Shown here piece by piece: positions 1 to 64,000 of a stretch of 64,000 nucleotides of DNA. A program made the position numbers and the translations under genes. This DNA is from Aminobacter aminovorans (GTDB taxonomy: Bacteria > Pseudomonadota > Alphaproteobacteria > Rhizobiales > Rhizobiaceae). The stretch spans positions 1,627,501 through 1,691,500 of the forward strand of contig NZ_UFSM01000001.1 in the NCBI RefSeq assembly GCF_900445235.1. The letters run 5' to 3'. The notes under the pieces were generated by a model. The model saw nothing but the letters and a program-made list of their open reading frames with translations. It was not told where the DNA came from and ran no database searches. How positions within the stretch are numbered: position 1 is the stretch's first letter; each line of letters begins with the position of its first letter.

Positions 1-1533
<1,533 letters not shown>

Positions 1534-1716
1534 TTCTCATTCCTAATGCTCATCACAGTGCGATCCCAAAAGATCGTCACACTGCCAAATGGCAGGATGA
1601 AAAAGCACAACAAAGATCAGCGAAAAGCCACGAGAGGCACCACGACAGCTCAGCTGTCCAGGCCCCTCAAAGCTCCTTCGCGACACAAAGCTTCTCGATA
1701 AAACGTGCGTTTTGCC

Positions 1717-1834
1717 GACCTGGTGGTTATGGCGGAGCGGCTGCACCCGATCCCATTCCGAACTCGGCCGTGAAACGCTCCAGCGCTGATGGTACTTCGT
1801 CTCAAGACGCGGGAGAGTAAGTCGCTGCCAGGTC
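1717..1834 (+). rRNA. rrf: 5S ribosomal RNA
   Basis: About 118 nt that begin GACCTGGTGG and end CTGCCAGGTC, so the two ends pair as in 5S helix I. It contains the conserved loop CCGATCCCATTCCGAACTCGG. It lies 183 nt after the 23S end in the usual 23S-5S order. Ends are assigned from the pairing and may be off by 1-3 nt. Confidence 0.95.
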
Positions 1835-1915
1835 TGCCAAACGCACGTTGAAACAACGCATCGCAAACGCGTTGTCGAAATCTTCTCGATACAAAGGGCC
1901 CGCCAACGGGTAGTC

Positions 1916-1938
1916 GGGCCGCGTAAGCGGCCCTTTCC
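1916..1938 (+). terminator. Hairpin after 5S rRNA, possible terminator or processing stem
   Basis: GGGCCGC (1916-1922), a GTAA loop, then GCGGCCC (1927-1933), followed by TTTCCTT. This is a perfect 7-bp GC stem with a short T-rich tail. Because tRNA-fMet lies just downstream in the same direction, it may be a partial terminator or an RNase processing stem and not a full stop. Confidence 0.5.
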
Positions 1939-1960
1939 TTTGGCAAATGCCGGATAAAAA

Positions 1961-2025
1961 GGACGTTTTGCCTACAGCAAAAGTCCGAAGCGTTGAAAAG
2001 GGACTTTTGCCTCAGGCAAAAGTCC
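1961..2025 (+). repeat. Tandem hairpins in the 5S-tRNA spacer
   Basis: Two related palindromes lie in a row just before the tRNA. The first is GGACGTTTTGC (1961-1971) against GCAAAAGTCC (1977-1986), with one bulge. The second is GGACTTTTGCC (2001-2011), loop TCA, GGCAAAAGTCC (2015-2025), a perfect 11-bp stem. The second stem ends 5 nt before the tRNA, which fits a processing signal. The close sequence relation also suggests duplication of one palindrome. Confidence 0.7.
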
Positions 2026-2030
2026 GGTGG

Positions 2031-2106
<76 letters not shown>

Positions 2107-2107
<1 letters not shown>

Positions 2108-2152
2108 AATACCAAAACAGCCCAGCTTGTCTGGGCTGTTTTGGTATTTGGA
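2107..2152 (+). terminator. Strong inverted repeat directly abutting tRNA-fMet
   Basis: AAATACCAAAACAGCCCAG (2107-2125), loop CTTGT, then CTGGGCTGTTTTGGTATTT (2131-2149), a perfect 19-bp stem that starts on the last base of the tRNA CCA end. It is the first of three stem-loops in 340 nt that probably end the rrn transcript. The lack of any spacer between tRNA and stem is unusual. Confidence 0.7.
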
Positions 2153-2226
2153 CGCAGGTGACGGGCGAGTTGAACCTGCATCAGGGGCCCGCTAGGAGGC
2201 AAAGCCGACGACGCGGGACAAAAAGC

Positions 2227-2248
2227 CAAATCCTGTCCCCGCAACCAA
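2227..2248 (+). repeat. 22-bp second copy of the tRNA-fMet 3' end (att-like)
   Basis: CAAATCCTGTCCCCGCAACCAA at 2227-2248 is identical to 2087-2108, that is, the T-arm and acceptor 3' half of the adjacent tRNA-fMet plus one base. The copies are 140 bp apart in the same orientation. Duplicated tRNA 3' ends are the usual footprint of tyrosine-recombinase integration, but no integrase or cargo gene lies between them. It may therefore be a scar, or a duplication of the tRNA tail with its terminator. Confidence 0.75.
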
Positions 2249-2252
2249 CAAT

Positions 2253-2291
2253 AAAAGCCCGCCAAGGTGAAAACCACGGCGGGCTTTTTGC
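2253..2291 (+). terminator. Rho-independent terminator downstream of tRNA tail copy
   Basis: AAAAGCCCGCC (2253-2263) pairs with GGCGGGCTTTTT (2278-2289), with a 14-nt loop and a T run. It sits 5 bp after the duplicated tRNA 3' end, mirroring the real tRNA followed by its own stem-loop. Confidence 0.8.
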
Positions 2292-2414
2292 TGTCTGGAT
2301 ACTCACCACGGTCGAGGTGAAGCAACAGCAGCAGCCCGCAAGCGCTACGCAAGAAGCCAAAGCCCACCACGCGCCACAAAAACCAAAACAGCAGAACCAA
2401 AACCATTGATAACG

Positions 2415-2450
2415 ACACTCCCGTGAGCCTTGCTCCGGGAGTGTTTTTGG
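2415..2450 (+). terminator. Third terminator after the rRNA operon
   Basis: ACACTCCCG (2415-2423) pairs with CGGGAGTGT (2436-2444), followed by TTTTTGG. The T tract gives plus-strand orientation, away from the rrn operon. Between 2292 and 2414 I see no gene; the stretch is A/C rich and non-coding in appearance. Confidence 0.7.
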
Positions 2451-2495
2451 TTGCAGGGCCAACAGCCTGTCGCTCGGTCCAGTTCAGGATCGTGC

Positions 2496-2714
2496 TCAGT
2501 TCCCCATCCAGCGCAGCTCGATCTCGCCGCGCCTTGTGCCAGGTGTCAGAATGAAGCGGACCGCCGTCGACCGAACTTCGTAGGCTTCCTCGTTCGTGTA
2601 GGGCCGGATGGTCGAGACGTCCTGCTTCAGATCCCGCGCACTGCCGTCAACGGGATTGCAGAGCGCGGCCATGATTTCGATCAACTGGGAAATGTCGCTT
2701 TGCTTGGTTGACAT
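2496..2714 (-). CDS. Small hypothetical protein
   Basis: A 72-residue frame starting MSTKQSDISQ and ending ELRWMGN. The text reads like a folded protein, with alternating charged and hydrophobic residues and no low-complexity runs. I do not recognise the family. An upstream in-frame ATG at 2747 would add 11 residues; I prefer 2714 because the extra segment is Cys/Trp-rich and reads as non-coding. No clear Shine-Dalgarno sequence precedes either start. It is divergent from the outer-membrane protein gene at 2847, so the two may share the 130-bp promoter region. Confidence 0.5.
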   Translation of the reverse strand: MSTKQSDISQLIEIMAALCNPVDGSARDLKQDVSTIRPYTNEEAYEVRSTAVRFILTPGTRRGEIELRWMGN

Positions 2715-2794
2715 GCCGGAACAAAAAGGTCTGACTGCCCAGCACACTGTCTACACTTTTTGCGATGGCGGCGGCGCCTGTCAGGCGACGCTAC

Positions 2795-2834
2795 TGAAGC
2801 GATATATATTGAAAATGAAGCGACATATATTGAA
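2795..2834 (+). promoter_or_regulatory. Tandem 19-bp direct repeat, possible operator
   Basis: TGAAGCGATATATATTGAA (2795-2813) and TGAAGCGACATATATTGAA (2816-2834) differ at one base and are offset by exactly 21 bp, two helical turns. The second copy runs into the GAAGGA ribosome-binding site of the GTG start at 2847. A protein bound here could block transcription or translation of the outer-membrane protein gene. The cognate regulator is not identifiable from the sequence. Confidence 0.6.
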
Positions 2835-2846
2835 GGATATTAGCCT

Positions 2847-3509
2847 GTGAAGATACATGCTGGCCTTTTGATGACTACTGCGTTGATTGCGATGAGCGCG
2901 GGGACGGCGCGGGCGGAAAACGTGACTACCGAGACCGCCCCAGCCGGCACGGCGTATGCTGACGCGACGGACTGGAGCGGGATCTACGCCGGCCTGCATG
3001 TCGGTTTCGCCGATGGCGCCGCGACGCAAGGGGAACAATGGGTTCCTGGTTTTGAGGCAGGCTTCGAGCTTGACGGCTTGCTCGCCGGCGGCCAGGTCGG
3101 CGCTCTGGCGCAGTTCGGTAACTTTGTGCTCGGTGTGCAGGGCGATGTCTCCGGGGCTGGCCTGAGCGGTAACTACGACTTCGGCTTCGGGCCATTTCCC
3201 AACATCTCCATGGAGGTCAACTGGCTGGCCAGCCTGACCGCCCGTGGCGGTGTCGCCTTCGACAGCGTGTTGCTCTACGGCCTGGCCGGTCTGGCCGTGG
3301 CGGATACTGCAATAAAGTACCCGGGAGGATCCGCCGACCCCACATACACCGGGTACACGGCTGGCGCCGGCGTCGCTTTGAAACTCAATGCCAATTGGTC
3401 GGTTTTCGGTGAGTACGCCTATTACGGGCTTGGCGAGCAGGAGTTCGATGGGGATACCTACGACCTCAGCCTTTCAAGCGGCAAGGTCGGCTTGAACTAC
3501 AAGTTCTGA
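2847..3509 (+). CDS. Outer-membrane beta-barrel protein (Omp25/31-like)
   Basis: A 220-residue protein with a Sec signal peptide (residues 1-23, cleavage after ARA). The rest alternates aromatic/Gly-rich beta strands (DWSGIYAGLHVGF, GQVGALAQFG, FGEYAYYGLGE) and ends in KVGLNYKF, with the C-terminal Phe recognised by the BAM complex. This is the pattern of the small Omp25/Omp31/Rop porin-like barrels of rhizobia and Brucella. The WSGIYAGLHVG segment near the mature N-terminus is especially typical. GTG start with GAAGGA 9 nt upstream. The role is structural or permeability-related and the ligand is unknown. The tandem repeat just upstream suggests tight control. Confidence 0.85.
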   Translation: MKIHAGLLMTTALIAMSAGTARAENVTTETAPAGTAYADATDWSGIYAGLHVGFADGAATQGEQWVPGFEAGFELDGLLAGGQVGALAQFGNFVLGVQGDVSGAGLSGNYDFGFGPFPNISMEVNWLASLTARGGVAFDSVLLYGLAGLAVADTAIKYPGGSADPTYTGYTAGAGVALKLNANWSVFGEYAYYGLGEQEFDGDTYDLSLSSGKVGLNYKF

Positions 3510-3530
3510 TCTGTCCTGACGGGATTGGCT

Positions 3531-3561
3531 GCGCCGGCGAGAAGCATACTTCCGCCGGCGC
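3531..3561. terminator. GC-rich hairpin between convergent genes
   Basis: GCGCCGGCG (3531-3539) and CGCCGGCGC (3553-3561) form a 9-bp stem in the gap between the convergent omp and tmoW-like genes. There is no T run on either side, so intrinsic termination is uncertain. Confidence 0.4.
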
Positions 3562-3657
3562 TGCGGGCCGCCACGCAAGTTCCTCCTGCATGGCGATGGG
3601 CTACGGGCCAGTCGGCTGTCGATCGTCCAGGCGGTGCGACGGGCCCGAGCCAGATGG

Positions 3658-5649
3658 TCAGGCTGCCAGACCCAGCCTTTGTTTGCGCTTGGTCGCCCAT
3701 GCCGTGATCAGCTGGTCGGCGGTCAGGCCCATGAAGGCGACGCAGAGGCCAAGAACGAGGCCTTTGCCGGCATCGTTGAAGGTCAGCGCCCGGAAGATCT
3801 CCTGGCCGATGTCCTTGGTGCCGATGAAGGCGGCGATGATGACCATGAACAGGGCAAACATGATCGTCTGGTTGATACCGAGCATGATCTCGGGGAAAGC
3901 AAGCGGCATACGGATGTTCCACAGAAGCTGCCTTTGCGTGCAGCCCGACGTGATGCCGGCCTCGACGATCTCCTGGGGCACGTTGCGCAGGCCGAAGATG
4001 GTGTAACGGACGATCGGGATCATCGCATAGATGATGATCGCCGAGATCGCAGCGACGTCGCCGACCTTGAACAGCATGATCACGGGGATCAGGTAGATAA
4101 AGGACGGGAAGGTCTGGAAGGTGTCACACATCAACTTGACGATGCCGGTGCGGCGCTCGCTGCGCGCGGCCCAGATGCCAATCGGCAGGCCGATCATGAT
4201 GCACAGCAGCACCGCGACGGTCACCATATAGGCGGTGATCAGCGAGCGCTCCCAGTAACCGGCGAAGGCGATGAACAGCACGAAGCCGGAGACGATCGCG
4301 GCGAGTCTGAAACCGCCGAGCGACCAGCCTGCAGCGGCTACGAGCGCTACCATCGCCGTCCAGGGGATCGACTGGAACAGGTCGCGGATCGGGATCAGCA
4401 CGTAGAGCAGCATGGCGTTGCGGAGATATTGCAACGGGTCGTAGAGCGTGACCGTGACCCAGTCGACGAGCGCATCCCAGAAGGGTGCGGTGCTGAGCGC
4501 AAGCTCCGAAGGCCAGGCTTGGGCCCAGGGTGTGATCGCGGCAAGGAGAAGCGAGGCGACGACGACCACTAGCGATGCGGCGAAAAACGGGAAGCGCTGC
4601 AGCAGGCTGGCATCGGGCGCAACATGCGAGGGCTCCTTGTGGGCGGCAGCGCGGCTCAACTGGTCGAGGGTGATCGCCATCAGGACGATCGCCACGCCGC
4701 TTTCCAGCGCCTGGCCTATCTTCAGCGCCTGGAGCCGGAACAACAGGTCATGGCCAAGGCCGCGGGCACCGACAAAGGAGGCGATGACCACCATGGCCAG
4801 GCACTGCATGATGACTTGGTTGACGCCGACGAGCAGCGGCTGGCGCGCCGACGGGATCTCGACCATCCACAAGGTCTGGAAGCGAGTGCAGCCTGCCATC
4901 TTGCCGGCCTCGCGCACCTCTTCGGCCACGCCCTTGAGGCCGAGAATGGTGAGGCGAGCCATCGGCGGAATGGCGAAGATGACGGTTGCGATCGTGCCGG
5001 CCTTATGGCCGACACCGATGAAGACGGCGATCGGGATCAGGTAGGAAAAATGCGGCAGCGACTGCAGCACGTTGAGCAACGGCACGATGAGCGCTTCGAA
5101 CCACTGCTTCTTGACTGCAATAATGCCGATGCCGAAACCGATGAGACCCGCGATGGGGGCGGCGACCAGCACCACCGACAGGGTGATCATCGACAGTTCC
5201 CATTTGCCGAAGATCGCCATATAGGCGACGCAGCCTGCGGCCAGCGCGCCAAGGCGCCAGTCTTTGAGATACCAGCCGAGCACGCCTGCGAGCCCGGCGG
5301 TCATCACCCAGGGCATGGCGGCCACACCGATCCCGGGGAGGCCTGAGACCAGCAAGCCCTCGACGAAGGTCAGCGGCCAGGTGATCAGCTCGGCGATTGC
5401 GCGCGTCAAGTCGCGGAACGAGAACAGCCCGAAGATGGCGTCATCGCGCAGGTGGTCGAAAACGGTGTTCGCCCAGTCGACGAACGGAATGGTCCAGTCC
5501 TTGGGGACCCGCACCGCCCAGTCGGGCAAAAGCGAGGCAGCAAGCAGCAAGACCAGGAAAGGCAGAACGACAAGCAGCGGCTTGGTTATTGCGGCCAGCG
5601 GTTTCTGCGGTTCCATCGCCTCCTGGCGGGTCAGTATCGCGGCGCTCAT
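3658..5649 (-). CDS. tmoW: TMAO/betaine ABC transporter, fused double permease (TmoW-like)
   Basis: 663 residues made of two consecutive ProW-type permease modules. Each has a cluster of hydrophobic helices and the EAA loop: EVREAGKMAGCTRFQ in the first half, EIVEAGITSGCTQRQ in the second. Ordinary ProW/ChoW permeases are about half this size. A fused permease encoded after a ProX-like and a ProV-like gene matches TmoW of the marine TMAO importer TmoXVW. ATG start overlaps the ATPase stop (ATGA, 5646-5649), indicating translational coupling. The nearby Tdm and TorRST genes support TMAO as substrate. A glycine-betaine or choline importer remains possible, as the sequence alone does not fix ligand choice. 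Confidence 0.75.
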   Translation of the reverse strand: MSAAILTRQEAMEPQKPLAAITKPLLVVLPFLVLLLAASLLPDWAVRVPKDWTIPFVDWANTVFDHLRDDAIFGLFSFRDLTRAIAELITWPLTFVEGLLVSGLPGIGVAAMPWVMTAGLAGVLGWYLKDWRLGALAAGCVAYMAIFGKWELSMITLSVVLVAAPIAGLIGFGIGIIAVKKQWFEALIVPLLNVLQSLPHFSYLIPIAVFIGVGHKAGTIATVIFAIPPMARLTILGLKGVAEEVREAGKMAGCTRFQTLWMVEIPSARQPLLVGVNQVIMQCLAMVVIASFVGARGLGHDLLFRLQALKIGQALESGVAIVLMAITLDQLSRAAAHKEPSHVAPDASLLQRFPFFAASLVVVVASLLLAAITPWAQAWPSELALSTAPFWDALVDWVTVTLYDPLQYLRNAMLLYVLIPIRDLFQSIPWTAMVALVAAAGWSLGGFRLAAIVSGFVLFIAFAGYWERSLITAYMVTVAVLLCIMIGLPIGIWAARSERRTGIVKLMCDTFQTFPSFIYLIPVIMLFKVGDVAAISAIIIYAMIPIVRYTIFGLRNVPQEIVEAGITSGCTQRQLLWNIRMPLAFPEIMLGINQTIMFALFMVIIAAFIGTKDIGQEIFRALTFNDAGKGLVLGLCVAFMGLTADQLITAWATKRKQRLGLAA

Positions 5650-6674
5650 GCACACTGCTCCTTGCCGTAGAGAGCATCGATCAGACCGTCGCGGGTCAGC
5701 GTGCCGACGAGCGCGCCGCTATCGTCGACGACGTCGACAGGACGCTCCGAGGTCAGCACCTGGCGGGCGACGCTGGCGAGCAGGGCCTGTGCCTGGAGCG
5801 CAGCGGCGTCCGGCTTGCGAGAGGATGCGGGCGCCATGACGGCGCGAACCGACAGCAGGCGATCATGCGAGACGTTGCGGGTGAATTCGGCGACATAAGC
5901 GGTGGCCGGGCAGGTCACCAGTTCCTCGGCGGTGCCGAGCTGCTCGACGACGCCGTCCTTCATGATGGCGATGCGGTCGGCAACGCGGATTGCTTCGTCG
6001 AAATCGTGGGTAATGAAGACGATTGTCTTGTTGAGCACCTTCTGCAGGCGCAGGAATTCGTCCTGCATCTCACGACGGATGAGCGGATCGAGCGCGGAGA
6101 ACGGCTCGTCGAGGAACCACACATCGGGGCCGACGGCGAGCGAGCGGGCGATGCCGACGCGCTGCTGCTGGCCGCCGGAGAGCTCACGCGGATAGTAGGC
6201 CTCGCGACCCTTGAGGCCGACGAGTTCGATGACTTCGCGAGCGCGTCTTTCTCGTTTCTGGCGGTCAGTGCCGCGGACCTGGAGCGGGAAGGCGACGTTG
6301 TCGAGCACGGTGCGGTGCGGCAAAAGGGCGAAGTGCTGAAACACCATGCCCATCTTGTGGCGCCTGAGTTCAATCAGCTCGCGCTCGGTGGCGGCGAGAA
6401 TGTCGCGGCCCTCGAACATGACCTCGCCAGATGTCGGCTCGATCAGGCGCGCCAGGCAGCGCAGCAAGGTCGATTTGCCCGAGCCGGACAGGCCCATGAC
6501 GACGAGGATCTCGCCCGGCATCACGTCGAAGGAGACGTTGCGGACGGCGGGGACGTAGCCTTCGGCTCGTATTGTCTCGATCGAGGGGTTGTTGTGGTTG
6601 CGGCGCAGGAAGCCGGCGGGATCGGAGCCGTAGAGCTTCCAAAGGTTGCGGCATGCGATTTTTGCTTCGGACAT
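5646..6674 (-). CDS. tmoV: TMAO/betaine ABC transporter ATPase (TmoV/ProV-like)
   Basis: 342 residues. Walker A GLSGSGKST, Q-loop VFQHFALLPHRTV, signature LSGGQQQR, Walker B VWFLDEP and H-loop ITHDFDEA are all present in order. The C-terminal 70 residues resemble a CBS module (RPVDVVDDSGALVGTL), as in ProV, where it senses ionic strength. The N-terminal extension mentioning FLRRNHNN is also a ProV/ChoV trait. Start chosen at MSEAK (6674); the upstream in-frame ATG would add seven residues. Middle gene of the tmoXVW-like operon, 109 nt after the binding-protein gene. Confidence 0.8.
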   Translation of the reverse strand: MSEAKIACRNLWKLYGSDPAGFLRRNHNNPSIETIRAEGYVPAVRNVSFDVMPGEILVVMGLSGSGKSTLLRCLARLIEPTSGEVMFEGRDILAATERELIELRRHKMGMVFQHFALLPHRTVLDNVAFPLQVRGTDRQKRERRAREVIELVGLKGREAYYPRELSGGQQQRVGIARSLAVGPDVWFLDEPFSALDPLIRREMQDEFLRLQKVLNKTIVFITHDFDEAIRVADRIAIMKDGVVEQLGTAEELVTCPATAYVAEFTRNVSHDRLLSVRAVMAPASSRKPDAAALQAQALLASVARQVLTSERPVDVVDDSGALVGTLTRDGLIDALYGKEQCA

Positions 6675-6783
6675 GTCGGGTCTGCCTCTCGCCAAGGGGG
6701 CCGATTGCGTATGCGCAGCGAGGTGGCGCCCGCATGTGCGCGGGCGTCACGACGCCATGACAGGACGGATGAATGCGGAGGAA

Positions 6784-7737
6784 TTAGCTGGCCGAACCCA
6801 GCCAGGCCTTCCAGCGCGCCTCGTTGTCGGCCAGCCATTTGTCGGCGGCCGCCTCGGGCTCCATATTGTCGATGTCGGCGAGCTTCGCCTGCACGGCGAT
6901 GTCCATGTTGGAGAAGTTGATCTTCTGCAGGATGGCGTAGGCCTTGGGCCACTTGGTCGGGAATTCCTTCCAGGCGGCGATCTTCAAATAGCCGTCCTTC
7001 GGATTTCCGCAGTCGTAGCTGAGTTCCTTATTGGAACCCCAGGCCGGATCGTCCTTACATTTGGGATCGAAGGCCGGGAACTCGACGAACTTGCCGTCAT
7101 AGAGAGCCTCGACGAAGTTGGGTGTCCAGTTGAACAGGACGATCGGCTCCTTGCGCTTGACGGCGGATTCGAGCTCCGCCCACAATGCTGCCGACGATCC
7201 TGCGTTGACGACCTCGAAGTTCATTCCGAGAGCTTCGACACGTTCGGCGTCATGCTTGAGCCAGTCGACCGGGCCGCCGAGGAACCGGCCCTTGGGCGCT
7301 GTTTCGGCCGTGGCGAACTTGTCGGCGCAGGCGTTCAGCGCTTCCCAGGCGGGCAGGCCGGGGCAGACCTCCTCGACATAGGTCGGGTACCACCATTCTT
7401 CGCGGGTCTTGGCATCATGGGTGGCGGCATCGACGACGCAGCCTTCCTTGACCACCTTCTGGAAAGCAACGCCGAAAGCACCTTCCCAGACTTCATGCAC
7501 GAGGCTGACGTCGCCTTCGCACAGGGCGGTGTAGACGACTTGGCTGTCGGCGGAGACGTATTCGACCTTGGCACCGCCCTTCTCGAGCAGCTTGCCGACG
7601 ATGTGGGCGCCAACGATCTGGCTCGACCAGTTGTGAGTCGGGATCTTGACGACGTCGGTCGAATCCTGGGCGAACGCCGTGCCGGCGGCAAAAGCCATGA
7701 TCGTGGCCATGCTTGCAGATCTGGTAAAATTGGTCAT
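6784..7737 (-). CDS. tmoX: TMAO/betaine substrate-binding protein (TmoX/ProX-like)
   Basis: 317 residues with a Sec signal peptide (1-23, ending GTAFA). The mature protein belongs to the OpuAC/ProX type II binding proteins. Aromatic segments THNWSSQ, HEVWEGAFG, GGPVDWLKHD and LFNWTPNF supply Trp side chains suited to a cation-pi cage for a trimethylammonium group. Start ATG at 7737 has GGGAGGT six bases upstream; longer in-frame starts lack this. First gene of the importer operon, in the order X-V-W. The ligand is inferred to be TMAO from the tdm and tor neighbours; glycine betaine is the main alternative. Confidence 0.78.
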   Translation of the reverse strand: MTNFTRSASMATIMAFAAGTAFAQDSTDVVKIPTHNWSSQIVGAHIVGKLLEKGGAKVEYVSADSQVVYTALCEGDVSLVHEVWEGAFGVAFQKVVKEGCVVDAATHDAKTREEWWYPTYVEEVCPGLPAWEALNACADKFATAETAPKGRFLGGPVDWLKHDAERVEALGMNFEVVNAGSSAALWAELESAVKRKEPIVLFNWTPNFVEALYDGKFVEFPAFDPKCKDDPAWGSNKELSYDCGNPKDGYLKIAAWKEFPTKWPKAYAILQKINFSNMDIAVQAKLADIDNMEPEAAADKWLADNEARWKAWLGSAS

Positions 7738-8122
7738 TGAACCTCCCGTTCCGTTGTGTTGCGATTGTTCCCATGGAAGGCGGGATGCCGGCCTCTGTGT
7801 GGGCCTCTTGGATTTCCGCGCCATCCCCGCAAACATAGCGGTGAGAAGTGAACCGGTGTCGGCCGGGGTGTAAAAGTCGTGAGCCGACTTGTGAAATGAT
7901 GTTAATGAAAATCCTACCCGCGCGACCAAACTCGCGGGCTAATTTCCGGCCGAAGGCCACAAGGCTTGCGCGGAAGCGTAATCATCTTCGCGCCTTTGTG
8001 TTCGAGGTTGCCGGACAATCCGGGTCTTGGCTTGCAACGAGGTCTTGGCTTGCAACCGCCCGCTTCGATAGAAGAAGCTGGTTTCGGCCATCTACCGGCA
8101 TATCTCCCTTGGTGATCGCGCT
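7738..8122. promoter_or_regulatory. Divergent promoter region between tmoX and the response regulator gene
   Basis: 385 bp without a gene. It holds AAGTCG-N5-CGACTT at 7873-7889, the 20-mer shared with the torR promoter at 7882-7901, a stem CCCGCG/CGCGGG at 7916-7937, and a tandem 16-bp repeat GGTCTTGGCTTGCAAC at 8023-8038 and 8041-8056 (period 18 bp). Nothing here reads as a conserved protein. Confidence 0.6.
7882..7901 (+). promoter_or_regulatory. 20-bp motif shared with the torR promoter
   Basis: GCCGACTTGTGAAATGATGT is identical to 11646-11665, just upstream of torR. Here it lies 145-164 bp upstream of the tmoX ATG. An exact 20-mer in two promoters of one functional region suggests a common regulator, TorR being the obvious candidate. 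This is inference. Confidence 0.55.
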
Positions 8123-8815
8123 ATGAACCCCAGCATTCTTATTGTCGATGACGACCCGGATATCCGCCACGTGATCGGCATCGCGCTGGAAAAGGCGGGA
8201 ATGCATGTCCATCAGGCGGCCAACGGGCGCCTGGCCTTGGAGCAGTTGCGGCAACACCATGCCGACCTGGTGGTGCTGGACATCGGCATGCCGGTCATGG
8301 ATGGGGTCGAATGCTGCAAGACCATCCGTGCCAGCTCACATGTTCCGATCGTCTTCCTGACCGCGCATGACGACGAAGTCGACCGGATCGTAGGGTTCGA
8401 GCTTGGGGCGGACGATTATGTCAGCAAGCCGTTCTCGCCGCGCGAACTGTTGCTGCGGATCAAGGCCATACTGGCACGAGGCAAACAGGCAGGCGGCATC
8501 ATGAGGCACGGGGACCTCACCCTCGATAGCGGACGCCACGCCTGCTCGCTCGCCGGAAAGGATCTGCCGCTGACAGCGACAGAATTTTCGGTGCTGGAAA
8601 TCCTCGCGGCTCGACCTGGAATCGTCGTCGGTCGTGGGGCCATGATTGACAAGGCCTATGGCGGGAACAACACCTTGTCAGGACGTACAGTCGACAGTCA
8701 CGTGCGCAACATCCGCGCCAAGGCCGCGGCCCTTGGTTACGCCGACGTGATCGAAACGGTGAGAGGGGTGGGGCTGCGGCTTGGCAATTGCGTCGCTGGG
8801 CCTTGTGCCGCGTGA
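8123..8815 (+). CDS. OmpR/PhoB-family response regulator
   Basis: 230 residues. Receiver domain at about 3-118 with the acidic pair DDD near the N-terminus, phospho-acceptor Asp53 (VVLDIGMP), a TAH segment and Lys in SKPFS. A C-terminal winged helix (about 130-225) contains RTVDSHVRNIRAK and the terminal RGVGLRL wing. It is followed by its sensor kinase with a 4-bp GTGA overlap, so the two are co-translated. A PhoB-like array of 11-bp spaced repeats upstream of the secreted-protein gene at 10494 is a plausible target. It also lies divergent to the tmoX-like gene, so a role in importer control is possible. Confidence 0.88.
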   Translation: MNPSILIVDDDPDIRHVIGIALEKAGMHVHQAANGRLALEQLRQHHADLVVLDIGMPVMDGVECCKTIRASSHVPIVFLTAHDDEVDRIVGFELGADDYVSKPFSPRELLLRIKAILARGKQAGGIMRHGDLTLDSGRHACSLAGKDLPLTATEFSVLEILAARPGIVVGRGAMIDKAYGGNNTLSGRTVDSHVRNIRAKAAALGYADVIETVRGVGLRLGNCVAGPCAA

Positions 8816-10347
8816 GCCAGATAGCCCGGAAATGGCGGCCGTCCATGCCGCTGGTTGTGGCGATCGTCTGTGCAAGCCTGCTTGCGGTGCCGATCGCAAC
8901 GACGCTGGCGTTGCAGATCGGAACGAACCGGCTTGTCAACGAGACGGAGACTTCGCTGATCAAGCAAGCGGCGATCTATGCCGGTGCCTATGTCGTTGCC
9001 TTTGAGGCCGAGTCGCCCGAAGCAGGAGGGGCCTTGCCTGGATACTATCTGCCACCGCCCAAGCGCATATTCTGGAGCGCTGCCTCACGAACCTTTCGCC
9101 CGCTCCTGAACCTTCGCCAGGATGTTGTCGAGCCTGTCCGCCCCGACCCCGTGCCCACCGCGGAGCGACTCGACCCGCGATATCTAAGGATTGCGCCGGG
9201 GCTGAGCGCCCTGGCAGACAATGCCAGCCGTACGACGCTTTCGACTGTCGTTTTCCTGGACCATCAAGGGATAGACATGCTCGCCCGCCAGCCGGCGAGT
9301 TTTGCCGCGGTGCCGGAGGTTCGGCAGGCGCTGCAAGGCGATGTCGGAGCTGCACTGCGCTGGCGGAGTGACGCGGGCACGCGGTTTCGGTTGGCAGCGT
9401 TGGGCGGAGGAACAGGTTTCCGGGTGCTGATTGCCTATCCTGTCATCAGCCAGAACCGGGTTATCGGCGCGGTCTACTTGTCCAGGACTGCTCCTGGGTT
9501 GACGGAGTATTTCGCCGGGGAGCGCATCGCCGTCATCGTCCTAGTCGTCGTGACGCTGCTGAGCGCCGCTGTCGTGGGCACACTGTTGGTGCGGACGATG
9601 CTCCGGCCGATACGCGCCCTGCGCGACCAGTCGAGAATGGTCGCGAGTGGCGGCCATTCCGAGCTTGCTCCGCTCAACCACTACGGTATGCGGGAGATTG
9701 CCGAATTGGGAGAGGCCGTCATCACCATGGCTGGTGCGCTGTCGCGGCGGAGCAAGGAAATCAGCATCTACACCAACCACGTTACCCATGAGCTCAAATC
9801 TCCGGTTACCTCGATCATGGGTGCAGCCGAGCTTCTTGAGGACGGCCACCTGTCCGATGATGCGCAGCAAAGGCTTATAGGCACCATCAAGACCCAGGGG
9901 GAGCGGATGGATCTGCTGCTCCACCAACTCCGCGACATGACAAGGTCGCGCGAGGGTATGCGCGGCGAACCTGGCCAAGCGAGGGACATGCTGCCCGAGA
10001 TTGCCGGCCTCGACATCAGCCTGGCTCCCCCCGATGTGGTCCTGCCCCTGTCGGTTGCGCATGGACAAACGGTACTGGCGCACATGGCGCAGAATGCACG
10101 CCACCATCGGGCGACCAGGCTCGACCTCGATTGGGATGGACGCACTCTCCGGCTTTCAGACAATGGCGAGGGATTTGCCGATATCGATCTTGGCCGGTTG
10201 CCCGAACCGTTCTTCACCACGCGCCGGGAAGATGGGGGGACGGGCCTCGGCCTGGCCATCGTGGTGGCCATCCTGGACCTTTATGGCGCGCGGCTGACGC
10301 CGGTTGCCGCTCCGGGCGGCGCCGTTTTCGAGATCGTGTTCGACTAG
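8812..10347 (+). CDS. Membrane sensor histidine kinase
   Basis: 511 residues from the GTG at 8812. One membrane helix lies near residues 11-35, then a periplasmic domain of about 200 residues, then a second helix (VIVLVVVTLLSAAVVGTLL). HAMP, the dimerisation helix with phospho-acceptor His326 (NHVTHELKSP), and a HATPase with the N box, G1 DNGEGF and G2 GGTGLGLAI follow. The N box reads QNARHH, slightly divergent. It pairs with the response regulator upstream, whose stop codon it overlaps. The signal is not evident from the sequence. The overall layout resembles CreC/TctE-type kinases. Confidence 0.87.
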   Translation: MSQIARKWRPSMPLVVAIVCASLLAVPIATTLALQIGTNRLVNETETSLIKQAAIYAGAYVVAFEAESPEAGGALPGYYLPPPKRIFWSAASRTFRPLLNLRQDVVEPVRPDPVPTAERLDPRYLRIAPGLSALADNASRTTLSTVVFLDHQGIDMLARQPASFAAVPEVRQALQGDVGAALRWRSDAGTRFRLAALGGGTGFRVLIAYPVISQNRVIGAVYLSRTAPGLTEYFAGERIAVIVLVVVTLLSAAVVGTLLVRTMLRPIRALRDQSRMVASGGHSELAPLNHYGMREIAELGEAVITMAGALSRRSKEISIYTNHVTHELKSPVTSIMGAAELLEDGHLSDDAQQRLIGTIKTQGERMDLLLHQLRDMTRSREGMRGEPGQARDMLPEIAGLDISLAPPDVVLPLSVAHGQTVLAHMAQNARHHRATRLDLDWDGRTLRLSDNGEGFADIDLGRLPEPFFTTRREDGGTGLGLAIVVAILDLYGARLTPVAAPGGAVFEIVFD

Positions 10348-10378
10348 CTCCGTCGGAGAGCTTTGCGTTCGGGCGGGC

Positions 10379-10406
10379 CTGCACAGAATCTGCACGCGAG
10401 CTGCAC
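10379..10406 (+). promoter_or_regulatory. Three CTGCAC repeats at exact 11-bp spacing (PhoB-like box)
   Basis: CTGCAC occurs at 10379, 10390 and 10401, each separated by 5 bp (AGAAT, GCGAG). Direct repeats with an 11-bp period are the binding pattern of OmpR/PhoB-family regulators. The array lies 88-115 bp before the ATG of the secreted protein gene and right after the two-component genes, so the linked response regulator is the natural candidate to bind it. Confidence 0.6.
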
Positions 10407-10493
10407 GACTTCGAGGTCGAAAGCACGCCGTCCGAAAACTAGACAATTGAGGGCAACGGGCCGGCTGGCCCCGATCCACTCAAGGGTAGACCT

Positions 10494-11561
10494 ATGAAGT
10501 TGAAACGTCTTCTTGGCGCTGTCGTAACGCTTGGTGCTGCGATTGCCGCCACATCCTCCATGGCGTGGGACAATCCCGCCAATCGATACGAGAACGCCTA
10601 CAAGCAATACACGGGTGCCACATGTCCACTGGCCGCGGACAAGATCGAACATTTCGTCTATTTCAGCCGGGATCGCGATGCGATCCGCGACCATGCCTTC
10701 TTGACCAACGACCGCTTCGTCGGCGCGCAGATCATGTATGCGTGGCGCCAGCTTGAGCCGACTGAAGGACACTACGATTTCTCGCTGATCCAGTCTGATG
10801 TCGACTATCTCGCCAAACATGGCAAGCGGCTCTTCATTCAGTTGCAGGAAGCGTCCTTCTCCCCCGAGTACAAGCCGGTGCCCGACTATCTGTTGAAGGG
10901 CGACTATGATGGCGGCATCACCGCGCAACATACTGACGACGGAGCCATCGAAGGTTGGGTTGCCAAGCGCTGGAACGCCAAGGTTCAGGCGCGTTTTGCG
11001 GCACTGCTTGCAGCACTCGGCAAGCAGTTCGACGGTGTGATCGAAGGCATCAATCTGCAGGAAACGGCAATTGGCGTTTCGCCGGAAACGGATTCGTCCT
11101 TTACCCCGGACAAATATGTGGCGGCGCTAAAGACCAACATGCAGGCGATGAAAATCGCATTTCCGACCTCGACGACCATGCTCTACGCGAACTTCATGCC
11201 CGGCGAGTGGCTACCCTGGGAGGACAAGGGATATCTGCGCGGGATCTATGAGTTTGGCGACAAGATCGGCGTCGGCATGGGGGCTCCCGATCTCATGTAC
11301 ATGAAAAAGGGTCAGCTCAATCACGCCCTGACGATGATGCATGAAGGCAAGTTCACCGTGCCGCTCGGCATTGCCGTGCAGGACGGCAACTATGTCGGCG
11401 AGACAGGCTCGACGAATGTCGTGGCAAAGCGCTCGAACCTCGTGCCAAGCCTTCATGCCTTTGCGCAGGATTTCCTGAAGGTCCGTTACATGTTCTGGGT
11501 CAACCAGGAGCCGTATTTCGAGGAGGACGTGCTGCCCTGCTTCCCGGCCAGGAAAGGCTGA
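10494..11561 (+). CDS. Secreted protein, glycoside-hydrolase-like TIM barrel, function unknown
   Basis: 355 residues with a Sec signal peptide (1-24, ending SSMA). The sequence reads like a TIM-barrel glycosidase: QIMYAWRQLEPTEGHYDFS recalls beta-strand 2 of clan A enzymes, GKRLFIQLQEASF the next strand, and GVIEGINLQETAIG may carry the acid/base Glu near beta-4. I cannot place it in a specific GH family, and the nucleophile is not certain. ATG start after GGGTAGACCT. It is probably controlled by the upstream two-component system through the CTGCAC array. A periplasmic or extracellular glycan-processing role is inferred only. Confidence 0.65.
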   Translation: MKLKRLLGAVVTLGAAIAATSSMAWDNPANRYENAYKQYTGATCPLAADKIEHFVYFSRDRDAIRDHAFLTNDRFVGAQIMYAWRQLEPTEGHYDFSLIQSDVDYLAKHGKRLFIQLQEASFSPEYKPVPDYLLKGDYDGGITAQHTDDGAIEGWVAKRWNAKVQARFAALLAALGKQFDGVIEGINLQETAIGVSPETDSSFTPDKYVAALKTNMQAMKIAFPTSTTMLYANFMPGEWLPWEDKGYLRGIYEFGDKIGVGMGAPDLMYMKKGQLNHALTMMHEGKFTVPLGIAVQDGNYVGETGSTNVVAKRSNLVPSLHAFAQDFLKVRYMFWVNQEPYFEEDVLPCFPARKG

Positions 11562-11645
11562 AGTGACAGATCCCAGGCCATGAAGTGGGGGGCGGCGACG
11601 CCATGACAAGTGTGCCGCCGCTTCCTTCCGTCGTTGCCGGTGCGG

Positions 11646-11677
11646 GCCGACTTGTGAAATGATGTCAACAAAGTCGG
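11646..11677 (+). promoter_or_regulatory. torR upstream motif: shared 20-mer within an inverted repeat
   Basis: 11646-11665 is identical to 7882-7901 in front of tmoX. Here it also forms half of CCGACTT (11647-11653) ... AAGTCGG (11671-11677). The right arm touches the GGGAGGA ribosome-binding site of torR, so binding could give autoregulation. Confidence 0.55.
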
Positions 11678-11691
11678 GAGGACAAGATGGC

Positions 11692-12426
11692 ATGCGGGTT
11701 CAACATCACATCGTGATCGTCGAGGACGACCCGGTCACGCGGGCCAAGCTGGCCGGCTATTTCCTGGCCGAAGGCTACAAGGTCAGCGAGGCCGGCGACG
11801 GCGAACAGATGCGTGCCATCATTTCCAGGCATCCGGCCGATCTCTTGATGATCGACATCAATCTGCCGGGAGAGGACGGCCTCAGGTTGACGCGCGAGCA
11901 GCGCGAACGGTCAGACGTCGGCATCATCCTGGTCACTGGCCGGACCGACACCGTCGACCGCATTGTCGGGCTGGAGATCGGGGCCGACGACTATGTCACC
12001 AAGCCGGTCGAGCACCGCGAGCTGCTGGCCCGGGTCAAGGGCCTTCTCCGTCGAGTCGGCAAGGGCCGGCTGCCGCCGGCAGCATCGGGCACGCGGCAAT
12101 TCCACGGTTGGACCCTGGAGGTGGCGCGGCGCACGCTGCAGGCCGCCGACGGCACCTTCGTCGAACTGACCGGGGCCGAGTTCAAGTTGCTTTCAGTACT
12201 GACTGCCAATCCTGGCCAGGTGCTGTCGCGGGAACGGCTGCTGCATGAGATTTCGAGGCGCGAATGGGATGCCAGCGACCGTACCGTCGACGTGCTGGTC
12301 AGGCGCCTCAGGCAGAAGCTGAACGACAATCCGCGCACGCCGCGTATCATCGTCACCGCCCATGGCGAGGGGTATTTCTTTGCGCCTGACGCCGTCCAGC
12401 CGGGCCGCGTGGCGGCGACGTCCTAG
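11692..12426 (+). CDS. torR: TMAO-response regulator (TorR-type, OmpR family)
   Basis: 244 residues. Receiver domain with EDDP near the N-terminus, Asp55 as phospho-acceptor (LMIDINLPG), and Lys in TKPVEHRELL. The winged helix has SDRTVDVLVRRLRQKL and HGEGYFF. The text, including the TKPVEHREL segment, is typical of TorR. Start at 11692 is preferred because GGGAGGA lies 9 nt upstream; an in-frame ATG at 11659 falls inside the inverted repeat. It is convergent with torS (6-bp gap) and close to torT. In enterobacteria TorR drives torCAD; here no torCAD is visible, and tdm and tmoXVW are the likely targets. Confidence 0.82.
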   Translation: MRVQHHIVIVEDDPVTRAKLAGYFLAEGYKVSEAGDGEQMRAIISRHPADLLMIDINLPGEDGLRLTREQRERSDVGIILVTGRTDTVDRIVGLEIGADDYVTKPVEHRELLARVKGLLRRVGKGRLPPAASGTRQFHGWTLEVARRTLQAADGTFVELTGAEFKLLSVLTANPGQVLSRERLLHEISRREWDASDRTVDVLVRRLRQKLNDNPRTPRIIVTAHGEGYFFAPDAVQPGRVAATS

Positions 12427-12432
12427 ATTGCC

Positions 12433-15357
<2,925 letters not shown>

Positions 15358-15408
15358 GGCTCATATAATCATGGTTTGCATTGCCAGCGTAAGCTGTCTG
15401 TAGCGCCG

Positions 15409-15498
15409 AGGTTCCGATTGGACGCGCAAGGCACGCTGTCGCGTGCTGAGGTGGACGTGATCCTGTCTGAAAATCGATTTCGATTTTCGGGGTCATGC
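15409..15498. repeat. Dispersed palindromic element, copy 1 (torS-torT gap)
   Basis: GAAAATCG-ATTT-CGATTTTC at 15469-15488 is a perfect 8-bp inverted repeat, followed by GGGGTCATGC. Upstream, CCGATTGGACGCGCAAGGCACGC (about 15414-15436) matches the second module of the copy at 63231-63333. The two modules appear in a different order from that copy. It occupies the shared torS/torT promoter region. Confidence 0.6.
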
Positions 15499-15512
15499 AC
15501 TAGCGTAAGACG

Positions 15513-16589
15513 ATGCGTGCCCCCGCCCCAAGCAAATGCCTGACCCTGATCGCTGCAGCCTTCATCGCATGCGGCATTATCCAACCCGCCGATGCGGCGG
15601 AAACAACGTGGAAGCTGAACGCTTGGGAACCGCCATTCGACTATTCCAGGCAGCCGGCGACGATCGACTACCAGCCCGTCGCCAGGGCGGCGAAGCCGTG
15701 GCGCATCTGCGCGTCTTATCCGCATCTCAAGGATTCCTACTGGGTCAGCGTCAATTACGGCATGGTCGAGCAGGCGCGTTCGGCGGGCGTCAAGCTGACG
15801 GTCGTCGAGGCCGGCGGCTATCCCAATCTCGACCGCCAGATCGAGCAGATCCGTACCTGCAGCGCTACTGCCGACGCGCTCATCGTCGGCACCGTGTCCT
15901 ATGAGGGCCTGACGCCGACGATCAGGGACATCGCCAGGCGCATCCCTGTCATCGCCGCGGTCAACGACATCGACGACGCCGGCATTGCGGCGAAATCGGG
16001 GGTTTCGTGGGAAGAGATGGGCCATTCCATCGGCGCCTATCTGGCGCGGCTGCATCCGGCCGGCACCATGCCGGTCAGCGTCGCCTGGTTTCCCGGGCCG
16101 AAGGGTGCCGGCTGGGTGAAGTTCGTCGAGGCCGGCTTCCAGCGCGCGCTGAGGCAGAGCTCGGCCGAGATCGCGGCGGTCAAATGGGGCGACACCGGCG
16201 TCGAGATCCAGTTGCTCTTGATCGAGGAGATGCTCGAGGCCCAGCCCGACATCGACTACATCGTCGGCAGCGCGCCGACGGCCGATGCCGCGGTCAGCAT
16301 CCTCAGGGCCCAGGGCCGCGCCAACCACGTCCAGGTGCTGGCCGACTATTTCACCCACGGCACGTTCCGGGAGATCAACCGGGGCAAGGTGGTGGCGGCG
16401 CCGACCGACTCGCCGCCGCTGCAGGGGCGCATCGCCATTGATCAGGCGATCCGCGCGATCGAGGGTACGCTGCGCTACCGCCATGTCGGGCCGCCGGTCG
16501 AGGTGATCGACAGGAACAATGTTCAGTCGCTCGACCTCGAGCGCTCGCTCGCCCCGGCTTGGTTCAAGCCGACCTTCGAGGTGCAGTAG
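15513..16589 (+). CDS. torT: Periplasmic TMAO-binding sensor protein (TorT-type)
   Basis: 358 residues with an N-terminal signal peptide (about 1-28, ending ADA). The mature part is a periplasmic binding protein of the LacI/RbsB fold. The N-terminal WKLNAWEPPFDYS and the later KDSYWVSVNYGMVEQAR and GGYPNLDRQIEQI match TorT, which binds TMAO and docks on TorS. There is no ABC permease partner gene beside it, which fits a sensor and not a transporter. It is divergent from torS and in line with tdm 108 nt downstream. Confidence 0.85.
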   Translation: MRAPAPSKCLTLIAAAFIACGIIQPADAAETTWKLNAWEPPFDYSRQPATIDYQPVARAAKPWRICASYPHLKDSYWVSVNYGMVEQARSAGVKLTVVEAGGYPNLDRQIEQIRTCSATADALIVGTVSYEGLTPTIRDIARRIPVIAAVNDIDDAGIAAKSGVSWEEMGHSIGAYLARLHPAGTMPVSVAWFPGPKGAGWVKFVEAGFQRALRQSSAEIAAVKWGDTGVEIQLLLIEEMLEAQPDIDYIVGSAPTADAAVSILRAQGRANHVQVLADYFTHGTFREINRGKVVAAPTDSPPLQGRIAIDQAIRAIEGTLRYRHVGPPVEVIDRNNVQSLDLERSLAPAWFKPTFEVQ

Positions 16590-16600
16590 CCGGTAACAAC

Positions 16601-16628
16601 TTTTCACATCCTGCGCGGTGATTTTCAC
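16601..16628 (+). promoter_or_regulatory. Paired TTTTCAC repeats upstream of tdm
   Basis: TTTTCAC at 16601-16607 and again at 16622-16628, 21 bp apart (two helical turns), 70-97 bp before the tdm ATG. On the opposite strand both read GTGAAAA, similar to the GTGAAA core in the 20-mer at tmoX and torR. A TorR site is possible. Confidence 0.5.
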
Positions 16629-16697
16629 TTGGCTCGGCGGACTGGTTTACAGCCGGCTGCTAAGCTGAGCGATGGCTGTGCTGTGAGGAGGGCGGTG

Positions 16698-19064
16698 ATG
16701 GTCGCGACGGTTTATCCTGAGGTGGTGGCTGGCCCGCCGCGTCCGAGCCTGATCCTGCAGCCTGGTCTGTTGGTGCCCGGCATGGAGCGCTACCACGTGC
16801 CGGGCTCGGGTGCGGTGTTGATCGACATCGAGGCCGGCGATCATGTGACGGTGCGCAATCTCGAAGGCGGACAGGCGTGCGAGCTTGTGGCCTTCGATGC
16901 TGCCGGCCGCGCCGATCCGGGTATTCTCGGCACACGCTCGAACAGCGATGCGTCGGGGCTGAAGGCGCTGCTCGTCGATGGCGATGACAGTTTGCAGAAG
17001 TTCCGTTTGGGCCTCGCCCGCCGCAAGCTCGAGCTTGGCCGGGTCGAAGCGGTGCGCTTCTTCGACGGGTCGACGCCGGCCGGTACCGAGGAGAGTTTTG
17101 TCGCTGCCCGCGCCGGCTCGCTGGTCGTTGCCGCACCCGGTGCGCCGATGGCGGTCGACAGCCAGGACACCTCGACGCCTCTTGTGGTGATGGTCAAGCG
17201 GGCCAAGCTGCGCACGGCTCCTGGCGGTTTCGACCTGCCCGATCCGCTCGCCGATCCGGTGCTCGATCTCCGGGTCAAGTCGAAGACGGCGGAGAGCTAC
17301 TTCGTCAAGGCCGGTGACTACATCCAGATCATCGACGTCGATGGCCGCCAGTGCACCGACTTCCAGTGCTTCTCCGCCCGCAAGCTCGACAAGGGCCGCG
17401 ACCTCGCGCTTGACGTCACCGCCACCCGTTCGCTGATGGGCCATGCCTATCCGATGCCAGGCCTGCATGCCAAATATTTCGACCAGGATTTCGAACCGCT
17501 CGTCGAGGTGGTGCAGGACACCTGCGGCCGCCATGACGCCTTTGCGCTCGCCTGCTACGCCAAATATTACGACGACATCGGTTATCCCGGCCACATCAAC
17601 TGCTCGGAGAACTTCAACGGTGCGCTTGTACCGCATGGGGTGAATGCCCGCGCCGGCTGGATGGCGGTCAACTTCTTCTTCAACACCGGCATCGATGCGC
17701 ATGGCGTGATGTTCTCCGACGAGCCCTGGTCGCGGCCGGGCGACTATGTGCTGCTGAGAGCGCTGACCGACATCGTCTGCGTCTCCTCTGCCTGTCCCGA
17801 CGACACCACGCCGGCCAATGGCTGGAACCTCACCGACATCCACGTCCGGACCTACTCCGGCAACAACAAGTTCCAGCGCGCGATCGCCCGACGCACGACC
17901 CCGGAGGCAGAACCCAAGATGACCCGCGAGACCGGCTTCCACGCAAGCTTTGCCAAGCACACCCGCAACTTCATCGAATACAAGGGCTTCTGGCTGCCGC
18001 AGGAATTCGCCAAAGAGGGCGCCATCGAGGAATACTGGGCCTGCCGCCAGAAGGCGGTGGTGATGGACCTCTCCGCCCTGCGCAAGTTCGAGGTGACGGG
18101 CCCCGATGCCGAAGCGCTGATGCAGTACACGCTGACCCGCGACGTCAAGAAGCTCGGCATCGGCCAGGTCGTCTATACCGCCATGTGCTACGAGCATGGC
18201 GGCATGGTCGACGACGGCACGCTGCTCAGGCTCGGCAAGGACAATTTCCGCTGGATCTGCGGTGACGACTATTCCGGTGTCTGGCTGCGCGAGCAGGCGG
18301 AGAAGCTCGGCCTCAAGGTGCTTGTCCGCTCCTCGACCGACCAGATGCACAACATCGCCGTCCAGGGCCCGAACAGCCGCGACATCCTGAAGGAGATCGT
18401 CTGGACGCCGCCGCACCAGCCGGCACTCAGCGAACTCGAATGGTTCCGCTTCACCATCGGCCGCATCGGCGATGCGACCGGCGTGCCGATCGTGGTGTCG
18501 CGCACCGGCTACACCGGCGAGCTCGGCTACGAGGTCTGGTGTCATCCGCGCGATGCCGAGACCGTCTTCGATGCGGTGTGGGCAGCCGGCCAGCCGCATG
18601 GGCTGAAGCCGATGGGTTTTGCTGCCCTCGACATGGTCCGCATCGAGGCCGGCCTGATCTTTGCCAATTACGAGTTCTCCGACCAGACCGACCCGTTCGA
18701 GGCCGGCATCGGCTTCACCGTGCCGCTCAAGACCAAGACCGACGACTTCATCGGCCGCGAGGCGCTGATCCGGCGCAAGGACAATCCGATCCACCAGCTT
18801 GTCGGCCTCGACATCGATAGCAATGTCACTGTCGGCCATGGCGACTGCGTCCATATCGGCCGCGCCCAGATCGGCATCGTCACCTCGTCGATGCGCTCGC
18901 CCATCCTCGGCAAGAACATCGCACTCGCCCGCGTCGAGGCACACCATGCCAATGTCGGCACCGAGGTCGAGGTCGGCAAGCTCGACGGCCAGCAAAAGCG
19001 CCTGCCGGCCAGGATCGTGCCTTTCGCCCACTACGACCCCAAGAAGGAACGCCCGAGGTCATAG
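16698..19064 (+). CDS. tdm: Trimethylamine-N-oxide demethylase (aldolase), DUF1989-GcvT fusion
   Basis: 788 residues. The N-terminal half is a DUF1989 module with Cys219 and Cys224 (RQCTDFQC), Cys276, Cys286 and Cys302 (INCSENF), offering metal ligands. The C-terminal half (about 415-788) is a GcvT-like tetrahydrofolate-binding module (RTGYTGELGYEVW). This two-domain arrangement and length is that of Tdm, which converts TMAO to dimethylamine and formaldehyde; the folate domain can take up the C1 unit. ATG at 16698 follows GAGGAGGGCGG. Context with TorRST and a TmoXVW-type importer supports it strongly. An alternative is a related dimethylglycine/sarcosine-type enzyme, but those carry an FAD domain, absent here. 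Confidence 0.85.
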   Translation: MVATVYPEVVAGPPRPSLILQPGLLVPGMERYHVPGSGAVLIDIEAGDHVTVRNLEGGQACELVAFDAAGRADPGILGTRSNSDASGLKALLVDGDDSLQKFRLGLARRKLELGRVEAVRFFDGSTPAGTEESFVAARAGSLVVAAPGAPMAVDSQDTSTPLVVMVKRAKLRTAPGGFDLPDPLADPVLDLRVKSKTAESYFVKAGDYIQIIDVDGRQCTDFQCFSARKLDKGRDLALDVTATRSLMGHAYPMPGLHAKYFDQDFEPLVEVVQDTCGRHDAFALACYAKYYDDIGYPGHINCSENFNGALVPHGVNARAGWMAVNFFFNTGIDAHGVMFSDEPWSRPGDYVLLRALTDIVCVSSACPDDTTPANGWNLTDIHVRTYSGNNKFQRAIARRTTPEAEPKMTRETGFHASFAKHTRNFIEYKGFWLPQEFAKEGAIEEYWACRQKAVVMDLSALRKFEVTGPDAEALMQYTLTRDVKKLGIGQVVYTAMCYEHGGMVDDGTLLRLGKDNFRWICGDDYSGVWLREQAEKLGLKVLVRSSTDQMHNIAVQGPNSRDILKEIVWTPPHQPALSELEWFRFTIGRIGDATGVPIVVSRTGYTGELGYEVWCHPRDAETVFDAVWAAGQPHGLKPMGFAALDMVRIEAGLIFANYEFSDQTDPFEAGIGFTVPLKTKTDDFIGREALIRRKDNPIHQLVGLDIDSNVTVGHGDCVHIGRAQIGIVTSSMRSPILGKNIALARVEAHHANVGTEVEVGKLDGQQKRLPARIVPFAHYDPKKERPRS

Positions 19065-19096
19065 GCAACCGGCACAACAACATCACCCCGACAATG

Positions 19097-19124
19097 CAAA
19101 AGCCCCGCAACAGCGGGGCTTTCT
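19097..19124. terminator. Bidirectional terminator between tdm and fbpC
   Basis: AAAGCCCCGC (19099-19108), loop AACA, GCGGGGCTTT (19113-19122). A flanking A run on the left and T run on the right let it end transcripts from both convergent genes. Confidence 0.85.
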
Positions 19125-19149
19125 GTTGGTAGAGGCAGGATTAGCCTGA

Positions 19150-20244
19150 TCAGGCGGCGCCATCGAAGACGTGGGCCTTGCCGAGGACGCTGATCCGCAC
19201 GATCGCGCCCACTGTTGGCGCGTCGACGAAGGACCGGCGCAGGACGAGCGGGTGGTTGCCGATGACGGCGGCGTCGGGCGGGTCGAGACTGTTGAGTACG
19301 CGCAGCGCGACAGTGCTTACCGAGCCGGCGAACTCTGCCTCGATGATCTCGCCGAAGACCACGTTGGGTGGCGGATCGGCGACGTCTGCCCGCGATGCCG
19401 GCTCGAGGAAGACCTGCTCCGGGCGCAGCATGATGCGGGCGACGTCGCGCCGGCTCGTGCTGTCCGCGCCGATGTGGCCGATGGCGCATTCGGCGATGCC
19501 GCCTGAGATACGCGCCGGCAGAATGATGCTGTCACCGAGGAACTCGGCGATCATCCGGTCCTTCGGGCGCTGATAGAGGTCGCGGGGCGCGCCGACCTGC
19601 GAGAAGGCGCCGTCGCGCATGACAGCGACCTGGTCGGCGAAAGACAGGGCCTCGGCCTGGTCGTGGGTAACAAGGATCGTGGCGATGCCGGCCTGTTCGA
19701 GCAATTCGGCGACAGCCTTGCGCATCGAAGCGCGCAGCCCGGTGTCGAGAGCAGAAAACGGTTCGTCGAGCAGCATCAGGCGCGGCTTGCGCGCCATGGC
19801 GCGGGCGAGTGCCACGCGTTGCTGCTGGCCGCCGGAGAGCTGGTGCGGGCGGCGCTTGAGGATGCCCCTGTCGAGGCCGACGACATAAGCGAGCTCGGCG
19901 ATGCGTTCGTCGCGCGCATCCTCGTCGCGTTTCATGCCGAAGCCGATATTGTCGGCGATGCTGAGATGGGGAAACAGCGCGCCGTCCTGCGCAACCACGC
20001 CGATGCCGCGGCGATGCGCCGGCACCGCTTCGCCATTGCCAGCAAGTTCTGAACCGTCGAGCACGATGCGGCCGGCATCCGGAGCTTCGAAACCGGCTAT
20101 CAGGCGCAGCAAGGTGGTCTTGCCGCAGCCGGAGGGGCCGACGATGGCGGTGCGGCTTGCCGCTGCCATCGAAAGCTCGATGCCGTCGACCGCTGTGACA
20201 TTGCCATAGGCTTTGCGCAGGCCATGCAGTTCAAGAAAGCTCAT
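19150..20244 (-). CDS. fbpC: Fe3+ ABC transporter ATP-binding protein (FbpC-type)
   Basis: 364 residues. Walker [10 protein letters not shown], signature LSGGQQQRV, Walker B LMLLDEP, H-loop [10 protein letters not shown]-terminal TOBE-like segment ([10 protein letters not shown]) follows, as in FbpC/PotA-type importers. ATG start at 20244 overlaps the permease stop (ATGA). Last gene of the fbpABC-type operon. The reading frame continues open upstream of 20244 across the permease gene, but that part is out of frame with the true gene and is not protein-like. Confidence 0.88.
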
Positions 20245-21779
20245 CGGCCGGCCATCCGTCGCGACTGTACATGGAGCAGCCAGGTCAAAGGCAGCGACAT
20301 CACCACCATGATCAGCGCATAGGGCGCGGCTGCGGCATAATCGAGTTCGTTGCTCATCGCCCAGAACGCCATGGCCAGCGTGCGCGTGCCGTTGGGCGCC
20401 AGCATCTGGGTGGCGGTAAGCTCGTTGGTGATGCCAAGCCCGACCAAGGCGACACCTGCGGCAGCACCGGGTGCGGACAGGCGCACGGTCGTCGACCACA
20501 GCGCGCGCAAGGGGCTGCGGCCGAGGCTGCCGGCTGCCTGTTCGAGCTCGACCGGGGCCTGGGCGATGCTGGCGCGCAGTGAAACCAGCGCCCGCGGCAA
20601 GAACATCAGGGCATAGGCGGCGAGAATGGTGACGATGGTCTGGTAGAGCGGCATGGCGACACGTACCGTGACCGTGACGAGCGCGAGCGCGATGACCACG
20701 CCGGGCAATGAGCCTACGATATAGTTGCAGCCCTCTAGCAGGCGCGGCAGCGGGCCGGGGCGACGGATCGACAGCCAGGCCATCGGGATGGCGATGGCAA
20801 CGGTGAGCAGCGCGCCGCCAAGTGCGAGCACAAGCGTCTGCCACAGCGCCAGGCCGATGACCTCGAAGTTCCAGACGCCGGCCCCACCAGCGACGAGCCA
20901 GCGGCCGACGGTCAGGAACGGCACGCCGAGCGCAAGCAGTGCGGTGATGAGAGGCAAGGCGAGGCAAGGCAAGGTGGCACGGCCGAGGCTGGCGCGCACA
21001 GCCGTGCGCGCGGCACCCGATCCGACGCGAGCGTAGCGCTCGCCGCCGCGCAGCATGGCTTCGAGCGCCAGCAGTATTAGGCAGCAGACGACCAGCACGC
21101 TGGCCAGCATGTTGGCCGCAGGTCCGTTGAAGGTCGACTGGAACTGGTCGACGATGGCGGTGGTGAAGGTGTCGAAACGGATGAAGACATAGAGGCCATA
21201 TTCGGCGAGCAGGTGCAGGCCGACGAGCAGCGAGCCGCCCAGCACGGCGAGCTTGAGCTGGGGCAGGACGACCCGAAGGAACACGCGCCAGGGCGTGTCG
21301 CCGAGCGAGGCGGCAGCGTCTTCCAGCGCCGGATCGAGCCGGCGCAGCGTCGCTGCCACCGGCAGATAGATGAAGGGAAAATAGGCGATGACCGAAATAA
21401 GCACGCCAGCGAACAGCCCATGCATGGATGGAAACAGCGTGATCCAGGCATAGGAATGGACGAAGGCAGGAACGGCGAGCGGCGCCACCGACAGCCCCGA
21501 CCAGAAACGGGCGCCGGGCATGTCGCTGCGTTCGGTCAGCCAGGCCAGCGCTACCGACAGAAGCACGGTGATCGGCACGACGAGAATGACGAGTGACAGC
21601 GTATTGACCAGGAGTTCGCCGACACGCGGCCGGAACACCAGGGCTGAGGCGGTTGTCCAACCGGTCTGGATCGCGACCCAGATGATGAAACCGAGCGGCA
21701 AAAGGGCAAACAGCGATACCAAAACCGCCGCCACCGCGATCCATGACGTCGGCAAAAGGCGAGACCAGGCTGCGGCCAT
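20241..21779 (-). CDS. fbpB: Fe3+ ABC transporter permease, two-module (FbpB-type)
   Basis: About 512 residues with some 12 hydrophobic helices and two permease modules. EAA-like loops read [15 protein letters not shown] and [15 protein letters not shown]. Fused permeases are the rule for SfuB/FbpB ferric importers. Start taken at MAAAWSRL (21779), just before the first helix; a GTG at 21830 is an alternative. It lies 184 nt after the binding-protein gene and overlaps fbpC by 4 nt. Confidence 0.85.
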
Positions 21780-21963
21780 GGTCTGAGGCAATGGCCGCGA
21801 AGGATGATATTCAGCCGACGAAGGCGTCACTCCATGCTCCCAGTTCGCCTCGCGGCGAGGAATAGGTGACCATCCGGTGAAGGAATTCCGCCGTCTTGGC
21901 AAGCCCTTCAGGTGCAAAAGCTCCCGCGACCGTATCGCGGGAGCCGACTTGGCGAAGCGGCAT

Positions 21964-22971
21964 TCAGAGCAGCCCGGCTGCCGTCATCAGTTCCGACACC
22001 TTCTTGCTGTCGAGCTTCGAGGCCTCGACCTTCGGTGCCTGCAGGTCGTTGAGCGGGGTCAGTGCCGGATTGGAGCCGTCGCCGACACCGATGGCATATT
22101 CGAATGACGTGCCCGTCTTGAGGATGCCCTGGCCGGTCTTGCCGGTGATCCACTTCAGGAAGGCCTGAGCTTCCTTGGGGTGTTTGCTCGACGCCAGGAC
22201 CCCACCGCCAGAGATGCTGACGAAGGCGCCGGGATCCTGGTTCTTGAACAGGTGCAGCGAGACGTTCTTGCTGTTTTCACCCGTCTTGGCCTGGTCGCCG
22301 TAGTAGTAATAATGGTAGATCACGGCACCTTCGACTTCGCCGGCATTGACCGCCTTCATGGCGGTGCTGTTGCCGCGATAGGCGGTGAAATTGGCCTTCA
22401 TGCCCTTCAGCCATTCGGCGGTGGCAGCCTCGCCCTTGAGCTCAAGCAGCGCGCCGACGATGGCCTGGAAATCGGCTCCCGATGGCGAAGCCGCCCAGCG
22501 GCCCTTCCAGCTCGGGTCGGCAAGGTCGAGCAGCGACTTAGGCAACTTGTCGGCGGTCAGCTTGGTCTTGTCATAGGCAAAGACGGTGCTGCGTGCGGCG
22601 ATGCCGGTCCAGTGGCCGTTGGCGGGCCGGTATTCCTCGGGCACCTGCGCCAGCGTGTCGGCATCGACAGGCGCGAACAGCCCGGCATTGTCGACCAGCG
22701 CCATGGCTGGCGAGTTCTCGGTCAGGAAGACGTCGGCCGGCGACAACTTGCCTTCAGCTACGATCTGATTGCCGAATTCGGTGTCGCTGCCCTTGCGGAT
22801 CGTCACCTTGATACCGGTTTCCTTGGTGAAGGCCTCGGCCCATTCGTTGGTCAGGCTTTCGTGCTGGGCGTTGTAGACGACGATGCCTTGGGCATCCTGC
22901 GCCAAAGCGGATGAGGCGTAGAGGGCCGTCAGCAAGGCGGCGCTGGTCAATGCGTGATAAGGGGACTTCAC
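21964..22971 (-). CDS. fbpA: Fe3+-binding periplasmic protein (FbpA/SfuA-type)
   Basis: 335 residues from the GTG at 22971 (GGAG six bases upstream), with a signal peptide ending SALA. The run [10 protein letters not shown] supplies the vicinal tyrosines that bind Fe3+ in FbpA-type transferrin-like proteins; the early [12 protein letters not shown] holds the usual first-strand motif. Heads an fbpABC-type operon that imports ferric iron from the periplasm. A TGA-N9-TCA motif at 23030-23044 suggests repression by RirA under iron sufficiency. Confidence 0.88.
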
Positions 22972-23029
22972 GGGGCACTCCTTGGAAGCTGAAGGTACGT
23001 GCTGGGGCCAGGCAGGCTGCAACAATACA

Positions 23030-23044
23030 TGAGTACCTGAGTCA
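23030..23044. promoter_or_regulatory. Candidate IRO box (RirA site) upstream of fbpA
   Basis: TGAGTACCTGAGTCA fits the IRO consensus TGA-N9-TCA known from rhizobial iron-regulated promoters. It lies 59 bp before the GTG of the ferric-binding protein gene. The motif is short and can occur by chance, but the position and target gene fit well. Confidence 0.5.
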
Positions 23045-23412
23045 ACATGGGGATGTCGACGCCAAAGGAAGCCGGGAGGTGGAGCGACGGAGGCCTGAAG
23101 GGGGCCTGCGCGATCCTGTTCGTCGTCCTGAAATCGTTGCGGGAATGTCTTTTATGACTCCGACCTTCGAGCAGCCAGATGTTGCGTGAACAGGCCAGCC
23201 TTTTCGGGATGACGCCATGTTGATCACGAGTGGAGACGGATCGAAAATCTTTAGGAACTATCCGCTCTACTCGATGATTCTTGGTGAGTTGTGCTGGCAC
23301 GCGCCAAGCGGCCTGTGCGTCAAGATAATCGCGTTTCACTCGTGACCCCGTTCCAGTGGGTCACAATGGCATTGCCCCAGGCGATTTTCTTTTAGCCCAG
23401 TCGATTTGCCGC
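23045..23412. other. Intergenic stretch without a recognisable gene
   Basis: 368 bp between the divergent fbpA promoter and the 3' end of the GMC oxidoreductase gene. Open frames here have no protein-like features. An inverted repeat GTGACCC (23342-23348) / GGGTCAC (23358-23364) may end the long minus-strand operon, although no T run follows it. Confidence 0.5.
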
Positions 23413-25029
23413 CTAGGCGCGGCGATCCCCGAGGATCATTTCCGCCGCCTTTTCGGCGATCATGATGACGGGCGAGTTGGTGTTGCCGGAGACGATCGTC
23501 GGCATGATCGAGGCATCGACGACACGCAGGCCATCGAGGCCATGCACGCGCAGCCGGTCGTCGACCACGGCCATGGCATCCGAACCCATCTTGCAGGTGC
23601 CGACAGGGTGGAAGATCGTCGTGCCGATGTCGCCGGCCTTGCGCAGCAGGTCTTCGTCGCTGTCAAACTGGGTGCCGGGCAACATCTCCTCAGGCGCAAA
23701 ACGTGCCACCGCCTTGGCCTGCATCAGGCGCCGGACATGGCGCAGCGAGGCAATGGCCGTGTTGCGGTCGCCTTCGGTGGAGAGGTAGTTCGGCTGGATC
23801 TTCACCGCCTCGCGTGCGTCGACCGATGCCATGTGCACGGTGCCCCGGCTTTCGGGGCGCAGGTTGCAGACCGACACGGTGACGGCGGGAAAGCGGTGCA
23901 GCGGCTCGCCGAGCCGGTCGGTGCTGAGCGGCTGGACGTGATATTCGAGATCGGGCGTTGCGAGGCGAGGATCGCTTTTGGCGAAGATACCGAGTTGGCT
24001 CGGCGCCATCGACAGCGGGCCGCTGCGCTTGACGGCATATTCGAGACCCATGGCGGCGCGGCTGAACAGATTATGGTAGCGCTGGTTGAGCGTTGCCGCA
24101 CCCGTCACCTTGAACACAGTGCGGATCTGCAGATGGTCCTGCAGGTTTTCGCCGACGCCTGCCAGCGCATGGTAGACTTCGATGCCGAGGCGTGAAAGCA
24201 GCTCCGGCTGGCCCACGCCCGACAGTTCGAGGATCTTCGGCGAGTTGATGGCGCCTGCGGCGAGGATGGTCTGGCCAGCCTTGACCCGATGCAGTTGTCC
24301 GTCCTTGCGGAAGACCAGGCCGGTGACGCGTCGGCCGTCGAATTCGAGCCGTTCGGTCTCGGCACCGGTGACGACACGCAAATTGTTGCGGTCGGTGATG
24401 CCGCGCAGGAAGGCCTTGGAGGTGTTCCAGCGCACGCCACTTCGCTGGTTGACCTCGAAATAGCCGGAGCCCTCATTGGTGCCGGTGTTGAAATCATCGG
24501 TGCGCGGGATGCCGAGTTCCTCGGCGGCGTCGCGGAAGGCATCGAGGATCGGCCAGGACAGGCGCTGTTTTTCGATGCGCCATTCGCCGCCCGCACCATG
24601 CATGGCGCTTTTGCCGCCATGATAGTCCTCCGATTTCAGGAAGTAGGGCAAGACGTCGTCCCAGCCCCAGCCGGCATTGCCGGCCTGGCGCCAGCCGTCA
24701 TAGTCGGCGGCCTGGCCGCGCATGTAGATCATGCCGTTGATCGAAGAGCAGCCGCCCAGAACCTTGCCCCGGGGATAGTTGAGGCTGCGGCCGTTGAGGC
24801 CGGCTTCCGGCTCGGTCTTCATCAGCCAGTCGGTGCGCGGATTGCCCATGCAGTAGAGATAGCCGATCGGGATGTTGACCCAGTGATAGCGGTCGGAACC
24901 GCCGGCTTCGAGCAACAGCACGCGATTGCGCGGGTCGGCGGACAGCCGGTTGGCAAGCACGCAACCGGCGGAGCCGGCACCGACGATGACGTAGTCGTAG
25001 TCGCCAAATGAGGAGGAAGCTTCGGTCAC
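23413..25029 (-). CDS. GMC-family FAD oxidoreductase (choline dehydrogenase-like)
   Basis: 538 residues. N-terminal FAD fold [18 protein letters not shown] with LLLEAGG, GMC signature around [18 protein letters not shown], and the C-terminal catalytic region [11 protein letters not shown] ... [20 protein letters not shown] start overlaps the kinase stop (GTGA, 25026-25029), so it is the ninth and last gene of the sugar/polyol operon. Family members oxidise primary or secondary alcohols, often passing electrons to the respiratory chain. In this context it may oxidise the imported polyol; choline is an alternative, but no betA/betB-type neighbours are present. Confidence 0.85.
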
Positions 25030-26552
25030 GATTGCGCCTGCCCAGATGCCTGCTCCATGGCGATGCGCTGCCAAAGCGGGGTCATCGCCTGGTTGATCTC
25101 GCCATACAGTCGATAGCGCCTGGAATAAACAGGGGCAATCGCGCCATTGGGCGTATAGTGCCGCGCTGCCGCAGTCATTGCGGCTGCACCGGCGCTGTAG
25201 TCTTCAAAGATACCGACGCCGGCGCCGGCCGCAATTGCCGCACCCAGAGCACCGGTCTCGCGGCTGCGCGCCACGGTGATCGGAACGCCGAGCACGTCGG
25301 CGAAGATCTGTGGCCAGATGGCGCTGCGCGAGCCGCCGCCCGACAAGACGACCTCGTCGAAGACCGCACCCGCCTTGCGCAAGGTCTCGACGTGGCGCTT
25401 GTGCTCGAAGGCGACGCCCTCGAACAGCGCGCGCAACATATGGGCGCGCGTGTGCCAGCCGGCGACGCCGTAGAAGCCGGCGCGGGCGTGGCCGTTCTGC
25501 TGCGAGCCATAGAGGAAGGGGTGGTAGATCGGTATGTCGCCACTGGGATCGACCGAAGCGACGAGTTCGCTACACAGCTCGAACGGCGAGGCGCTGGCCT
25601 CATGGCCATGTTCGAGGAACTCGCGGACGATCCATTCGAGATTGGCAGCCGACGTCGCGCTCGATTCAATCGCCAGATAGCGCCTGGGATCGAAGGTCGA
25701 GAGCATGAAGATAGAGGGATCGCGGATCGGTTCGTCCGTAATGACTTGGTTGACGCTCCAGGTGCCGGCGATGATCGACGCCGCCCCGGTGCGGGTAACG
25801 CCGGAACCGACGGCGCTGGCAACCACGTCGAATAGGCCGGCGACGACGGGTGTGCCGGCGCGCAGGCCGGTGAGGGCCGCAACTTCCGATGTGACGTGGC
25901 CGGCAATGTCAGCCGATTCCAGCACCGGCGGCAAAAGCGCCATGCATTCGCCAAGCCCGTAGGCGGTGAGCAGGTCGTGGTCGTAACGCCTGCCAGGCAT
26001 CTGTAGCAGGCCGCAGCCCGACATGTCTGTGGTGTCGGTCGAGCGTGCGCCGGTCAGCTTGTTGACGACAAAGTCCTTGCACAGGAACACCGTGCCGATG
26101 CGGCTGAACAGCTCCGGCGCATGGCGCTTGAGCCAGGCGAGCAGGGTCGGCGTCTGTGCCGCCCAAGGCTTTTGCAGGCAATGGAGATAGGTGCGGTCGC
26201 CGACATTCTGCTCGGCCCATTCATCGACGATGCCTATAGCGCGGGTGTCGAGCGACTGGATGCCGACAAGTGGCGCACCGTTGCGGTCGAGCGCGTAGAG
26301 GCCGTTGCCATGGCCGGCGCAGCCGATGGCGACGATCTCGCTCGGGTCGATGCCGGCCTTGTTGATGCACTGGCCGATGACTGCAACCGCGTTGCGCCAG
26401 AGCTCGTCGAGGTCGCGCTCGACATGGCCAGGCTTGGGCATGGACGAGTGGCCGTCGCAGGCGGCGAGCGCCAGTTCGCGCCCTTCGGTGTCGAAGATGA
26501 TCGCCTTGATGACGGTGTTGCCGGCATCGAGGCCGAGAATATACGTGCCCAT
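25026..26552 (-). CDS. FGGY-family carbohydrate kinase (LyxK/LsrK-like)
   Basis: 508 residues. ATPase fold motifs LGLDAGNTVIKAIIFD, GCAGHGNGLYALD, VAGLFDVVASAVGSG, AGTWSVNQ and VVLSGGGSRS. The pattern, including GTWSV and SATSAANLEWIVREF, resembles E. coli L-xylulose kinase LyxK more than glycerol or xylulose kinases. LsrK (autoinducer-2 kinase) is also FGGY. ATG at 26552 follows GGGAGGAG. It lies 22 nt after the aldolase gene. The substrate is probably a ketopentose, tetritol or related polyol, not determined from sequence. Confidence 0.8.
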   Translation of the reverse strand: MGTYILGLDAGNTVIKAIIFDTEGRELALAACDGHSSMPKPGHVERDLDELWRNAVAVIGQCINKAGIDPSEIVAIGCAGHGNGLYALDRNGAPLVGIQSLDTRAIGIVDEWAEQNVGDRTYLHCLQKPWAAQTPTLLAWLKRHAPELFSRIGTVFLCKDFVVNKLTGARSTDTTDMSGCGLLQMPGRRYDHDLLTAYGLGECMALLPPVLESADIAGHVTSEVAALTGLRAGTPVVAGLFDVVASAVGSGVTRTGAASIIAGTWSVNQVITDEPIRDPSIFMLSTFDPRRYLAIESSATSAANLEWIVREFLEHGHEASASPFELCSELVASVDPSGDIPIYHPFLYGSQQNGHARAGFYGVAGWHTRAHMLRALFEGVAFEHKRHVETLRKAGAVFDEVVLSGGGSRSAIWPQIFADVLGVPITVARSRETGALGAAIAAGAGVGIFEDYSAGAAAMTAAARHYTPNGAIAPVYSRRYRLYGEINQAMTPLWQRIAMEQASGQAQS

Positions 26553-26574
26553 TGGCTCCTCCCGATGCCGCTGC

Positions 26575-27417
26575 TCAGGCCTGCTTGTACAGGTCGAAGG
26601 CCGTGGCACCATCCGCACCGTCGTGGATGATCGCCATCAGGCCGCGCACGACAGCGCTCGGATTGGCATGCTGGTAGATATTGCGGCCATAGACCATCCC
26701 CATAGCACCCTGCGCCATCAGGGCCGCCGACTTGTCGAACACGGTGCGCAGGTCCTCCTTGCCGCCGCCACGCACCAGCACCGGGCAGCGCGCCGCCTCG
26801 ACGACGCGGTGGAAATCGTTGGGATCGGTGGTCGGGTCGGCCTTGATGATGTCGGCACCCATCTCGCGGGCGAGCCGGGTCAGGGTGACGATTTTTTCGG
26901 CATCGCCGTCGACCATGTAGCCGCCGCTCTGGTCGACCGGCAACATGGCCAGCGGCTCGATCATCAGCGGCAGGCCGTATTTCTCGCAGTCGGCGCGGAC
27001 ACGGGCGATGTTCTGGACGCATTGCCGGAACAGGTCCGGCTCGTCGGGCAGCATGAACAGATTGACGACGACGCAGGCCGCATCCATCTCGATGGCGCCG
27101 AGCAGCGGCTCGGCCTCGTTCTGCAGCAGCGCCCACATCGCCCGGTGGCGGATCTTGTTGTAGGGGTTGCCCATGTCGATGCGCATGACCAGTGCCGGCT
27201 TGTCCTTGCCCGGCACCGCCTGCAGCAGGTCGGCCTGGCCGTAGTTCATCTGGATGGCGTCTGGACCGGCCTTGACCAATTGCGCAACCACGCCGGCCAT
27301 GTCCTCGAGCCCGTTGAGAAAGCTCGGCTCGTTGCAGACGCCATGATCGATGGCGACGTCGAGGCAGCGGCCGCCAGTGAACAACCGGTTCATGCGGACT
27401 TTGTGGTTCAGGCGCAT
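26575..27417 (-). CDS. DeoC/LsrF/FbaB-type class I aldolase
   Basis: 280 residues. LDVAIDHGV near the N-terminus, GADIIKADPTTD with the likely Schiff-base Lys, CPVLVRGGGKED, and GMVYGRNIYQ near the C-terminus line up with LsrF and archaeal-type class I fructose-bisphosphate aldolases. ATG at 27417 overlaps the end of the GlpD-like gene by 10 bp. It probably splits a phosphorylated ketose into C2/C3 units, or acts as an LsrF-type thiolase; the sequence alone does not decide. Confidence 0.78.
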   Translation of the reverse strand: MRLNHKVRMNRLFTGGRCLDVAIDHGVCNEPSFLNGLEDMAGVVAQLVKAGPDAIQMNYGQADLLQAVPGKDKPALVMRIDMGNPYNKIRHRAMWALLQNEAEPLLGAIEMDAACVVVNLFMLPDEPDLFRQCVQNIARVRADCEKYGLPLMIEPLAMLPVDQSGGYMVDGDAEKIVTLTRLAREMGADIIKADPTTDPNDFHRVVEAARCPVLVRGGGKEDLRTVFDKSAALMAQGAMGMVYGRNIYQHANPSAVVRGLMAIIHDGADGATAFDLYKQA

Positions 27418-29120
27418 AGGGCGCTCCTTCTGTCGTTCGTCTGGGAGAGGTCTGAAATGGCGATGCCGTGCTGGTGGGCGAGCAAAGCGAGGAAGGTTGT
27501 GCGTTCGGCCGCGGCCTGGGCCGTGCTCCAGGCCTTGTGATCGGTGAGGATGCCAAGCACGGCGTCGATAAGGGCAAGGCTGAGGCCGCCCGAAATGGCG
27601 ATGGTGGTGCGGCGCAGGAAGATGTCGGCGAGGCATTCGACCTGCTCGCGCGCGACGATCAGGCGGATCTCGCCGGTGGAGTAGGTCGATCCCGCCAGCA
27701 TCGGGTCGGTAGCGAGATCTGCTGCGAAATCCACCGCTGAAGTGCCGTAGCGCTCAAGCAGGACTTTTGCGCGTTCGGCTGGCACGCCGTGCCTGGCGCC
27801 AAAGGCGACACACCACTTGTCCGGATCGGCAGGGAAGTCGCGGCCGCCGCCAATGGCAAGGTCTTCGGTGCCTGATCTGCGCTTGAGGCCAAGGCGCTCG
27901 AGCGCCATGTCGGCGGCCATCTCGCCGAAGGAGCGGAAGGTCGTCCACTTGCCGCCGATCATGCACAAGGTTGCCGGCAGGCCGTCGCTCGGCTCGACAA
28001 ACTCGCAGAAATGGTCGCGCGGAATGCGCCCGGTGAAGCTGTCGTCGCTGGCGGGCAGGGGCCGCACGCCGGAGAAGCGGAAGACGATCTCGTTGTCGGC
28101 AATGGCAATCGAGGGGAACACGAAAGCCAGCGACTGCAGGATATAGCTGCGCTCATCGTCGTCGCAGCGGACCTGGTCCGGATCGTCGACGCGGATGTCG
28201 GTCGAGCCGATCAGCACCTTGCCGAGATAAGGAAACAGGATGCAGATGCGGCCATCCTCGTTTTCGTAATAGACCATGTGGCCGCCAAGCGCGTCGTAAA
28301 GCTCGGCATTGTCGACGATCAGGTGCGAGCCCTTGGTGCCGCCCATCATGCGCGGGGCGGCCGCGCCAATGGCCTTGTTGGTGAGGTCGATCCAACCACC
28401 GGTGGCGTTGATGATCAGCTTGGGGCGGAGCTGCAGGACCTCGCCGGTCAAGCTGTCGGTGAGGGCGAGGCCGTCGTTGGATGCGGCGACCGCGGCATAG
28501 TTCAGGGCGTGTGCGGTGGGGCTCGATGCCATTGCGTCGAACAACATCTCCAGGCCGAGGCGCTCGGGACGGCTGACCCAGGCGTCGTAATAGGTGGCAG
28601 AGCTGCGGATATCGGAATTGATCGCGGGCCATGTCTTGAGGGTTTCGGCACGGCCGCGGAAGCGGTGCTTGGGCATCAAGCGCCGTGCTGCCGTGAACAG
28701 GTCGTACATGGTCAGTCCGGCCTTGATCACCAGCGCGCCGCGGCGGCTGGGATTGCGCGTCAGGCCGAGGAAGCGGACCGCGCCGTTGGCGATGCCGGAG
28801 AAGGTGTCGAAGATCGGCACCGTCGTTGGCAGTGGCGCGACATAGTGCGGGGCGTTCTTCAACAGCCGGTCGCGCTCGACCAGCGATTCCCGCACCAGCT
28901 TGAACTCGCCGTTTTCGAGATAGCGAAGCCCGCCATGCACCATGCGCGACAAGGCGGCACTGGCGCCGGAGCAATAGTCGCCCTTGTCGGCGAGCACGAC
29001 GTCGACGCCTTGCAGGGCGAGCTCGCGGAACACCGAGATGCCGTTGATGCCGCCGCCTATGACAAGCACGGCAATATCGGGCCGCTCTCGCAGAGCGGCG
29101 AGTGTGTCGTTGCGGTTCAT
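27408..29120 (-). CDS. GlpD-like FAD-dependent polyol-phosphate dehydrogenase
   Basis: 570 residues. FAD-binding VLVIGGGINGISVFRELALQG, the SRMVHGGLRYLENGEF block, KGSHLIVDN, SDIRVDDPDQVRCDDDE and the C-terminal domain (GGKWTTFRSFGEMAAD) are those of aerobic glycerol-3-phosphate dehydrogenases. Erythritol-phosphate dehydrogenase EryB is a close relative. Being in a sugar/polyol operon with an FGGY kinase, it may oxidise a polyol phosphate other than glycerol-3-phosphate. ATG at 29120; longer in-frame starts run into the aldo-keto reductase gene. Confidence 0.82.
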   Translation of the reverse strand: MNRNDTLAALRERPDIAVLVIGGGINGISVFRELALQGVDVVLADKGDYCSGASAALSRMVHGGLRYLENGEFKLVRESLVERDRLLKNAPHYVAPLPTTVPIFDTFSGIANGAVRFLGLTRNPSRRGALVIKAGLTMYDLFTAARRLMPKHRFRGRAETLKTWPAINSDIRSSATYYDAWVSRPERLGLEMLFDAMASSPTAHALNYAAVAASNDGLALTDSLTGEVLQLRPKLIINATGGWIDLTNKAIGAAAPRMMGGTKGSHLIVDNAELYDALGGHMVYYENEDGRICILFPYLGKVLIGSTDIRVDDPDQVRCDDDERSYILQSLAFVFPSIAIADNEIVFRFSGVRPLPASDDSFTGRIPRDHFCEFVEPSDGLPATLCMIGGKWTTFRSFGEMAADMALERLGLKRRSGTEDLAIGGGRDFPADPDKWCVAFGARHGVPAERAKVLLERYGTSAVDFAADLATDPMLAGSTYSTGEIRLIVAREQVECLADIFLRRTTIAISGGLSLALIDAVLGILTDHKAWSTAQAAAERTTFLALLAHQHGIAISDLSQTNDRRSALCA

Positions 29121-29139
29121 GTGGGCTGTGCCTTTTCGC

Positions 29140-30135
29140 TCAGGCATCCATGGAGGTGAGATGCGTGGCGATTGCCGTGTCGATGATTGCCAGTTCGTCC
29201 GCGCCAAGCGTGATTTCGCCGGCCCGGGCATTGTCGAGCGCCTGCTCGGCATTGCGCGCGCCGCACAGGCCGAAGGTGATGCCCGGCTGCGCCAGCGTCC
29301 AGGCGATGACGATCTGGGCCATCGACGCCTTGTGCTGTTCAGCGACCGGCGCGATGGCCTGCTTGAGCATCGCCACCTTCTGCCTGTTGGCGGCAGAGAA
29401 GCGCGGATTGTCCTTGCGCTGGTCGTCGCCGGTGAATTCGCGCGAGGGATCGATCATCCCGGTCAACAGGCCGAGCGCCAGCGAGGAGTAGCTGAGCGTG
29501 GCGATGTCGTTGCGCTGGGTGATCGGCAGCAGGCTGGTCTCGATCTCACGATCGATCATCGAATAGCGCTCCTGGATCGCGTCGATCTGGCCGGCGGCGA
29601 CATAGTGCTCGAGATCCTCAGTGCTGACGTTGGATGCGCCGATGGCGCGGATCTTGCCCGATGCCTTGAGCTTTTCCAGCGTCGCCATGGTTTCAGCGAT
29701 CGGCGTCGTCGGGTCCTGCCAATGGGTGATGTAGAGGTCGATATAGTCAGTGCCGAGGCGGCTGAGGCTTTGCTCGATTTCATGGGTGATGCCGTCGGCG
29801 CCGAGATAGCGGTGCACCGGCTTGCCGTCCTGGTCGAAGAAGTGGTTGCCCTTGCCGGAGTGCCAGTTGAGGCCGCATTTCGTGGCGATGACGACTTTGT
29901 CGCGCTTGCCTTTGATCGCCTTGCCGACAATCTCTTCGCTGCGGCCGAGGCCATAGGCGGGCGCGGTGTCGATCAGGCTGATGCCAGCCTCGATGGAGGC
30001 TTCGATGGCGCGGATCGAGGCCTGCTCGTCGGTACCGCCCCACATCCAGCCGCCTATCGCCCAGGTGCCGAGGCCTACGGCCGATGCGGAGACGTCGGAG
30101 CGGCCGATGCGGCGCTGAATTTGTCGGGAGCTCAT
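29140..30135 (-). CDS. Aldo-keto reductase
   Basis: 331 residues, TIM-barrel AKR. Catalytic Asp and Tyr in LIDTAPAYGLGRSEEIVGKA, Lys in VVIATKCGLNW, His in YIDLYITHWQDP, and the NADPH site near the end (GLCGARNAEQALDN). Close to the YghZ/GSP69-type AKRs. It shares an ATGA overlap with the regulator upstream (30132-30135) and is 19 nt from the GlpD-like gene. It could reduce an aldehyde released by the aldolase or interconvert sugar and polyol. Confidence 0.85.
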   Translation of the reverse strand: MSSRQIQRRIGRSDVSASAVGLGTWAIGGWMWGGTDEQASIRAIEASIEAGISLIDTAPAYGLGRSEEIVGKAIKGKRDKVVIATKCGLNWHSGKGNHFFDQDGKPVHRYLGADGITHEIEQSLSRLGTDYIDLYITHWQDPTTPIAETMATLEKLKASGKIRAIGASNVSTEDLEHYVAAGQIDAIQERYSMIDREIETSLLPITQRNDIATLSYSSLALGLLTGMIDPSREFTGDDQRKDNPRFSAANRQKVAMLKQAIAPVAEQHKASMAQIVIAWTLAQPGITFGLCGARNAEQALDNARAGEITLGADELAIIDTAIATHLTSMDA

Positions 30136-31112
30136 GCTGCCTCCTGTTCGGCAAGGTCGAGAATCTGGAGGCTTGTCGCCTCGTCGGTGACGATGGTGTC
30201 GAGATGGTTGCCACGCATGGCACTGAGGATCGGCGCTGCCTTGCTCGGCCCGCTGGCGATGCCGATCGAGCGCGGGATGGTGGCGAATTCGTCCAATGTC
30301 AGCGACACCAGCGAGCGGTTGAGCGCGTAGCTGCACAGCTTGCCGTTGTGGTCGATGAGGTGGGCGAGCAATTCGCCCGATGCGCCCGACTGCTCGATGG
30401 CGCGGCGGTCGGCGATCGAGGATGGATGCAGGTCGTAATAGCTGGAATCGTCGGTCAGGATCGAGCCGATGCCGACAACCGCGACGTCGGCTTCGCGTGC
30501 CTTGCGGAAGACGTCGGCGACGGAGCGTACGCCCATCAGCATCTCGCGCTGCTCCGGCGTGTCGGCAAACAGCGGCGCATGGACCTGGTAGGCGCGGCCG
30601 CCGAGCTTGTCGGCCATCAGCGAGGCGACGTGATTGACGTCGGTGTAGTGCTTGCCCTGGACGAGACCGGTGGCCGGGATGACCTCGACATCGTAGCGGC
30701 GGCCGGGCTTCAATCCGGCAACGAGGGCGCTGACACCCTTGCCGCCGGTGATCGAGATGGTGTCGCCGTCCTTGATTGTGTCGAGCAGCAGGCTCGCCGC
30801 CGCTTCGCCGACACGCTGCAAAGCAGTCTGCGGATTGTCCGATACCGATGGCACGACGACGGCGCGTTCGATGCCGCCGAGTGCGACCAGCTGCGTCTCG
30901 ATGTCGACGAGGTGGTCGATCGGCGACTTGATCTTGATCTCGACAAGGCCGAGCTGGTGGCCACGCTTGATCAGCCGGTTGACGGTGGCGTGCGAGATGC
31001 CGAGTTCCCTGGCAATGTCGGCCTGGGTCTTGCCTTCGACATAATGCAGCACGAGTGCCTGGTGCATCTGGCGGACGGTCGATATGTCGTCGCGGGTGTT
31101 TGGGGGGGCCAT
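30132..31112 (-). CDS. SorC/LsrR-type sugar-binding transcriptional regulator
   Basis: 326 residues. N-terminal helix-turn-helix (about 15-60: EGKTQADIARELGISHATVNRLIKRG) and a large C-terminal sugar-phosphate sensing domain (DTISITGGKGVSALV, DVAVVGIGSI, PRSIGIASGPSKAAPI). This is the SorC/DeoR group that includes LsrR, EryD and DeoR of Bacillus. Start at MAPPNTRDD, 20 nt after the permease gene. Encoded inside the operon it probably controls; the palindromes at 34933-34974 are the likely operator. The effector is likely a phosphorylated intermediate made by the FGGY kinase. Confidence 0.85.
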   Translation of the reverse strand: MAPPNTRDDISTVRQMHQALVLHYVEGKTQADIARELGISHATVNRLIKRGHQLGLVEIKIKSPIDHLVDIETQLVALGGIERAVVVPSVSDNPQTALQRVGEAAASLLLDTIKDGDTISITGGKGVSALVAGLKPGRRYDVEVIPATGLVQGKHYTDVNHVASLMADKLGGRAYQVHAPLFADTPEQREMLMGVRSVADVFRKAREADVAVVGIGSILTDDSSYYDLHPSSIADRRAIEQSGASGELLAHLIDHNGKLCSYALNRSLVSLTLDEFATIPRSIGIASGPSKAAPILSAMRGNHLDTIVTDEATSLQILDLAEQEAA

Positions 31113-31132
31113 GATCTGTCTCGTCCGGATGC

Positions 31133-32134
31133 TCAGGACTTCTTGCGGTGCAGGAAGTGGTCGATGGAGACGGCGGCAAGCAGGATGCAGCCCTTGATCA
31201 TGTCCTGCCAGTAGACCGAGACGTCGAGCAGGATCAGCGAGCTGGTGACCACCGAAAGCAGCGCCATGCCCAGTATGGCTCCGAAGATGGTGCCCGAGCC
31301 GCCATTGAGCGAGGCGCCGCCGATGACCGCCGCGGCGATGATGTTGAGCTCCATGCCGGCGCCGAAGGTCGGTGTCGCGGCACCAAAGCGGGCCATGTAG
31401 ATGACGCCGGCAAGGCCCGCGAGGGTCGAGCACAGCACCGTCACCCAGAACTTCACCTGCTTGGTCTTGATGCCGGAGAACTGCGCCGCCTTCTCGTTGG
31501 AACCGGTGTAGAAGACCTTGCGGAAGGCGGTGGCGCGACGCAGCAGGAAGTCGAAGATCGCAACGACGACGACAAAGATGATGATGACATAGGGCAGGCC
31601 GTGGAAGCTGCCCTGACCGATGGCCTTGAAGGCGGGCGGCAAGGTGAACAGCGACAGCGGCGTGCCCTTGGTGATGACCAGGCACAGGCCGCGCACGATG
31701 ACCATCGCCGCAAGCGAGGTGATGAAGTGGTTTAAGCCGACGACGGTGACGAAGAAGCCCATGGCGGCACCGATCAGGGCGCTGACGCCGATGCCGATCA
31801 GGCTCGCGGTCCACGGGTCGAGGCCGGCGAGGAACAAGGCGCCCGAAACGACCATCGAGAAACACACCACCGAGCCGACCGATAGGTCGATGCCGCCGAC
31901 GATCAGCAGGATGGTCATGCCGACGACGACGATACCCTCGATCGAGAAGCTCATCAGCATGGCGCGGAAATTGCCCCATGTCAGGAAGTGCGGCGAAGCG
32001 AAGCTCATGGCGATGCACAGCGCCAGGATGATGACGATCAGGCCGGCTTCGCGCATCGAGGCGAGGCGGGCGAAGTTGATGCGCCCGGTGTGTTTCTCGA
32101 TGGTCGTCTCGCGTGCCTTGATCTCGGCCTGCAT
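31133..32134 (-). CDS. Sugar ABC transporter permease (RbsC-type)
   Basis: 333 residues with about ten hydrophobic helices. Conserved segments IDLSVGSVVCFSMVVSG, ITKGTPLS, and GGASLNGGSGTIFGAILG are diagnostic of the RbsC family (carbohydrate uptake 2). Start at 32134 has GGGAGAAAC upstream; an in-frame ATG at 32164, overlapping the ATPase gene, is possible. A single permease gene implies a homodimer, unlike the LsrC/LsrD pair. Confidence 0.87.
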   Translation of the reverse strand: MQAEIKARETTIEKHTGRINFARLASMREAGLIVIILALCIAMSFASPHFLTWGNFRAMLMSFSIEGIVVVGMTILLIVGGIDLSVGSVVCFSMVVSGALFLAGLDPWTASLIGIGVSALIGAAMGFFVTVVGLNHFITSLAAMVIVRGLCLVITKGTPLSLFTLPPAFKAIGQGSFHGLPYVIIIFVVVVAIFDFLLRRATAFRKVFYTGSNEKAAQFSGIKTKQVKFWVTVLCSTLAGLAGVIYMARFGAATPTFGAGMELNIIAAAVIGGASLNGGSGTIFGAILGMALLSVVTSSLILLDVSVYWQDMIKGCILLAAVSIDHFLHRKKS

Positions 32135-32153
32135 CAGGGTTTCTCCCGTTTCC

Positions 32154-33692
<1,539 letters not shown>

Positions 33693-33778
33693 GCCATGCT
33701 CCTGCGATGGGCGCTGCAAAGGGGGAAGGGGACCAGGGCCCCCTTCCGGGTTTTCTGCCGTGAAGGCGAGGCGCGAGC

Positions 33779-34810
33779 TTATTCCTCGATGCCCTTGGTG
33801 CCGCGGCGCTTGAGATACTTGTCCCAATAGAAGTCGTCGGCGTTTTCGGCTGTGACGATGGAGAAGCCGTTGTCGACGAAGGGCACGCTCATGCCGTTGG
33901 CACCCGAACGCTTGGTGTCGTTCATCGGGTCGATCAGGTCGGGGTGCTTGGCCAGCCACAACAGCATGAAGCCCATATAGCCCTGCATGCCCTGGTTGGG
34001 GTTGACCGAGCCGTAGATCTCGCCGGCCTTGATCATGTCGAGGATCTTGGCGTTGACGTCGGCGAGCATGACCTTGATCTTGCCGCCGCCTTCCTTGGCC
34101 GCCTGGGCCGCACCGATGGCCGAGTTGGCTTCCGGCATGAACACTGCGCCGAGGTCCGGATGCGCCTGCGCCAGGGAGAGCACGGCCTGATAGGCCTTGG
34201 TCGGATCCTGGTTCGAGGCGGCACGGCCGACCAGCTTCATGTCTGGCCACTTAGCTTCCATGCGGGCGATGAAGGCCGAGACACGCTTGTCGTGGTTGTC
34301 CTGGCCCGGATTTTCCAGCACGGCGTACTCGCCCTTGCCATCCATCGCCTTGGCTACGGCGTCGGCGGCATAGGTGCCTTCAGCCAGATTGTCCGAGGTG
34401 ATGAAAGAGACGCGCTTGGAGTTGGGCGAGTCGGCGGCGAAGGTGACGACCGCCGTGCCCTGCTCGATGGCGCGGTTGATCGGCTCGATGAACGGATCGG
34501 AGTTCATCGGATGGACAAGGATGCCGGCCGGCTTCTGGGCGAGGGCCTGATCGAAGGTCGCGATCTGCTTGTTGACGTCGTATTCGGGCGTGCCGGTATA
34601 TTCGGTCTCGCAGCCGAACTGCTGGCCGGCCTGCTTGAACATCTCATAGACCGGGAACCAGTATTCGACGCCCGAGACCATGACGTTCATGACGTATTTC
34701 TCACCCGGCTCGCACTTGAACGGGTTGGCGGTTTCGGCAAGCGCCTGGGTCGAAGCCAAACAGGCCGACGCAGCCGCCGCGATTGCGAGCGTGCTCAAAA
34801 ATTTGCGCAA
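33779..34810 (-). CDS. Sugar ABC transporter substrate-binding protein (RbsB/LsrB-like)
   Basis: 343 residues from a TTG start at 34810, chosen because GGGAGGAAAC stands immediately upstream and the resulting N-terminus [20 protein letters not shown] is a clean signal peptide. ATG codons at 34834 and 34840 would add a charged stretch. The mature protein has the periplasmic binding protein fold ([41 protein letters not shown]). First gene of the nine-gene operon. Ligand: a sugar or polyol, unspecified. Confidence 0.84.
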
Positions 34811-34932
34811 GTTTCCTCCCTTGGCCGAAGCCATCCTCAATGACCGTCGCGGCCGCCCGAGGCGCCGCTATGTGGATTGATTGCCGCCGGACTTCCTCCC
34901 GAAAGCCGACGGTCTGGAGATTACAGCTCACC

Positions 34933-34974
34933 CAGTATATGTCAATAAAATTCATATACTGAAATATATTTCAG
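34933..34974. promoter_or_regulatory. Nested palindromes in the promoter of the sugar/polyol operon
   Basis: CAGTATATG (34933-34941) and CATATACTG (34953-34961) are perfect 9-bp arms with an 11-bp spacer. A second perfect 16-bp palindrome CTGAAATATATTTCAG (34959-34974) shares three bases with the right arm. The AT-rich block lies 123-164 bp before the binding-protein start and is the best candidate operator for the operon's SorC-type regulator. The divergent TauA-type gene could also be affected. Confidence 0.65.
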
Positions 34975-35128
34975 ATCAAGTCCGGCGATTCTGAATTTGC
35001 GTCGGGCCGGCGGAGCGCTCCCGGCCGTTCGAAGCTAGACCTTTGTGACGGCATGCTGCCATGGCCAACGTTGGCGGACGAGATTTTTCCACTTGCCAAT
35101 CCAATTAGAAAATATCACCTTCAGCATG

Positions 35129-35138
35129 TGATGCATCA
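35129..35138. promoter_or_regulatory. Palindrome TGATGCATCA upstream of the NitT/TauT operon
   Basis: A perfect 10-bp palindrome 56 bp before the binding-protein start. Palindromes of this size are typical GntR/FCD operators, and the operon encodes such a regulator at 37847. Assignment is tentative. Confidence 0.35.
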
Positions 35139-35193
35139 GTTGCAAAATCCAGGACATCAAAGTCTGGCTGATCGCTCAATGGAGAGGGTTCTT

Positions 35194-36210
35194 ATGTTTG
35201 CCGTCAATCGTCGCGGATTTGTTGTCGCAGCCCTTGCGGCTGGCCTTCTTGCTGGAGCCGCCGGTGGCGTGCTGGCCCAGGACAGGCCGAAGATCGAATT
35301 CCTCTATTCGCCCTACGCCGACTACGCGCCGTTCTTCCTTGCCGAGGATCTCGGCTATTTCGACGAATTCGGCGTTGACGTGACCTTGTCGCCGAAAAGC
35401 GGGACCGCCGAGACGATCCAGATGCTGGCCTCCGGCAATGTCCAGGCGGGCGCTGCGACCTGGGGGGCCGGGCTGTTCAACTCGATCAATGCGGGTGCTA
35501 CCGTTGCCATCGTCGCGACCTCGGCCAAGATGCCCGCCACGGTGCCGTCGCCGTCGCCCTTCATGGTCTCGCAGAAGGCCTGGGATGAAGGCGTCAAGAC
35601 CGTCGCCGACCTCAAGGGCAAACGCGTGGGCATTCCGGGACCTGGCGGCTTTGGCATGTATTCGGTTGCCAAGGCGCTTGAGAAGGGCGGGCTGACCGTC
35701 GAGGACGTCGAGGCGATCTACTTGCCGCCGCCCGCGACCGCCGCCGCCTTCGCCAATGGCGGCCTGGAGGCTGGCTGGAGCATCGAGCCCTTCGCCCTGC
35801 AGCTCGAGCGCGAGGGCCTCGGCCGGCGGCTGGTAGAGGACCATACGTTCGGCACCGAACTTGGCTTCATCGCCTTCAACAAGGAGTTCGTGGAGAGCCA
35901 CGAGGATGCCGTCGTCAACTTCCTCGCCGCCTATCTCAAGGCAGCGCGCCAGCTCGACAATGGCGGCTGGAAGGACGAAAAGGTGCTCGACATCGTCGCC
36001 CGCTACACCGGCACCGAAAAGTCGCTGCTGCAGGGCATAACCTACACCATCCGCTCCGAGGACGGGTCGATCGACCTGAACTCCGTGCGCGAGCAGGAGG
36101 CGTTCTTCCGCAAGCGCGGTGACCTTGAATACAAGGGCGATGTCGACATCAACTCGGTCTATCGCAGCGACCTTTTGAAGCGCGCAAACGAACTGGTGGC
36201 CAAGAAGTGA
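35194..36210 (+). CDS. NitT/TauT-family ABC substrate-binding protein
   Basis: 338 residues. Signal peptide with a Tat-like NRRGF start (MFAVNRRGFVVAALAAGLLAG), then the SsuA/ThiY-type binding fold: EFLYSPYADYAPFFLAEDLGYFDEFGVDV, IQMLASGNVQAGAATWGAG, KGKRVGIPGPGG. Start at 35194 follows GAGAGG. Family ligands include sulfonates, nitrate, bicarbonate, thiamine pyrimidines and aromatic acids; none is specified here. First gene of an operon with ATPase and permease. Confidence 0.82.
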   Translation: MFAVNRRGFVVAALAAGLLAGAAGGVLAQDRPKIEFLYSPYADYAPFFLAEDLGYFDEFGVDVTLSPKSGTAETIQMLASGNVQAGAATWGAGLFNSINAGATVAIVATSAKMPATVPSPSPFMVSQKAWDEGVKTVADLKGKRVGIPGPGGFGMYSVAKALEKGGLTVEDVEAIYLPPPATAAAFANGGLEAGWSIEPFALQLEREGLGRRLVEDHTFGTELGFIAFNKEFVESHEDAVVNFLAAYLKAARQLDNGGWKDEKVLDIVARYTGTEKSLLQGITYTIRSEDGSIDLNSVREQEAFFRKRGDLEYKGDVDINSVYRSDLLKRANELVAKK

Positions 36211-36242
36211 CGCAGGTCGCATTGCCGCTGGGGGGAGGTACG

Positions 36243-37013
36243 ATGAGCGAGACGGCGATCGAGGTTCGCAACCTCACCAAGGCCTTCTACGACGCCGACA
36301 GCGACCGCACCACAATCGCCGCCTACGAGGTCGAGTTCGAGGTCAAGCGCGGCGAATTCGTCTGCATCGTCGGCCCCAGCGGCTGCGGCAAGACGACGGT
36401 GCTGCGCATCCTTGCCGGGCTTGAAAGCAAGCTCGGCGGCAGCATCGACATGAGGAGCGAAAACCCTCCTGCGATGGTGTTCCAGGAAGCCTCGGTGCTG
36501 CCCTGGCTCACCGTGCGCGAGAATGTCGGCTTTCCGCTCAGCCTGAGGGGCGTTTCTGCCGAAAAGCGGCGGGAGCGTGTCGATGAACTGCTCAAGCTGA
36601 CCGGGCTTGCCGACTTTGCCGATGCGCTGCCGCATCGGCTGTCCGGCGGCATGAAGCAGCGCGTCTCCGTGGCGCGCGCGCTTGTCGACGACCGCGAGAT
36701 CCTGCTGATGGACGAGCCCTTCGGTGCGCTCGACGAGCAGACGCGGCTGGTGCTGCAGCAGGAACTGCTGCGCATCTGGGAGACGACGGGCAAGACCGTC
36801 GTGTTCATCACCCACAGCGTCGACGAGGCGCTGACGCTGGCCGACCGGGTGCTGGTGATGTCGCCACGGCCCGGCACCATCATCGCCGATCTCACTGTCC
36901 CCTTCGATCGGCCGCGCGACGTCGTCGAGATGCGTCGCGACAAGCGTTTCTGGGATCTCACCTATGAGGTCTGGCGCCTGTTGGCCTCAACCTCGCCGGA
37001 GAGCCACGCATGA
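36243..37013 (+). CDS. NitT/TauT-family ABC ATPase (SsuB/TauB-like)
   Basis: 256 residues. Walker [11 protein letters not shown]-loop VFQEASVLPWLTV, signature LSGGMKQRV, Walker B LLMDEPFGALD, H-loop THSVDEA. Start at 36243 has a strong GGGGGGAGG upstream; a GTG at 36207 overlapping the previous stop would add 12 residues. Stop overlaps the permease start by 4 nt. Confidence 0.86.
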   Translation: MSETAIEVRNLTKAFYDADSDRTTIAAYEVEFEVKRGEFVCIVGPSGCGKTTVLRILAGLESKLGGSIDMRSENPPAMVFQEASVLPWLTVRENVGFPLSLRGVSAEKRRERVDELLKLTGLADFADALPHRLSGGMKQRVSVARALVDDREILLMDEPFGALDEQTRLVLQQELLRIWETTGKTVVFITHSVDEALTLADRVLVMSPRPGTIIADLTVPFDRPRDVVEMRRDKRFWDLTYEVWRLLASTSPESHA

Positions 37014-37825
37014 GCCTCGTCACCGCAAGACTGACTGAAGAGCAGATCCGCGAGCTCAAGATACCGGCCCAGCGCGAGCGGCTGTTCCGCACCATTTCCT
37101 ATTTCAGCCCGATCCTGCTTTTGCTGCTGTGGGAGGTCGCCTCGCAGCTCAACGTCATCGACCGGCGCTTCTTTCCGCCGCCGAGTGCTATTGCCGGCAC
37201 CGCCTGGCAGATGGTCGTCAGCCTGGAAATCTTCGACCATATCGGTGCCACGCTGCGCCGCGTCTCGGTTGGTTATGTCATGGGCGCTATTCCGGGCATC
37301 CTGCTTGGGCTGGTGCTTGGCCTGTCGCAGCCGGCGCGGCGCGTGCTCGGCCCGATCTTCGCCGCACTCTATCCGGTGCCGAAGATCGCCATTCTGCCGC
37401 TGATCCTGTTGATCTTCGGCGTCGGAGACGCCTCGAAGTTCGTCGTCATTGCCATCGGTGTGTTCTTCCTCTTGCTCTACAACACCATGGGCGGGGTGAT
37501 GCAGACGCCACAGATCTATCTCGACGTTGCCAAGAACGCCGGCGCGACGCGCTTTCAGACGTTTTTCCGCATCGCGCTACCGTCGGCTCTGCCCAACATC
37601 TTCACCGGACTCAGGCTGGCAGCGGGGTCGTCCTACATCATCATCGCAGCGGCCGAGTTCCTCGGTGCGCGCAGCGGCGTCGGCTTCTTCATCTGGGCAT
37701 CGTGGCAGACCTTTGCGGTGTCACGCATGTTCGTCGGCATCGTGGTGATTTCGGCCTTGGGTTATCTCACCATCCTCGCACTTGAAGCGCTCGAGCGGCG
37801 TTTCGTGCCTTGGGCAAAACATTGA
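37010..37825 (+). CDS. NitT/TauT-family ABC permease (SsuC/TauC-like)
   Basis: 271 residues with six hydrophobic helices and the EAA-type loop DVAKNAGATRFQTFFRIALPSALPNI. The LYPVPKIAILPLILLIFG segment is typical of SsuC/TauC. ATGA overlap with the ATPase gene. Completes the importer; followed 22 nt later by the GntR regulator. Confidence 0.86.
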   Translation: MSLVTARLTEEQIRELKIPAQRERLFRTISYFSPILLLLLWEVASQLNVIDRRFFPPPSAIAGTAWQMVVSLEIFDHIGATLRRVSVGYVMGAIPGILLGLVLGLSQPARRVLGPIFAALYPVPKIAILPLILLIFGVGDASKFVVIAIGVFFLLLYNTMGGVMQTPQIYLDVAKNAGATRFQTFFRIALPSALPNIFTGLRLAAGSSYIIIAAAEFLGARSGVGFFIWASWQTFAVSRMFVGIVVISALGYLTILALEALERRFVPWAKH

Positions 37826-37846
37826 GGGGCTGAGGAGCACAAGCTC

Positions 37847-38560
37847 ATGATTGTCGAAGCCGGCCCCACTACCCACGCACCGGTTTCGGAGCGCATATAC
37901 CTGGCGCTCCGCCAGGAGATCATGCGCTGCGAGATCGTGCCGGGGACGACACTCGACGCGGCCTCGATCGCCAGTAAGTACGAGGTGTCCAAGACGCCGG
38001 TGCGCGACGCCATGCAGAAGCTCGCCGCCGATGGACTGGTGACGATCCTTCCGCGCAGCGGCTATCGTGTCGCCCCAATCACCTTTCAGGCCGTGCACGA
38101 TATCCTCGACATGCGCGCCGCGATCGGGCCGCATGCGGCAAGGCAGGCGGCGCGCTATGCCACACCGGCAGAAATCGCGCTGCTGCGCCAGATTGTCAGG
38201 GAATATGCCGAACCGATGGATATCGGCACCATGCAGCAGGTGGCGCGGCGCTTTCACCTCACTATTGCCCGCTGCAGCCGCAACAAGCGCGTCGTCGCGC
38301 TCTCGGAGACGCTGTTCGACGAGCTTGAGCGCCTGCTCCGCTTCGCCATAGATTTCACGGTCAAGGCGGGCGAGCATTCCGACGAGCACACGGCACTCGT
38401 CGATGCAATCGCAGCCGGTGACGGCGAGCGCGCTGCGGCGATCGAATTCGCCCATATCAAGCACTCCCGGGAGTTCCTGATCGAGCGCCTGATGACGCTA
38501 GGCTATCTCTCGGCAAGCGAGATCCAGCTTGGCGGTACAATACGGAGCCCGGCGGAATGA
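37847..38560 (+). CDS. GntR-family regulator with FCD domain
   Basis: 237 residues. Winged helix at about 13-75 (SERIYLALRQEIMRCEIVPGT ... VSKTPVRDAMQKLAADGLVTILPRSGYRV) and an all-helical FCD effector domain (DILDMRAAIGPHAARQAA, FHLTIARCSRN, EHTALVDAIAAGD). The His and Asp residues in the last two are metal-ligand positions in FCD proteins. It overlaps the following Ldh gene by 4 nt. Likely regulates this operon. Confidence 0.87.
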   Translation: MIVEAGPTTHAPVSERIYLALRQEIMRCEIVPGTTLDAASIASKYEVSKTPVRDAMQKLAADGLVTILPRSGYRVAPITFQAVHDILDMRAAIGPHAARQAARYATPAEIALLRQIVREYAEPMDIGTMQQVARRFHLTIARCSRNKRVVALSETLFDELERLLRFAIDFTVKAGEHSDEHTALVDAIAAGDGERAAAIEFAHIKHSREFLIERLMTLGYLSASEIQLGGTIRSPAE

Positions 38561-39468
38561 TCGCGATCCCTGATGCCGCCGGGCGGCTGTCTGCGGCGCT
38601 GTGCGGCGGCCCTGCAGCGAAGCTAGCGGCTTCAGCCTTGGTCGAGGCCGATGCGCTGGGCTTGCCGCGCTTCGGCATTGCCATGCTCGACGAATGGACA
38701 GCCGATGCTGCCCCGATGCCGGCACGCGAGGGCGTGCAGGCCATTGACTGGCTCGACTGCACCTCCTGCTTCGCGCCGCTGGCGGTTGCCAGCGCCACAA
38801 TCGATTTGGCCGAGGCTGCTAGGCAGTTCGGCGTCGCCGCCGTCTTCCTGCGCGGCATCAGGGGGTTTGGCAGGCTTGCCCCCTTCGTTCGCCATCTCGC
38901 AGATAATGGCCTCATCGGCATCGCCGGCGCCGAGGGCCCTGCTTTCGTCGCGCCACATGGCGGCACCCGTCCCGTGATCGGCACCAACCCGCTGGCGCTT
39001 GCCATGGGGCAGGGTTCGAACCGCGTCGTCATCGACGTCGCCACCAGCACGGCGACCATGGCCGATATCCGCAATGCCCGTGTTTCCGGCGCGCCGTTGT
39101 CTGACGGGATCGCTCTCGATGGCGCAGGGCGACAGACCAGCATCGCCGCAGAGGTTGCGGCGTTGCTGCCGCGCGGCGGCCAGATCGGCTCACTGCTGGG
39201 GCTCGTCGTCGAGCTCATGGCCGGCGTCGCCGGCGGGGGCAGGGGAGATCCGAAAGGCCGGGGCGTGTTCATTCTCGCCTTCGACCCGGCGCGAGCCGGG
39301 GAGGGCATAGACTGGCAAGCCAGGCTCGCCGGATTGAACAGCGACTGGACCGATGGCGGCGGCCACTGGCCGCGCGGCGGTAGCCTGTCACCCGAAGCCG
39401 AACTGGACGACGATTTCGCCCAGCGTCTCGATGTTTATCTGACCCGCATGACCGGCCAGGCAGGCTGA
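38557..39468 (+). CDS. Ldh-family (malate/lactate-type) NAD(P)H oxidoreductase
   Basis: 303 residues, somewhat shorter than the 330-360 usual for the family. FGVAAVFLRGIRGFGRLAPF (with Arg in place of the usual catalytic His region), VAPHGGTRPVIGTNPLALAMG, VIDVATSTATMADI and LLGLVVELMAGVAGGG follow the family order. Family members reduce keto acids, ureidoglycolate, or cyclic imines such as pyrroline-2-carboxylate. The shortened N-terminus and altered active-site loop may change specificity. Translationally coupled to the GntR gene. Confidence 0.75.
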   Translation: MIAIPDAAGRLSAALCGGPAAKLAASALVEADALGLPRFGIAMLDEWTADAAPMPAREGVQAIDWLDCTSCFAPLAVASATIDLAEAARQFGVAAVFLRGIRGFGRLAPFVRHLADNGLIGIAGAEGPAFVAPHGGTRPVIGTNPLALAMGQGSNRVVIDVATSTATMADIRNARVSGAPLSDGIALDGAGRQTSIAAEVAALLPRGGQIGSLLGLVVELMAGVAGGGRGDPKGRGVFILAFDPARAGEGIDWQARLAGLNSDWTDGGGHWPRGGSLSPEAELDDDFAQRLDVYLTRMTGQAG

Positions 39469-39504
39469 TGATCGCGCCGGCCACCCTGCAGAGATTGAAA
39501 AATG

Positions 39505-40818
39505 ATGACAAAGCCCTTTTCCGCACCCGTCTTTTCCATCGATGCCGTAGACGGCTTGATCGACGAGCCGCGCCGGATCGTCGTCTCCGGCTTCGCTCCG
39601 GACGAAATTGTCGCCATCTCTGCCCGCACCGAACGGGCACGAAGCGTGACCTGGATGAGCCAGGCTACCTTCATGGCTGACGCTCAGGGCGTAGTCGACC
39701 TGACCCGTGACGCACCTGTCGGCGGCGACTATGCGGAAATCTCGGCAATGGGGCTGATCTGGAGCCAGCAGCCGGTCGACAGCGCAAGCGCCGAGCTGTT
39801 TGCCGACGACGTCATGCAGCCCCTCCGGACGACGCTGACGGCCGAAACCGCCGCTGGCGTGCGAGCAGAGGCCAGCCTCTCTCAAGGGTTCGCCGCAGCC
39901 GGGGTGGGGCGTCGAGAAATCCGTGAGCAAGGGCTGGTGGGCACGCTCTTCACGCCGGCCGCTCCAGGCCCTCATCCGCTCGTCATGGTGCTCAATGGCT
40001 CCGGTGGCGGCATCAACGAACCGCGCGCTGCCCTGCTCGCCTCCCGCGGCTACCAGGCCTTTGCGCTCGGCTATTTCAAGGCGCCGGGGCTGTCGCCTTA
40101 CATCACGGAAACGCCGCTCGAATATCTCGAGACCGGCTTGCGCTGGGCGCGGCGGGATTTGCAGCCGAAGGATGGCTTTGTTGCGGTCAGCGGCCAGTCG
40201 CGTGGCGGCGAGCTCGCGCTGCTGCTCGGCGCTACCTTTCCGGAGCTGGTCTCTGCCGTGATCGCATTCGTGCCCGGCGCTGTGGTCCACGGCGCCCAGG
40301 GCGCCGGCGATCCGGCGCGTGGCGGCTGGCAAGGCACCACCTGGACAAGAGACGGCGTTCCGCTTCCGCATCTGTGGCAGGACAACGCCGCGGTGCACTG
40401 GCATCCATGGGCCGGCGAGGCTCCGCCCAGCCGGCACCACTCGGTGTTCTTCGAGGGACTGAAGGATACCGCGCTTGCAGCGCGCGCGCGCATCGCGGTC
40501 GAGAACATTGCAGGCCCGGTGCTGCTGATCTCAGGTCGCGACGACCGCGCCTGGCCGTCCAGCCTTTATTCCCGCATGATCGTCTCGACCCTGCAAAAGC
40601 ATGACCATCCGCACCTCGTCCGCCATCTCGATTTCGACGATGCCGGCCACGCCATCAACCTGCCGATCGTGCCGTCGACGCAGCTGAGCCGCCTGCATCC
40701 GGTCTCGAAGGTCCCCTACACCAATGGCGGTACACCTTCCGGCAACGCCAGGGCCGACGGCGGTTCCTGGCACGGCATGCTCGCCTTTCTCGGCGAAGTC
40801 ACCGGCTCCGCCATCTGA
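39505..40818 (+). CDS. Acyl-CoA thioesterase / BAAT-family alpha/beta hydrolase
   Basis: 437 residues. An N-terminal beta-sandwich (about 1-125: VDGLIDEPRRIVVSGFAPDEIVAIS ... GGDYAEISAMGLIWS) precedes an alpha/beta-hydrolase domain. The nucleophile elbow reads VSGQSRGGEL, so Ser replaces the Cys of BAAT; Asp and His are offered by GRDDRAWPS and DDAGHAIN. This is the layout of acyl-CoA thioesterase/bile-acid acyltransferase relatives. Two adjacent ATGs (39502, 39505). Likely part of the preceding operon (36-nt gap); its role there is unknown. Confidence 0.75.
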   Translation: MTKPFSAPVFSIDAVDGLIDEPRRIVVSGFAPDEIVAISARTERARSVTWMSQATFMADAQGVVDLTRDAPVGGDYAEISAMGLIWSQQPVDSASAELFADDVMQPLRTTLTAETAAGVRAEASLSQGFAAAGVGRREIREQGLVGTLFTPAAPGPHPLVMVLNGSGGGINEPRAALLASRGYQAFALGYFKAPGLSPYITETPLEYLETGLRWARRDLQPKDGFVAVSGQSRGGELALLLGATFPELVSAVIAFVPGAVVHGAQGAGDPARGGWQGTTWTRDGVPLPHLWQDNAAVHWHPWAGEAPPSRHHSVFFEGLKDTALAARARIAVENIAGPVLLISGRDDRAWPSSLYSRMIVSTLQKHDHPHLVRHLDFDDAGHAINLPIVPSTQLSRLHPVSKVPYTNGGTPSGNARADGGSWHGMLAFLGEVTGSAI

Positions 40819-40866
40819 ACCCGCATGCGCAAGCAGACAGCTGAATTCTTCGAAAGGGAGACGAAT

Positions 40867-41754
40867 ATGCCCACAAAAGAACATTTGGAAGGCCAGTGGC
40901 GCGAATGGCGCCACGCCCATGTCGCCAAGATGTTCCGCCCCTATGGCTGGACCTCGCTGGTGGCCCAGTACTGGCTGGAAGCAGGTGACAAGCACGTCAG
41001 CTTCGACCTGCTGCCCGGCACCTGGTCGGTCGAGGGCGGCAAGGTCATGTTCACCCCGCCGGCGTCGGGGCCGAACCTTTCGGTCAACGGTAATTACCCA
41101 ACCGAGCCGGTGGAAATCATCCCGGGACGTAACCAGACTTATGGCCATGGCAAGAGTGAGCCGGTCTATTTCGGCGTCAACGAGGTCGAAGCGATCCTGC
41201 GCAGCAAGAACAATGGCCAGTCCCTCTACGGCGTGCGCGTGCGCGACCCCAGGGTGGCGACGACAGTGGAAGAAGCAGGCGTCAGCGCGTTCGACTACGA
41301 TCCCGCATGGCGTATTGCAGGCGTCTACACGCCGACCGCGCATACCGAATACGAGGCCGAGACCGTGGAAGCCGGCGTGCGCGAATCGACGCCGCGCATC
41401 GGAACCTTCACCTTCGAGCACAAAGGCAAGAGCTATACCATCGAGCTGATCGGCAAGGACACGGCAACAGGCGTGCAGCCGGTGGCCCACGTCCGCGACA
41501 AGACCAGTGGCCCCGTCACCTATGGAGCCGGCCGTGTCATCGAACTGCAGTTTACCGACGGCACCAACAGCCGCATCGACTGGATCGATTTCAACTATGC
41601 GGTCGCGCTGCCATGCGCCTTCACCAACTTCGTCACCTGCCCGCTTGTCCCGCGCGAGAACCAGCTCGATTTCGAAGTGCTCGCCGGCGAAAAGCGTCCC
41701 GCGCGGGACGTGGTCAGGACAATGACCTATCAAGCCGGCACAAACGCCGCCTGA
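40867..41754 (+). CDS. DUF1684-type protein
   Basis: 295 residues. The C-terminal part holds the DUF1684 pattern: TYGAGRVIELQF, WIDFNYAVALPCAFTNFVTCPLVPRENQLDFEVLAGEK, with a near-invariant FNYA..P.CAF..F..CP.P stretch. Start at 40867 follows AAAGGGAG. Function of the family is not known to me. It closes the importer-GntR-Ldh-hydrolase run and is followed by a clear terminator. Confidence 0.75.
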   Translation: MPTKEHLEGQWREWRHAHVAKMFRPYGWTSLVAQYWLEAGDKHVSFDLLPGTWSVEGGKVMFTPPASGPNLSVNGNYPTEPVEIIPGRNQTYGHGKSEPVYFGVNEVEAILRSKNNGQSLYGVRVRDPRVATTVEEAGVSAFDYDPAWRIAGVYTPTAHTEYEAETVEAGVRESTPRIGTFTFEHKGKSYTIELIGKDTATGVQPVAHVRDKTSGPVTYGAGRVIELQFTDGTNSRIDWIDFNYAVALPCAFTNFVTCPLVPRENQLDFEVLAGEKRPARDVVRTMTYQAGTNAA

Positions 41755-41783
41755 CGTTATCGCTACGGCGCGCGATTCCGACG

Positions 41784-41811
41784 TGGCGGGGTGACAGGCA
41801 CCCCGCCATTT
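41784..41811 (+). terminator. Rho-independent terminator after the DUF1684 gene
   Basis: TGGCGGGGTG (41784-41793), loop ACAGG, CACCCCGCCA (41799-41808), TTT. A 10-bp GC-rich stem that ends the plus-strand run begun at 35194. Confidence 0.8.
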
Positions 41812-41845
41812 GCAATCACTGGGCTTCGGCATGGAGGCGCAAGCG

Positions 41846-42148
41846 ATGATGACGGGAGCGATGTGCAGGGCGGCGCGAGCGCTTGTGGAGATCAGCCGGC
41901 AACGGCTTGCCGTAGCCTCGAGCGTCGATGAGGCTGATATCGAGGCGTTCGAACGCAAGATCAGCATTCCCGACGAGGCGGCTATTGGCGCGCTTCAGGC
42001 TGCCCTGGAACATTTCGGCGCCGTCTTGGTCCCTGAAGACGGCGGCAATGGCGCTGGCGTGCGCCTCAAGTTCAGCCGTTCCGTAACCAAGAGGCTGTCG
42101 ATTCTGGAGGGAGAGGGCGGACCCGCGGCCAGCGACGACGTGCCCTGA
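41846..42148 (+). CDS. Small XRE-like DNA-binding protein, probable
   Basis: 100 residues from the ATG at 41846 (GGAGGCG six bases upstream). The text CRAARALVEISRQRLAVASSVDEADIEAFER, then a segment with ALEHFGAVLVPEDG, is the common short Cro/XRE-like form seen in rhizobia, where a single helix-turn-helix is followed by a beta hairpin. No partner toxin gene is adjacent. Medium confidence in the fold, no target predicted. Confidence 0.6.
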   Translation: MMTGAMCRAARALVEISRQRLAVASSVDEADIEAFERKISIPDEAAIGALQAALEHFGAVLVPEDGGNGAGVRLKFSRSVTKRLSILEGEGGPAASDDVP

Positions 42149-42211
42149 GGGGGCTAGCCGGCGTACGACGTCGTCCTTGAGGCTGCCTGGCAATCCAGAT
42201 TACGTTGGCTC

Positions 42212-42940
42212 ATGCGACTTTTGCCCGCCCTGTTGCTTTCACTGATTTCGTCGACTGCGCTGGCGCAGGACTGCGTCGTGCTGCTGCATGGGCTCGCGCG
42301 TTCCGACATGTCGTTCCTTCTGATGGAGGAGACACTCGCCAAGGCCGACTATGTCGTCGTCAACGATAGCTATCCTTCGGTGGATGCACCGATCGAAAAG
42401 CTGATCGCCCGTGTCGGTGCGTCGGCGGCCAAGTGTGGCACGGCGGCCAGGATCAACTTCGTCACCCATTCGATGGGCGGTATCCTGCTCAGGGCCTGGC
42501 TGAAGGACAGCCGGCCGTCAAATCTTGGCCGGGTGGTGATGCTGGCGCCGCCCAATCACGGCTCGGAAGTGGTCGACACGCTCGGCGACCTCAAGCTGTT
42601 CGAGATACTCAACGGCCCCGCCGGCATGCAGCTCGGCACGGGGCCGGACAGCGTTCCGAACCAGCTGGGTGCCGCCGATTTCGAGGTCGGCATCATCGCC
42701 GGCGACCGCAGCGTGAACCCGATCCTGTCAACAATGTTCGACGGGCCCAATGACGGCAAGGTGTCGGTGGAAAGCACCAGGCTCGCCGGCATGGCCGACC
42801 ACATCGTGCTGCCGACCACCCACACCTTCATGATGAACAATCCGCTGGTCATCGCCCAGACGATCAACTTCCTGCGTGACGGACGCTTCGACCACCAGCT
42901 GACGTTGGGCGATCTGCTGCGGCGTGGCTTTGGCAACTGA
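42212..42940 (+). CDS. Exported lipase/esterase-like alpha/beta hydrolase
   Basis: 242 residues with a signal peptide (1-18, ending ALA) and then [15 protein letters not shown], the oxyanion-hole strand. Nucleophile elbow THSMGG at about 90. Later [10 protein letters not shown] and PTTHTFMM supply candidate acid and His residues. This is the form of short PGAP1/lipase-like hydrolases, likely acting in the periplasm. Stands alone between unrelated genes. Confidence 0.78.
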
Positions 42941-43008
42941 GCTGGAAGGCCCGGCGGGTTGGTTGCTGCAAGAGTCCTGAACGGATGGCCGGAAGCGCGG
43001 CATCGGCG

Positions 43009-44097
43009 TCACTCGTTGCGGTAGTCGTCGATGAGCATGCGCTCGAAATCGAGCCCGCGCTGCCAGTTGTTAAGGCGGCGATAGACGGCGTGGCCATAAT
43101 CGTCAGGCAGGTCGACCTGGCCGTCCGTCTCCACCAGCACGCAGGCGCGCAGCCGCTTGCGATGTTCGTGGACTTTGGCAAGCGTAATGGCGCGGATGCG
43201 CTCGCGCTGCACATTCCGCGCCTTCATTTCGGCGACGCCGTCGCGAACCGCTTCAGCAGTGGGTTCCACCGTCAGCCATGTCTCGGGGTCGCCGAAGATA
43301 TGGCGGCCACCGATCGAGGGCGTCGAGACGATGGGCAGGCCGGCAAGCAGGTATTCGATGCTGGCATACATCGCGCCTTCCTCCGCTGACAGGCACAGGC
43401 CGGTGGCGCTCGCCGCCATGATGGCATTGATCGCCTGCCAGTCGAGCTTCTCGATACGGTGGGCATCGTGCGGATTGAGAAAGTCATGCGCCGGCATCAT
43501 GCGTTTGAGTTCGTCGAGCAACGCGGCGGTCTTCTGTCGTCCGGTGAGGCGCGATTCGTAGAAGACATGGGCGGCGCGGGGCACCAGCCGTGCCAGATGC
43601 CGACGTTTCCAGGGGCTGATCATGGCGTTGTAGAACGTGTCGTAGATCCGCTCAACGTCCGGCTGCGGCTTGAATGTCTCCTCGTCGGCCAGCGCGTTGT
43701 GGCTGCAGAACAGCGCGTTCAGTCCGCTCTCGCGAAACAGCGCGACTTCCTCGAGCTCATTGCACATGAAGACGAAGCGATGTTCGGGATGGCGGCGGCG
43801 ATAGATGCGCTCAGCGGTAAGCGTCCGCACGACCTGCCGCTCCTTGCGCATCGCCCAGGTGAACCAGACCAGAAACAGGGCAGGGCGCCCTGCCAGGCGC
43901 GAGCCAAGATAGTTCGCAACGCCCAGTGGCGCGTGATTGAGCATCGAGGAGGAGAATACCGGGCACGAGCCATCATCCAGCCGGCCCGCTGCCATCCGCA
44001 GCTCGGCGCCAGCCCTTAGGGCTGCGTCAGGCGCAAAGTCCCGCCCGGCGCGGACATGGGTCCGATAAACCAGCCTCAATCTGTTCTTCAGTCGCAT
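43009..44097 (-). CDS. Glycosyltransferase (GT-B, GT4-like)
   Basis: 362 residues. The C-terminal half has CLSAEEGAMYASIEYLLAGLPIVSTPSIGG, the E-x7-E type donor-binding region of GT4 enzymes. Start at MRLKNRLRL (44097); a GTG at 44130 would add 11 residues. It is divergent from the PqqD/HprK-like cluster at 44324 across a 226-bp gap and likely belongs to the same locus, adding a third glycosyltransferase to it. Donor and acceptor are unknown. Confidence 0.75.
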   Translation of the reverse strand: MRLKNRLRLVYRTHVRAGRDFAPDAALRAGAELRMAAGRLDDGSCPVFSSSMLNHAPLGVANYLGSRLAGRPALFLVWFTWAMRKERQVVRTLTAERIYRRRHPEHRFVFMCNELEEVALFRESGLNALFCSHNALADEETFKPQPDVERIYDTFYNAMISPWKRRHLARLVPRAAHVFYESRLTGRQKTAALLDELKRMMPAHDFLNPHDAHRIEKLDWQAINAIMAASATGLCLSAEEGAMYASIEYLLAGLPIVSTPSIGGRHIFGDPETWLTVEPTAEAVRDGVAEMKARNVQRERIRAITLAKVHEHRKRLRACVLVETDGQVDLPDDYGHAVYRRLNNWQRGLDFERMLIDDYRNE

Positions 44098-44323
44098 GTC
44101 GCCCGCAAGCCGTGCCCATCCACTGGTCACCTATGACATGGACCTATCGCAGGGTGAAGGGCGTGGGATGCGGCAGCGAATTACCACCAAGAACAATCTG
44201 GGCGCGAGTGTTGCGTTTTGAATTACAACCATATGGACAGCGCCACGCGAGGCGGTTATTGGCTACATCAGTGTGTGCTTGATAAGCAGTTCGTCTCCGA
44301 AGTAACCTAGGGGTAGGGTAGGC

Positions 44324-44749
44324 GTGGGGTATTCAACAATTTACGCTGTTGCAAACAGTGACATCGTCTATGAGACTTTCGATGGCGACGCGGTCGTGCT
44401 CGACCTCGCCAGCGGCAGGTATTTCGGGTTCTCCGACAGCGGCAGCTGTGTGTGGGAAGCGCTGATCGCGCAGGTTCCGCCGGCAAGCCTTGTCGGTCGG
44501 CCCTGCGGCGATGGGCTGCTTTCTGCAGCCGACCTTGACGCCTTCATAGCCAGGCTGACCGAATACGGGCTGCTCTTGCCGGCGACGGATGCCATATCCA
44601 CTGCATTGTCTCCGGAGCTGGCGCAGCGTCTGGCGGCTGCTCGCGAAGCGCTCAAGATCGACATGCATGACGAGCTTGCCGATCTTGTCATGGTCGATCC
44701 GATCCACGATGTCGACGAGCCTGCCGGCTGGCCGGCAGCGAAGCAGTAG
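44324..44749 (+). CDS. PqqD-like protein (RiPP recognition-element fold)
   Basis: 141 residues from a GTG start. Residues about 9-80 match the PqqD fold: DIVYETFDGDAVVLDLASGRYFGF, then SGSCVWEAL, then a helix and a short strand pair. PqqD proteins bind leader peptides for modifying enzymes. Here the family member heads a cluster with an HprK-like kinase, two GT2 enzymes and an NTP_transf_5 protein, the arrangement of the HprK-related kinase A (HPr-rel-A) gene sets. An extra C-terminal helix (DELADLVMVDPIHDVDEP) is acidic. No radical-SAM or cyclase enzyme is nearby. Confidence 0.7.
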   Translation: MGYSTIYAVANSDIVYETFDGDAVVLDLASGRYFGFSDSGSCVWEALIAQVPPASLVGRPCGDGLLSAADLDAFIARLTEYGLLLPATDAISTALSPELAQRLAAAREALKIDMHDELADLVMVDPIHDVDEPAGWPAAKQ

Positions 44750-44797
44750 CGCCGGTTTCCGGCGCGTCTCTATGCCACTTGCTGTCTTCAGGTGCCG

Positions 44798-45847
44798 ATG
44801 CGACGTGTAACACTTGACAGTCTTGCCGACTATGCGCGCGAGCTTCTCGCTGCCTGCGAGGCAAATGCCGGCGCCTTTCCCGGGAAAAGCCGGGTCGAGC
44901 TGCCCGGCCTTGCGATCGACGTGTTTTCCGATCACGGCGAACTGGCGACGGCGCTTGCCCACGGCATGGCGTCTTCGACCGCCGCGGAACCGGCCGTTGC
45001 GGCCCGGATTTTCCTCGCCCATCCCGGCATCGGCTCGATCCCGCGGCCGGCGCAGTGGGGCGAGGCGCTGTTTCATCCGAACATGTTTGCTGAGCGTCTC
45101 GAGGCCCGTGGCCTGCGCGGCAATTACTTCCACGACCTCAGCTATTGGCAGTTCTACGATGTCGAAAAGCGGCTGGGCGTGCAACTCATGCTGTCCGCCG
45201 ACGGCTGTCCGCCATGGGAGTTCGGTGCCCCGCTGCGCTGCTTCCTGCATTGGGAATATGCGGCGCGCGGCATGCGCCTGACGCACGCCGGTACACTCGG
45301 CGCCGGTGGCAGGGGCGTGCTGTTGGCCGGGGCGGGCGGCGCCGGCAAGTCGGGCACCGTTGCCTCGGGCCTGCTTGCCGGGCTCGACAGCGTCGGCGAC
45401 GACTATGTGCTTGTCGAGTTTGACGGCGGCCGTTTGGTAGCGCGGCCTCTGTTCACGACATTGAAGCAGGATCAGTCGGGTTTCGATCGGCTCGGGCTTG
45501 CCCGGTTGCTGCCTGATCCGGGCATACTCAACTGGCAGGGCAAGTACCAGTTCAGGGTCCAGGATCTTTGCCCGCGCGGCGTGGCCAGGCAACTCGACAT
45601 CGTGGCGCTGCTGGTGCCGCAGATATCGGGCGCGGCGCAAAGCGCGATCACGCCGCTTGCGCGCAAGGATGCGCTGATGGCGCTGGCACCGTCCGGCATT
45701 GCGCAAATGCCGGGCGAACGCGAAAGCGGATTTCGTTTCTTTGGCGAGCTGACGCGTCGTTTGCCGTGCTACAATCTGGTATTGGGCACGCGCGGCGAAG
45801 AGATCGCGGAGACGATCGCTGCGTTTCTGGACAGGGGCAGACTATGA
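44798..45847 (+). CDS. HprK-related kinase
   Basis: 349 residues. A P-loop GAGGAGKSGT lies near residues 180-189, preceded by a strand GRGVLLA, and DDYVLVEF near 205 fits the HPr kinase/phosphorylase C-terminal domain. The N-terminal 150 residues match no family I know, and PTS genes are absent nearby, so this is an HprK-like kinase and not canonical HprK. Related kinases modify lasso-peptide precursors. ATG at 44798; GTG at 44792 also possible. Stop overlaps the next gene by ATGA. Substrate unknown; the PqqD-like neighbour may present it. Confidence 0.72.
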   Translation: MRRVTLDSLADYARELLAACEANAGAFPGKSRVELPGLAIDVFSDHGELATALAHGMASSTAAEPAVAARIFLAHPGIGSIPRPAQWGEALFHPNMFAERLEARGLRGNYFHDLSYWQFYDVEKRLGVQLMLSADGCPPWEFGAPLRCFLHWEYAARGMRLTHAGTLGAGGRGVLLAGAGGAGKSGTVASGLLAGLDSVGDDYVLVEFDGGRLVARPLFTTLKQDQSGFDRLGLARLLPDPGILNWQGKYQFRVQDLCPRGVARQLDIVALLVPQISGAAQSAITPLARKDALMALAPSGIAQMPGERESGFRFFGELTRRLPCYNLVLGTRGEEIAETIAAFLDRGRL

Positions 45848-46605
45848 AGCTGGGCATCGTGCTGCCCGTCTACAATCGCGAGACCTATGTTGGCTCGGCG
45901 TTGCGCTCGGTGTTGCGCCAGCGCGAGGCAGCCGAGCTCGACATCATCGTCATCGATGACGGCTCGGTCGACGGCACTGCCGAAGTCGTGCGGTCATTCA
46001 TTACCGATGGTGCGCCGATCCGACTGTTTTCGCAGGCCAATACAGGCGTGACCAGGGCGCGCAACGCCGGACTGCGCCGGCTTTCCGACGACACTGAATT
46101 CGTCTCCTTCATCGATTCCGACGATATCTCCCCTGCCGGGCGCTTTGCCGCCGACCTTGCCTACTTCAAGACGGATCCTGCGCTCGAGCTGACCTATTCA
46201 TACATGCGGATGGTCGATCAGATCGACGACGATACGCTTGAGCCCGTCGCCGGATGCGACGACCGCATCTTTCGCGGCGTGCATCTGTCGGCCGGCATCT
46301 ACCGGCGCGGCCTGATCGCGCGGATCGGCGATTTCGACGAGGAGCTGGCGCAGGCCGAAGACACCGACTTCCTGTTTCGTATCTTCGAGCAGCGCGCCCG
46401 GTTCGTCTTTCCCGACACCATCGCGCTCTACTACCGCCGTCACGCGGACAACATGACCCGCAATGTCGTGGAGTCGCGCCGGGAGTTCCTCAAGGCGATG
46501 CAGAAATCGATGCGCCGCCGCAAGGCCGATCCGACGCTTGGTGATCTCCGCGGCTTCATCCAGGTGGCGCATCCTTCGGGCGATGGGGCGCCGCTGCGCC
46601 CATGA
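45844..46605 (+). CDS. Family 2 glycosyltransferase
   Basis: 253 residues, GT-A fold. LGIVLPVYNRETYVGSALRSVLRQ, IIVIDDGSVDGT, VSFIDSDDISP with the DxD-type metal site, and AEDTDFLFRIFE (ED base) are classic GT2. It overlaps the kinase stop and the next GT2 start by 4 nt each, so the cluster is one transcriptional and translational unit. No membrane helices, so it is cytoplasmic. Confidence 0.85.
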   Translation: MKLGIVLPVYNRETYVGSALRSVLRQREAAELDIIVIDDGSVDGTAEVVRSFITDGAPIRLFSQANTGVTRARNAGLRRLSDDTEFVSFIDSDDISPAGRFAADLAYFKTDPALELTYSYMRMVDQIDDDTLEPVAGCDDRIFRGVHLSAGIYRRGLIARIGDFDEELAQAEDTDFLFRIFEQRARFVFPDTIALYYRRHADNMTRNVVESRREFLKAMQKSMRRRKADPTLGDLRGFIQVAHPSGDGAPLRP

Positions 46606-47276
46606 GTTACAGCGTCGTCATACCGGCATGGAACGCGGCCCGCACGATTGCCGAGACACTGCGCTCGGTTGCCGCGCAGAGCGTGCCACCTGCCGAGATC
46701 ATCGTCGTCGACGATGGCTCGAGCGACGAAACCGAGGCAGCAGTGCTGCAGTCGGGCGTCGCGGTCAGATATGTCAGGCAGAACAATGCCGGACCGGGAA
46801 GTGCTACGACACGCGGCTTCGCTTTGGCGACGGCACCCTTCATCGCGACCGTCGACGCCGATGATCTGTGGCTGCGCCAAAAGGTCGAGCGGCAGTTGCG
46901 CAGGCTGGACGAGGCGCCGCAGCTGACAGCCGTGTTCACGCTGTGGCGAACGTTCAGGCATGGCCAACCCGATGATGGCACCGGAACTGCCGGGCCCGGC
47001 TGGTCCCGCACGACGATGCTGGTGCGCCGCGAGGTGGCGCTGGCGGTCGGGCCGGTGATCGATCCGCCCGGTAACCGCGGCGAGATGGTCGACTGGCTCG
47101 GCCGCGCCCGCGAGAATGGCCACCAACTGGGCATGATCGACGAAGTGCTGGCGCTGCGGCGGATCCTGCCGGGCAGCATGTCCTACGGCCGCGATCCCGC
47201 GCGCGACCGCGGCTATCTCGAGGTTGCAAGGATGGCCATGCTGCGGCGTAAGCTCAAGAACACCGGACAGGGCTGA
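46602..47276 (+). CDS. Family 2 glycosyltransferase, second copy
   Basis: 224 residues. SVVIPAWNAARTIAETLRSVAAQ, IIVVDDGSSDET and ATVDADDLWL give the GT2 fold and metal site. It is shorter than its upstream neighbour and is not a simple duplicate. Ends in TGATG overlapping the nucleotidyltransferase gene start. Confidence 0.82.
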   Translation: MSYSVVIPAWNAARTIAETLRSVAAQSVPPAEIIVVDDGSSDETEAAVLQSGVAVRYVRQNNAGPGSATTRGFALATAPFIATVDADDLWLRQKVERQLRRLDEAPQLTAVFTLWRTFRHGQPDDGTGTAGPGWSRTTMLVRREVALAVGPVIDPPGNRGEMVDWLGRARENGHQLGMIDEVLALRRILPGSMSYGRDPARDRGYLEVARMAMLRRKLKNTGQG

Positions 47277-48757
47277 TGGCATCCATGTCACGCCGCATCG
47301 GCAGGCGCTTCCCCGACTATGGCTGGGCCTGGCCGACGAACGGTCTCGACCAGTTGCTCAAGGCGGTGCTGCTGCCCGACCATCACGCTGCGCAGGCACA
47401 GGCACTGCTATGGCTCGACGCCAACGACATCGATGCCGTCGAGTTTCGCGAGCACCGGCTGCTTGCCGCAATCGCGGACCGGTTCGGCAAGGCGCTGGCA
47501 GCGCATGCCGCCTATCCGCGTCTTGCCGGCCTGCAGAAGATGCTGTGGACCAAGTCGCGGCTTGCAATGCGCGAGGCCGAGCCGGCCTTGAAGGCGATCG
47601 TCGATGCCGGCGTACCGATCATGCTGCTCAAGGGGGCCAGCCGCATCGCGGTGGAGCCTGCAGCACAGCGCGGCCGGGTGGCGCATGACATCGACATATT
47701 GGTGCGTCCCGAGCACATGGCTGACGCCTTCGATGTGCTGCGCCAGGGCGACTGGCAGGTGTCGACTGGGGTTAGTCCACAATATCTCAAGCCTCGGCTC
47801 ACGGCGGTCCGGTCGATGAATTTCTTCAAGGGCAGCTATGGCGACATCGACCTGCACCAGGTCGCCTATGACTGGTCGCAGGCCGATGAGGCGGACGACG
47901 TGGCGGTGTGGGAGCGGGCGTCGCCAGCCACCTTCACCGGTATCGACGTGCTCGTGCCCTCAGCGGCCGACCGGGTGACGCTGGCGATCGGCCATGGTGG
48001 TCTCGACGCCCATACCCACAGCGACTGGCTGGTCGACACCGCCTCGGCGATCCGTGCCGGCGGCGTCGACTGGGCCGTGCTTGGCGACGTCGTCGCCCGC
48101 CGGCACATTGCCGTGCCGACCGCGGTGGCGCTGAGCTATCTTGAGGCCGAGATGTCGGTGCCGATTCCATCAGAGGTGCTGGAGCAAGTGATCGGCATGG
48201 CCGACCGCGCTGGGGCTTCGCGCATCGCCTCGCTACTGCAGGCCAAGCCGCGGACCGATTTCAGGGGCCTGACCTGGCTGTCGCGCGGCGTCGCCAAGCA
48301 ATTGCGCATGCGCAAGAAGCGCGCTGGCCGCGAGCGCGAATTGCCTGGCATCGTCTGGCATGGCCGTCGCACCCAAACGGTCGGCGGCACGGGATCAGCA
48401 ACCCCGGCTTTGTCGCAACAGTTGCCGTTGCCGCCGGCTGTGACCGGCGGTGTGCCGGCCGAGATCGACATCGTCGTCAGGCTGGACGTGCCGCCGGTGC
48501 GCCGCCGCATCGAGATGGAGCTAAATGGTGGCGAATGCCATTTCGCTCGGCTGCGCTATCGCAAGCTCGGCAAGTCAGGCGGCCGGCTGACCTTGCGGTT
48601 TCGAGGCACCATCCGGCCGGACCAGGCAGACGGTGCGCTGGTGCTTTCGGCACGGCCGTCACGGCAATTCCGAAAATGGGAGCATGAACAGACGGTCGCC
48701 ACCTATGGCGCGGTGCCGTTCCAGATCGTTTCGGTGACCGTTTCGCCGGCTCGCTGA
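47276..48757 (+). CDS. NTP_transf_5-like nucleotidyltransferase
   Basis: 493 residues. MLLKGASRIAVEP at 116-128 and VAHDIDILVRPEHM with His137, Asp138 and Asp140 form the metal-binding site of the NTP_transf_5 (PF14907) group; GDIDLHQ follows as the next Asp pair. The C-terminal 120 residues (about 375-493) are beta-rich and unassigned, with VDVPPVRRR-like text suggesting a carbohydrate- or protein-binding module. Family members accompany HprK-like kinases in lasso-peptide and HPr-rel-A loci; the transferred group and target are unknown here. Last gene of the cluster. Confidence 0.72.
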   Translation: MASMSRRIGRRFPDYGWAWPTNGLDQLLKAVLLPDHHAAQAQALLWLDANDIDAVEFREHRLLAAIADRFGKALAAHAAYPRLAGLQKMLWTKSRLAMREAEPALKAIVDAGVPIMLLKGASRIAVEPAAQRGRVAHDIDILVRPEHMADAFDVLRQGDWQVSTGVSPQYLKPRLTAVRSMNFFKGSYGDIDLHQVAYDWSQADEADDVAVWERASPATFTGIDVLVPSAADRVTLAIGHGGLDAHTHSDWLVDTASAIRAGGVDWAVLGDVVARRHIAVPTAVALSYLEAEMSVPIPSEVLEQVIGMADRAGASRIASLLQAKPRTDFRGLTWLSRGVAKQLRMRKKRAGRERELPGIVWHGRRTQTVGGTGSATPALSQQLPLPPAVTGGVPAEIDIVVRLDVPPVRRRIEMELNGGECHFARLRYRKLGKSGGRLTLRFRGTIRPDQADGALVLSARPSRQFRKWEHEQTVATYGAVPFQIVSVTVSPAR

Positions 48758-48772
48758 ACCTCCGAAGGCGTC

Positions 48773-50017
48773 TCAGGCGACCTTCTCGGCGGCGTCGGCT
48801 CGGTCTGCCTTGCGCGCCACCACCCAGCCCAGCAGAGCCGCGCCGAACAGGACGACGGCCGCGAGATAGAAGGCGAGGCCGGGGTAAGGCATCAGCGTGC
48901 CGTCGCGCACCGTCCAGGCATAGACCGCACCGAAGAACAGCGGCGAAGCGACGCCGGCGATGCTCGCCACGCTCATGTTGGCACCCTGCAGCTGGCCTTG
49001 CTCAAATTCCGAAACGCGCTGGGTCATCAACGACTGCGTCGTCGGCATGGCGAGACCCCAGAGCGCGTTCGGGATGATCGCCAGCGAAAACCAGAAGCCC
49101 GAGGGCGCGAGGCCCATGCAGGCGATGCCGAAGGCACCGGCAAACAGGCCGAACACCATGGTTGTGCGGTCGCCGAAGCGCTTGACGGCAGGGCCAACGA
49201 TCAGACCCTGGACGATCATGTCGAGCACGCCGACCATCGCCAGCAGCGTGCCGACCTCCCAGGCATGCCAATTGTAGCGGTAGGCGGCATAGAGCACGAA
49301 CACCGCCGAAAAGACATGATGGGCGAAATGCAGCACGAAGGTCACCGCGGCGAGCCCTGTCAGCTCAGGATGCGAACGCAGCAGCATCATGGCGCCGAAC
49401 GGATTGGCGCGGCGCCAGGAAAACGACATGCGCTTTTCCCGCGGCAGCGATTCCGGCAGGACGAAGGCGCCATAGAGGAAGGCGAGGCCGCTCATTGCCG
49501 CCGCCACCCAGAAGGGGGCGCGTGGCGAAATCTCGCCGAGGAAGCCGCCCATCAGCGGACCGGCGACGAAACCGGCGCTGAAGGCAGCGCCGATCAGGCC
49601 GTAGGCACGGGCGCGGCCTTCGGGCGGGGTGATGTCGGCCATGTAGGCGAAGACGGTGGTGAAGCTCGACGAGGTGATACCGGCGACGATGCGGCCGAGC
49701 GCCAGCCACCACAGGTTCGGCGCCAGCGCCATCAGCACGTAGTCGGCGGCAAGGCCCGCCGTCGACAACAAGATAACGGGACGGCGCCCATAACGGTCCG
49801 ACAGCGAACCGATGATCGGCGAGCAGACGAACTGCATGAAGGCCCACAGCGCGATGAAGACGCCGTTGATCCAGCCGGCATCGGCGTTGGAACCGGCGAA
49901 CTCCTCGATCAGCGAAGGCAGCACCGGAATGATGATGCCCATGGCGACGATGTCGAGAACGGCGGTGACGAAGATGAAGGCGATTGCCGCCTGGCGCCGC
50001 GAACCTGTTATGGACAT
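48773..50017 (-). CDS. MFS drug-efflux type transporter (Tet-family)
   Basis: 414 residues with 12 hydrophobic helices. GSLSDRYGRRPVILLS is motif A between helices 2 and 3, and GRIVAGITSSSFTTVFAYMADITPPEGRARAYG followed by GFVAGPLMGG matches the TetA(P)/TetA class of H+ antiporters. The name reflects family resemblance; the substrate need not be tetracycline. No TetR gene adjoins. It is convergent with the nucleotidyltransferase gene. Confidence 0.83.
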   Translation of the reverse strand: MSITGSRRQAAIAFIFVTAVLDIVAMGIIIPVLPSLIEEFAGSNADAGWINGVFIALWAFMQFVCSPIIGSLSDRYGRRPVILLSTAGLAADYVLMALAPNLWWLALGRIVAGITSSSFTTVFAYMADITPPEGRARAYGLIGAAFSAGFVAGPLMGGFLGEISPRAPFWVAAAMSGLAFLYGAFVLPESLPREKRMSFSWRRANPFGAMMLLRSHPELTGLAAVTFVLHFAHHVFSAVFVLYAAYRYNWHAWEVGTLLAMVGVLDMIVQGLIVGPAVKRFGDRTTMVFGLFAGAFGIACMGLAPSGFWFSLAIIPNALWGLAMPTTQSLMTQRVSEFEQGQLQGANMSVASIAGVASPLFFGAVYAWTVRDGTLMPYPGLAFYLAAVVLFGAALLGWVVARKADRADAAEKVA

Positions 50018-50288
50018 GATGGTGGCCTCGATGGACGAGCCTTATAAAAACAAGCTGGCGCGCTATCCAGCCGTTGCAGGCAATATTACCCAAACCTACT
50101 GACATTGGGGCAAGAACACGTGAAGCGCTGAACCAAGTCTTCCCGCGCCGGGACTGCCGGCCTACAAATACCGTCGGATTCGAGACACGGACGCGCAGCG
50201 CGCCGTTCTAAAAGACTGCCAACACCACAGCGCCGTGCGTCCTGTTGGATGAGCAGTGGACGCTGTAGCATTTTCAAACTGTGCATAT
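50018..50288. other. Intergenic region with a decayed dispersed repeat
   Basis: No gene recognised. ACGGACGCGCAGCGCGCCGTTCTAAA near 50188-50213 is a degenerate version of the GGACGCGC/GGCGCTCTA module seen at 63316-63333; the adjacent GATTTTCGG module at 50291 completes a decayed copy of the dispersed element. Confidence 0.45.
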
Positions 50289-50307
50289 CCGATTTTCGGG
50301 GCCATGC
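50289..50307 (+). repeat. Dispersed palindromic element, copy 2 (decayed)
   Basis: CCGATTTTCGGGGCCATGC closely matches CGATTTTCGGGGTCATGC at 15481-15498. The left palindrome arm is lost. It lies in the leader of the aldehyde dehydrogenase gene, 17 bp before its ATG. Confidence 0.55.
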
Positions 50308-50323
50308 ACCCAGGGAGCCTGCC

Positions 50324-51772
50324 ATGCTGCGCAAGACGGATTTCTTCATCGATGGAAAATGGGTCGCGCCAACGGTCGCGAAAGAACTCGAAGTCATCAA
50401 CCCGGCTGATGAGCAGCCCTTCGCGGTGATCTCGCTGGGTTCCGCTGCCGATGTCGACAAGGCGGTGGCGGCGGCGCAGCGCGCATTTCCGGCGTGGAGT
50501 GCGACCAGCCGCGAACAGCGTCTGGTGCTGCTCGAAAAGTTGCTCGACGCCTATAAGAGGCGGGTACGTGACATGGCCCAGGCGATTTCCTGGGAGATGG
50601 GCGCGCCGATCAAGCTGGCGTTGGAATCGCAGGCTGCCAGCGGCTCGGGCCACATCGAGAGCTTCATCGAAGTGCTGAAAAGCTTCGAGTTCGAGGAACC
50701 GCTCAATGCGAAGAACCCGCAGGAGCGCATCGTGCGCGAGCCGATCGGCGTGTGCGGGCTGATCACGCCCTGGAACTGGCCGATGAACCAAGTGGCGCTT
50801 AAGGTCGTGCCGGCGCTGGCAGCCGGCTGCACGGTGGTGCTGAAGCCGTCGGAAATCGCGCCGATGTCGTCGATCGTGTTTGCCGAGATGATGGAGGAAG
50901 CAGGCTTCCCGGCCGGGGTGTTCAACATGGTCAATGGTGACGGGCCGACCGTCGGCGAGGCGATGTCGCGTCACCCCGGCATCGACATGATGTCGTTCAC
51001 CGGCTCGACGCGGGCTGGGGTGGCGGTCACCAAGGCCGCAGCCGAGACGGTCAAGCGCGTGGCGCTGGAGCTGGGTGGCAAGTCGCCCAACATCGTCTTC
51101 GACGACGCCGACCTGACCGACGCGGTTACGCGCGGGCTGGCGCATTGCTTTGAGAACACCGGCCAGTCCTGCAACGCGCCGACGCGCATGCTGGTGCAGC
51201 GCCCGGTCTACGACAAGGCGGTCGACATCGCGGCGAAGTATGCCGCCACCGTCAAAGTCGGCAACCCGGCCGAGGATGGCGACCATATCGGCCCGTTGTC
51301 GTCGGACGTGCAGTTCGACAAGGTGCAAGCCATGATCGACGCCGGCATCAAGGAAGGCGCGCGTGTGGTTGCCGGCGGGCTCGGCCGACCCGAGGGCTTC
51401 AACCGCGGCTACTATGTGCGTCCGACGGTTTTCGCCGACGCCAATAACGACATGCGCATCGCCCGCGAGGAGATCTTCGGGCCGGTGGTGGCGATGATCC
51501 CGTTCGAAACGGAAGAAGAAGCGATCGCCATTGCCAACGACACGCCCTACGGCCTGTCGGCCTATGTGCAATCAGGCGACAAGGCCCGCGCCCAGCGCGT
51601 GGCGCGCAAGCTCCGCGCCGGCATGGTGCAGATCAACGGCACCGACCGTCCCTATGGCAGCCCCTTCGGCGGCTACAAGCAGTCGGGCCTCGGCCGCGAG
51701 GGCGGCAAATGGGGTCTCGAGGATTTTCTCGAGGTAAAGGCGATCAGCGGCTTCGAGGAAGGGCTGGGCTGA
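50324..51772 (+). CDS. Aldehyde dehydrogenase family protein
   Basis: 482 residues. GPTVGEAMSRHPGIDMMSFTGSTRAG, catalytic Glu249 (LELGGKSPN) and Cys283 (GQSCNAPT), and the EEIFGPVVAMIPF block are all in place. The N-terminal ITPWNWPMNQVALKV is the NAD-binding loop. ATG at 50324 after CAGGGAGCC. Substrate is not specific from sequence; similar enzymes act on many aliphatic or aromatic aldehydes. Not linked to the TMAO genes. Confidence 0.86.
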   Translation: MLRKTDFFIDGKWVAPTVAKELEVINPADEQPFAVISLGSAADVDKAVAAAQRAFPAWSATSREQRLVLLEKLLDAYKRRVRDMAQAISWEMGAPIKLALESQAASGSGHIESFIEVLKSFEFEEPLNAKNPQERIVREPIGVCGLITPWNWPMNQVALKVVPALAAGCTVVLKPSEIAPMSSIVFAEMMEEAGFPAGVFNMVNGDGPTVGEAMSRHPGIDMMSFTGSTRAGVAVTKAAAETVKRVALELGGKSPNIVFDDADLTDAVTRGLAHCFENTGQSCNAPTRMLVQRPVYDKAVDIAAKYAATVKVGNPAEDGDHIGPLSSDVQFDKVQAMIDAGIKEGARVVAGGLGRPEGFNRGYYVRPTVFADANNDMRIAREEIFGPVVAMIPFETEEEAIAIANDTPYGLSAYVQSGDKARAQRVARKLRAGMVQINGTDRPYGSPFGGYKQSGLGREGGKWGLEDFLEVKAISGFEEGLG

Positions 51773-51803
51773 GCATCGGCGTTTCGTCGATCTCTGCTGC
51801 CCA

Positions 51804-51976
51804 GCAGATCCCCCTCTCCGTCACGGCTTCGCCGGAGCCACCTCTCCCCCGCTCTGCTGGGGAGAGGAACCCAAGTTCTTCGGGGGCGCACTCCATCAAT
51901 CTGAACCATCAAGCTCGGCTGAGGCCGATGCGATTGGCGTTTCCTCGCCCCGTGGGGAGAGGGCGAAGCCCGAGAC
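51804..51976. repeat. Intergenic repeat of the CCCCTCTCCG...GGGGAGAGG type
   Basis: CCCCCTCTCCGTCACGGCTTCGCCGGAGCCACCTCTCCCCCGC (51810-51852), GCTGGGGAGAGGAAC (51857-51871) and CCCGTGGGGAGAGGGC (51949-51964) form a family of mutually complementary pieces. I recognise this pattern as common in rhizobial and other alphaproteobacterial intergenic regions. No gene in this 232-bp gap. Confidence 0.5.
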
Positions 51977-52004
51977 GGAGCGCGCGCAGCGCGCGGCTCG
52001 CGGC

Positions 52005-52730
52005 CTACCCTTCGTTCTTTCTGAGATAGTCCTCGGCAATCTCGCGCATCCTGGCCCCGTCGATGCTGTCGGTGTGGCCGCCATGGGCGACGCGGACCGG
52101 CAGGGCGATGAGGCGCCGCATGGTGGCGCAATAGGCGGCGCGATCCGAATCCGGCATGTCGTCGACAAGCAGTCCGCCATGGATGGCGTCACCCGAAAAC
52201 AGCTTGCCGTCCAACTCGTCGAACAGGCCGATCGATCCCGGAGAATGGCCGGGCAGGTGCAGGACACGGAAGCGCCTGTCGCCAAGCTCGATCACGTCGC
52301 CTTCGTCGAGCAGGCGGTGCAGTGGCGCAGGCTTGATGGCATAGTCGGCGGAGTTCCAACCGGGCCAGGGCAGTTCAGACACCGCGCCAGGAAAATTGCG
52401 GAACATATTGGCGTAGGTGGCCTCGTCTGGCATCGTCTCGAAGAATTCTGCTTCGAGGCGCGGGCCGGCGCGCCAGGCAAATTCGTGCAGCGAACCGACA
52501 TGGTCGAGATGCACGTGGGTTGCGACGGCGAGCAGCGGCTTGCCCTGCGTGATCTCGATTTCGGGCTCGAGCGCACAGATGCCCATGCCGGTATCGACCA
52601 GCATGTCGCACTCGCTGCCTCGCACCAGCCACATATTGGCGCGACAATAGTCAGTGACGAATGGCTCTGTCAGCATCGTCGTCGTCTTGTCGACGATGCT
52701 TTTCGAAAACCAGCCGGGACGGGGCTTCAC
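52005..52730 (-). CDS. MBL-fold metallo-hydrolase
   Basis: 241 residues. AVATHVHLDHVGS carries the HxHxDH metal motif. DTGMG precedes it, and LPGHSPGSIGLFD and LFSGDAIHGG supply the later His and Asp ligands; AHGGH gives the last His. Typical glyoxalase II-like hydrolase. GTG start overlaps the phosphofructokinase stop (GTGA), so the two are coupled. Substrate unknown. Confidence 0.85.
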   Translation of the reverse strand: MKPRPGWFSKSIVDKTTTMLTEPFVTDYCRANMWLVRGSECDMLVDTGMGICALEPEIEITQGKPLLAVATHVHLDHVGSLHEFAWRAGPRLEAEFFETMPDEATYANMFRNFPGAVSELPWPGWNSADYAIKPAPLHRLLDEGDVIELGDRRFRVLHLPGHSPGSIGLFDELDGKLFSGDAIHGGLLVDDMPDSDRAAYCATMRRLIALPVRVAHGGHTDSIDGARMREIAEDYLRKNEG

Positions 52731-53893
52731 ACGAACGGCCTGCCGATCTTGAAGCGGCCGGGTACCAAGCGCCTGAGATAGTCCATGCCCTTTTCGGACA
52801 GGTGATTGACGTCTGGTAACATATAGTCGTCGGGCATGTGCCGGGTCTTGCCGGCGACGTTGGCCAGCGGCACCAGCTTCAACACGGTCTTGCCGCCTTC
52901 ATATTTCAGCGCCACCGAGCCGCCGCCCTTGTCGGCCGCGTCGATGGCGAAGACGCCGGCGTCGAAGGCCTCCTGCGCGTCGACGGCATTGACCGCGCCG
53001 ATATAGCCGCGCGGCATGTAGCCGAGGGCATCAACACGGGCACGCTTGCCCGGCAGGCCTTCGGCGAGCGCGTTCTCGAAGGCGCGGCTCAGATCGCTGC
53101 CCGAAAGCTTGATGTTGCCATGCGCGTCGCGCTCCAGCTTGTCGGCGGGCACGATGCTCTCGACCAGCGCCTTGCCGTCGGCGGTGCTGACGCCTTCGGA
53201 AACCGCAACGACGCAACGACGATGGCGGGCAAGCGTCTCCTTCACCTCGTCGATGAAGCGCGGCACCGAAAAGGCGCGCTCCGGGACGTAGATCAGGTGC
53301 GGCCCATCGGTGTCTTCGTCACGCCATGCCGCGGCTGCGGCGGTCAGGAAGCCGGCGTGGCGGCCCATGACGATGCCGACATAGATGCCGGGCAAAGCGC
53401 GGAAGTCGAGATCGACACTGAGGAAAGCGCCAGCGACGAACTCCGCCGCCGAGATGAAGCCCGGCGTGTGGTCGTTTTCTTCGAGGTCGTTGTCGATGGT
53501 CTTGGGGGCATGCACGAAAGCGATGCTGCCCTGGGCCGCGTCGGTCAGGATCTGCTGGGTGCCGGCGGTGTCGTTGCCGCCGATATAGATGAAGGCGCGC
53601 GCGTCCGCCTTCTTCAGGCCTTCGAGCACCAGATCGCAATAGGCGGCATCGGGCTTGTCACGCGTGCTGCCAAGCGCTGCGCCCGGGGTCGCTGCAATGC
53701 GCAGCAGTTGCTCTTCGGCAATATCGGTCAGGTCGACATAGTCGCCGTCGCGGATGCCGCGCACCCCGTGCCGGGAGCCCAAGACCCGCGCCTTGGGATG
53801 GCGACGGCGAATTTCGAGCACGGCGCCCGCCATCGTCTGGTTTATCACGGCGGTCGGTCCGCCGCCTTGCGCAATCACGAATGTCGAGGGCAT
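52727..53893 (-). CDS. Phosphofructokinase, PPi-type signature
   Basis: 388 residues. AQGGGPTAVINQTMAG at the N-terminus, IGGNDTAGTQ at 104-112, PKTIDNDL and VMGRHAGFLTA follow the PFK order. Asp108 in GGND corresponds to the position that is Gly in ATP-dependent and Asp in PPi-dependent enzymes, so PPi use is likely. Asn107 replaces the usual Mg-binding Asp of GGDD, which is unusual. ATG at 53893 after GAGGAGGA. Reversible glycolytic/gluconeogenic step. Co-translated with the MBL hydrolase. Confidence 0.83.
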   Translation of the reverse strand: MPSTFVIAQGGGPTAVINQTMAGAVLEIRRRHPKARVLGSRHGVRGIRDGDYVDLTDIAEEQLLRIAATPGAALGSTRDKPDAAYCDLVLEGLKKADARAFIYIGGNDTAGTQQILTDAAQGSIAFVHAPKTIDNDLEENDHTPGFISAAEFVAGAFLSVDLDFRALPGIYVGIVMGRHAGFLTAAAAAWRDEDTDGPHLIYVPERAFSVPRFIDEVKETLARHRRCVVAVSEGVSTADGKALVESIVPADKLERDAHGNIKLSGSDLSRAFENALAEGLPGKRARVDALGYMPRGYIGAVNAVDAQEAFDAGVFAIDAADKGGGSVALKYEGGKTVLKLVPLANVAGKTRHMPDDYMLPDVNHLSEKGMDYLRRLVPGRFKIGRPFV

Positions 53894-54048
53894 GGTCGTC
53901 CTCCTCAGGGGTGCCGAAAACGGCCGCCAACAAGGCGCTGTTTTCCGGCACATTCGCCCTTCTGGCGAAGCGACGCAATGGCGATTCAACCGGTTCGCAA
54001 GGTTTCGGGAATGGCATGGCCTGAGCTTCGGCCCCGGCCGTTGGCCGG

Positions 54049-54774
54049 TCAGCCGACGACGATGGGTGTCTTGCCGTTGACGCGGCTGTACAAGTCGATG
54101 ACGTCCTGGTTGATCATGCGGACGCAGCCCGACGACATTGCCTGGCCGATGGTCCACCATTCGGGCGAGCCATGGACACGGTAGCCGGTGTCCTTACCGT
54201 CCTTGAAGATGTAGAGCGCACGCGCGCCGAGCGGATTGTCGAGGCCGCCTGGCTGGCCGCCTGCCCATTTCACGAGCTCCGGCTTGCGCGCGATCATCTC
54301 GCGCGGCGGCGTCCAGGTCGGCCATTTCTTGCCATACTGGATGTTGGCACGGCCATTCCACAGGAAGCCGTCGCGGCCTATACCGACGCCGTAGCGGATG
54401 GCGTCGCCGCCCGGCTGGACGAAATAGAGGAAGCGCTCCTGCAGCCTGACGACGATGGTGCCGGGCGCTTCGCCGGTCGGATCGACGACGATCTGGCGGC
54501 GGAATTTCGGATCGACCTTGGCGAATGGGATTTCCGGTAGCTGATAGCCTTCGTCGGTGAAGGATGCGTACATCAGATTGGGGCTGGTGACCTGCTTGTC
54601 GACGCTGATCTGCGGGCGGACCGAGCCGGTGGCCATGTTGTCGAGACCCATCGCCGGCATTTCGAAGTCCATGGCGCGGCTGCAGCCGGCGACAAGGCCG
54701 GCGGCACCTAGGCCGAACAGCACGTTGCGGCGCGATGCAAGTTTCGAAAGGTCGGTCGGGGCAGGCGATTTTGA
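54049..54774 (-). CDS. L,D-transpeptidase (YkuD domain), exported
   Basis: 241 residues from GTG 54774. SRRNVLFGLGAAGLVAGCS is a twin-Arg-like signal with a lipobox-like LVAGC, so it is probably a lipoprotein or Tat substrate. The catalytic motif is YRVHGSPEWWTIGQAMSSGCVRMIN, the HxGS...SxGCxRM signature with nucleophile Cys. It would cross-link peptidoglycan or attach proteins to it. ATG upstream at 54855 would give an unlikely N-terminus before the signal. Confidence 0.86.
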   Translation of the reverse strand, partial: SKSPAPTDLSKLASRRNVLFGLGAAGLVAGCSRAMDFEMPAMGLDNMATGSVRPQISVDKQVTSPNLMYASFTDEGYQLPEIPFAKVDPKFRRQIVVDPTGEAPGTIVVRLQERFLYFVQPGGDAIRYGVGIGRDGFLWNGRANIQYGKKWPTWTPPREMIARKPELVKWAGGQPGGLDNPLGARALYIFKDGKDTGYRVHGSPEWWTIGQAMSSGCVRMINQDVIDLYSRVNGKTPIVVG

Positions 54775-54955
54775 CACGGCACAATTCCACTCTTTACGCG
54801 GGGCGGCCAGGCACCGGAGCGAACCCCGGCTGTGGATCGCGTGTATTTTCACCATTCATGGTTGAAAAAGCATGAACGCCACGTGGCGCGCGTTAAGGGC
54901 TTTACATCGGCGCAGAGCCGGAGCTTGATCCCGCTTCCAAAGAGGGAGAATTGCC

Positions 54956-55576
54956 ATGTCGTTTGAAAGCTGGGCCGCCTTTGCGGCGGCGTCCGCGGTG
55001 CTTCTCGTCATTCCGGGGCCCACGATCCTGCTCGTCGTCTCCTACGCGCTCGGCCAGGGCTGGCGCACGGCATTGCCGATGGCCGTCGGCGTGGCGCTGG
55101 GCGATTTCACCGCGATGACGCTGTCGATGCTGGGCATCGGCGCGCTGCTTGCTGCGTCCGCCACCGTCTTCACCATCGTGAAGTGGATCGGTGCGGCCTA
55201 TCTGGTCTATCTCGGCATCAAGCTGTTCCGCGCCGGTGGGTCGCTGGACGCCAAGCCGCGCACCGATGCCGCATCAGCCGTCAAGATGATGGCGCATGCC
55301 TGGATCGTGACCGCGCTGAATCCGAAGAGCATCACCTTCTTCGTCGCCTTTCTGCCGCAGTTCCTCGACCGCAGCGGCGATTTCTGGACGCAGATGCTGA
55401 TCTTCGAACTGACCTTCCTGACGCTCGCCTTCGCCAATGCCTTTGGCTACGCGCTGGTGGCGTCGCGCGCCCGCAGCGTGGTTTCCAATCCGCGCGCCAT
55501 CCGCGTCTTCAACCGCGCCGGCGGCACGCTGCTGGTCGGCGCTGGCGTTGCCGTGGCAGTGCGCTCGGGCAGCTGA
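54956..55576 (+). CDS. LysE/RhtB-family amino-acid exporter
   Basis: 206 residues, six hydrophobic helices. VLLVIPGPTILLVVSYALGQGWR at residues 15-37, GDFTAMTLSMLGIGALL, and KWIGAAYLVYLGIKLFR are typical of LysE/RhtB exporters. ATG after GGGAGA. Substrate is an amino acid or homoserine-type compound. Followed by the TTC38-like gene 9 nt later, so the two are probably co-transcribed. Confidence 0.86.
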   Translation: MSFESWAAFAAASAVLLVIPGPTILLVVSYALGQGWRTALPMAVGVALGDFTAMTLSMLGIGALLAASATVFTIVKWIGAAYLVYLGIKLFRAGGSLDAKPRTDAASAVKMMAHAWIVTALNPKSITFFVAFLPQFLDRSGDFWTQMLIFELTFLTLAFANAFGYALVASRARSVVSNPRAIRVFNRAGGTLLVGAGVAVAVRSGS

Positions 55577-55585
55577 GGACCTGTC

Positions 55586-56908
55586 ATGGTGAAGGATGCG
55601 CTCGTGCTTGCGCTGAGCGGCGCCGACGAGGCGGCGGCCGACCATTACCAGCGCGGGGTGAGCGAACTGCAGCGCTTCGTCGGCGATCCGGTCGGTTCCG
55701 CCGACAAGGCGATTGCAGCAGCGCCCGATTTCGTCATGGCGCATGTGCTGAAGGGCTGGCTCTACGGCCTGTCGACCGAGCGCGAGGCGATGGCCGTGGC
55801 ACGCGATTGCCACGCCGCTGCCCTCGGGCTTGCCGCTACCGCCCGCGAGAAGGCGCATGTCGCAGCGCTTGGCCGTCTCGCCACCGGGCACTGGCACGAG
55901 GCCGGACGTATCCTCGAGGAGCTGACCTCAGAGCATCCGACCGATGCGCTGGCGCTGCAGGCCGGGCACCAGATCGACTTCTTCACCGGCAACGCACCGA
56001 AGCTGCGCGACCGCATCGGCCGGGCGTTGCCGGCGTGGAGCAAGGGCATGCCCGGCTACCACGCCATTTTGGGCATGCAAGCCTTCGGCTTCGAGGAGAT
56101 GGGCGACTACGCCGCGGCCGAGGCGCTCGGCCGCGAGGCGGTGGCGCTCGAGCCGCGCGACGGATGGGCTCAGCATGCGGTGGCGCATGTGATGGAGATG
56201 CAGAGCCGCCAGCGCGGCGGCATTGCCTGGATGCGCGGCAACAGCGATGCCTGGACGAAGGAGAGTTTTCTCCAGGTCCATAACTGGTGGCACCTTGCAC
56301 TGTTCTATTACGATCTCGGCGAGACCGATGAGGTGCTCGCGCTTTATGACGAGCCGATCTACGGCGCGCAGTCGAAGCTGGCGCTCAACATGGTCGACGC
56401 CTCGGCGATCCTTTGGCGGCTGCATCTCGGCGGCATCGATGTCGGCCGGCGCTGGGTCAGCCTTGCGGCGAACTGGGCGCCCAAGGCTGTCGCCGGGAAC
56501 TACGCCTTCAACGATGCGCATGCGATGATGGCCTTCGTCGGTGCAGGTCTCGAAGCGCCTGCCAAAGCGATGCTCGATGCCCAGCGCGAGGCGATCGCCG
56601 GCGACGACGACAACGCCACCTTCACCCGCGACGTCGGCCACCCCGTCACGTTGGCGATCAAGGCTTTCGGGGAAGGGCGCTATTACGAGACGGTGCGGCT
56701 GCTCGAACCTGTCAGGGCCATCGCCCATCGCTTCGGCGGCAGCCATGCCCAGCGCGACGTGATCGAACTGACGCTGATCGAGGCGGCTCTGCGCGACGGC
56801 AACGATGCGCTTGCCGTCAAGCTCGCCTCCGCGCGCAACCATGCGCGACCGGCTAGCCCGCTATCGGGCCTGTTCGTGCAGCGAGCGGCGCTTCTGGCGC
56901 ATGGCTGA
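55586..56908 (+). CDS. TTC38-like tetratricopeptide-repeat protein
   Basis: 440 residues, all-helical repeats. DGWAQHAVAHVMEMQSRQRGGIAWM, then NWWHLALFYYDLGE and VDASAILWRLHLGGIDVG match the bacterial relatives of eukaryotic tetratricopeptide repeat protein 38. No catalytic residues or signal peptide are evident, so it is probably a cytoplasmic scaffold. Function unknown. Coupled to the LysE gene by close spacing. Confidence 0.78.
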   Translation: MVKDALVLALSGADEAAADHYQRGVSELQRFVGDPVGSADKAIAAAPDFVMAHVLKGWLYGLSTEREAMAVARDCHAAALGLAATAREKAHVAALGRLATGHWHEAGRILEELTSEHPTDALALQAGHQIDFFTGNAPKLRDRIGRALPAWSKGMPGYHAILGMQAFGFEEMGDYAAAEALGREAVALEPRDGWAQHAVAHVMEMQSRQRGGIAWMRGNSDAWTKESFLQVHNWWHLALFYYDLGETDEVLALYDEPIYGAQSKLALNMVDASAILWRLHLGGIDVGRRWVSLAANWAPKAVAGNYAFNDAHAMMAFVGAGLEAPAKAMLDAQREAIAGDDDNATFTRDVGHPVTLAIKAFGEGRYYETVRLLEPVRAIAHRFGGSHAQRDVIELTLIEAALRDGNDALAVKLASARNHARPASPLSGLFVQRAALLAHG

Positions 56909-56939
56909 GCCGGTTGGCCCGGTTGTTTCAAGGCGTTCG

Positions 56940-56968
56940 ATTTATTTTTTGCGAGTTCCGAAATAAAT
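56940..56968. promoter_or_regulatory. AT-rich inverted repeat upstream of xylB (ROK-type operator candidate)
   Basis: ATTTATTT (56940-56947) and AAATAAAT (56961-56968), perfect arms with a 13-bp spacer. TTATTT...AAATAA is the form of NagC/XylR-ROK operators, and xylose genes are often repressed by a ROK protein. It is 154 bp upstream of the xylB ATG. No ROK gene lies in the window. The rest of the 213-bp gap (56909-57121) holds no gene. Confidence 0.45.
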
Positions 56969-57121
56969 GTCGACCCAACCCCGGAATGTTTGCTAATAAG
57001 CAGCGTCCGTCGGAGGAACGGGCCGATGGCATGGCCGTTTCTGCCAGTTGGCGATGAAGGCCGGCCAATGACGTGAGATGATGGACGATTGCGTCCGCGC
57101 CGCTCATTCGGGAGGAATGGC

Positions 57122-58573
57122 ATGTATCTCGGGCTCGATCTCGGCACGTCAGGCGTCAAGGCGCTGTTGATGGACGCCAACCAGAAGATCATCGGCTCCG
57201 GCCATGGTTCGCTCGACGTTTCCAGGCCGCATCATGGCTGGTCCGAACAGGATCCCGCCGACTGGATTCGCGCCGCCGAGGAGGCAATCAGCGAGCTCAA
57301 GGCTGTGCATTCCAGGGAAGTCGCCGCCGTGCGCGGCATCGGCCTGTCCGGCCAGATGCATGGCGCGACGCTGCTCGATGCCTCGGGACGGGTGCTGCGC
57401 CCTTGCATCCTCTGGAACGACACGCGCAGCTTTGCCGAGGCAGCGGTGCTCGACGCCGATCCGCGCTCCCGCAAAATCACCGGTAACATCGTCTTTCCCG
57501 GCTTCACCGCCCCCAAACTCGCCTGGGTGAAGACTAACGAGCCCGAAATCTTCGCCAAGGTGGCGAAGGTCCTGCTGCCCAAGGATTACCTCAGGCTCTG
57601 GCTGACGGGCGAATACATCTCCGAAATGTCCGACTCGGCCGGCACGTCCTGGCTCGACGTCGCGGCACGCCGCTGGTCACCGGAGCTGCTCGCCGCCACG
57701 GGCCTTGGCACCGAACATATGCCGTCGCTGGTCGAGGGCACCGACAAGGCAGGCACGCTGCGCGGCGAACTGGCTTCGAAATGGGGAATGGGGCCGGGCG
57801 TGGTGATATCAGGCGGCGCGGGCGACAATGCCGCATCTGCTTGCGGCATGGGCACGGTCAAGCCGGGCGCTGCCTTCGTGTCGCTCGGAACCTCGGGTGT
57901 GCTGTTTGCCGCCAATGGCGCCTACCTGCCCAATCCGGAAAGTGCCGTTCACACCTTCTGCCATGCGCTGCCGCAAGCTTGGCATCAGATGGGCGTCATC
58001 CTGTCGGCGACGGATTCGCTCAACTGGCTGAGCACCATCACGGGCAAGGATGCGGGCGAGCTGACTGGCGAACTCGGCGACGAATTGCGCGCCCCCTCTG
58101 GTGTGAGCTTCCTGCCTTATCTCTCGGGCGAACGCACCCCGCACAACGATGCGGCGATCCGCGGCTCGTTTACCGGTCTTGCGCATGAGATCGACCGCGC
58201 GGGCTTGACCCAGGCCGTGCTCGAGGGCGTCGCCTTCGCCTTCCGTGACAGCCTCGAATCTTTGGCCACGGCCGGAACGTCGCTGACGCGCGTCACCGCC
58301 ATCGGCGGCGGCTCGCGCTCACGCTACTGGCTGAAGTCGATCGCGACAGCGCTCGGGCTTCCCGTCGACATTCCCGCCGACGGCGATTTCGGCGCTGCCT
58401 TCGGCGCTGCGCGCCTCGGCCTCATCGCAGCCGAGGGTGCCGACCCGCATCAGGTCTGCATGCAGCCTGATACGGCCGAAACCATCGAGCCGGTGGCAGC
58501 GCTGGCTGGCGCCTATGACCATGCCTACCAGCGTTATCGCAAGCTCTATCCGGCGATCCGGGAGACGATGTGA
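57122..58573 (+). CDS. xylB: Xylulokinase
   Basis: 483 residues. GLDLGTSGVKALLMD, GLSGQMHGATLLD, FTAPKLAWVKTNEPE, ISGGAGDNAASACGMG, GTSGV and GGGSRSRYW are FGGY motifs in the combination typical of XylB, including GLSGQMHG. ATG at 57122 follows AGGAATGGC. Phosphorylates D-xylulose to D-xylulose 5-phosphate. It lies before xylA, separated by an antisense NTF2-like gene, so the two xyl genes probably have separate promoters. No xylose transporter gene is adjacent in the window. Confidence 0.9.
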   Translation: MYLGLDLGTSGVKALLMDANQKIIGSGHGSLDVSRPHHGWSEQDPADWIRAAEEAISELKAVHSREVAAVRGIGLSGQMHGATLLDASGRVLRPCILWNDTRSFAEAAVLDADPRSRKITGNIVFPGFTAPKLAWVKTNEPEIFAKVAKVLLPKDYLRLWLTGEYISEMSDSAGTSWLDVAARRWSPELLAATGLGTEHMPSLVEGTDKAGTLRGELASKWGMGPGVVISGGAGDNAASACGMGTVKPGAAFVSLGTSGVLFAANGAYLPNPESAVHTFCHALPQAWHQMGVILSATDSLNWLSTITGKDAGELTGELGDELRAPSGVSFLPYLSGERTPHNDAAIRGSFTGLAHEIDRAGLTQAVLEGVAFAFRDSLESLATAGTSLTRVTAIGGGSRSRYWLKSIATALGLPVDIPADGDFGAAFGAARLGLIAAEGADPHQVCMQPDTAETIEPVAALAGAYDHAYQRYRKLYPAIRETM

Positions 58574-58590
58574 ACGCCGAGCGTGCCAGA

Positions 58591-58950
58591 TCAGCCCGGC
58601 ACCTTGTCGAGGAAGCCGGTGACGATGCTGAGGCGGCCGTCCTTGAGCGTGGCGAAGTCGCTGCCTTCGATCACGGCTTCCGCGCCTTCAGGGCCAAGGC
58701 CCCACGAGAAACGGACGTTGTCGCCGAAGCCGTCGGCCTTGCCCTTCAGCTTGAAGCGGAAGCCGGGGAACTGGCCGTGCACGCCTGCGATCAGCGCGTT
58801 GATGCCGTCATGGCCGTCGCCGTGCATGATCGGGTCGCGATAGCTCACGCCTGGGGCGAAGGTGGCTTTGACAAGTCCCTTGCGGACGGCGGCGTCGGTC
58901 TCGTTCCAGGCTGCGATATAGGCCTCGGTGATGGCGTTGTAGTCGGTCAT
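58591..58950 (-). CDS. NTF2/SnoaL-like small protein
   Basis: 119 residues. The order ITEAYIAAWNETDAAVRKGLV, FAPGVSYRDPIMHGDGHDGINALI, GFRFKLKGKADGFGDNVRFSWGLGPEGAEAVIEGSDF matches the alpha+beta cone of SnoaL-like proteins. ATG start with GGAGAGCAG upstream. It is antisense between xylB and xylA and divergent from xylA. Role unknown; family members include isomerases and hydrolases as well as non-enzymes. Confidence 0.75.
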   Translation of the reverse strand: MTDYNAITEAYIAAWNETDAAVRKGLVKATFAPGVSYRDPIMHGDGHDGINALIAGVHGQFPGFRFKLKGKADGFGDNVRFSWGLGPEGAEAVIEGSDFATLKDGRLSIVTGFLDKVPG

Positions 58951-59016
58951 TTCTGCTCTCCGTCTGACACGTCTTGGTTTACGCGATCCTTGTCGCAGCA
59001 GTGCCGATTGGAACCA

Positions 59017-59033
59017 ATTACGCCTGAGGTAAT
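59017..59033. promoter_or_regulatory. ATTAC-N7-GTAAT motif between the NTF2-like gene and xylA
   Basis: ATTACGCCTGAGGTAAT, perfect 5-bp arms with 7 bp between, fits the T-N11-A pattern of LysR-type regulator sites. It is 69-85 bp upstream of xylA and 67-83 bp upstream of the divergent gene. No LysR-type gene is in the window. Confidence 0.35.
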
Positions 59034-59101
59034 CGAAATCGGAAATTCTGCGACCGCCCCGTCTGGAGCAGTCATGCGTACTCACTGAAAGGAGTTCTGC
59101 C

Positions 59102-60427
59102 ATGAGCACCGGCTATTTCGGCGACATCAAGCCTGTCCGCTACGAAGGCCCCGACAGCAGTAACCCGCTGGCCTATCGTCACTACAATGCCGACGAAGTG
59201 GTGCTCGGCAAGCGGCTGGAAGACCATCTGCGCTTCGCCGTCGCCTACTGGCACAGCTTTGCCTGGCCCGGCGGCGACCCGTTCGGCGGCCAGACCTTCG
59301 AGCGGCCTTGGTTTGCAAAGACGGGGTCCGGCGAGACGATGGACGATGCCAGGCTGAAGGCCGACGTCGCCTTCGAGTTGTTCTCCTTGCTGGGCGTTCC
59401 TTACTACTGTTTCCACGACGCCGACGTGCGACCGGAGGGTGCGACCTTCGCAGAGAGTGCCAAGCGCCTCGACGAGATTGCCGACCATTTCGAAGGCAGG
59501 ATGGCGAAGACCGGCGTCAAGCTGCTCTGGGGTACGGCGAACCTGTTCTCCAACCGGCGCTTCATGGCGGGGGCTGCGACCAATCCCGATCCGGACGTCT
59601 TCGCCTATGCCGCGGCGACGGTAAAGCATTGCATGGACGTCACCAGGCGGCTCAAGGGAGAGAACTATGTCTTGTGGGGCGGTCGCGAGGGCTATGAGAC
59701 GCTGCTCAACACCGACATGGGCCGCGAGCTCGATCAACTCGGCCGCTTCCTCAACCTCGTCGTCGACTACAAGCACAGAAGCGGCTTCACCGGCGCCATC
59801 CTGATCGAGCCGAAGCCGCAGGAGCCGACCAAGCACCAGTACGATTACGACGTTGCCACCGTCTATGGCTTCCTCAGGAAGTACGGGCTGGAGAACGAGG
59901 TGAAGGTCAATATCGAGCAGGGCCATGCGATCCTGGCCGGGCATTCCTTCGAGCATGAGCTGGCGACCGCCAATGCGCTCGGCATCTTCGGCTCCATCGA
60001 CATGAACCGCAACGACTACCAGTCGGGCTGGGACACCGACCAGTTCCCCAACAACGTGCCCGAGATGGCGCTGGCCTATTACCAGGTGCTGCTGGGCGGC
60101 GGCTTCAATACGGGCGGCACCAATTTCGATGCCAAGCTGCGCCGCCAGTCGCTCGATCCCGAGGATCTGCTGGTTGCCCATATTGGCGGCATGGATGCAT
60201 GCGCGCGTGGCCTCAAGGCAGCGGCGAAGATGATCGAGGACAAGGCACTGTCGGCTCCGCTCGACGCGCGCTACGCCGGCTGGACCTCGACTGAAGCCAC
60301 GGCGATGCTTGCTGGCGAACGCAGCCTCGAACAGATCGCCGCGCGGGTTGTCGCCGAAGGTATCGAGCCGCAGCCGAAGTCAGGCCGGCAGGAATATCTG
60401 GAAAACGTCGTCAACCGTTACGTCTGA
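59102..60427 (+). CDS. xylA: Xylose isomerase
   Basis: 441 residues, full length for type II xylose isomerases. FCFHD-type start [14 protein letters not shown] carries the catalytic His; [12 protein letters not shown] supplies Glu, and the metal ligands occur in [32 protein letters not shown] and [18 protein letters not shown]. Converts D-xylose to D-xylulose for XylB. ATG after GAAAGGAG. Followed by a terminator at 60451. Confidence 0.95.
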
Positions 60428-60450
60428 CGGCTTTCGCACGACGATGAACC

Positions 60451-60484
60451 ATGGCGCTGGCCTCCGGACTGGCGCCATTTTTTG
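60451..60484 (+). terminator. Rho-independent terminator after xylA
   Basis: ATGGCGC (60451-60457) pairs with GCGCCAT (60472-60478), the stem extended by inner pairs, followed by TTTTTTG. Confidence 0.75.
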
Positions 60485-60552
60485 TCCACGCTGTCCGATG
60501 CCCCGATGCCGTGTTGCTGCTAGAGCGGCGCCTCGAGAGCAGGAGCGACAGC

Positions 60553-61095
60553 ATGGACAAGCGCAACATTTCGGTGCGGCCGGCAAGAACAGCGGACTTC
60601 GCCGAGGTAAAGCAGGTGTTGGCCGATACGTTCGAGAGCACCTGGCGGCCGGAGATCACCGAGGCGGCTGCCGAACGCTACCTCTCGTCCGATGTCGGCG
60701 GTCATTATGTCGATGAAAACGGCCTTGCCTTCTGGGTCGCGGAAGTCGACGGTCAGGTCGCCGGCATGGTCCACTGGAGCGGCGACTTCATCGAAGCACT
60801 GCACGTCTCCGGCAGATTCCAGCGCCTCGGCCTCGGCAGGCTGCTGCTGGCGCGGGCCGAACAGGAGATCGGCAAGGCCGGCTTGCAGAAAGTGCGGCTC
60901 GAAACCGATAAGTTCAACCAGCAGAGCCAGGCCTTCTACCGCGCGCTCGGCTATGTCGAGACGGCAAATTATCCCGACGAGGAATGGGACAGCGGGCTGA
61001 TCACGGTGCTGTTCGAAAAGCCGCTCGGTCGGATGGTGACGGGACAGGAATCGCATGGGTTGAGCCACAGGGCGCAGCTGTACGCCTGCCCCTGA
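60553..61095 (+). CDS. GNAT-family N-acetyltransferase
   Basis: 180 residues. RPARTADFAEVKQVL, FWVAEVDGQVAGMVHWSG, LHVSGRFQRLGLGRLLLARAE (acetyl-CoA pyrophosphate loop) and LETDKFNQQSQAFYRALGYVETA are GNAT motifs in order. ATG at 60553 follows AGCAGGAGCG. Substrate unknown. Confidence 0.82.
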   Translation: MDKRNISVRPARTADFAEVKQVLADTFESTWRPEITEAAAERYLSSDVGGHYVDENGLAFWVAEVDGQVAGMVHWSGDFIEALHVSGRFQRLGLGRLLLARAEQEIGKAGLQKVRLETDKFNQQSQAFYRALGYVETANYPDEEWDSGLITVLFEKPLGRMVTGQESHGLSHRAQLYACP

Positions 61096-61148
61096 AATGC
61101 CTCTTTCTCGCCCTCAAGACGCCAGTCGAATCAGCGACTTACCGCGCC

Positions 61149-61379
61149 ATGAGACGGGAACAAGAGACTTTCATCACACATACCCACGAACCGGCGATCG
61201 ACGCCCTGCTGAACAGGTCGGAGACAGGTTCGATCGTCGACCGGCTGATGGCATTGCCGCCGTCGCTGGAGCCTGAGCTTTCCGACGAATGGACCCGGGC
61301 GGTTGCGTCGCGCCTTGAGGCCATATTGGCCCAGAGCATGCGTTCGCGCATCGACGGCGTCGTCAACCAGGCGGCCTGA
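61149..61379 (+). CDS. Small hypothetical protein
   Basis: 76 residues from the ATG at 61149. The text is helical and charged (ITHTHEPAIDALLNRSETGSI ... LMALPPSLEPELSDEWTRAVASRLEAIL) and looks like a real protein. The frame opens earlier, at 60984, but that part overlaps the acetyltransferase. No strong ribosome-binding site. Family unknown. Confidence 0.5.
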   Translation: MRREQETFITHTHEPAIDALLNRSETGSIVDRLMALPPSLEPELSDEWTRAVASRLEAILAQSMRSRIDGVVNQAA

Positions 61380-61429
61380 TCCCGACAGCGTGGTTTGACG
61401 AAGCAAGGGCGGTCGGCCATCCTTCTTGC

Positions 61430-62200
61430 ATGATACGCGCGGTGTTGCTCGATCTTTCCGGCGTCGTTTATGACGGCGACACGCCGATCCCAGGCGCGGT
61501 CGCGGCCATCGAGCGTCTGCGCGCCGAGGGCCTGCCGATCCGCTTCGTCTCCAACACGACACGCTCGCCGCACCGGGCGATCGTTGCGCAACTGGCAAGC
61601 CTCGGCGTTGCCGTCGGTCGCGACGAATTGTTCACGCCGGCGCGTGCGGCTGTCGACTGGCTCAGCCGCCAGGGTTGCGCGCCGCAGCTTCTGGTCCATC
61701 CCGACCTCGTGCCCGAATTCGCCGGCAACAAATTCGGCGAGCGAAAGGCCGTGGTGGTCGGGGATGCCGCAGACGCCTTCACCTATGCGGCGATGAACCT
61801 CGCTTTCCGCCAACTCATCGACGGTGCCGAGTTTCTCGCGCTTGCGGTCAACCGTACCTTCAAGGACACAGATGGTGGGCTCAGCCTCGATGCGGGCGCC
61901 TTCGTCACAGCGCTTGAGTTTGCCGCCGGCAAACAGGCGACGGTGCTGGGCAAGCCCGCGCGGAACTTCTTCCATGCCGCACTGGCCGGGCTGGACTGCC
62001 AGCCGGGGCAGGCGGTGATGGTCGGCGACGACGCCGAAAGCGACGTCGCCGGCGCGTTGCGGGCAGGACTTGGCGGCGGGCTTCTGGTGCGGACGGGGAA
62101 ATATCGCGCCGGTGACGAGAGCCGCCACGCGCCGCATCCGAGCGCTGTCGTCGACGATCTGACGGCAGCGGTCGACTGGATTCTTGCCCGTCGAGGCTAG
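61430..62200 (+). CDS. HAD-superfamily phosphatase, LHPP-like
   Basis: 256 residues. Motif I VLLDLSGVVYDGDTPIPGA, motif II FVSNTTRSPH, motif III Lys in LGKPARNFFHAAL, and motif IV VGDDAESDVAGAL. Ser in place of the second Asp of motif I (DLSGV) is the pattern of LHPP and phosphoglycolate-type phosphatases of the NagD group. Ends 4 nt into the convergent regulator gene. Substrate unknown. Confidence 0.82.
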   Translation: MIRAVLLDLSGVVYDGDTPIPGAVAAIERLRAEGLPIRFVSNTTRSPHRAIVAQLASLGVAVGRDELFTPARAAVDWLSRQGCAPQLLVHPDLVPEFAGNKFGERKAVVVGDAADAFTYAAMNLAFRQLIDGAEFLALAVNRTFKDTDGGLSLDAGAFVTALEFAAGKQATVLGKPARNFFHAALAGLDCQPGQAVMVGDDAESDVAGALRAGLGGGLLVRTGKYRAGDESRHAPHPSAVVDDLTAAVDWILARRG

Positions 62201-63177
62201 CCTCTGCGCATCCTCATCGGCGGCGTGCCGAAGGCATGCGAGAAGCTGCGAGAGAACGAGGCGGCCGATGAGAAGCCGGTGCGCTCTGCCACCTCGGCCA
62301 TGCTGACGCGGGTGTCGACAACCAGCCGGCGCGCGGCGTTCAGCCTGAGCCTGAGATAGTAGGCACCGGGCGTTTCGCCGATCGAGGCGCGAAAGATGCT
62401 TTCCAGCGTGCGTGCCGTCACGCCGGCGCGTCTGGCGATCGCGGCGATGGTCAGCGGCTGGTCGACATGCGCTTCCATCAGCCGGATCGCCTGGGCGAGG
62501 CGCGGGTCGTAGCCGTCGAGCCGGCCGAGCGAGACCAAGGGCTGCGCGTCGGTCGCGGCGCGCGACTGGTCGTAGATGAAGACGCTGGCGACATCGAGGG
62601 CGGTGGCCATGCCAAGGCGCGAGCGCACCAGATGCAGCATCAGGTCGAAGGTGGGGGCGGCACCGCCCGAGGTGAAGACGGGGCCGTCGATGATGTAGCG
62701 GTCGGGGCGGACCTCGACCTCGGGGAAGGCTGCGGCGAAATCCTCCATGTCTTCCCAGTGTGTGGTCGCCGTGCGGCCCTCGAGCAGCCCGGCGCGGGCG
62801 ACGAGCCAGGTGCCGGCCTCGATGCCGCCGACGGCGCGGGCTTGGCGGGCACAGCGCCTGATGCCGCCGAGCAGCTTCGATGTGGTGTAGCCCTGCGTGC
62901 CGAAGCCGGCGATGACCATCAGCACGTCGCATGGCGCGTCGGGGTCGAAGGCGCCCGATACCGCCACCGGCAGGCCGCAGGTGGTGATCGCCGGTTCGCC
63001 GGTGGCGGACACCAGCCGGAAGTCGAAATGCGTTTCGCCTGAAATGCGGTTGGCGGCGCGCAGCGGATCGATGGTCGAGGCGACGCACATGATCGACGCG
63101 CCGGAGAACACCAGCATCGTCACCTTGAGCGGTGAGCGGTCCTCGCGAAAGATTGTCGGCTTTTCGCTTTTTGCCAT
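62197..63177 (-). CDS. cdhR: GlxA/CdhR-family AraC-type regulator
   Basis: 326 residues. N-terminal DJ-1/PfpI-like domain (about 15-200: VTMLVFSGASIMCVASTIDPLRAANR, MVIAGFGTQGYTT, GIEAGTWLVARAGLL) and a C-terminal pair of helix-turn-helix units (IAAIARRAGVTARTLESIFRASIGETPGAYYLRLRL, SAASFSRSFSHAFG). This is the GlxA/CdhR type. It is divergent from a BKACE gene, the arrangement of cdhR and cdhC in carnitine catabolism. The gene symbol rests on that context. Confidence 0.7.
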   Translation of the reverse strand: MAKSEKPTIFREDRSPLKVTMLVFSGASIMCVASTIDPLRAANRISGETHFDFRLVSATGEPAITTCGLPVAVSGAFDPDAPCDVLMVIAGFGTQGYTTSKLLGGIRRCARQARAVGGIEAGTWLVARAGLLEGRTATTHWEDMEDFAAAFPEVEVRPDRYIIDGPVFTSGGAAPTFDLMLHLVRSRLGMATALDVASVFIYDQSRAATDAQPLVSLGRLDGYDPRLAQAIRLMEAHVDQPLTIAAIARRAGVTARTLESIFRASIGETPGAYYLRLRLNAARRLVVDTRVSMAEVAERTGFSSAASFSRSFSHAFGTPPMRMRRG

Positions 63178-63230
63178 TTGTCTTTCGTAAAACGCAAAAC
63201 AAGTCGAGGCAAGCGGCGCGATGATCCCTA

Positions 63231-63333
63231 ACGCATCGGCCCGAAAATCGGCACCGATTTTCGGTAAGCACGATGCGTAGGTTCAAGGTGTTAGAGCGTC
63301 CTTTGCGCGTCCGAATGGACGCGCGGCGCTCTA
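63231..63333. repeat. Dispersed palindromic element, copy 3 (complete)
   Basis: Outer arms ACGCATCG (63231-63238) and CGATGCGT (63271-63278) enclose CCGAAAATCGG-CA-CCGATTTTCGG (63241-63264). A second module follows: TAGAGCG (63292-63298), GCGCGTCC (63305-63312), GGACGCGC (63317-63324) and CGCTCTA (63327-63333), a nested stem. It occupies most of the 179-bp cdhR-BKACE gap, ending just before the BKACE ribosome-binding site. I recognise these modules as a widespread intergenic repeat of Mesorhizobium-type genomes. Confidence 0.75.
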
Positions 63334-63356
63334 AGTTTCGTATAGGAGGAACTGCG

Positions 63357-64000
63357 ATGCCGCTCGAAATGAACCGCGAGGTTTTCATTACCTGTGCCGT
63401 GACCGGGTCCGGCGGCACGCAGGATCGCAGCCATCTGGTGCCGCGTTCGCCCAAGGAGATTGCCGACTCGGCCATCGAGGCGGCCAAGGCCGGTGCTGCC
63501 ATCGTCCACTGCCATGTCCGCGATCCCGAGACCGGCAAGCCGCGCCGCGATATCCATCTTTACCGCGAGGTGACCGAGCGCATCCGCGCTGCCAATGTCG
63601 ACGTGGTGCTGAACCTGACCGCCGGCATGGGCGGCGACATGGTGTTTGGCGGTGTCGAGACCCCGCTGCCGCTGCAGCAAGCCGGCACCGACATGGGCGG
63701 CGCCACCAACCGCGTCGAGCATGTGCGCCAGTGCCTGCCGGAGATCTGTACGCTCGACTGCGGCACGATGAACTTCGCCGAGGCCGACTATGTCATGACC
63801 AACACGCCGGGCATGTTGCGCGCCATGGGCGGCATGATGACCGCGATGGGCGTGAAGCCTGAGATCGAGGCCTTCGACACCGGCCATCTGTGGTTCGCCA
63901 AGCAGTTGGTGGAGGAGGGCGTGCTGGCGCCCGACGCGCTGGTGCAACTGTGCATGGGCGTGCCGTGGGGCGCGCCCGACGACCTCAACACCTTCATGGC
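63357..64000 (+). CDS. cdhC: BKACE (DUF849) enzyme, CdhC-like, cut by window edge
   Basis: The first 214 residues of a protein that continues past 64000. VFITCAVTGSGGTQDRS, GAAIVHCHVRDPETGKP (metal-binding HxH), LNLTAGMGGD, and FAEADYVMTNTP are beta-keto acid cleavage enzyme motifs. With a CdhR-like regulator divergently encoded, dehydrocarnitine is the likely substrate. ATG at 63357 follows TAGGAGGA. Other BKACE substrates are possible. Confidence 0.75.
   Translation, partial: MPLEMNREVFITCAVTGSGGTQDRSHLVPRSPKEIADSAIEAAKAGAAIVHCHVRDPETGKPRRDIHLYREVTERIRAANVDVVLNLTAGMGGDMVFGGVETPLPLQQAGTDMGGATNRVEHVRQCLPEICTLDCGTMNFAEADYVMTNTPGMLRAMGGMMTAMGVKPEIEAFDTGHLWFAKQLVEEGVLAPDALVQLCMGVPWGAPDDLNTFM

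Follow-up and report, generated by a model that had tools for sequence, protein, structure and literature searches.

A TorRST-type sensory module linked to trimethylamine N-oxide uptake and demethylation genes in Alphaproteobacteria

What does a TorT-TorS-TorR system control when it lies among genes for the uptake and demethylation of trimethylamine N-oxide (TMAO)? The question is raised by a locus of the soil bacterium Aminobacter aminovorans, analysed here within a window of 64,000 nucleotides (G000:C1:1627501-1691500) of a 5.9-Mb genome, G000. The function of TorT, TorS and TorR in E. coli is described in sections of PMC4949985 and PMC6814406, and the Vibrio tor gene order in a section of PMC10662104. 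The window shares with these TorRST-torCAD systems, which serve TMAO respiration, the families of sensor, phosphorelay and regulator, and both have 10-bp direct repeats, but it lacks torCAD and its apparent targets are import and demethylation. A first-pass annotation had proposed that TorRST is rewired here from respiration to catabolism, and comparison of related sequences supports that proposal; the annotation mentioned neither the second tdm in its separate tmm cluster, nor the repeat, nor the additional two-component cassette described below. We consider it likely that the locus represents a TMAO-catabolic module in which Alphaproteobacteria have recruited TorRST to regulate how TMAO is taken up and demethylated. 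Known parts would thus be joined in a new circuit, which recurs in relatives and has good comparative support.

The tmm-tdm-tmoXVW cluster of Ruegeria pomeroyi has an importer and a demethylase of the same families as the window. Its pathway is regulated by the AraC-like TmaR, which is reported to respond to a downstream catabolite of methylamine, and by the GntR-type TmoR (both from a portion of PMC13390433), whereas a membrane TMAO sensor is linked in the window instead. TmaR and TmoR are cytoplasmic by family; catabolism governed by a membrane TMAO sensor would, if true, follow a different control logic. The paper on the genus Aminobacter (PMC8235418) lists tmm, tmd, tmoP and dmmDABC in a legend, and TorR does not turn up in its main text when searched for as a word. 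Titles and abstract openings in the open-licence literature gave, among the matches listed, none linking TorRST with tdm or tmoXVW.

Importer, phosphorelay and demethylase genes

The importer genes lie on the minus strand. The permease gene (3658..5655) encodes two fused BPD_transp_1 domains (PF00528 in two stretches); its product scores 378 bits with TIGR03416, over the cut-off of 363, and 326 bits with NF008196, under the cut-off of 439, the best stretches for the two models falling in opposite halves of the protein. Beside it are a ProV-type ABC ATPase gene (5646..6695; TIGR01186, 346 bits, cut-off 326.6) and tmoX (6784..7737, listed ORF to 7929), which encodes a predicted TMAO-binding protein of OpuAC type (PF04069). 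The probable starts of tmoX (7737), torR (11692) and tdm (16698) were picked by eye from Shine-Dalgarno-like sequence, downstream of the listed ORF starts. The nearest solved structure to the window TmoX is 4XZ6 (E 3e-117; runner-up 2e-9), which a section of PMC8918994 identifies as R. pomeroyi TmoX. The seven TMAO-pocket residues listed there, including an aromatic box and Glu131 (W55, W102, F106, E131, W177, F220 and W222), are all kept in the window protein. By sequence, the window TmoX retains the TMAO pocket and is predicted to bind TMAO. Among 16 TmoX proteins of the module loci described below, F106 is altered in three.

As first annotated, all the named genes lie within 15 kb, though the region does not consist of TMAO genes only: a three-gene cassette occupies 8123-11561 on the plus strand, between tmoX and torR. 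It encodes an OmpR-type response regulator (8123..8815; PF00072, PF00486) with no NCBIfam match at 1e-60, a HAMP histidine kinase (8788..10347; PF00512, PF02518, PF00672) and a secreted-looking protein of obscure function (10494..11561) with no family above cut-off. Of 7996 candidates scored against the last, 1779 are homologous at E<=1e-20; source names among the 120 listed read 'hypothetical' or 'uncharacterized'.

The sensory genes follow, and TorR, a TorS with HisKA, REC and HPt domains, and TorT are all found where first annotated, with NCBIfam and Pfam support. The OmpR-type torR (11692..12426, plus strand, listed ORF from 11659) encodes a protein reaching 303.6 bits with NF008034 (cut-off 275), and motif comparison places its phosphoacceptor at D66. 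The hybrid kinase gene torS (12433..15357, minus strand) encodes the TorS sensor domain PF21689 (144.6 bits), HAMP, HisKA, HATPase, REC and HPt; residue motifs indicate that H486 (HisKA), D776 (REC) and H909 (HPt) of the phosphorelay are present. TorS reaches TIGR02956 (722 bits, cut-off 676.5) and misses NF008543 (402 bits versus 982). The third gene, torT (15513..16589, plus strand), encodes a sensor-type periplasmic binding protein that scores 387 bits with NF008185 (cut-off 200) and equals, without exceeding, the TIGR02955 cut-off of 310 bits. NCBIfam equivalog cut-offs are thus reached by TorR, TorS, TorT and Tdm, with TorT only equalling one of its two.

By score, the CUT2-type binding protein 4YHS is a closer match to the window TorT (321 bits) than Vibrio TorT is (210 bits). 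Nine residues were chosen from an alignment with Vibrio TorT (3O1H), and the window protein is identical to it at all nine; several of these positions presumably line the TMAO pocket. The nine are also identical in all 17 module loci tested (the 18 minus L212). In the 48 ABC-type TorT-like proteins tested, tryptophan never occupies the W166 position and histidine never the H282 position.

The demethylase gene, tdm copy 1, lies at 16698..19064 on the plus strand (listed ORF from 16629). Its product has DUF1989, GCV_T and GCV_T_C domains, solved relatives in 9Q59/9Q5A, and a score of 1263 bits with NF053776 (cut-off 1100), which bears out its first assignment as a DUF1989-GcvT protein of the Tdm type. 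Further 3', at 19150-25074, come an 864-aa ORF with an ABC-ATPase domain, a gene for an extracellular binding protein and one for a GMC oxidoreductase, the last being the sole gene of the three with a match close to the A. anthyllidis module.

Distribution of the module

Eighteen loci were gathered by separate TorT, TorS and tdm searches and form no single random sample. They comprise the window, loci of the genus (L165-L171), the family (L137, L139, L172 and L173) and the class (L185, L186 and L187), and those of A. anthyllidis (L017), Mesorhizobium sp. 1M-11 (L010) and, on plasmid pAMI5, Paracoccus aminophilus JCM 7686 (L212). Matches to the TorS domain in the class of less than 100 bits (17 of 21 genomes) were kept out; BLAST of seven of these 17 genomes found no TorT, TorR or TmoX in any of them. 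A TmoX-type protein adjoins torR in 17 of the 18 loci. The contig of the remaining one, L187, begins 291 bp before torR, and this locus, whose tmoX side is missing at the contig end, received its catabolic label solely for the gene order torR-torS-torT. No ATPase match was found between TmoX and the permease in L186. The cassette is present in four loci (the window, L165, L167 and L168) and absent in 13; its place is not visible in L187.

The first-pass annotation had called for a survey of torRST beside tdm. The linkage does recur, in 10 of the 18 module loci and in two placements, while tdm lies outside the module in the other eight. It follows torT in seven loci (the window, L165, L167, L168, L171, L010 and L017), where it is visible in L167, L168 and L171 as a fragment running to the contig end, and in the other three, L172 (where the contig end cuts it), L173 and L185, it stands behind the permease gene. 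Seven of the eight genomes with tdm outside the module have it elsewhere; in P. aminophilus it sits on pAMI6, as stated in a part of PMC4543880. The eighth, the L187 genome (G587), has no tdm at E<=1e-150. The nearest named tdm loci to that of the window are from A. anthyllidis and A. aganoensis. TorRST is visible in only two (L010 and L017) of the best 80 tdm loci, within the DNA stretches compared, and five more have a TmoXVW-like importer and no TorRST; most tdm genes stand outside the TorRST module. In L170 (G345), a formyltransferase gene (Formyl_trans_N/C) and an aldehyde dehydrogenase gene lie convergent to torT at 7355-9912 and perhaps represent a split 10-formyl-THF dehydrogenase.

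TorT models proved unspecific, the NF008185 cut-off being passed in 62 of 394 genomes of the family. TorT neighbourhoods were examined in 58 of the 62 (all except G150, G191, G252 and G357; in G122, one of two TorT matches), and TorS, TorR and TmoX were sought beside TorT by tblastn with the window proteins. In 12 of the 58, among them all eight genus genomes of the sample, TorT has TorS, TorR and a TmoX-type protein as neighbours. The other 46 have no TorS, TorR or TmoX match adjoining TorT, mostly with an ABC ATPase there instead, and TorT alone was rejected as a survey marker on this ground. Database TorT names in the family may therefore mislead. TorT-like proteins that pass NF008185 with no TorS nearby are found in L125-L136, L138, L140-L164 and L175-L184.

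Candidate TorR boxes

A 10-bp direct repeat, TTGTGAAAnnATGTYAA, was noticed 5' of torR in module loci, and the working pattern was set as TGTGAAAnnWTGTYAA, with W at the tenth base taken from L172 and L173. It is related to the tor boxes of E. coli, which are 10-bp repeats of CTGTTCATAT according to part of PMC9239176. On this resemblance, we take the window repeats as candidate TorR binding sites. The window has three candidates: TGTGAAATGATGTTAA upstream of tmoX (7890..7905, plus strand, no mismatch), TGTGAAATGATGTCAA upstream of torR (11653..11668, plus strand, no mismatch) and TGTGAAAAGTTGTTAC in the torT-tdm gap (16593..16608, minus strand, one mismatch), the last of which was spotted by eye ahead of the scan. 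Searched as TGTGAAANNATGTYAA at <=1 mismatch, the repeat gives two sites in the window versus 0.00 in shuffles, and as TGTGAAANNWTGTYAA at <=2 mismatches three versus 0.19 expected. The whole genome contains five sites at <=1 mismatch, three of them in the window, and one for the reversed control pattern. The two other genome sites, each with one mismatch, are at G000:C1:3529741 and 4285185 (L210 and L211).

A site between tmoX and torR occurs at <=1 mismatch in 14 of the 18 loci, a count that, like most within this set, is not independent, the repeat having been discovered in the same loci. The pattern was already fixed when the plasmid locus of P. aminophilus, a species of another taxonomic order, was retrieved, and this locus has an exact site in the same place. 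The diverged loci L137, L185, L186 and L187 have none in this position at <=2 mismatches, though L185 has tdm in its module. In L017, the second half-site of the repeat reads TGTTAATAT. The window cassette is flanked on both sides by a 20-bp perfect repeat containing the box, and all four cassette-bearing loci carry two boxes each. With two boxes around the cassette, both promoters keep one.

The tdm-side site is weaker and lies on the strand opposite tdm. It is found at 1-2 mismatches in 7/7 torT-tdm loci and, at <=2 mismatches, in 0/4 torT loci without tdm next to torT (L166, L169, L170 and L139) and 0/8 tdm loci of tmm clusters, two of which (L005 and L201) carry the same tdm sequence and probably represent one organism. 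L137, L173 and L212 have no site 3' of torT. The torS-torT gap was rejected as a place for a TorR site, since the 14 fully scanned loci have no match there at <=2 mismatches. In 199 other loci (3.2 Mb), there was no exact site, and the two one-mismatch sites are the same DNA twice (L058 and L174). Twelve loci without TmoX or Tdm have no site at <=1 mismatch; seven of them have one or two two-mismatch sites, including one in L224 (7745) just 5' of torR.

Predicted circuit, alternatives and origin

Tdm would convert TMAO to dimethylamine and a C1 unit, and the role of its GcvT-like half on tetrahydrofolate is known from the family. In the circuit we propose, periplasmic TMAO would bind TorT, the TorT-TorS complex would autophosphorylate, and the phosphate would pass from H486 via D776 and H909 to D66 of TorR. 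Phosphorylated TorR would then bind the three repeats and raise expression of tmoXVW for import, torR for feedback, and tdm, with the GcvT-like half of Tdm putting the C1 unit onto tetrahydrofolate. TMAO respiration would not be the target of TorRST here. The rewiring is supported because TmoX stands beside torR nearly throughout, tdm has two placements, TorS and TorT each form one group, and there are three repeats. If true, this would be an example of a sensory phosphorelay moving from respiration to nutrition, and the presence of TorRST need not mean TMAO respiration.

TorRST might instead govern only the importer and itself, with tdm a passenger expressed by read-through from torT or from its own promoter. 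The near-universal linkage of TmoX (17/18), compared with 10/18 for tdm, would fit this, as would a repeat on the tdm side that is weaker than those of tmoX and torR. We nevertheless regard it as unlikely: tdm occupies two positions in the module, one of which is immediately after the importer genes (L172, L173 and L185), and the tdm-side repeat accompanies tdm after torT and not in the tmm clusters. The sensor might also read another methylated osmolyte, such as betaine, choline, carnitine or DMSP, the Tor names being misleading. Although NF008185 passes many TorT-like ABC binding proteins and F106 is changed in three of 16 TmoX proteins, this is very improbable in view of the complete TMAO pocket (7/7) of the window TmoX and the nine Vibrio residues of its TorT, with Tdm and TmoX both indicating TMAO.

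The remaining alternative is that TorRST still serves TMAO or S-oxide reduction, acting in trans on a distant BisC-family reductase. As first annotated, the region has no torC, torA or torD. The sole full-length BisC/TorA-family gene in G000, at G000:C1:587311, scores 949 bits (cut-off 1017), and 679 and 647 bits on the TorA models (cut-offs 909 and 1465). Such scores alone cannot exclude TorA, because the TorRST-linked Azospirillum reductase is also below cut-off on the same three models (840, 670 and 632 bits). The match of the Azospirillum protein reaches the very start of the TorA model, whereas that of the G000 protein begins at model position 45-49, so the G000 protein has no leader. The neighbours of the G000 gene are a Peripla_BP_6 protein and an FAD oxidoreductase, none of the five genome repeat sites is near it, and G000 has no match to the NNT cytochrome family of TorC and NapC (PF03264). 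The gene was thus rejected as torA for the missing leader and cytochrome and not for its score alone. Moreover, a BisC-family match at E<=1e-150 is absent in eight of 15 module genomes. On the other side, PF03264 matches at E<=0.001 occur in 10 of the 15, nine over cut-off; the frames of these nine are 214-251 aa long, with a second frame of 596 aa in one genome, and are probably NapC-like. Control of a respiratory reductase in trans is, on these grounds, barely credible.

Turning to the origin of the catabolic module, a single branch sets the 18 module rows apart from the rows labelled 'resp' in both the TorS tree (support 99/99) and the TorT tree (99/97). The labels are to be read with care: 'resp' means no TmoX or Tdm match in the stretch, with a TorA/BisC-family match in three of 12 (L213, L223 and L224), 'cat' includes L187, and the labels are mostly confounded with class. 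In the TorS tree, the window groups with the other genus genomes and with A. anthyllidis. TorS and TorT of the Azospirillum ramasamyi plasmid (L213) join just outside the module group in both trees; L213 is the sole known alphaproteobacterial row outside the group, and several branches are long. This plasmid has an alphaproteobacterial TorRST like that of the window, but beside a TorA-like reductase, and its stretch contains no TmoX, no Tdm and no repeat at <=2 mismatches. The grouping is compatible with a single switch from respiration to catabolism.

G000 has a second tdm. A block of 2412 bp at 16725..19136 (plus strand) matches G000:C1:4740095-4742506 with 99.88% identity and three differences (blastn against L092 8095-10506). 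It begins roughly ten codons 3' of the probable start of the gene and stops 72 bp past its end; the flanks of the two copies gave no blastn match to each other. Copy 2 (G000:C1:4740173-4742452) lies with tmm (NF058570, 846 bits), a TMAO permease gene (NF053774, 890 bits), a GntR regulator, a Peripla_BP_6 protein and folD. This is a cluster like the Methylocella-type tmm-tdm-TMAO permease cluster, and has no TorRST, no TmoX and no repeat. The tdm copies are 99.9% identical in G000, 99.8% in G306 (whose second tdm was compared over a 1716-base part), 94.6% in A. anthyllidis and 100% in 1M-11, and identity within a genome exceeds every between-genome value in the rows of these four genomes.

Gene conversion is the simplest reading of the twins because both places are common to several species. 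It would keep the two enzymes near-identical under different promoters: in twin-tdm hosts, one tdm would serve TMAO sensed outside by TorRST, and that of the tmm/GntR/TMAO-permease cluster would serve TMAO formed inside the cell from trimethylamine. In draft genomes, assembly collapse may also produce such identity, and in G261, G376 and G207 the module tdm is interrupted by a contig end. We lean towards a history in which one alphaproteobacterial TorRST clade switched to TMAO catabolism and two separately regulated tdm genes are kept alike by gene conversion. The twins would then exemplify two near-identical enzymes whose promoters differ while concerted evolution apparently keeps the enzymes alike. 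The genome also has a third DUF1989 match (L003; G000:C1:2772793-2773281), in a 300-aa open frame. Four tmm clusters, those of G051, G345, G306 and A. aganoensis, apparently carry a tandem duplication of the TMAO permease gene (L199 12375-15867, L201 1374-4870, L204 2649-6146 and L005 1118-4614).
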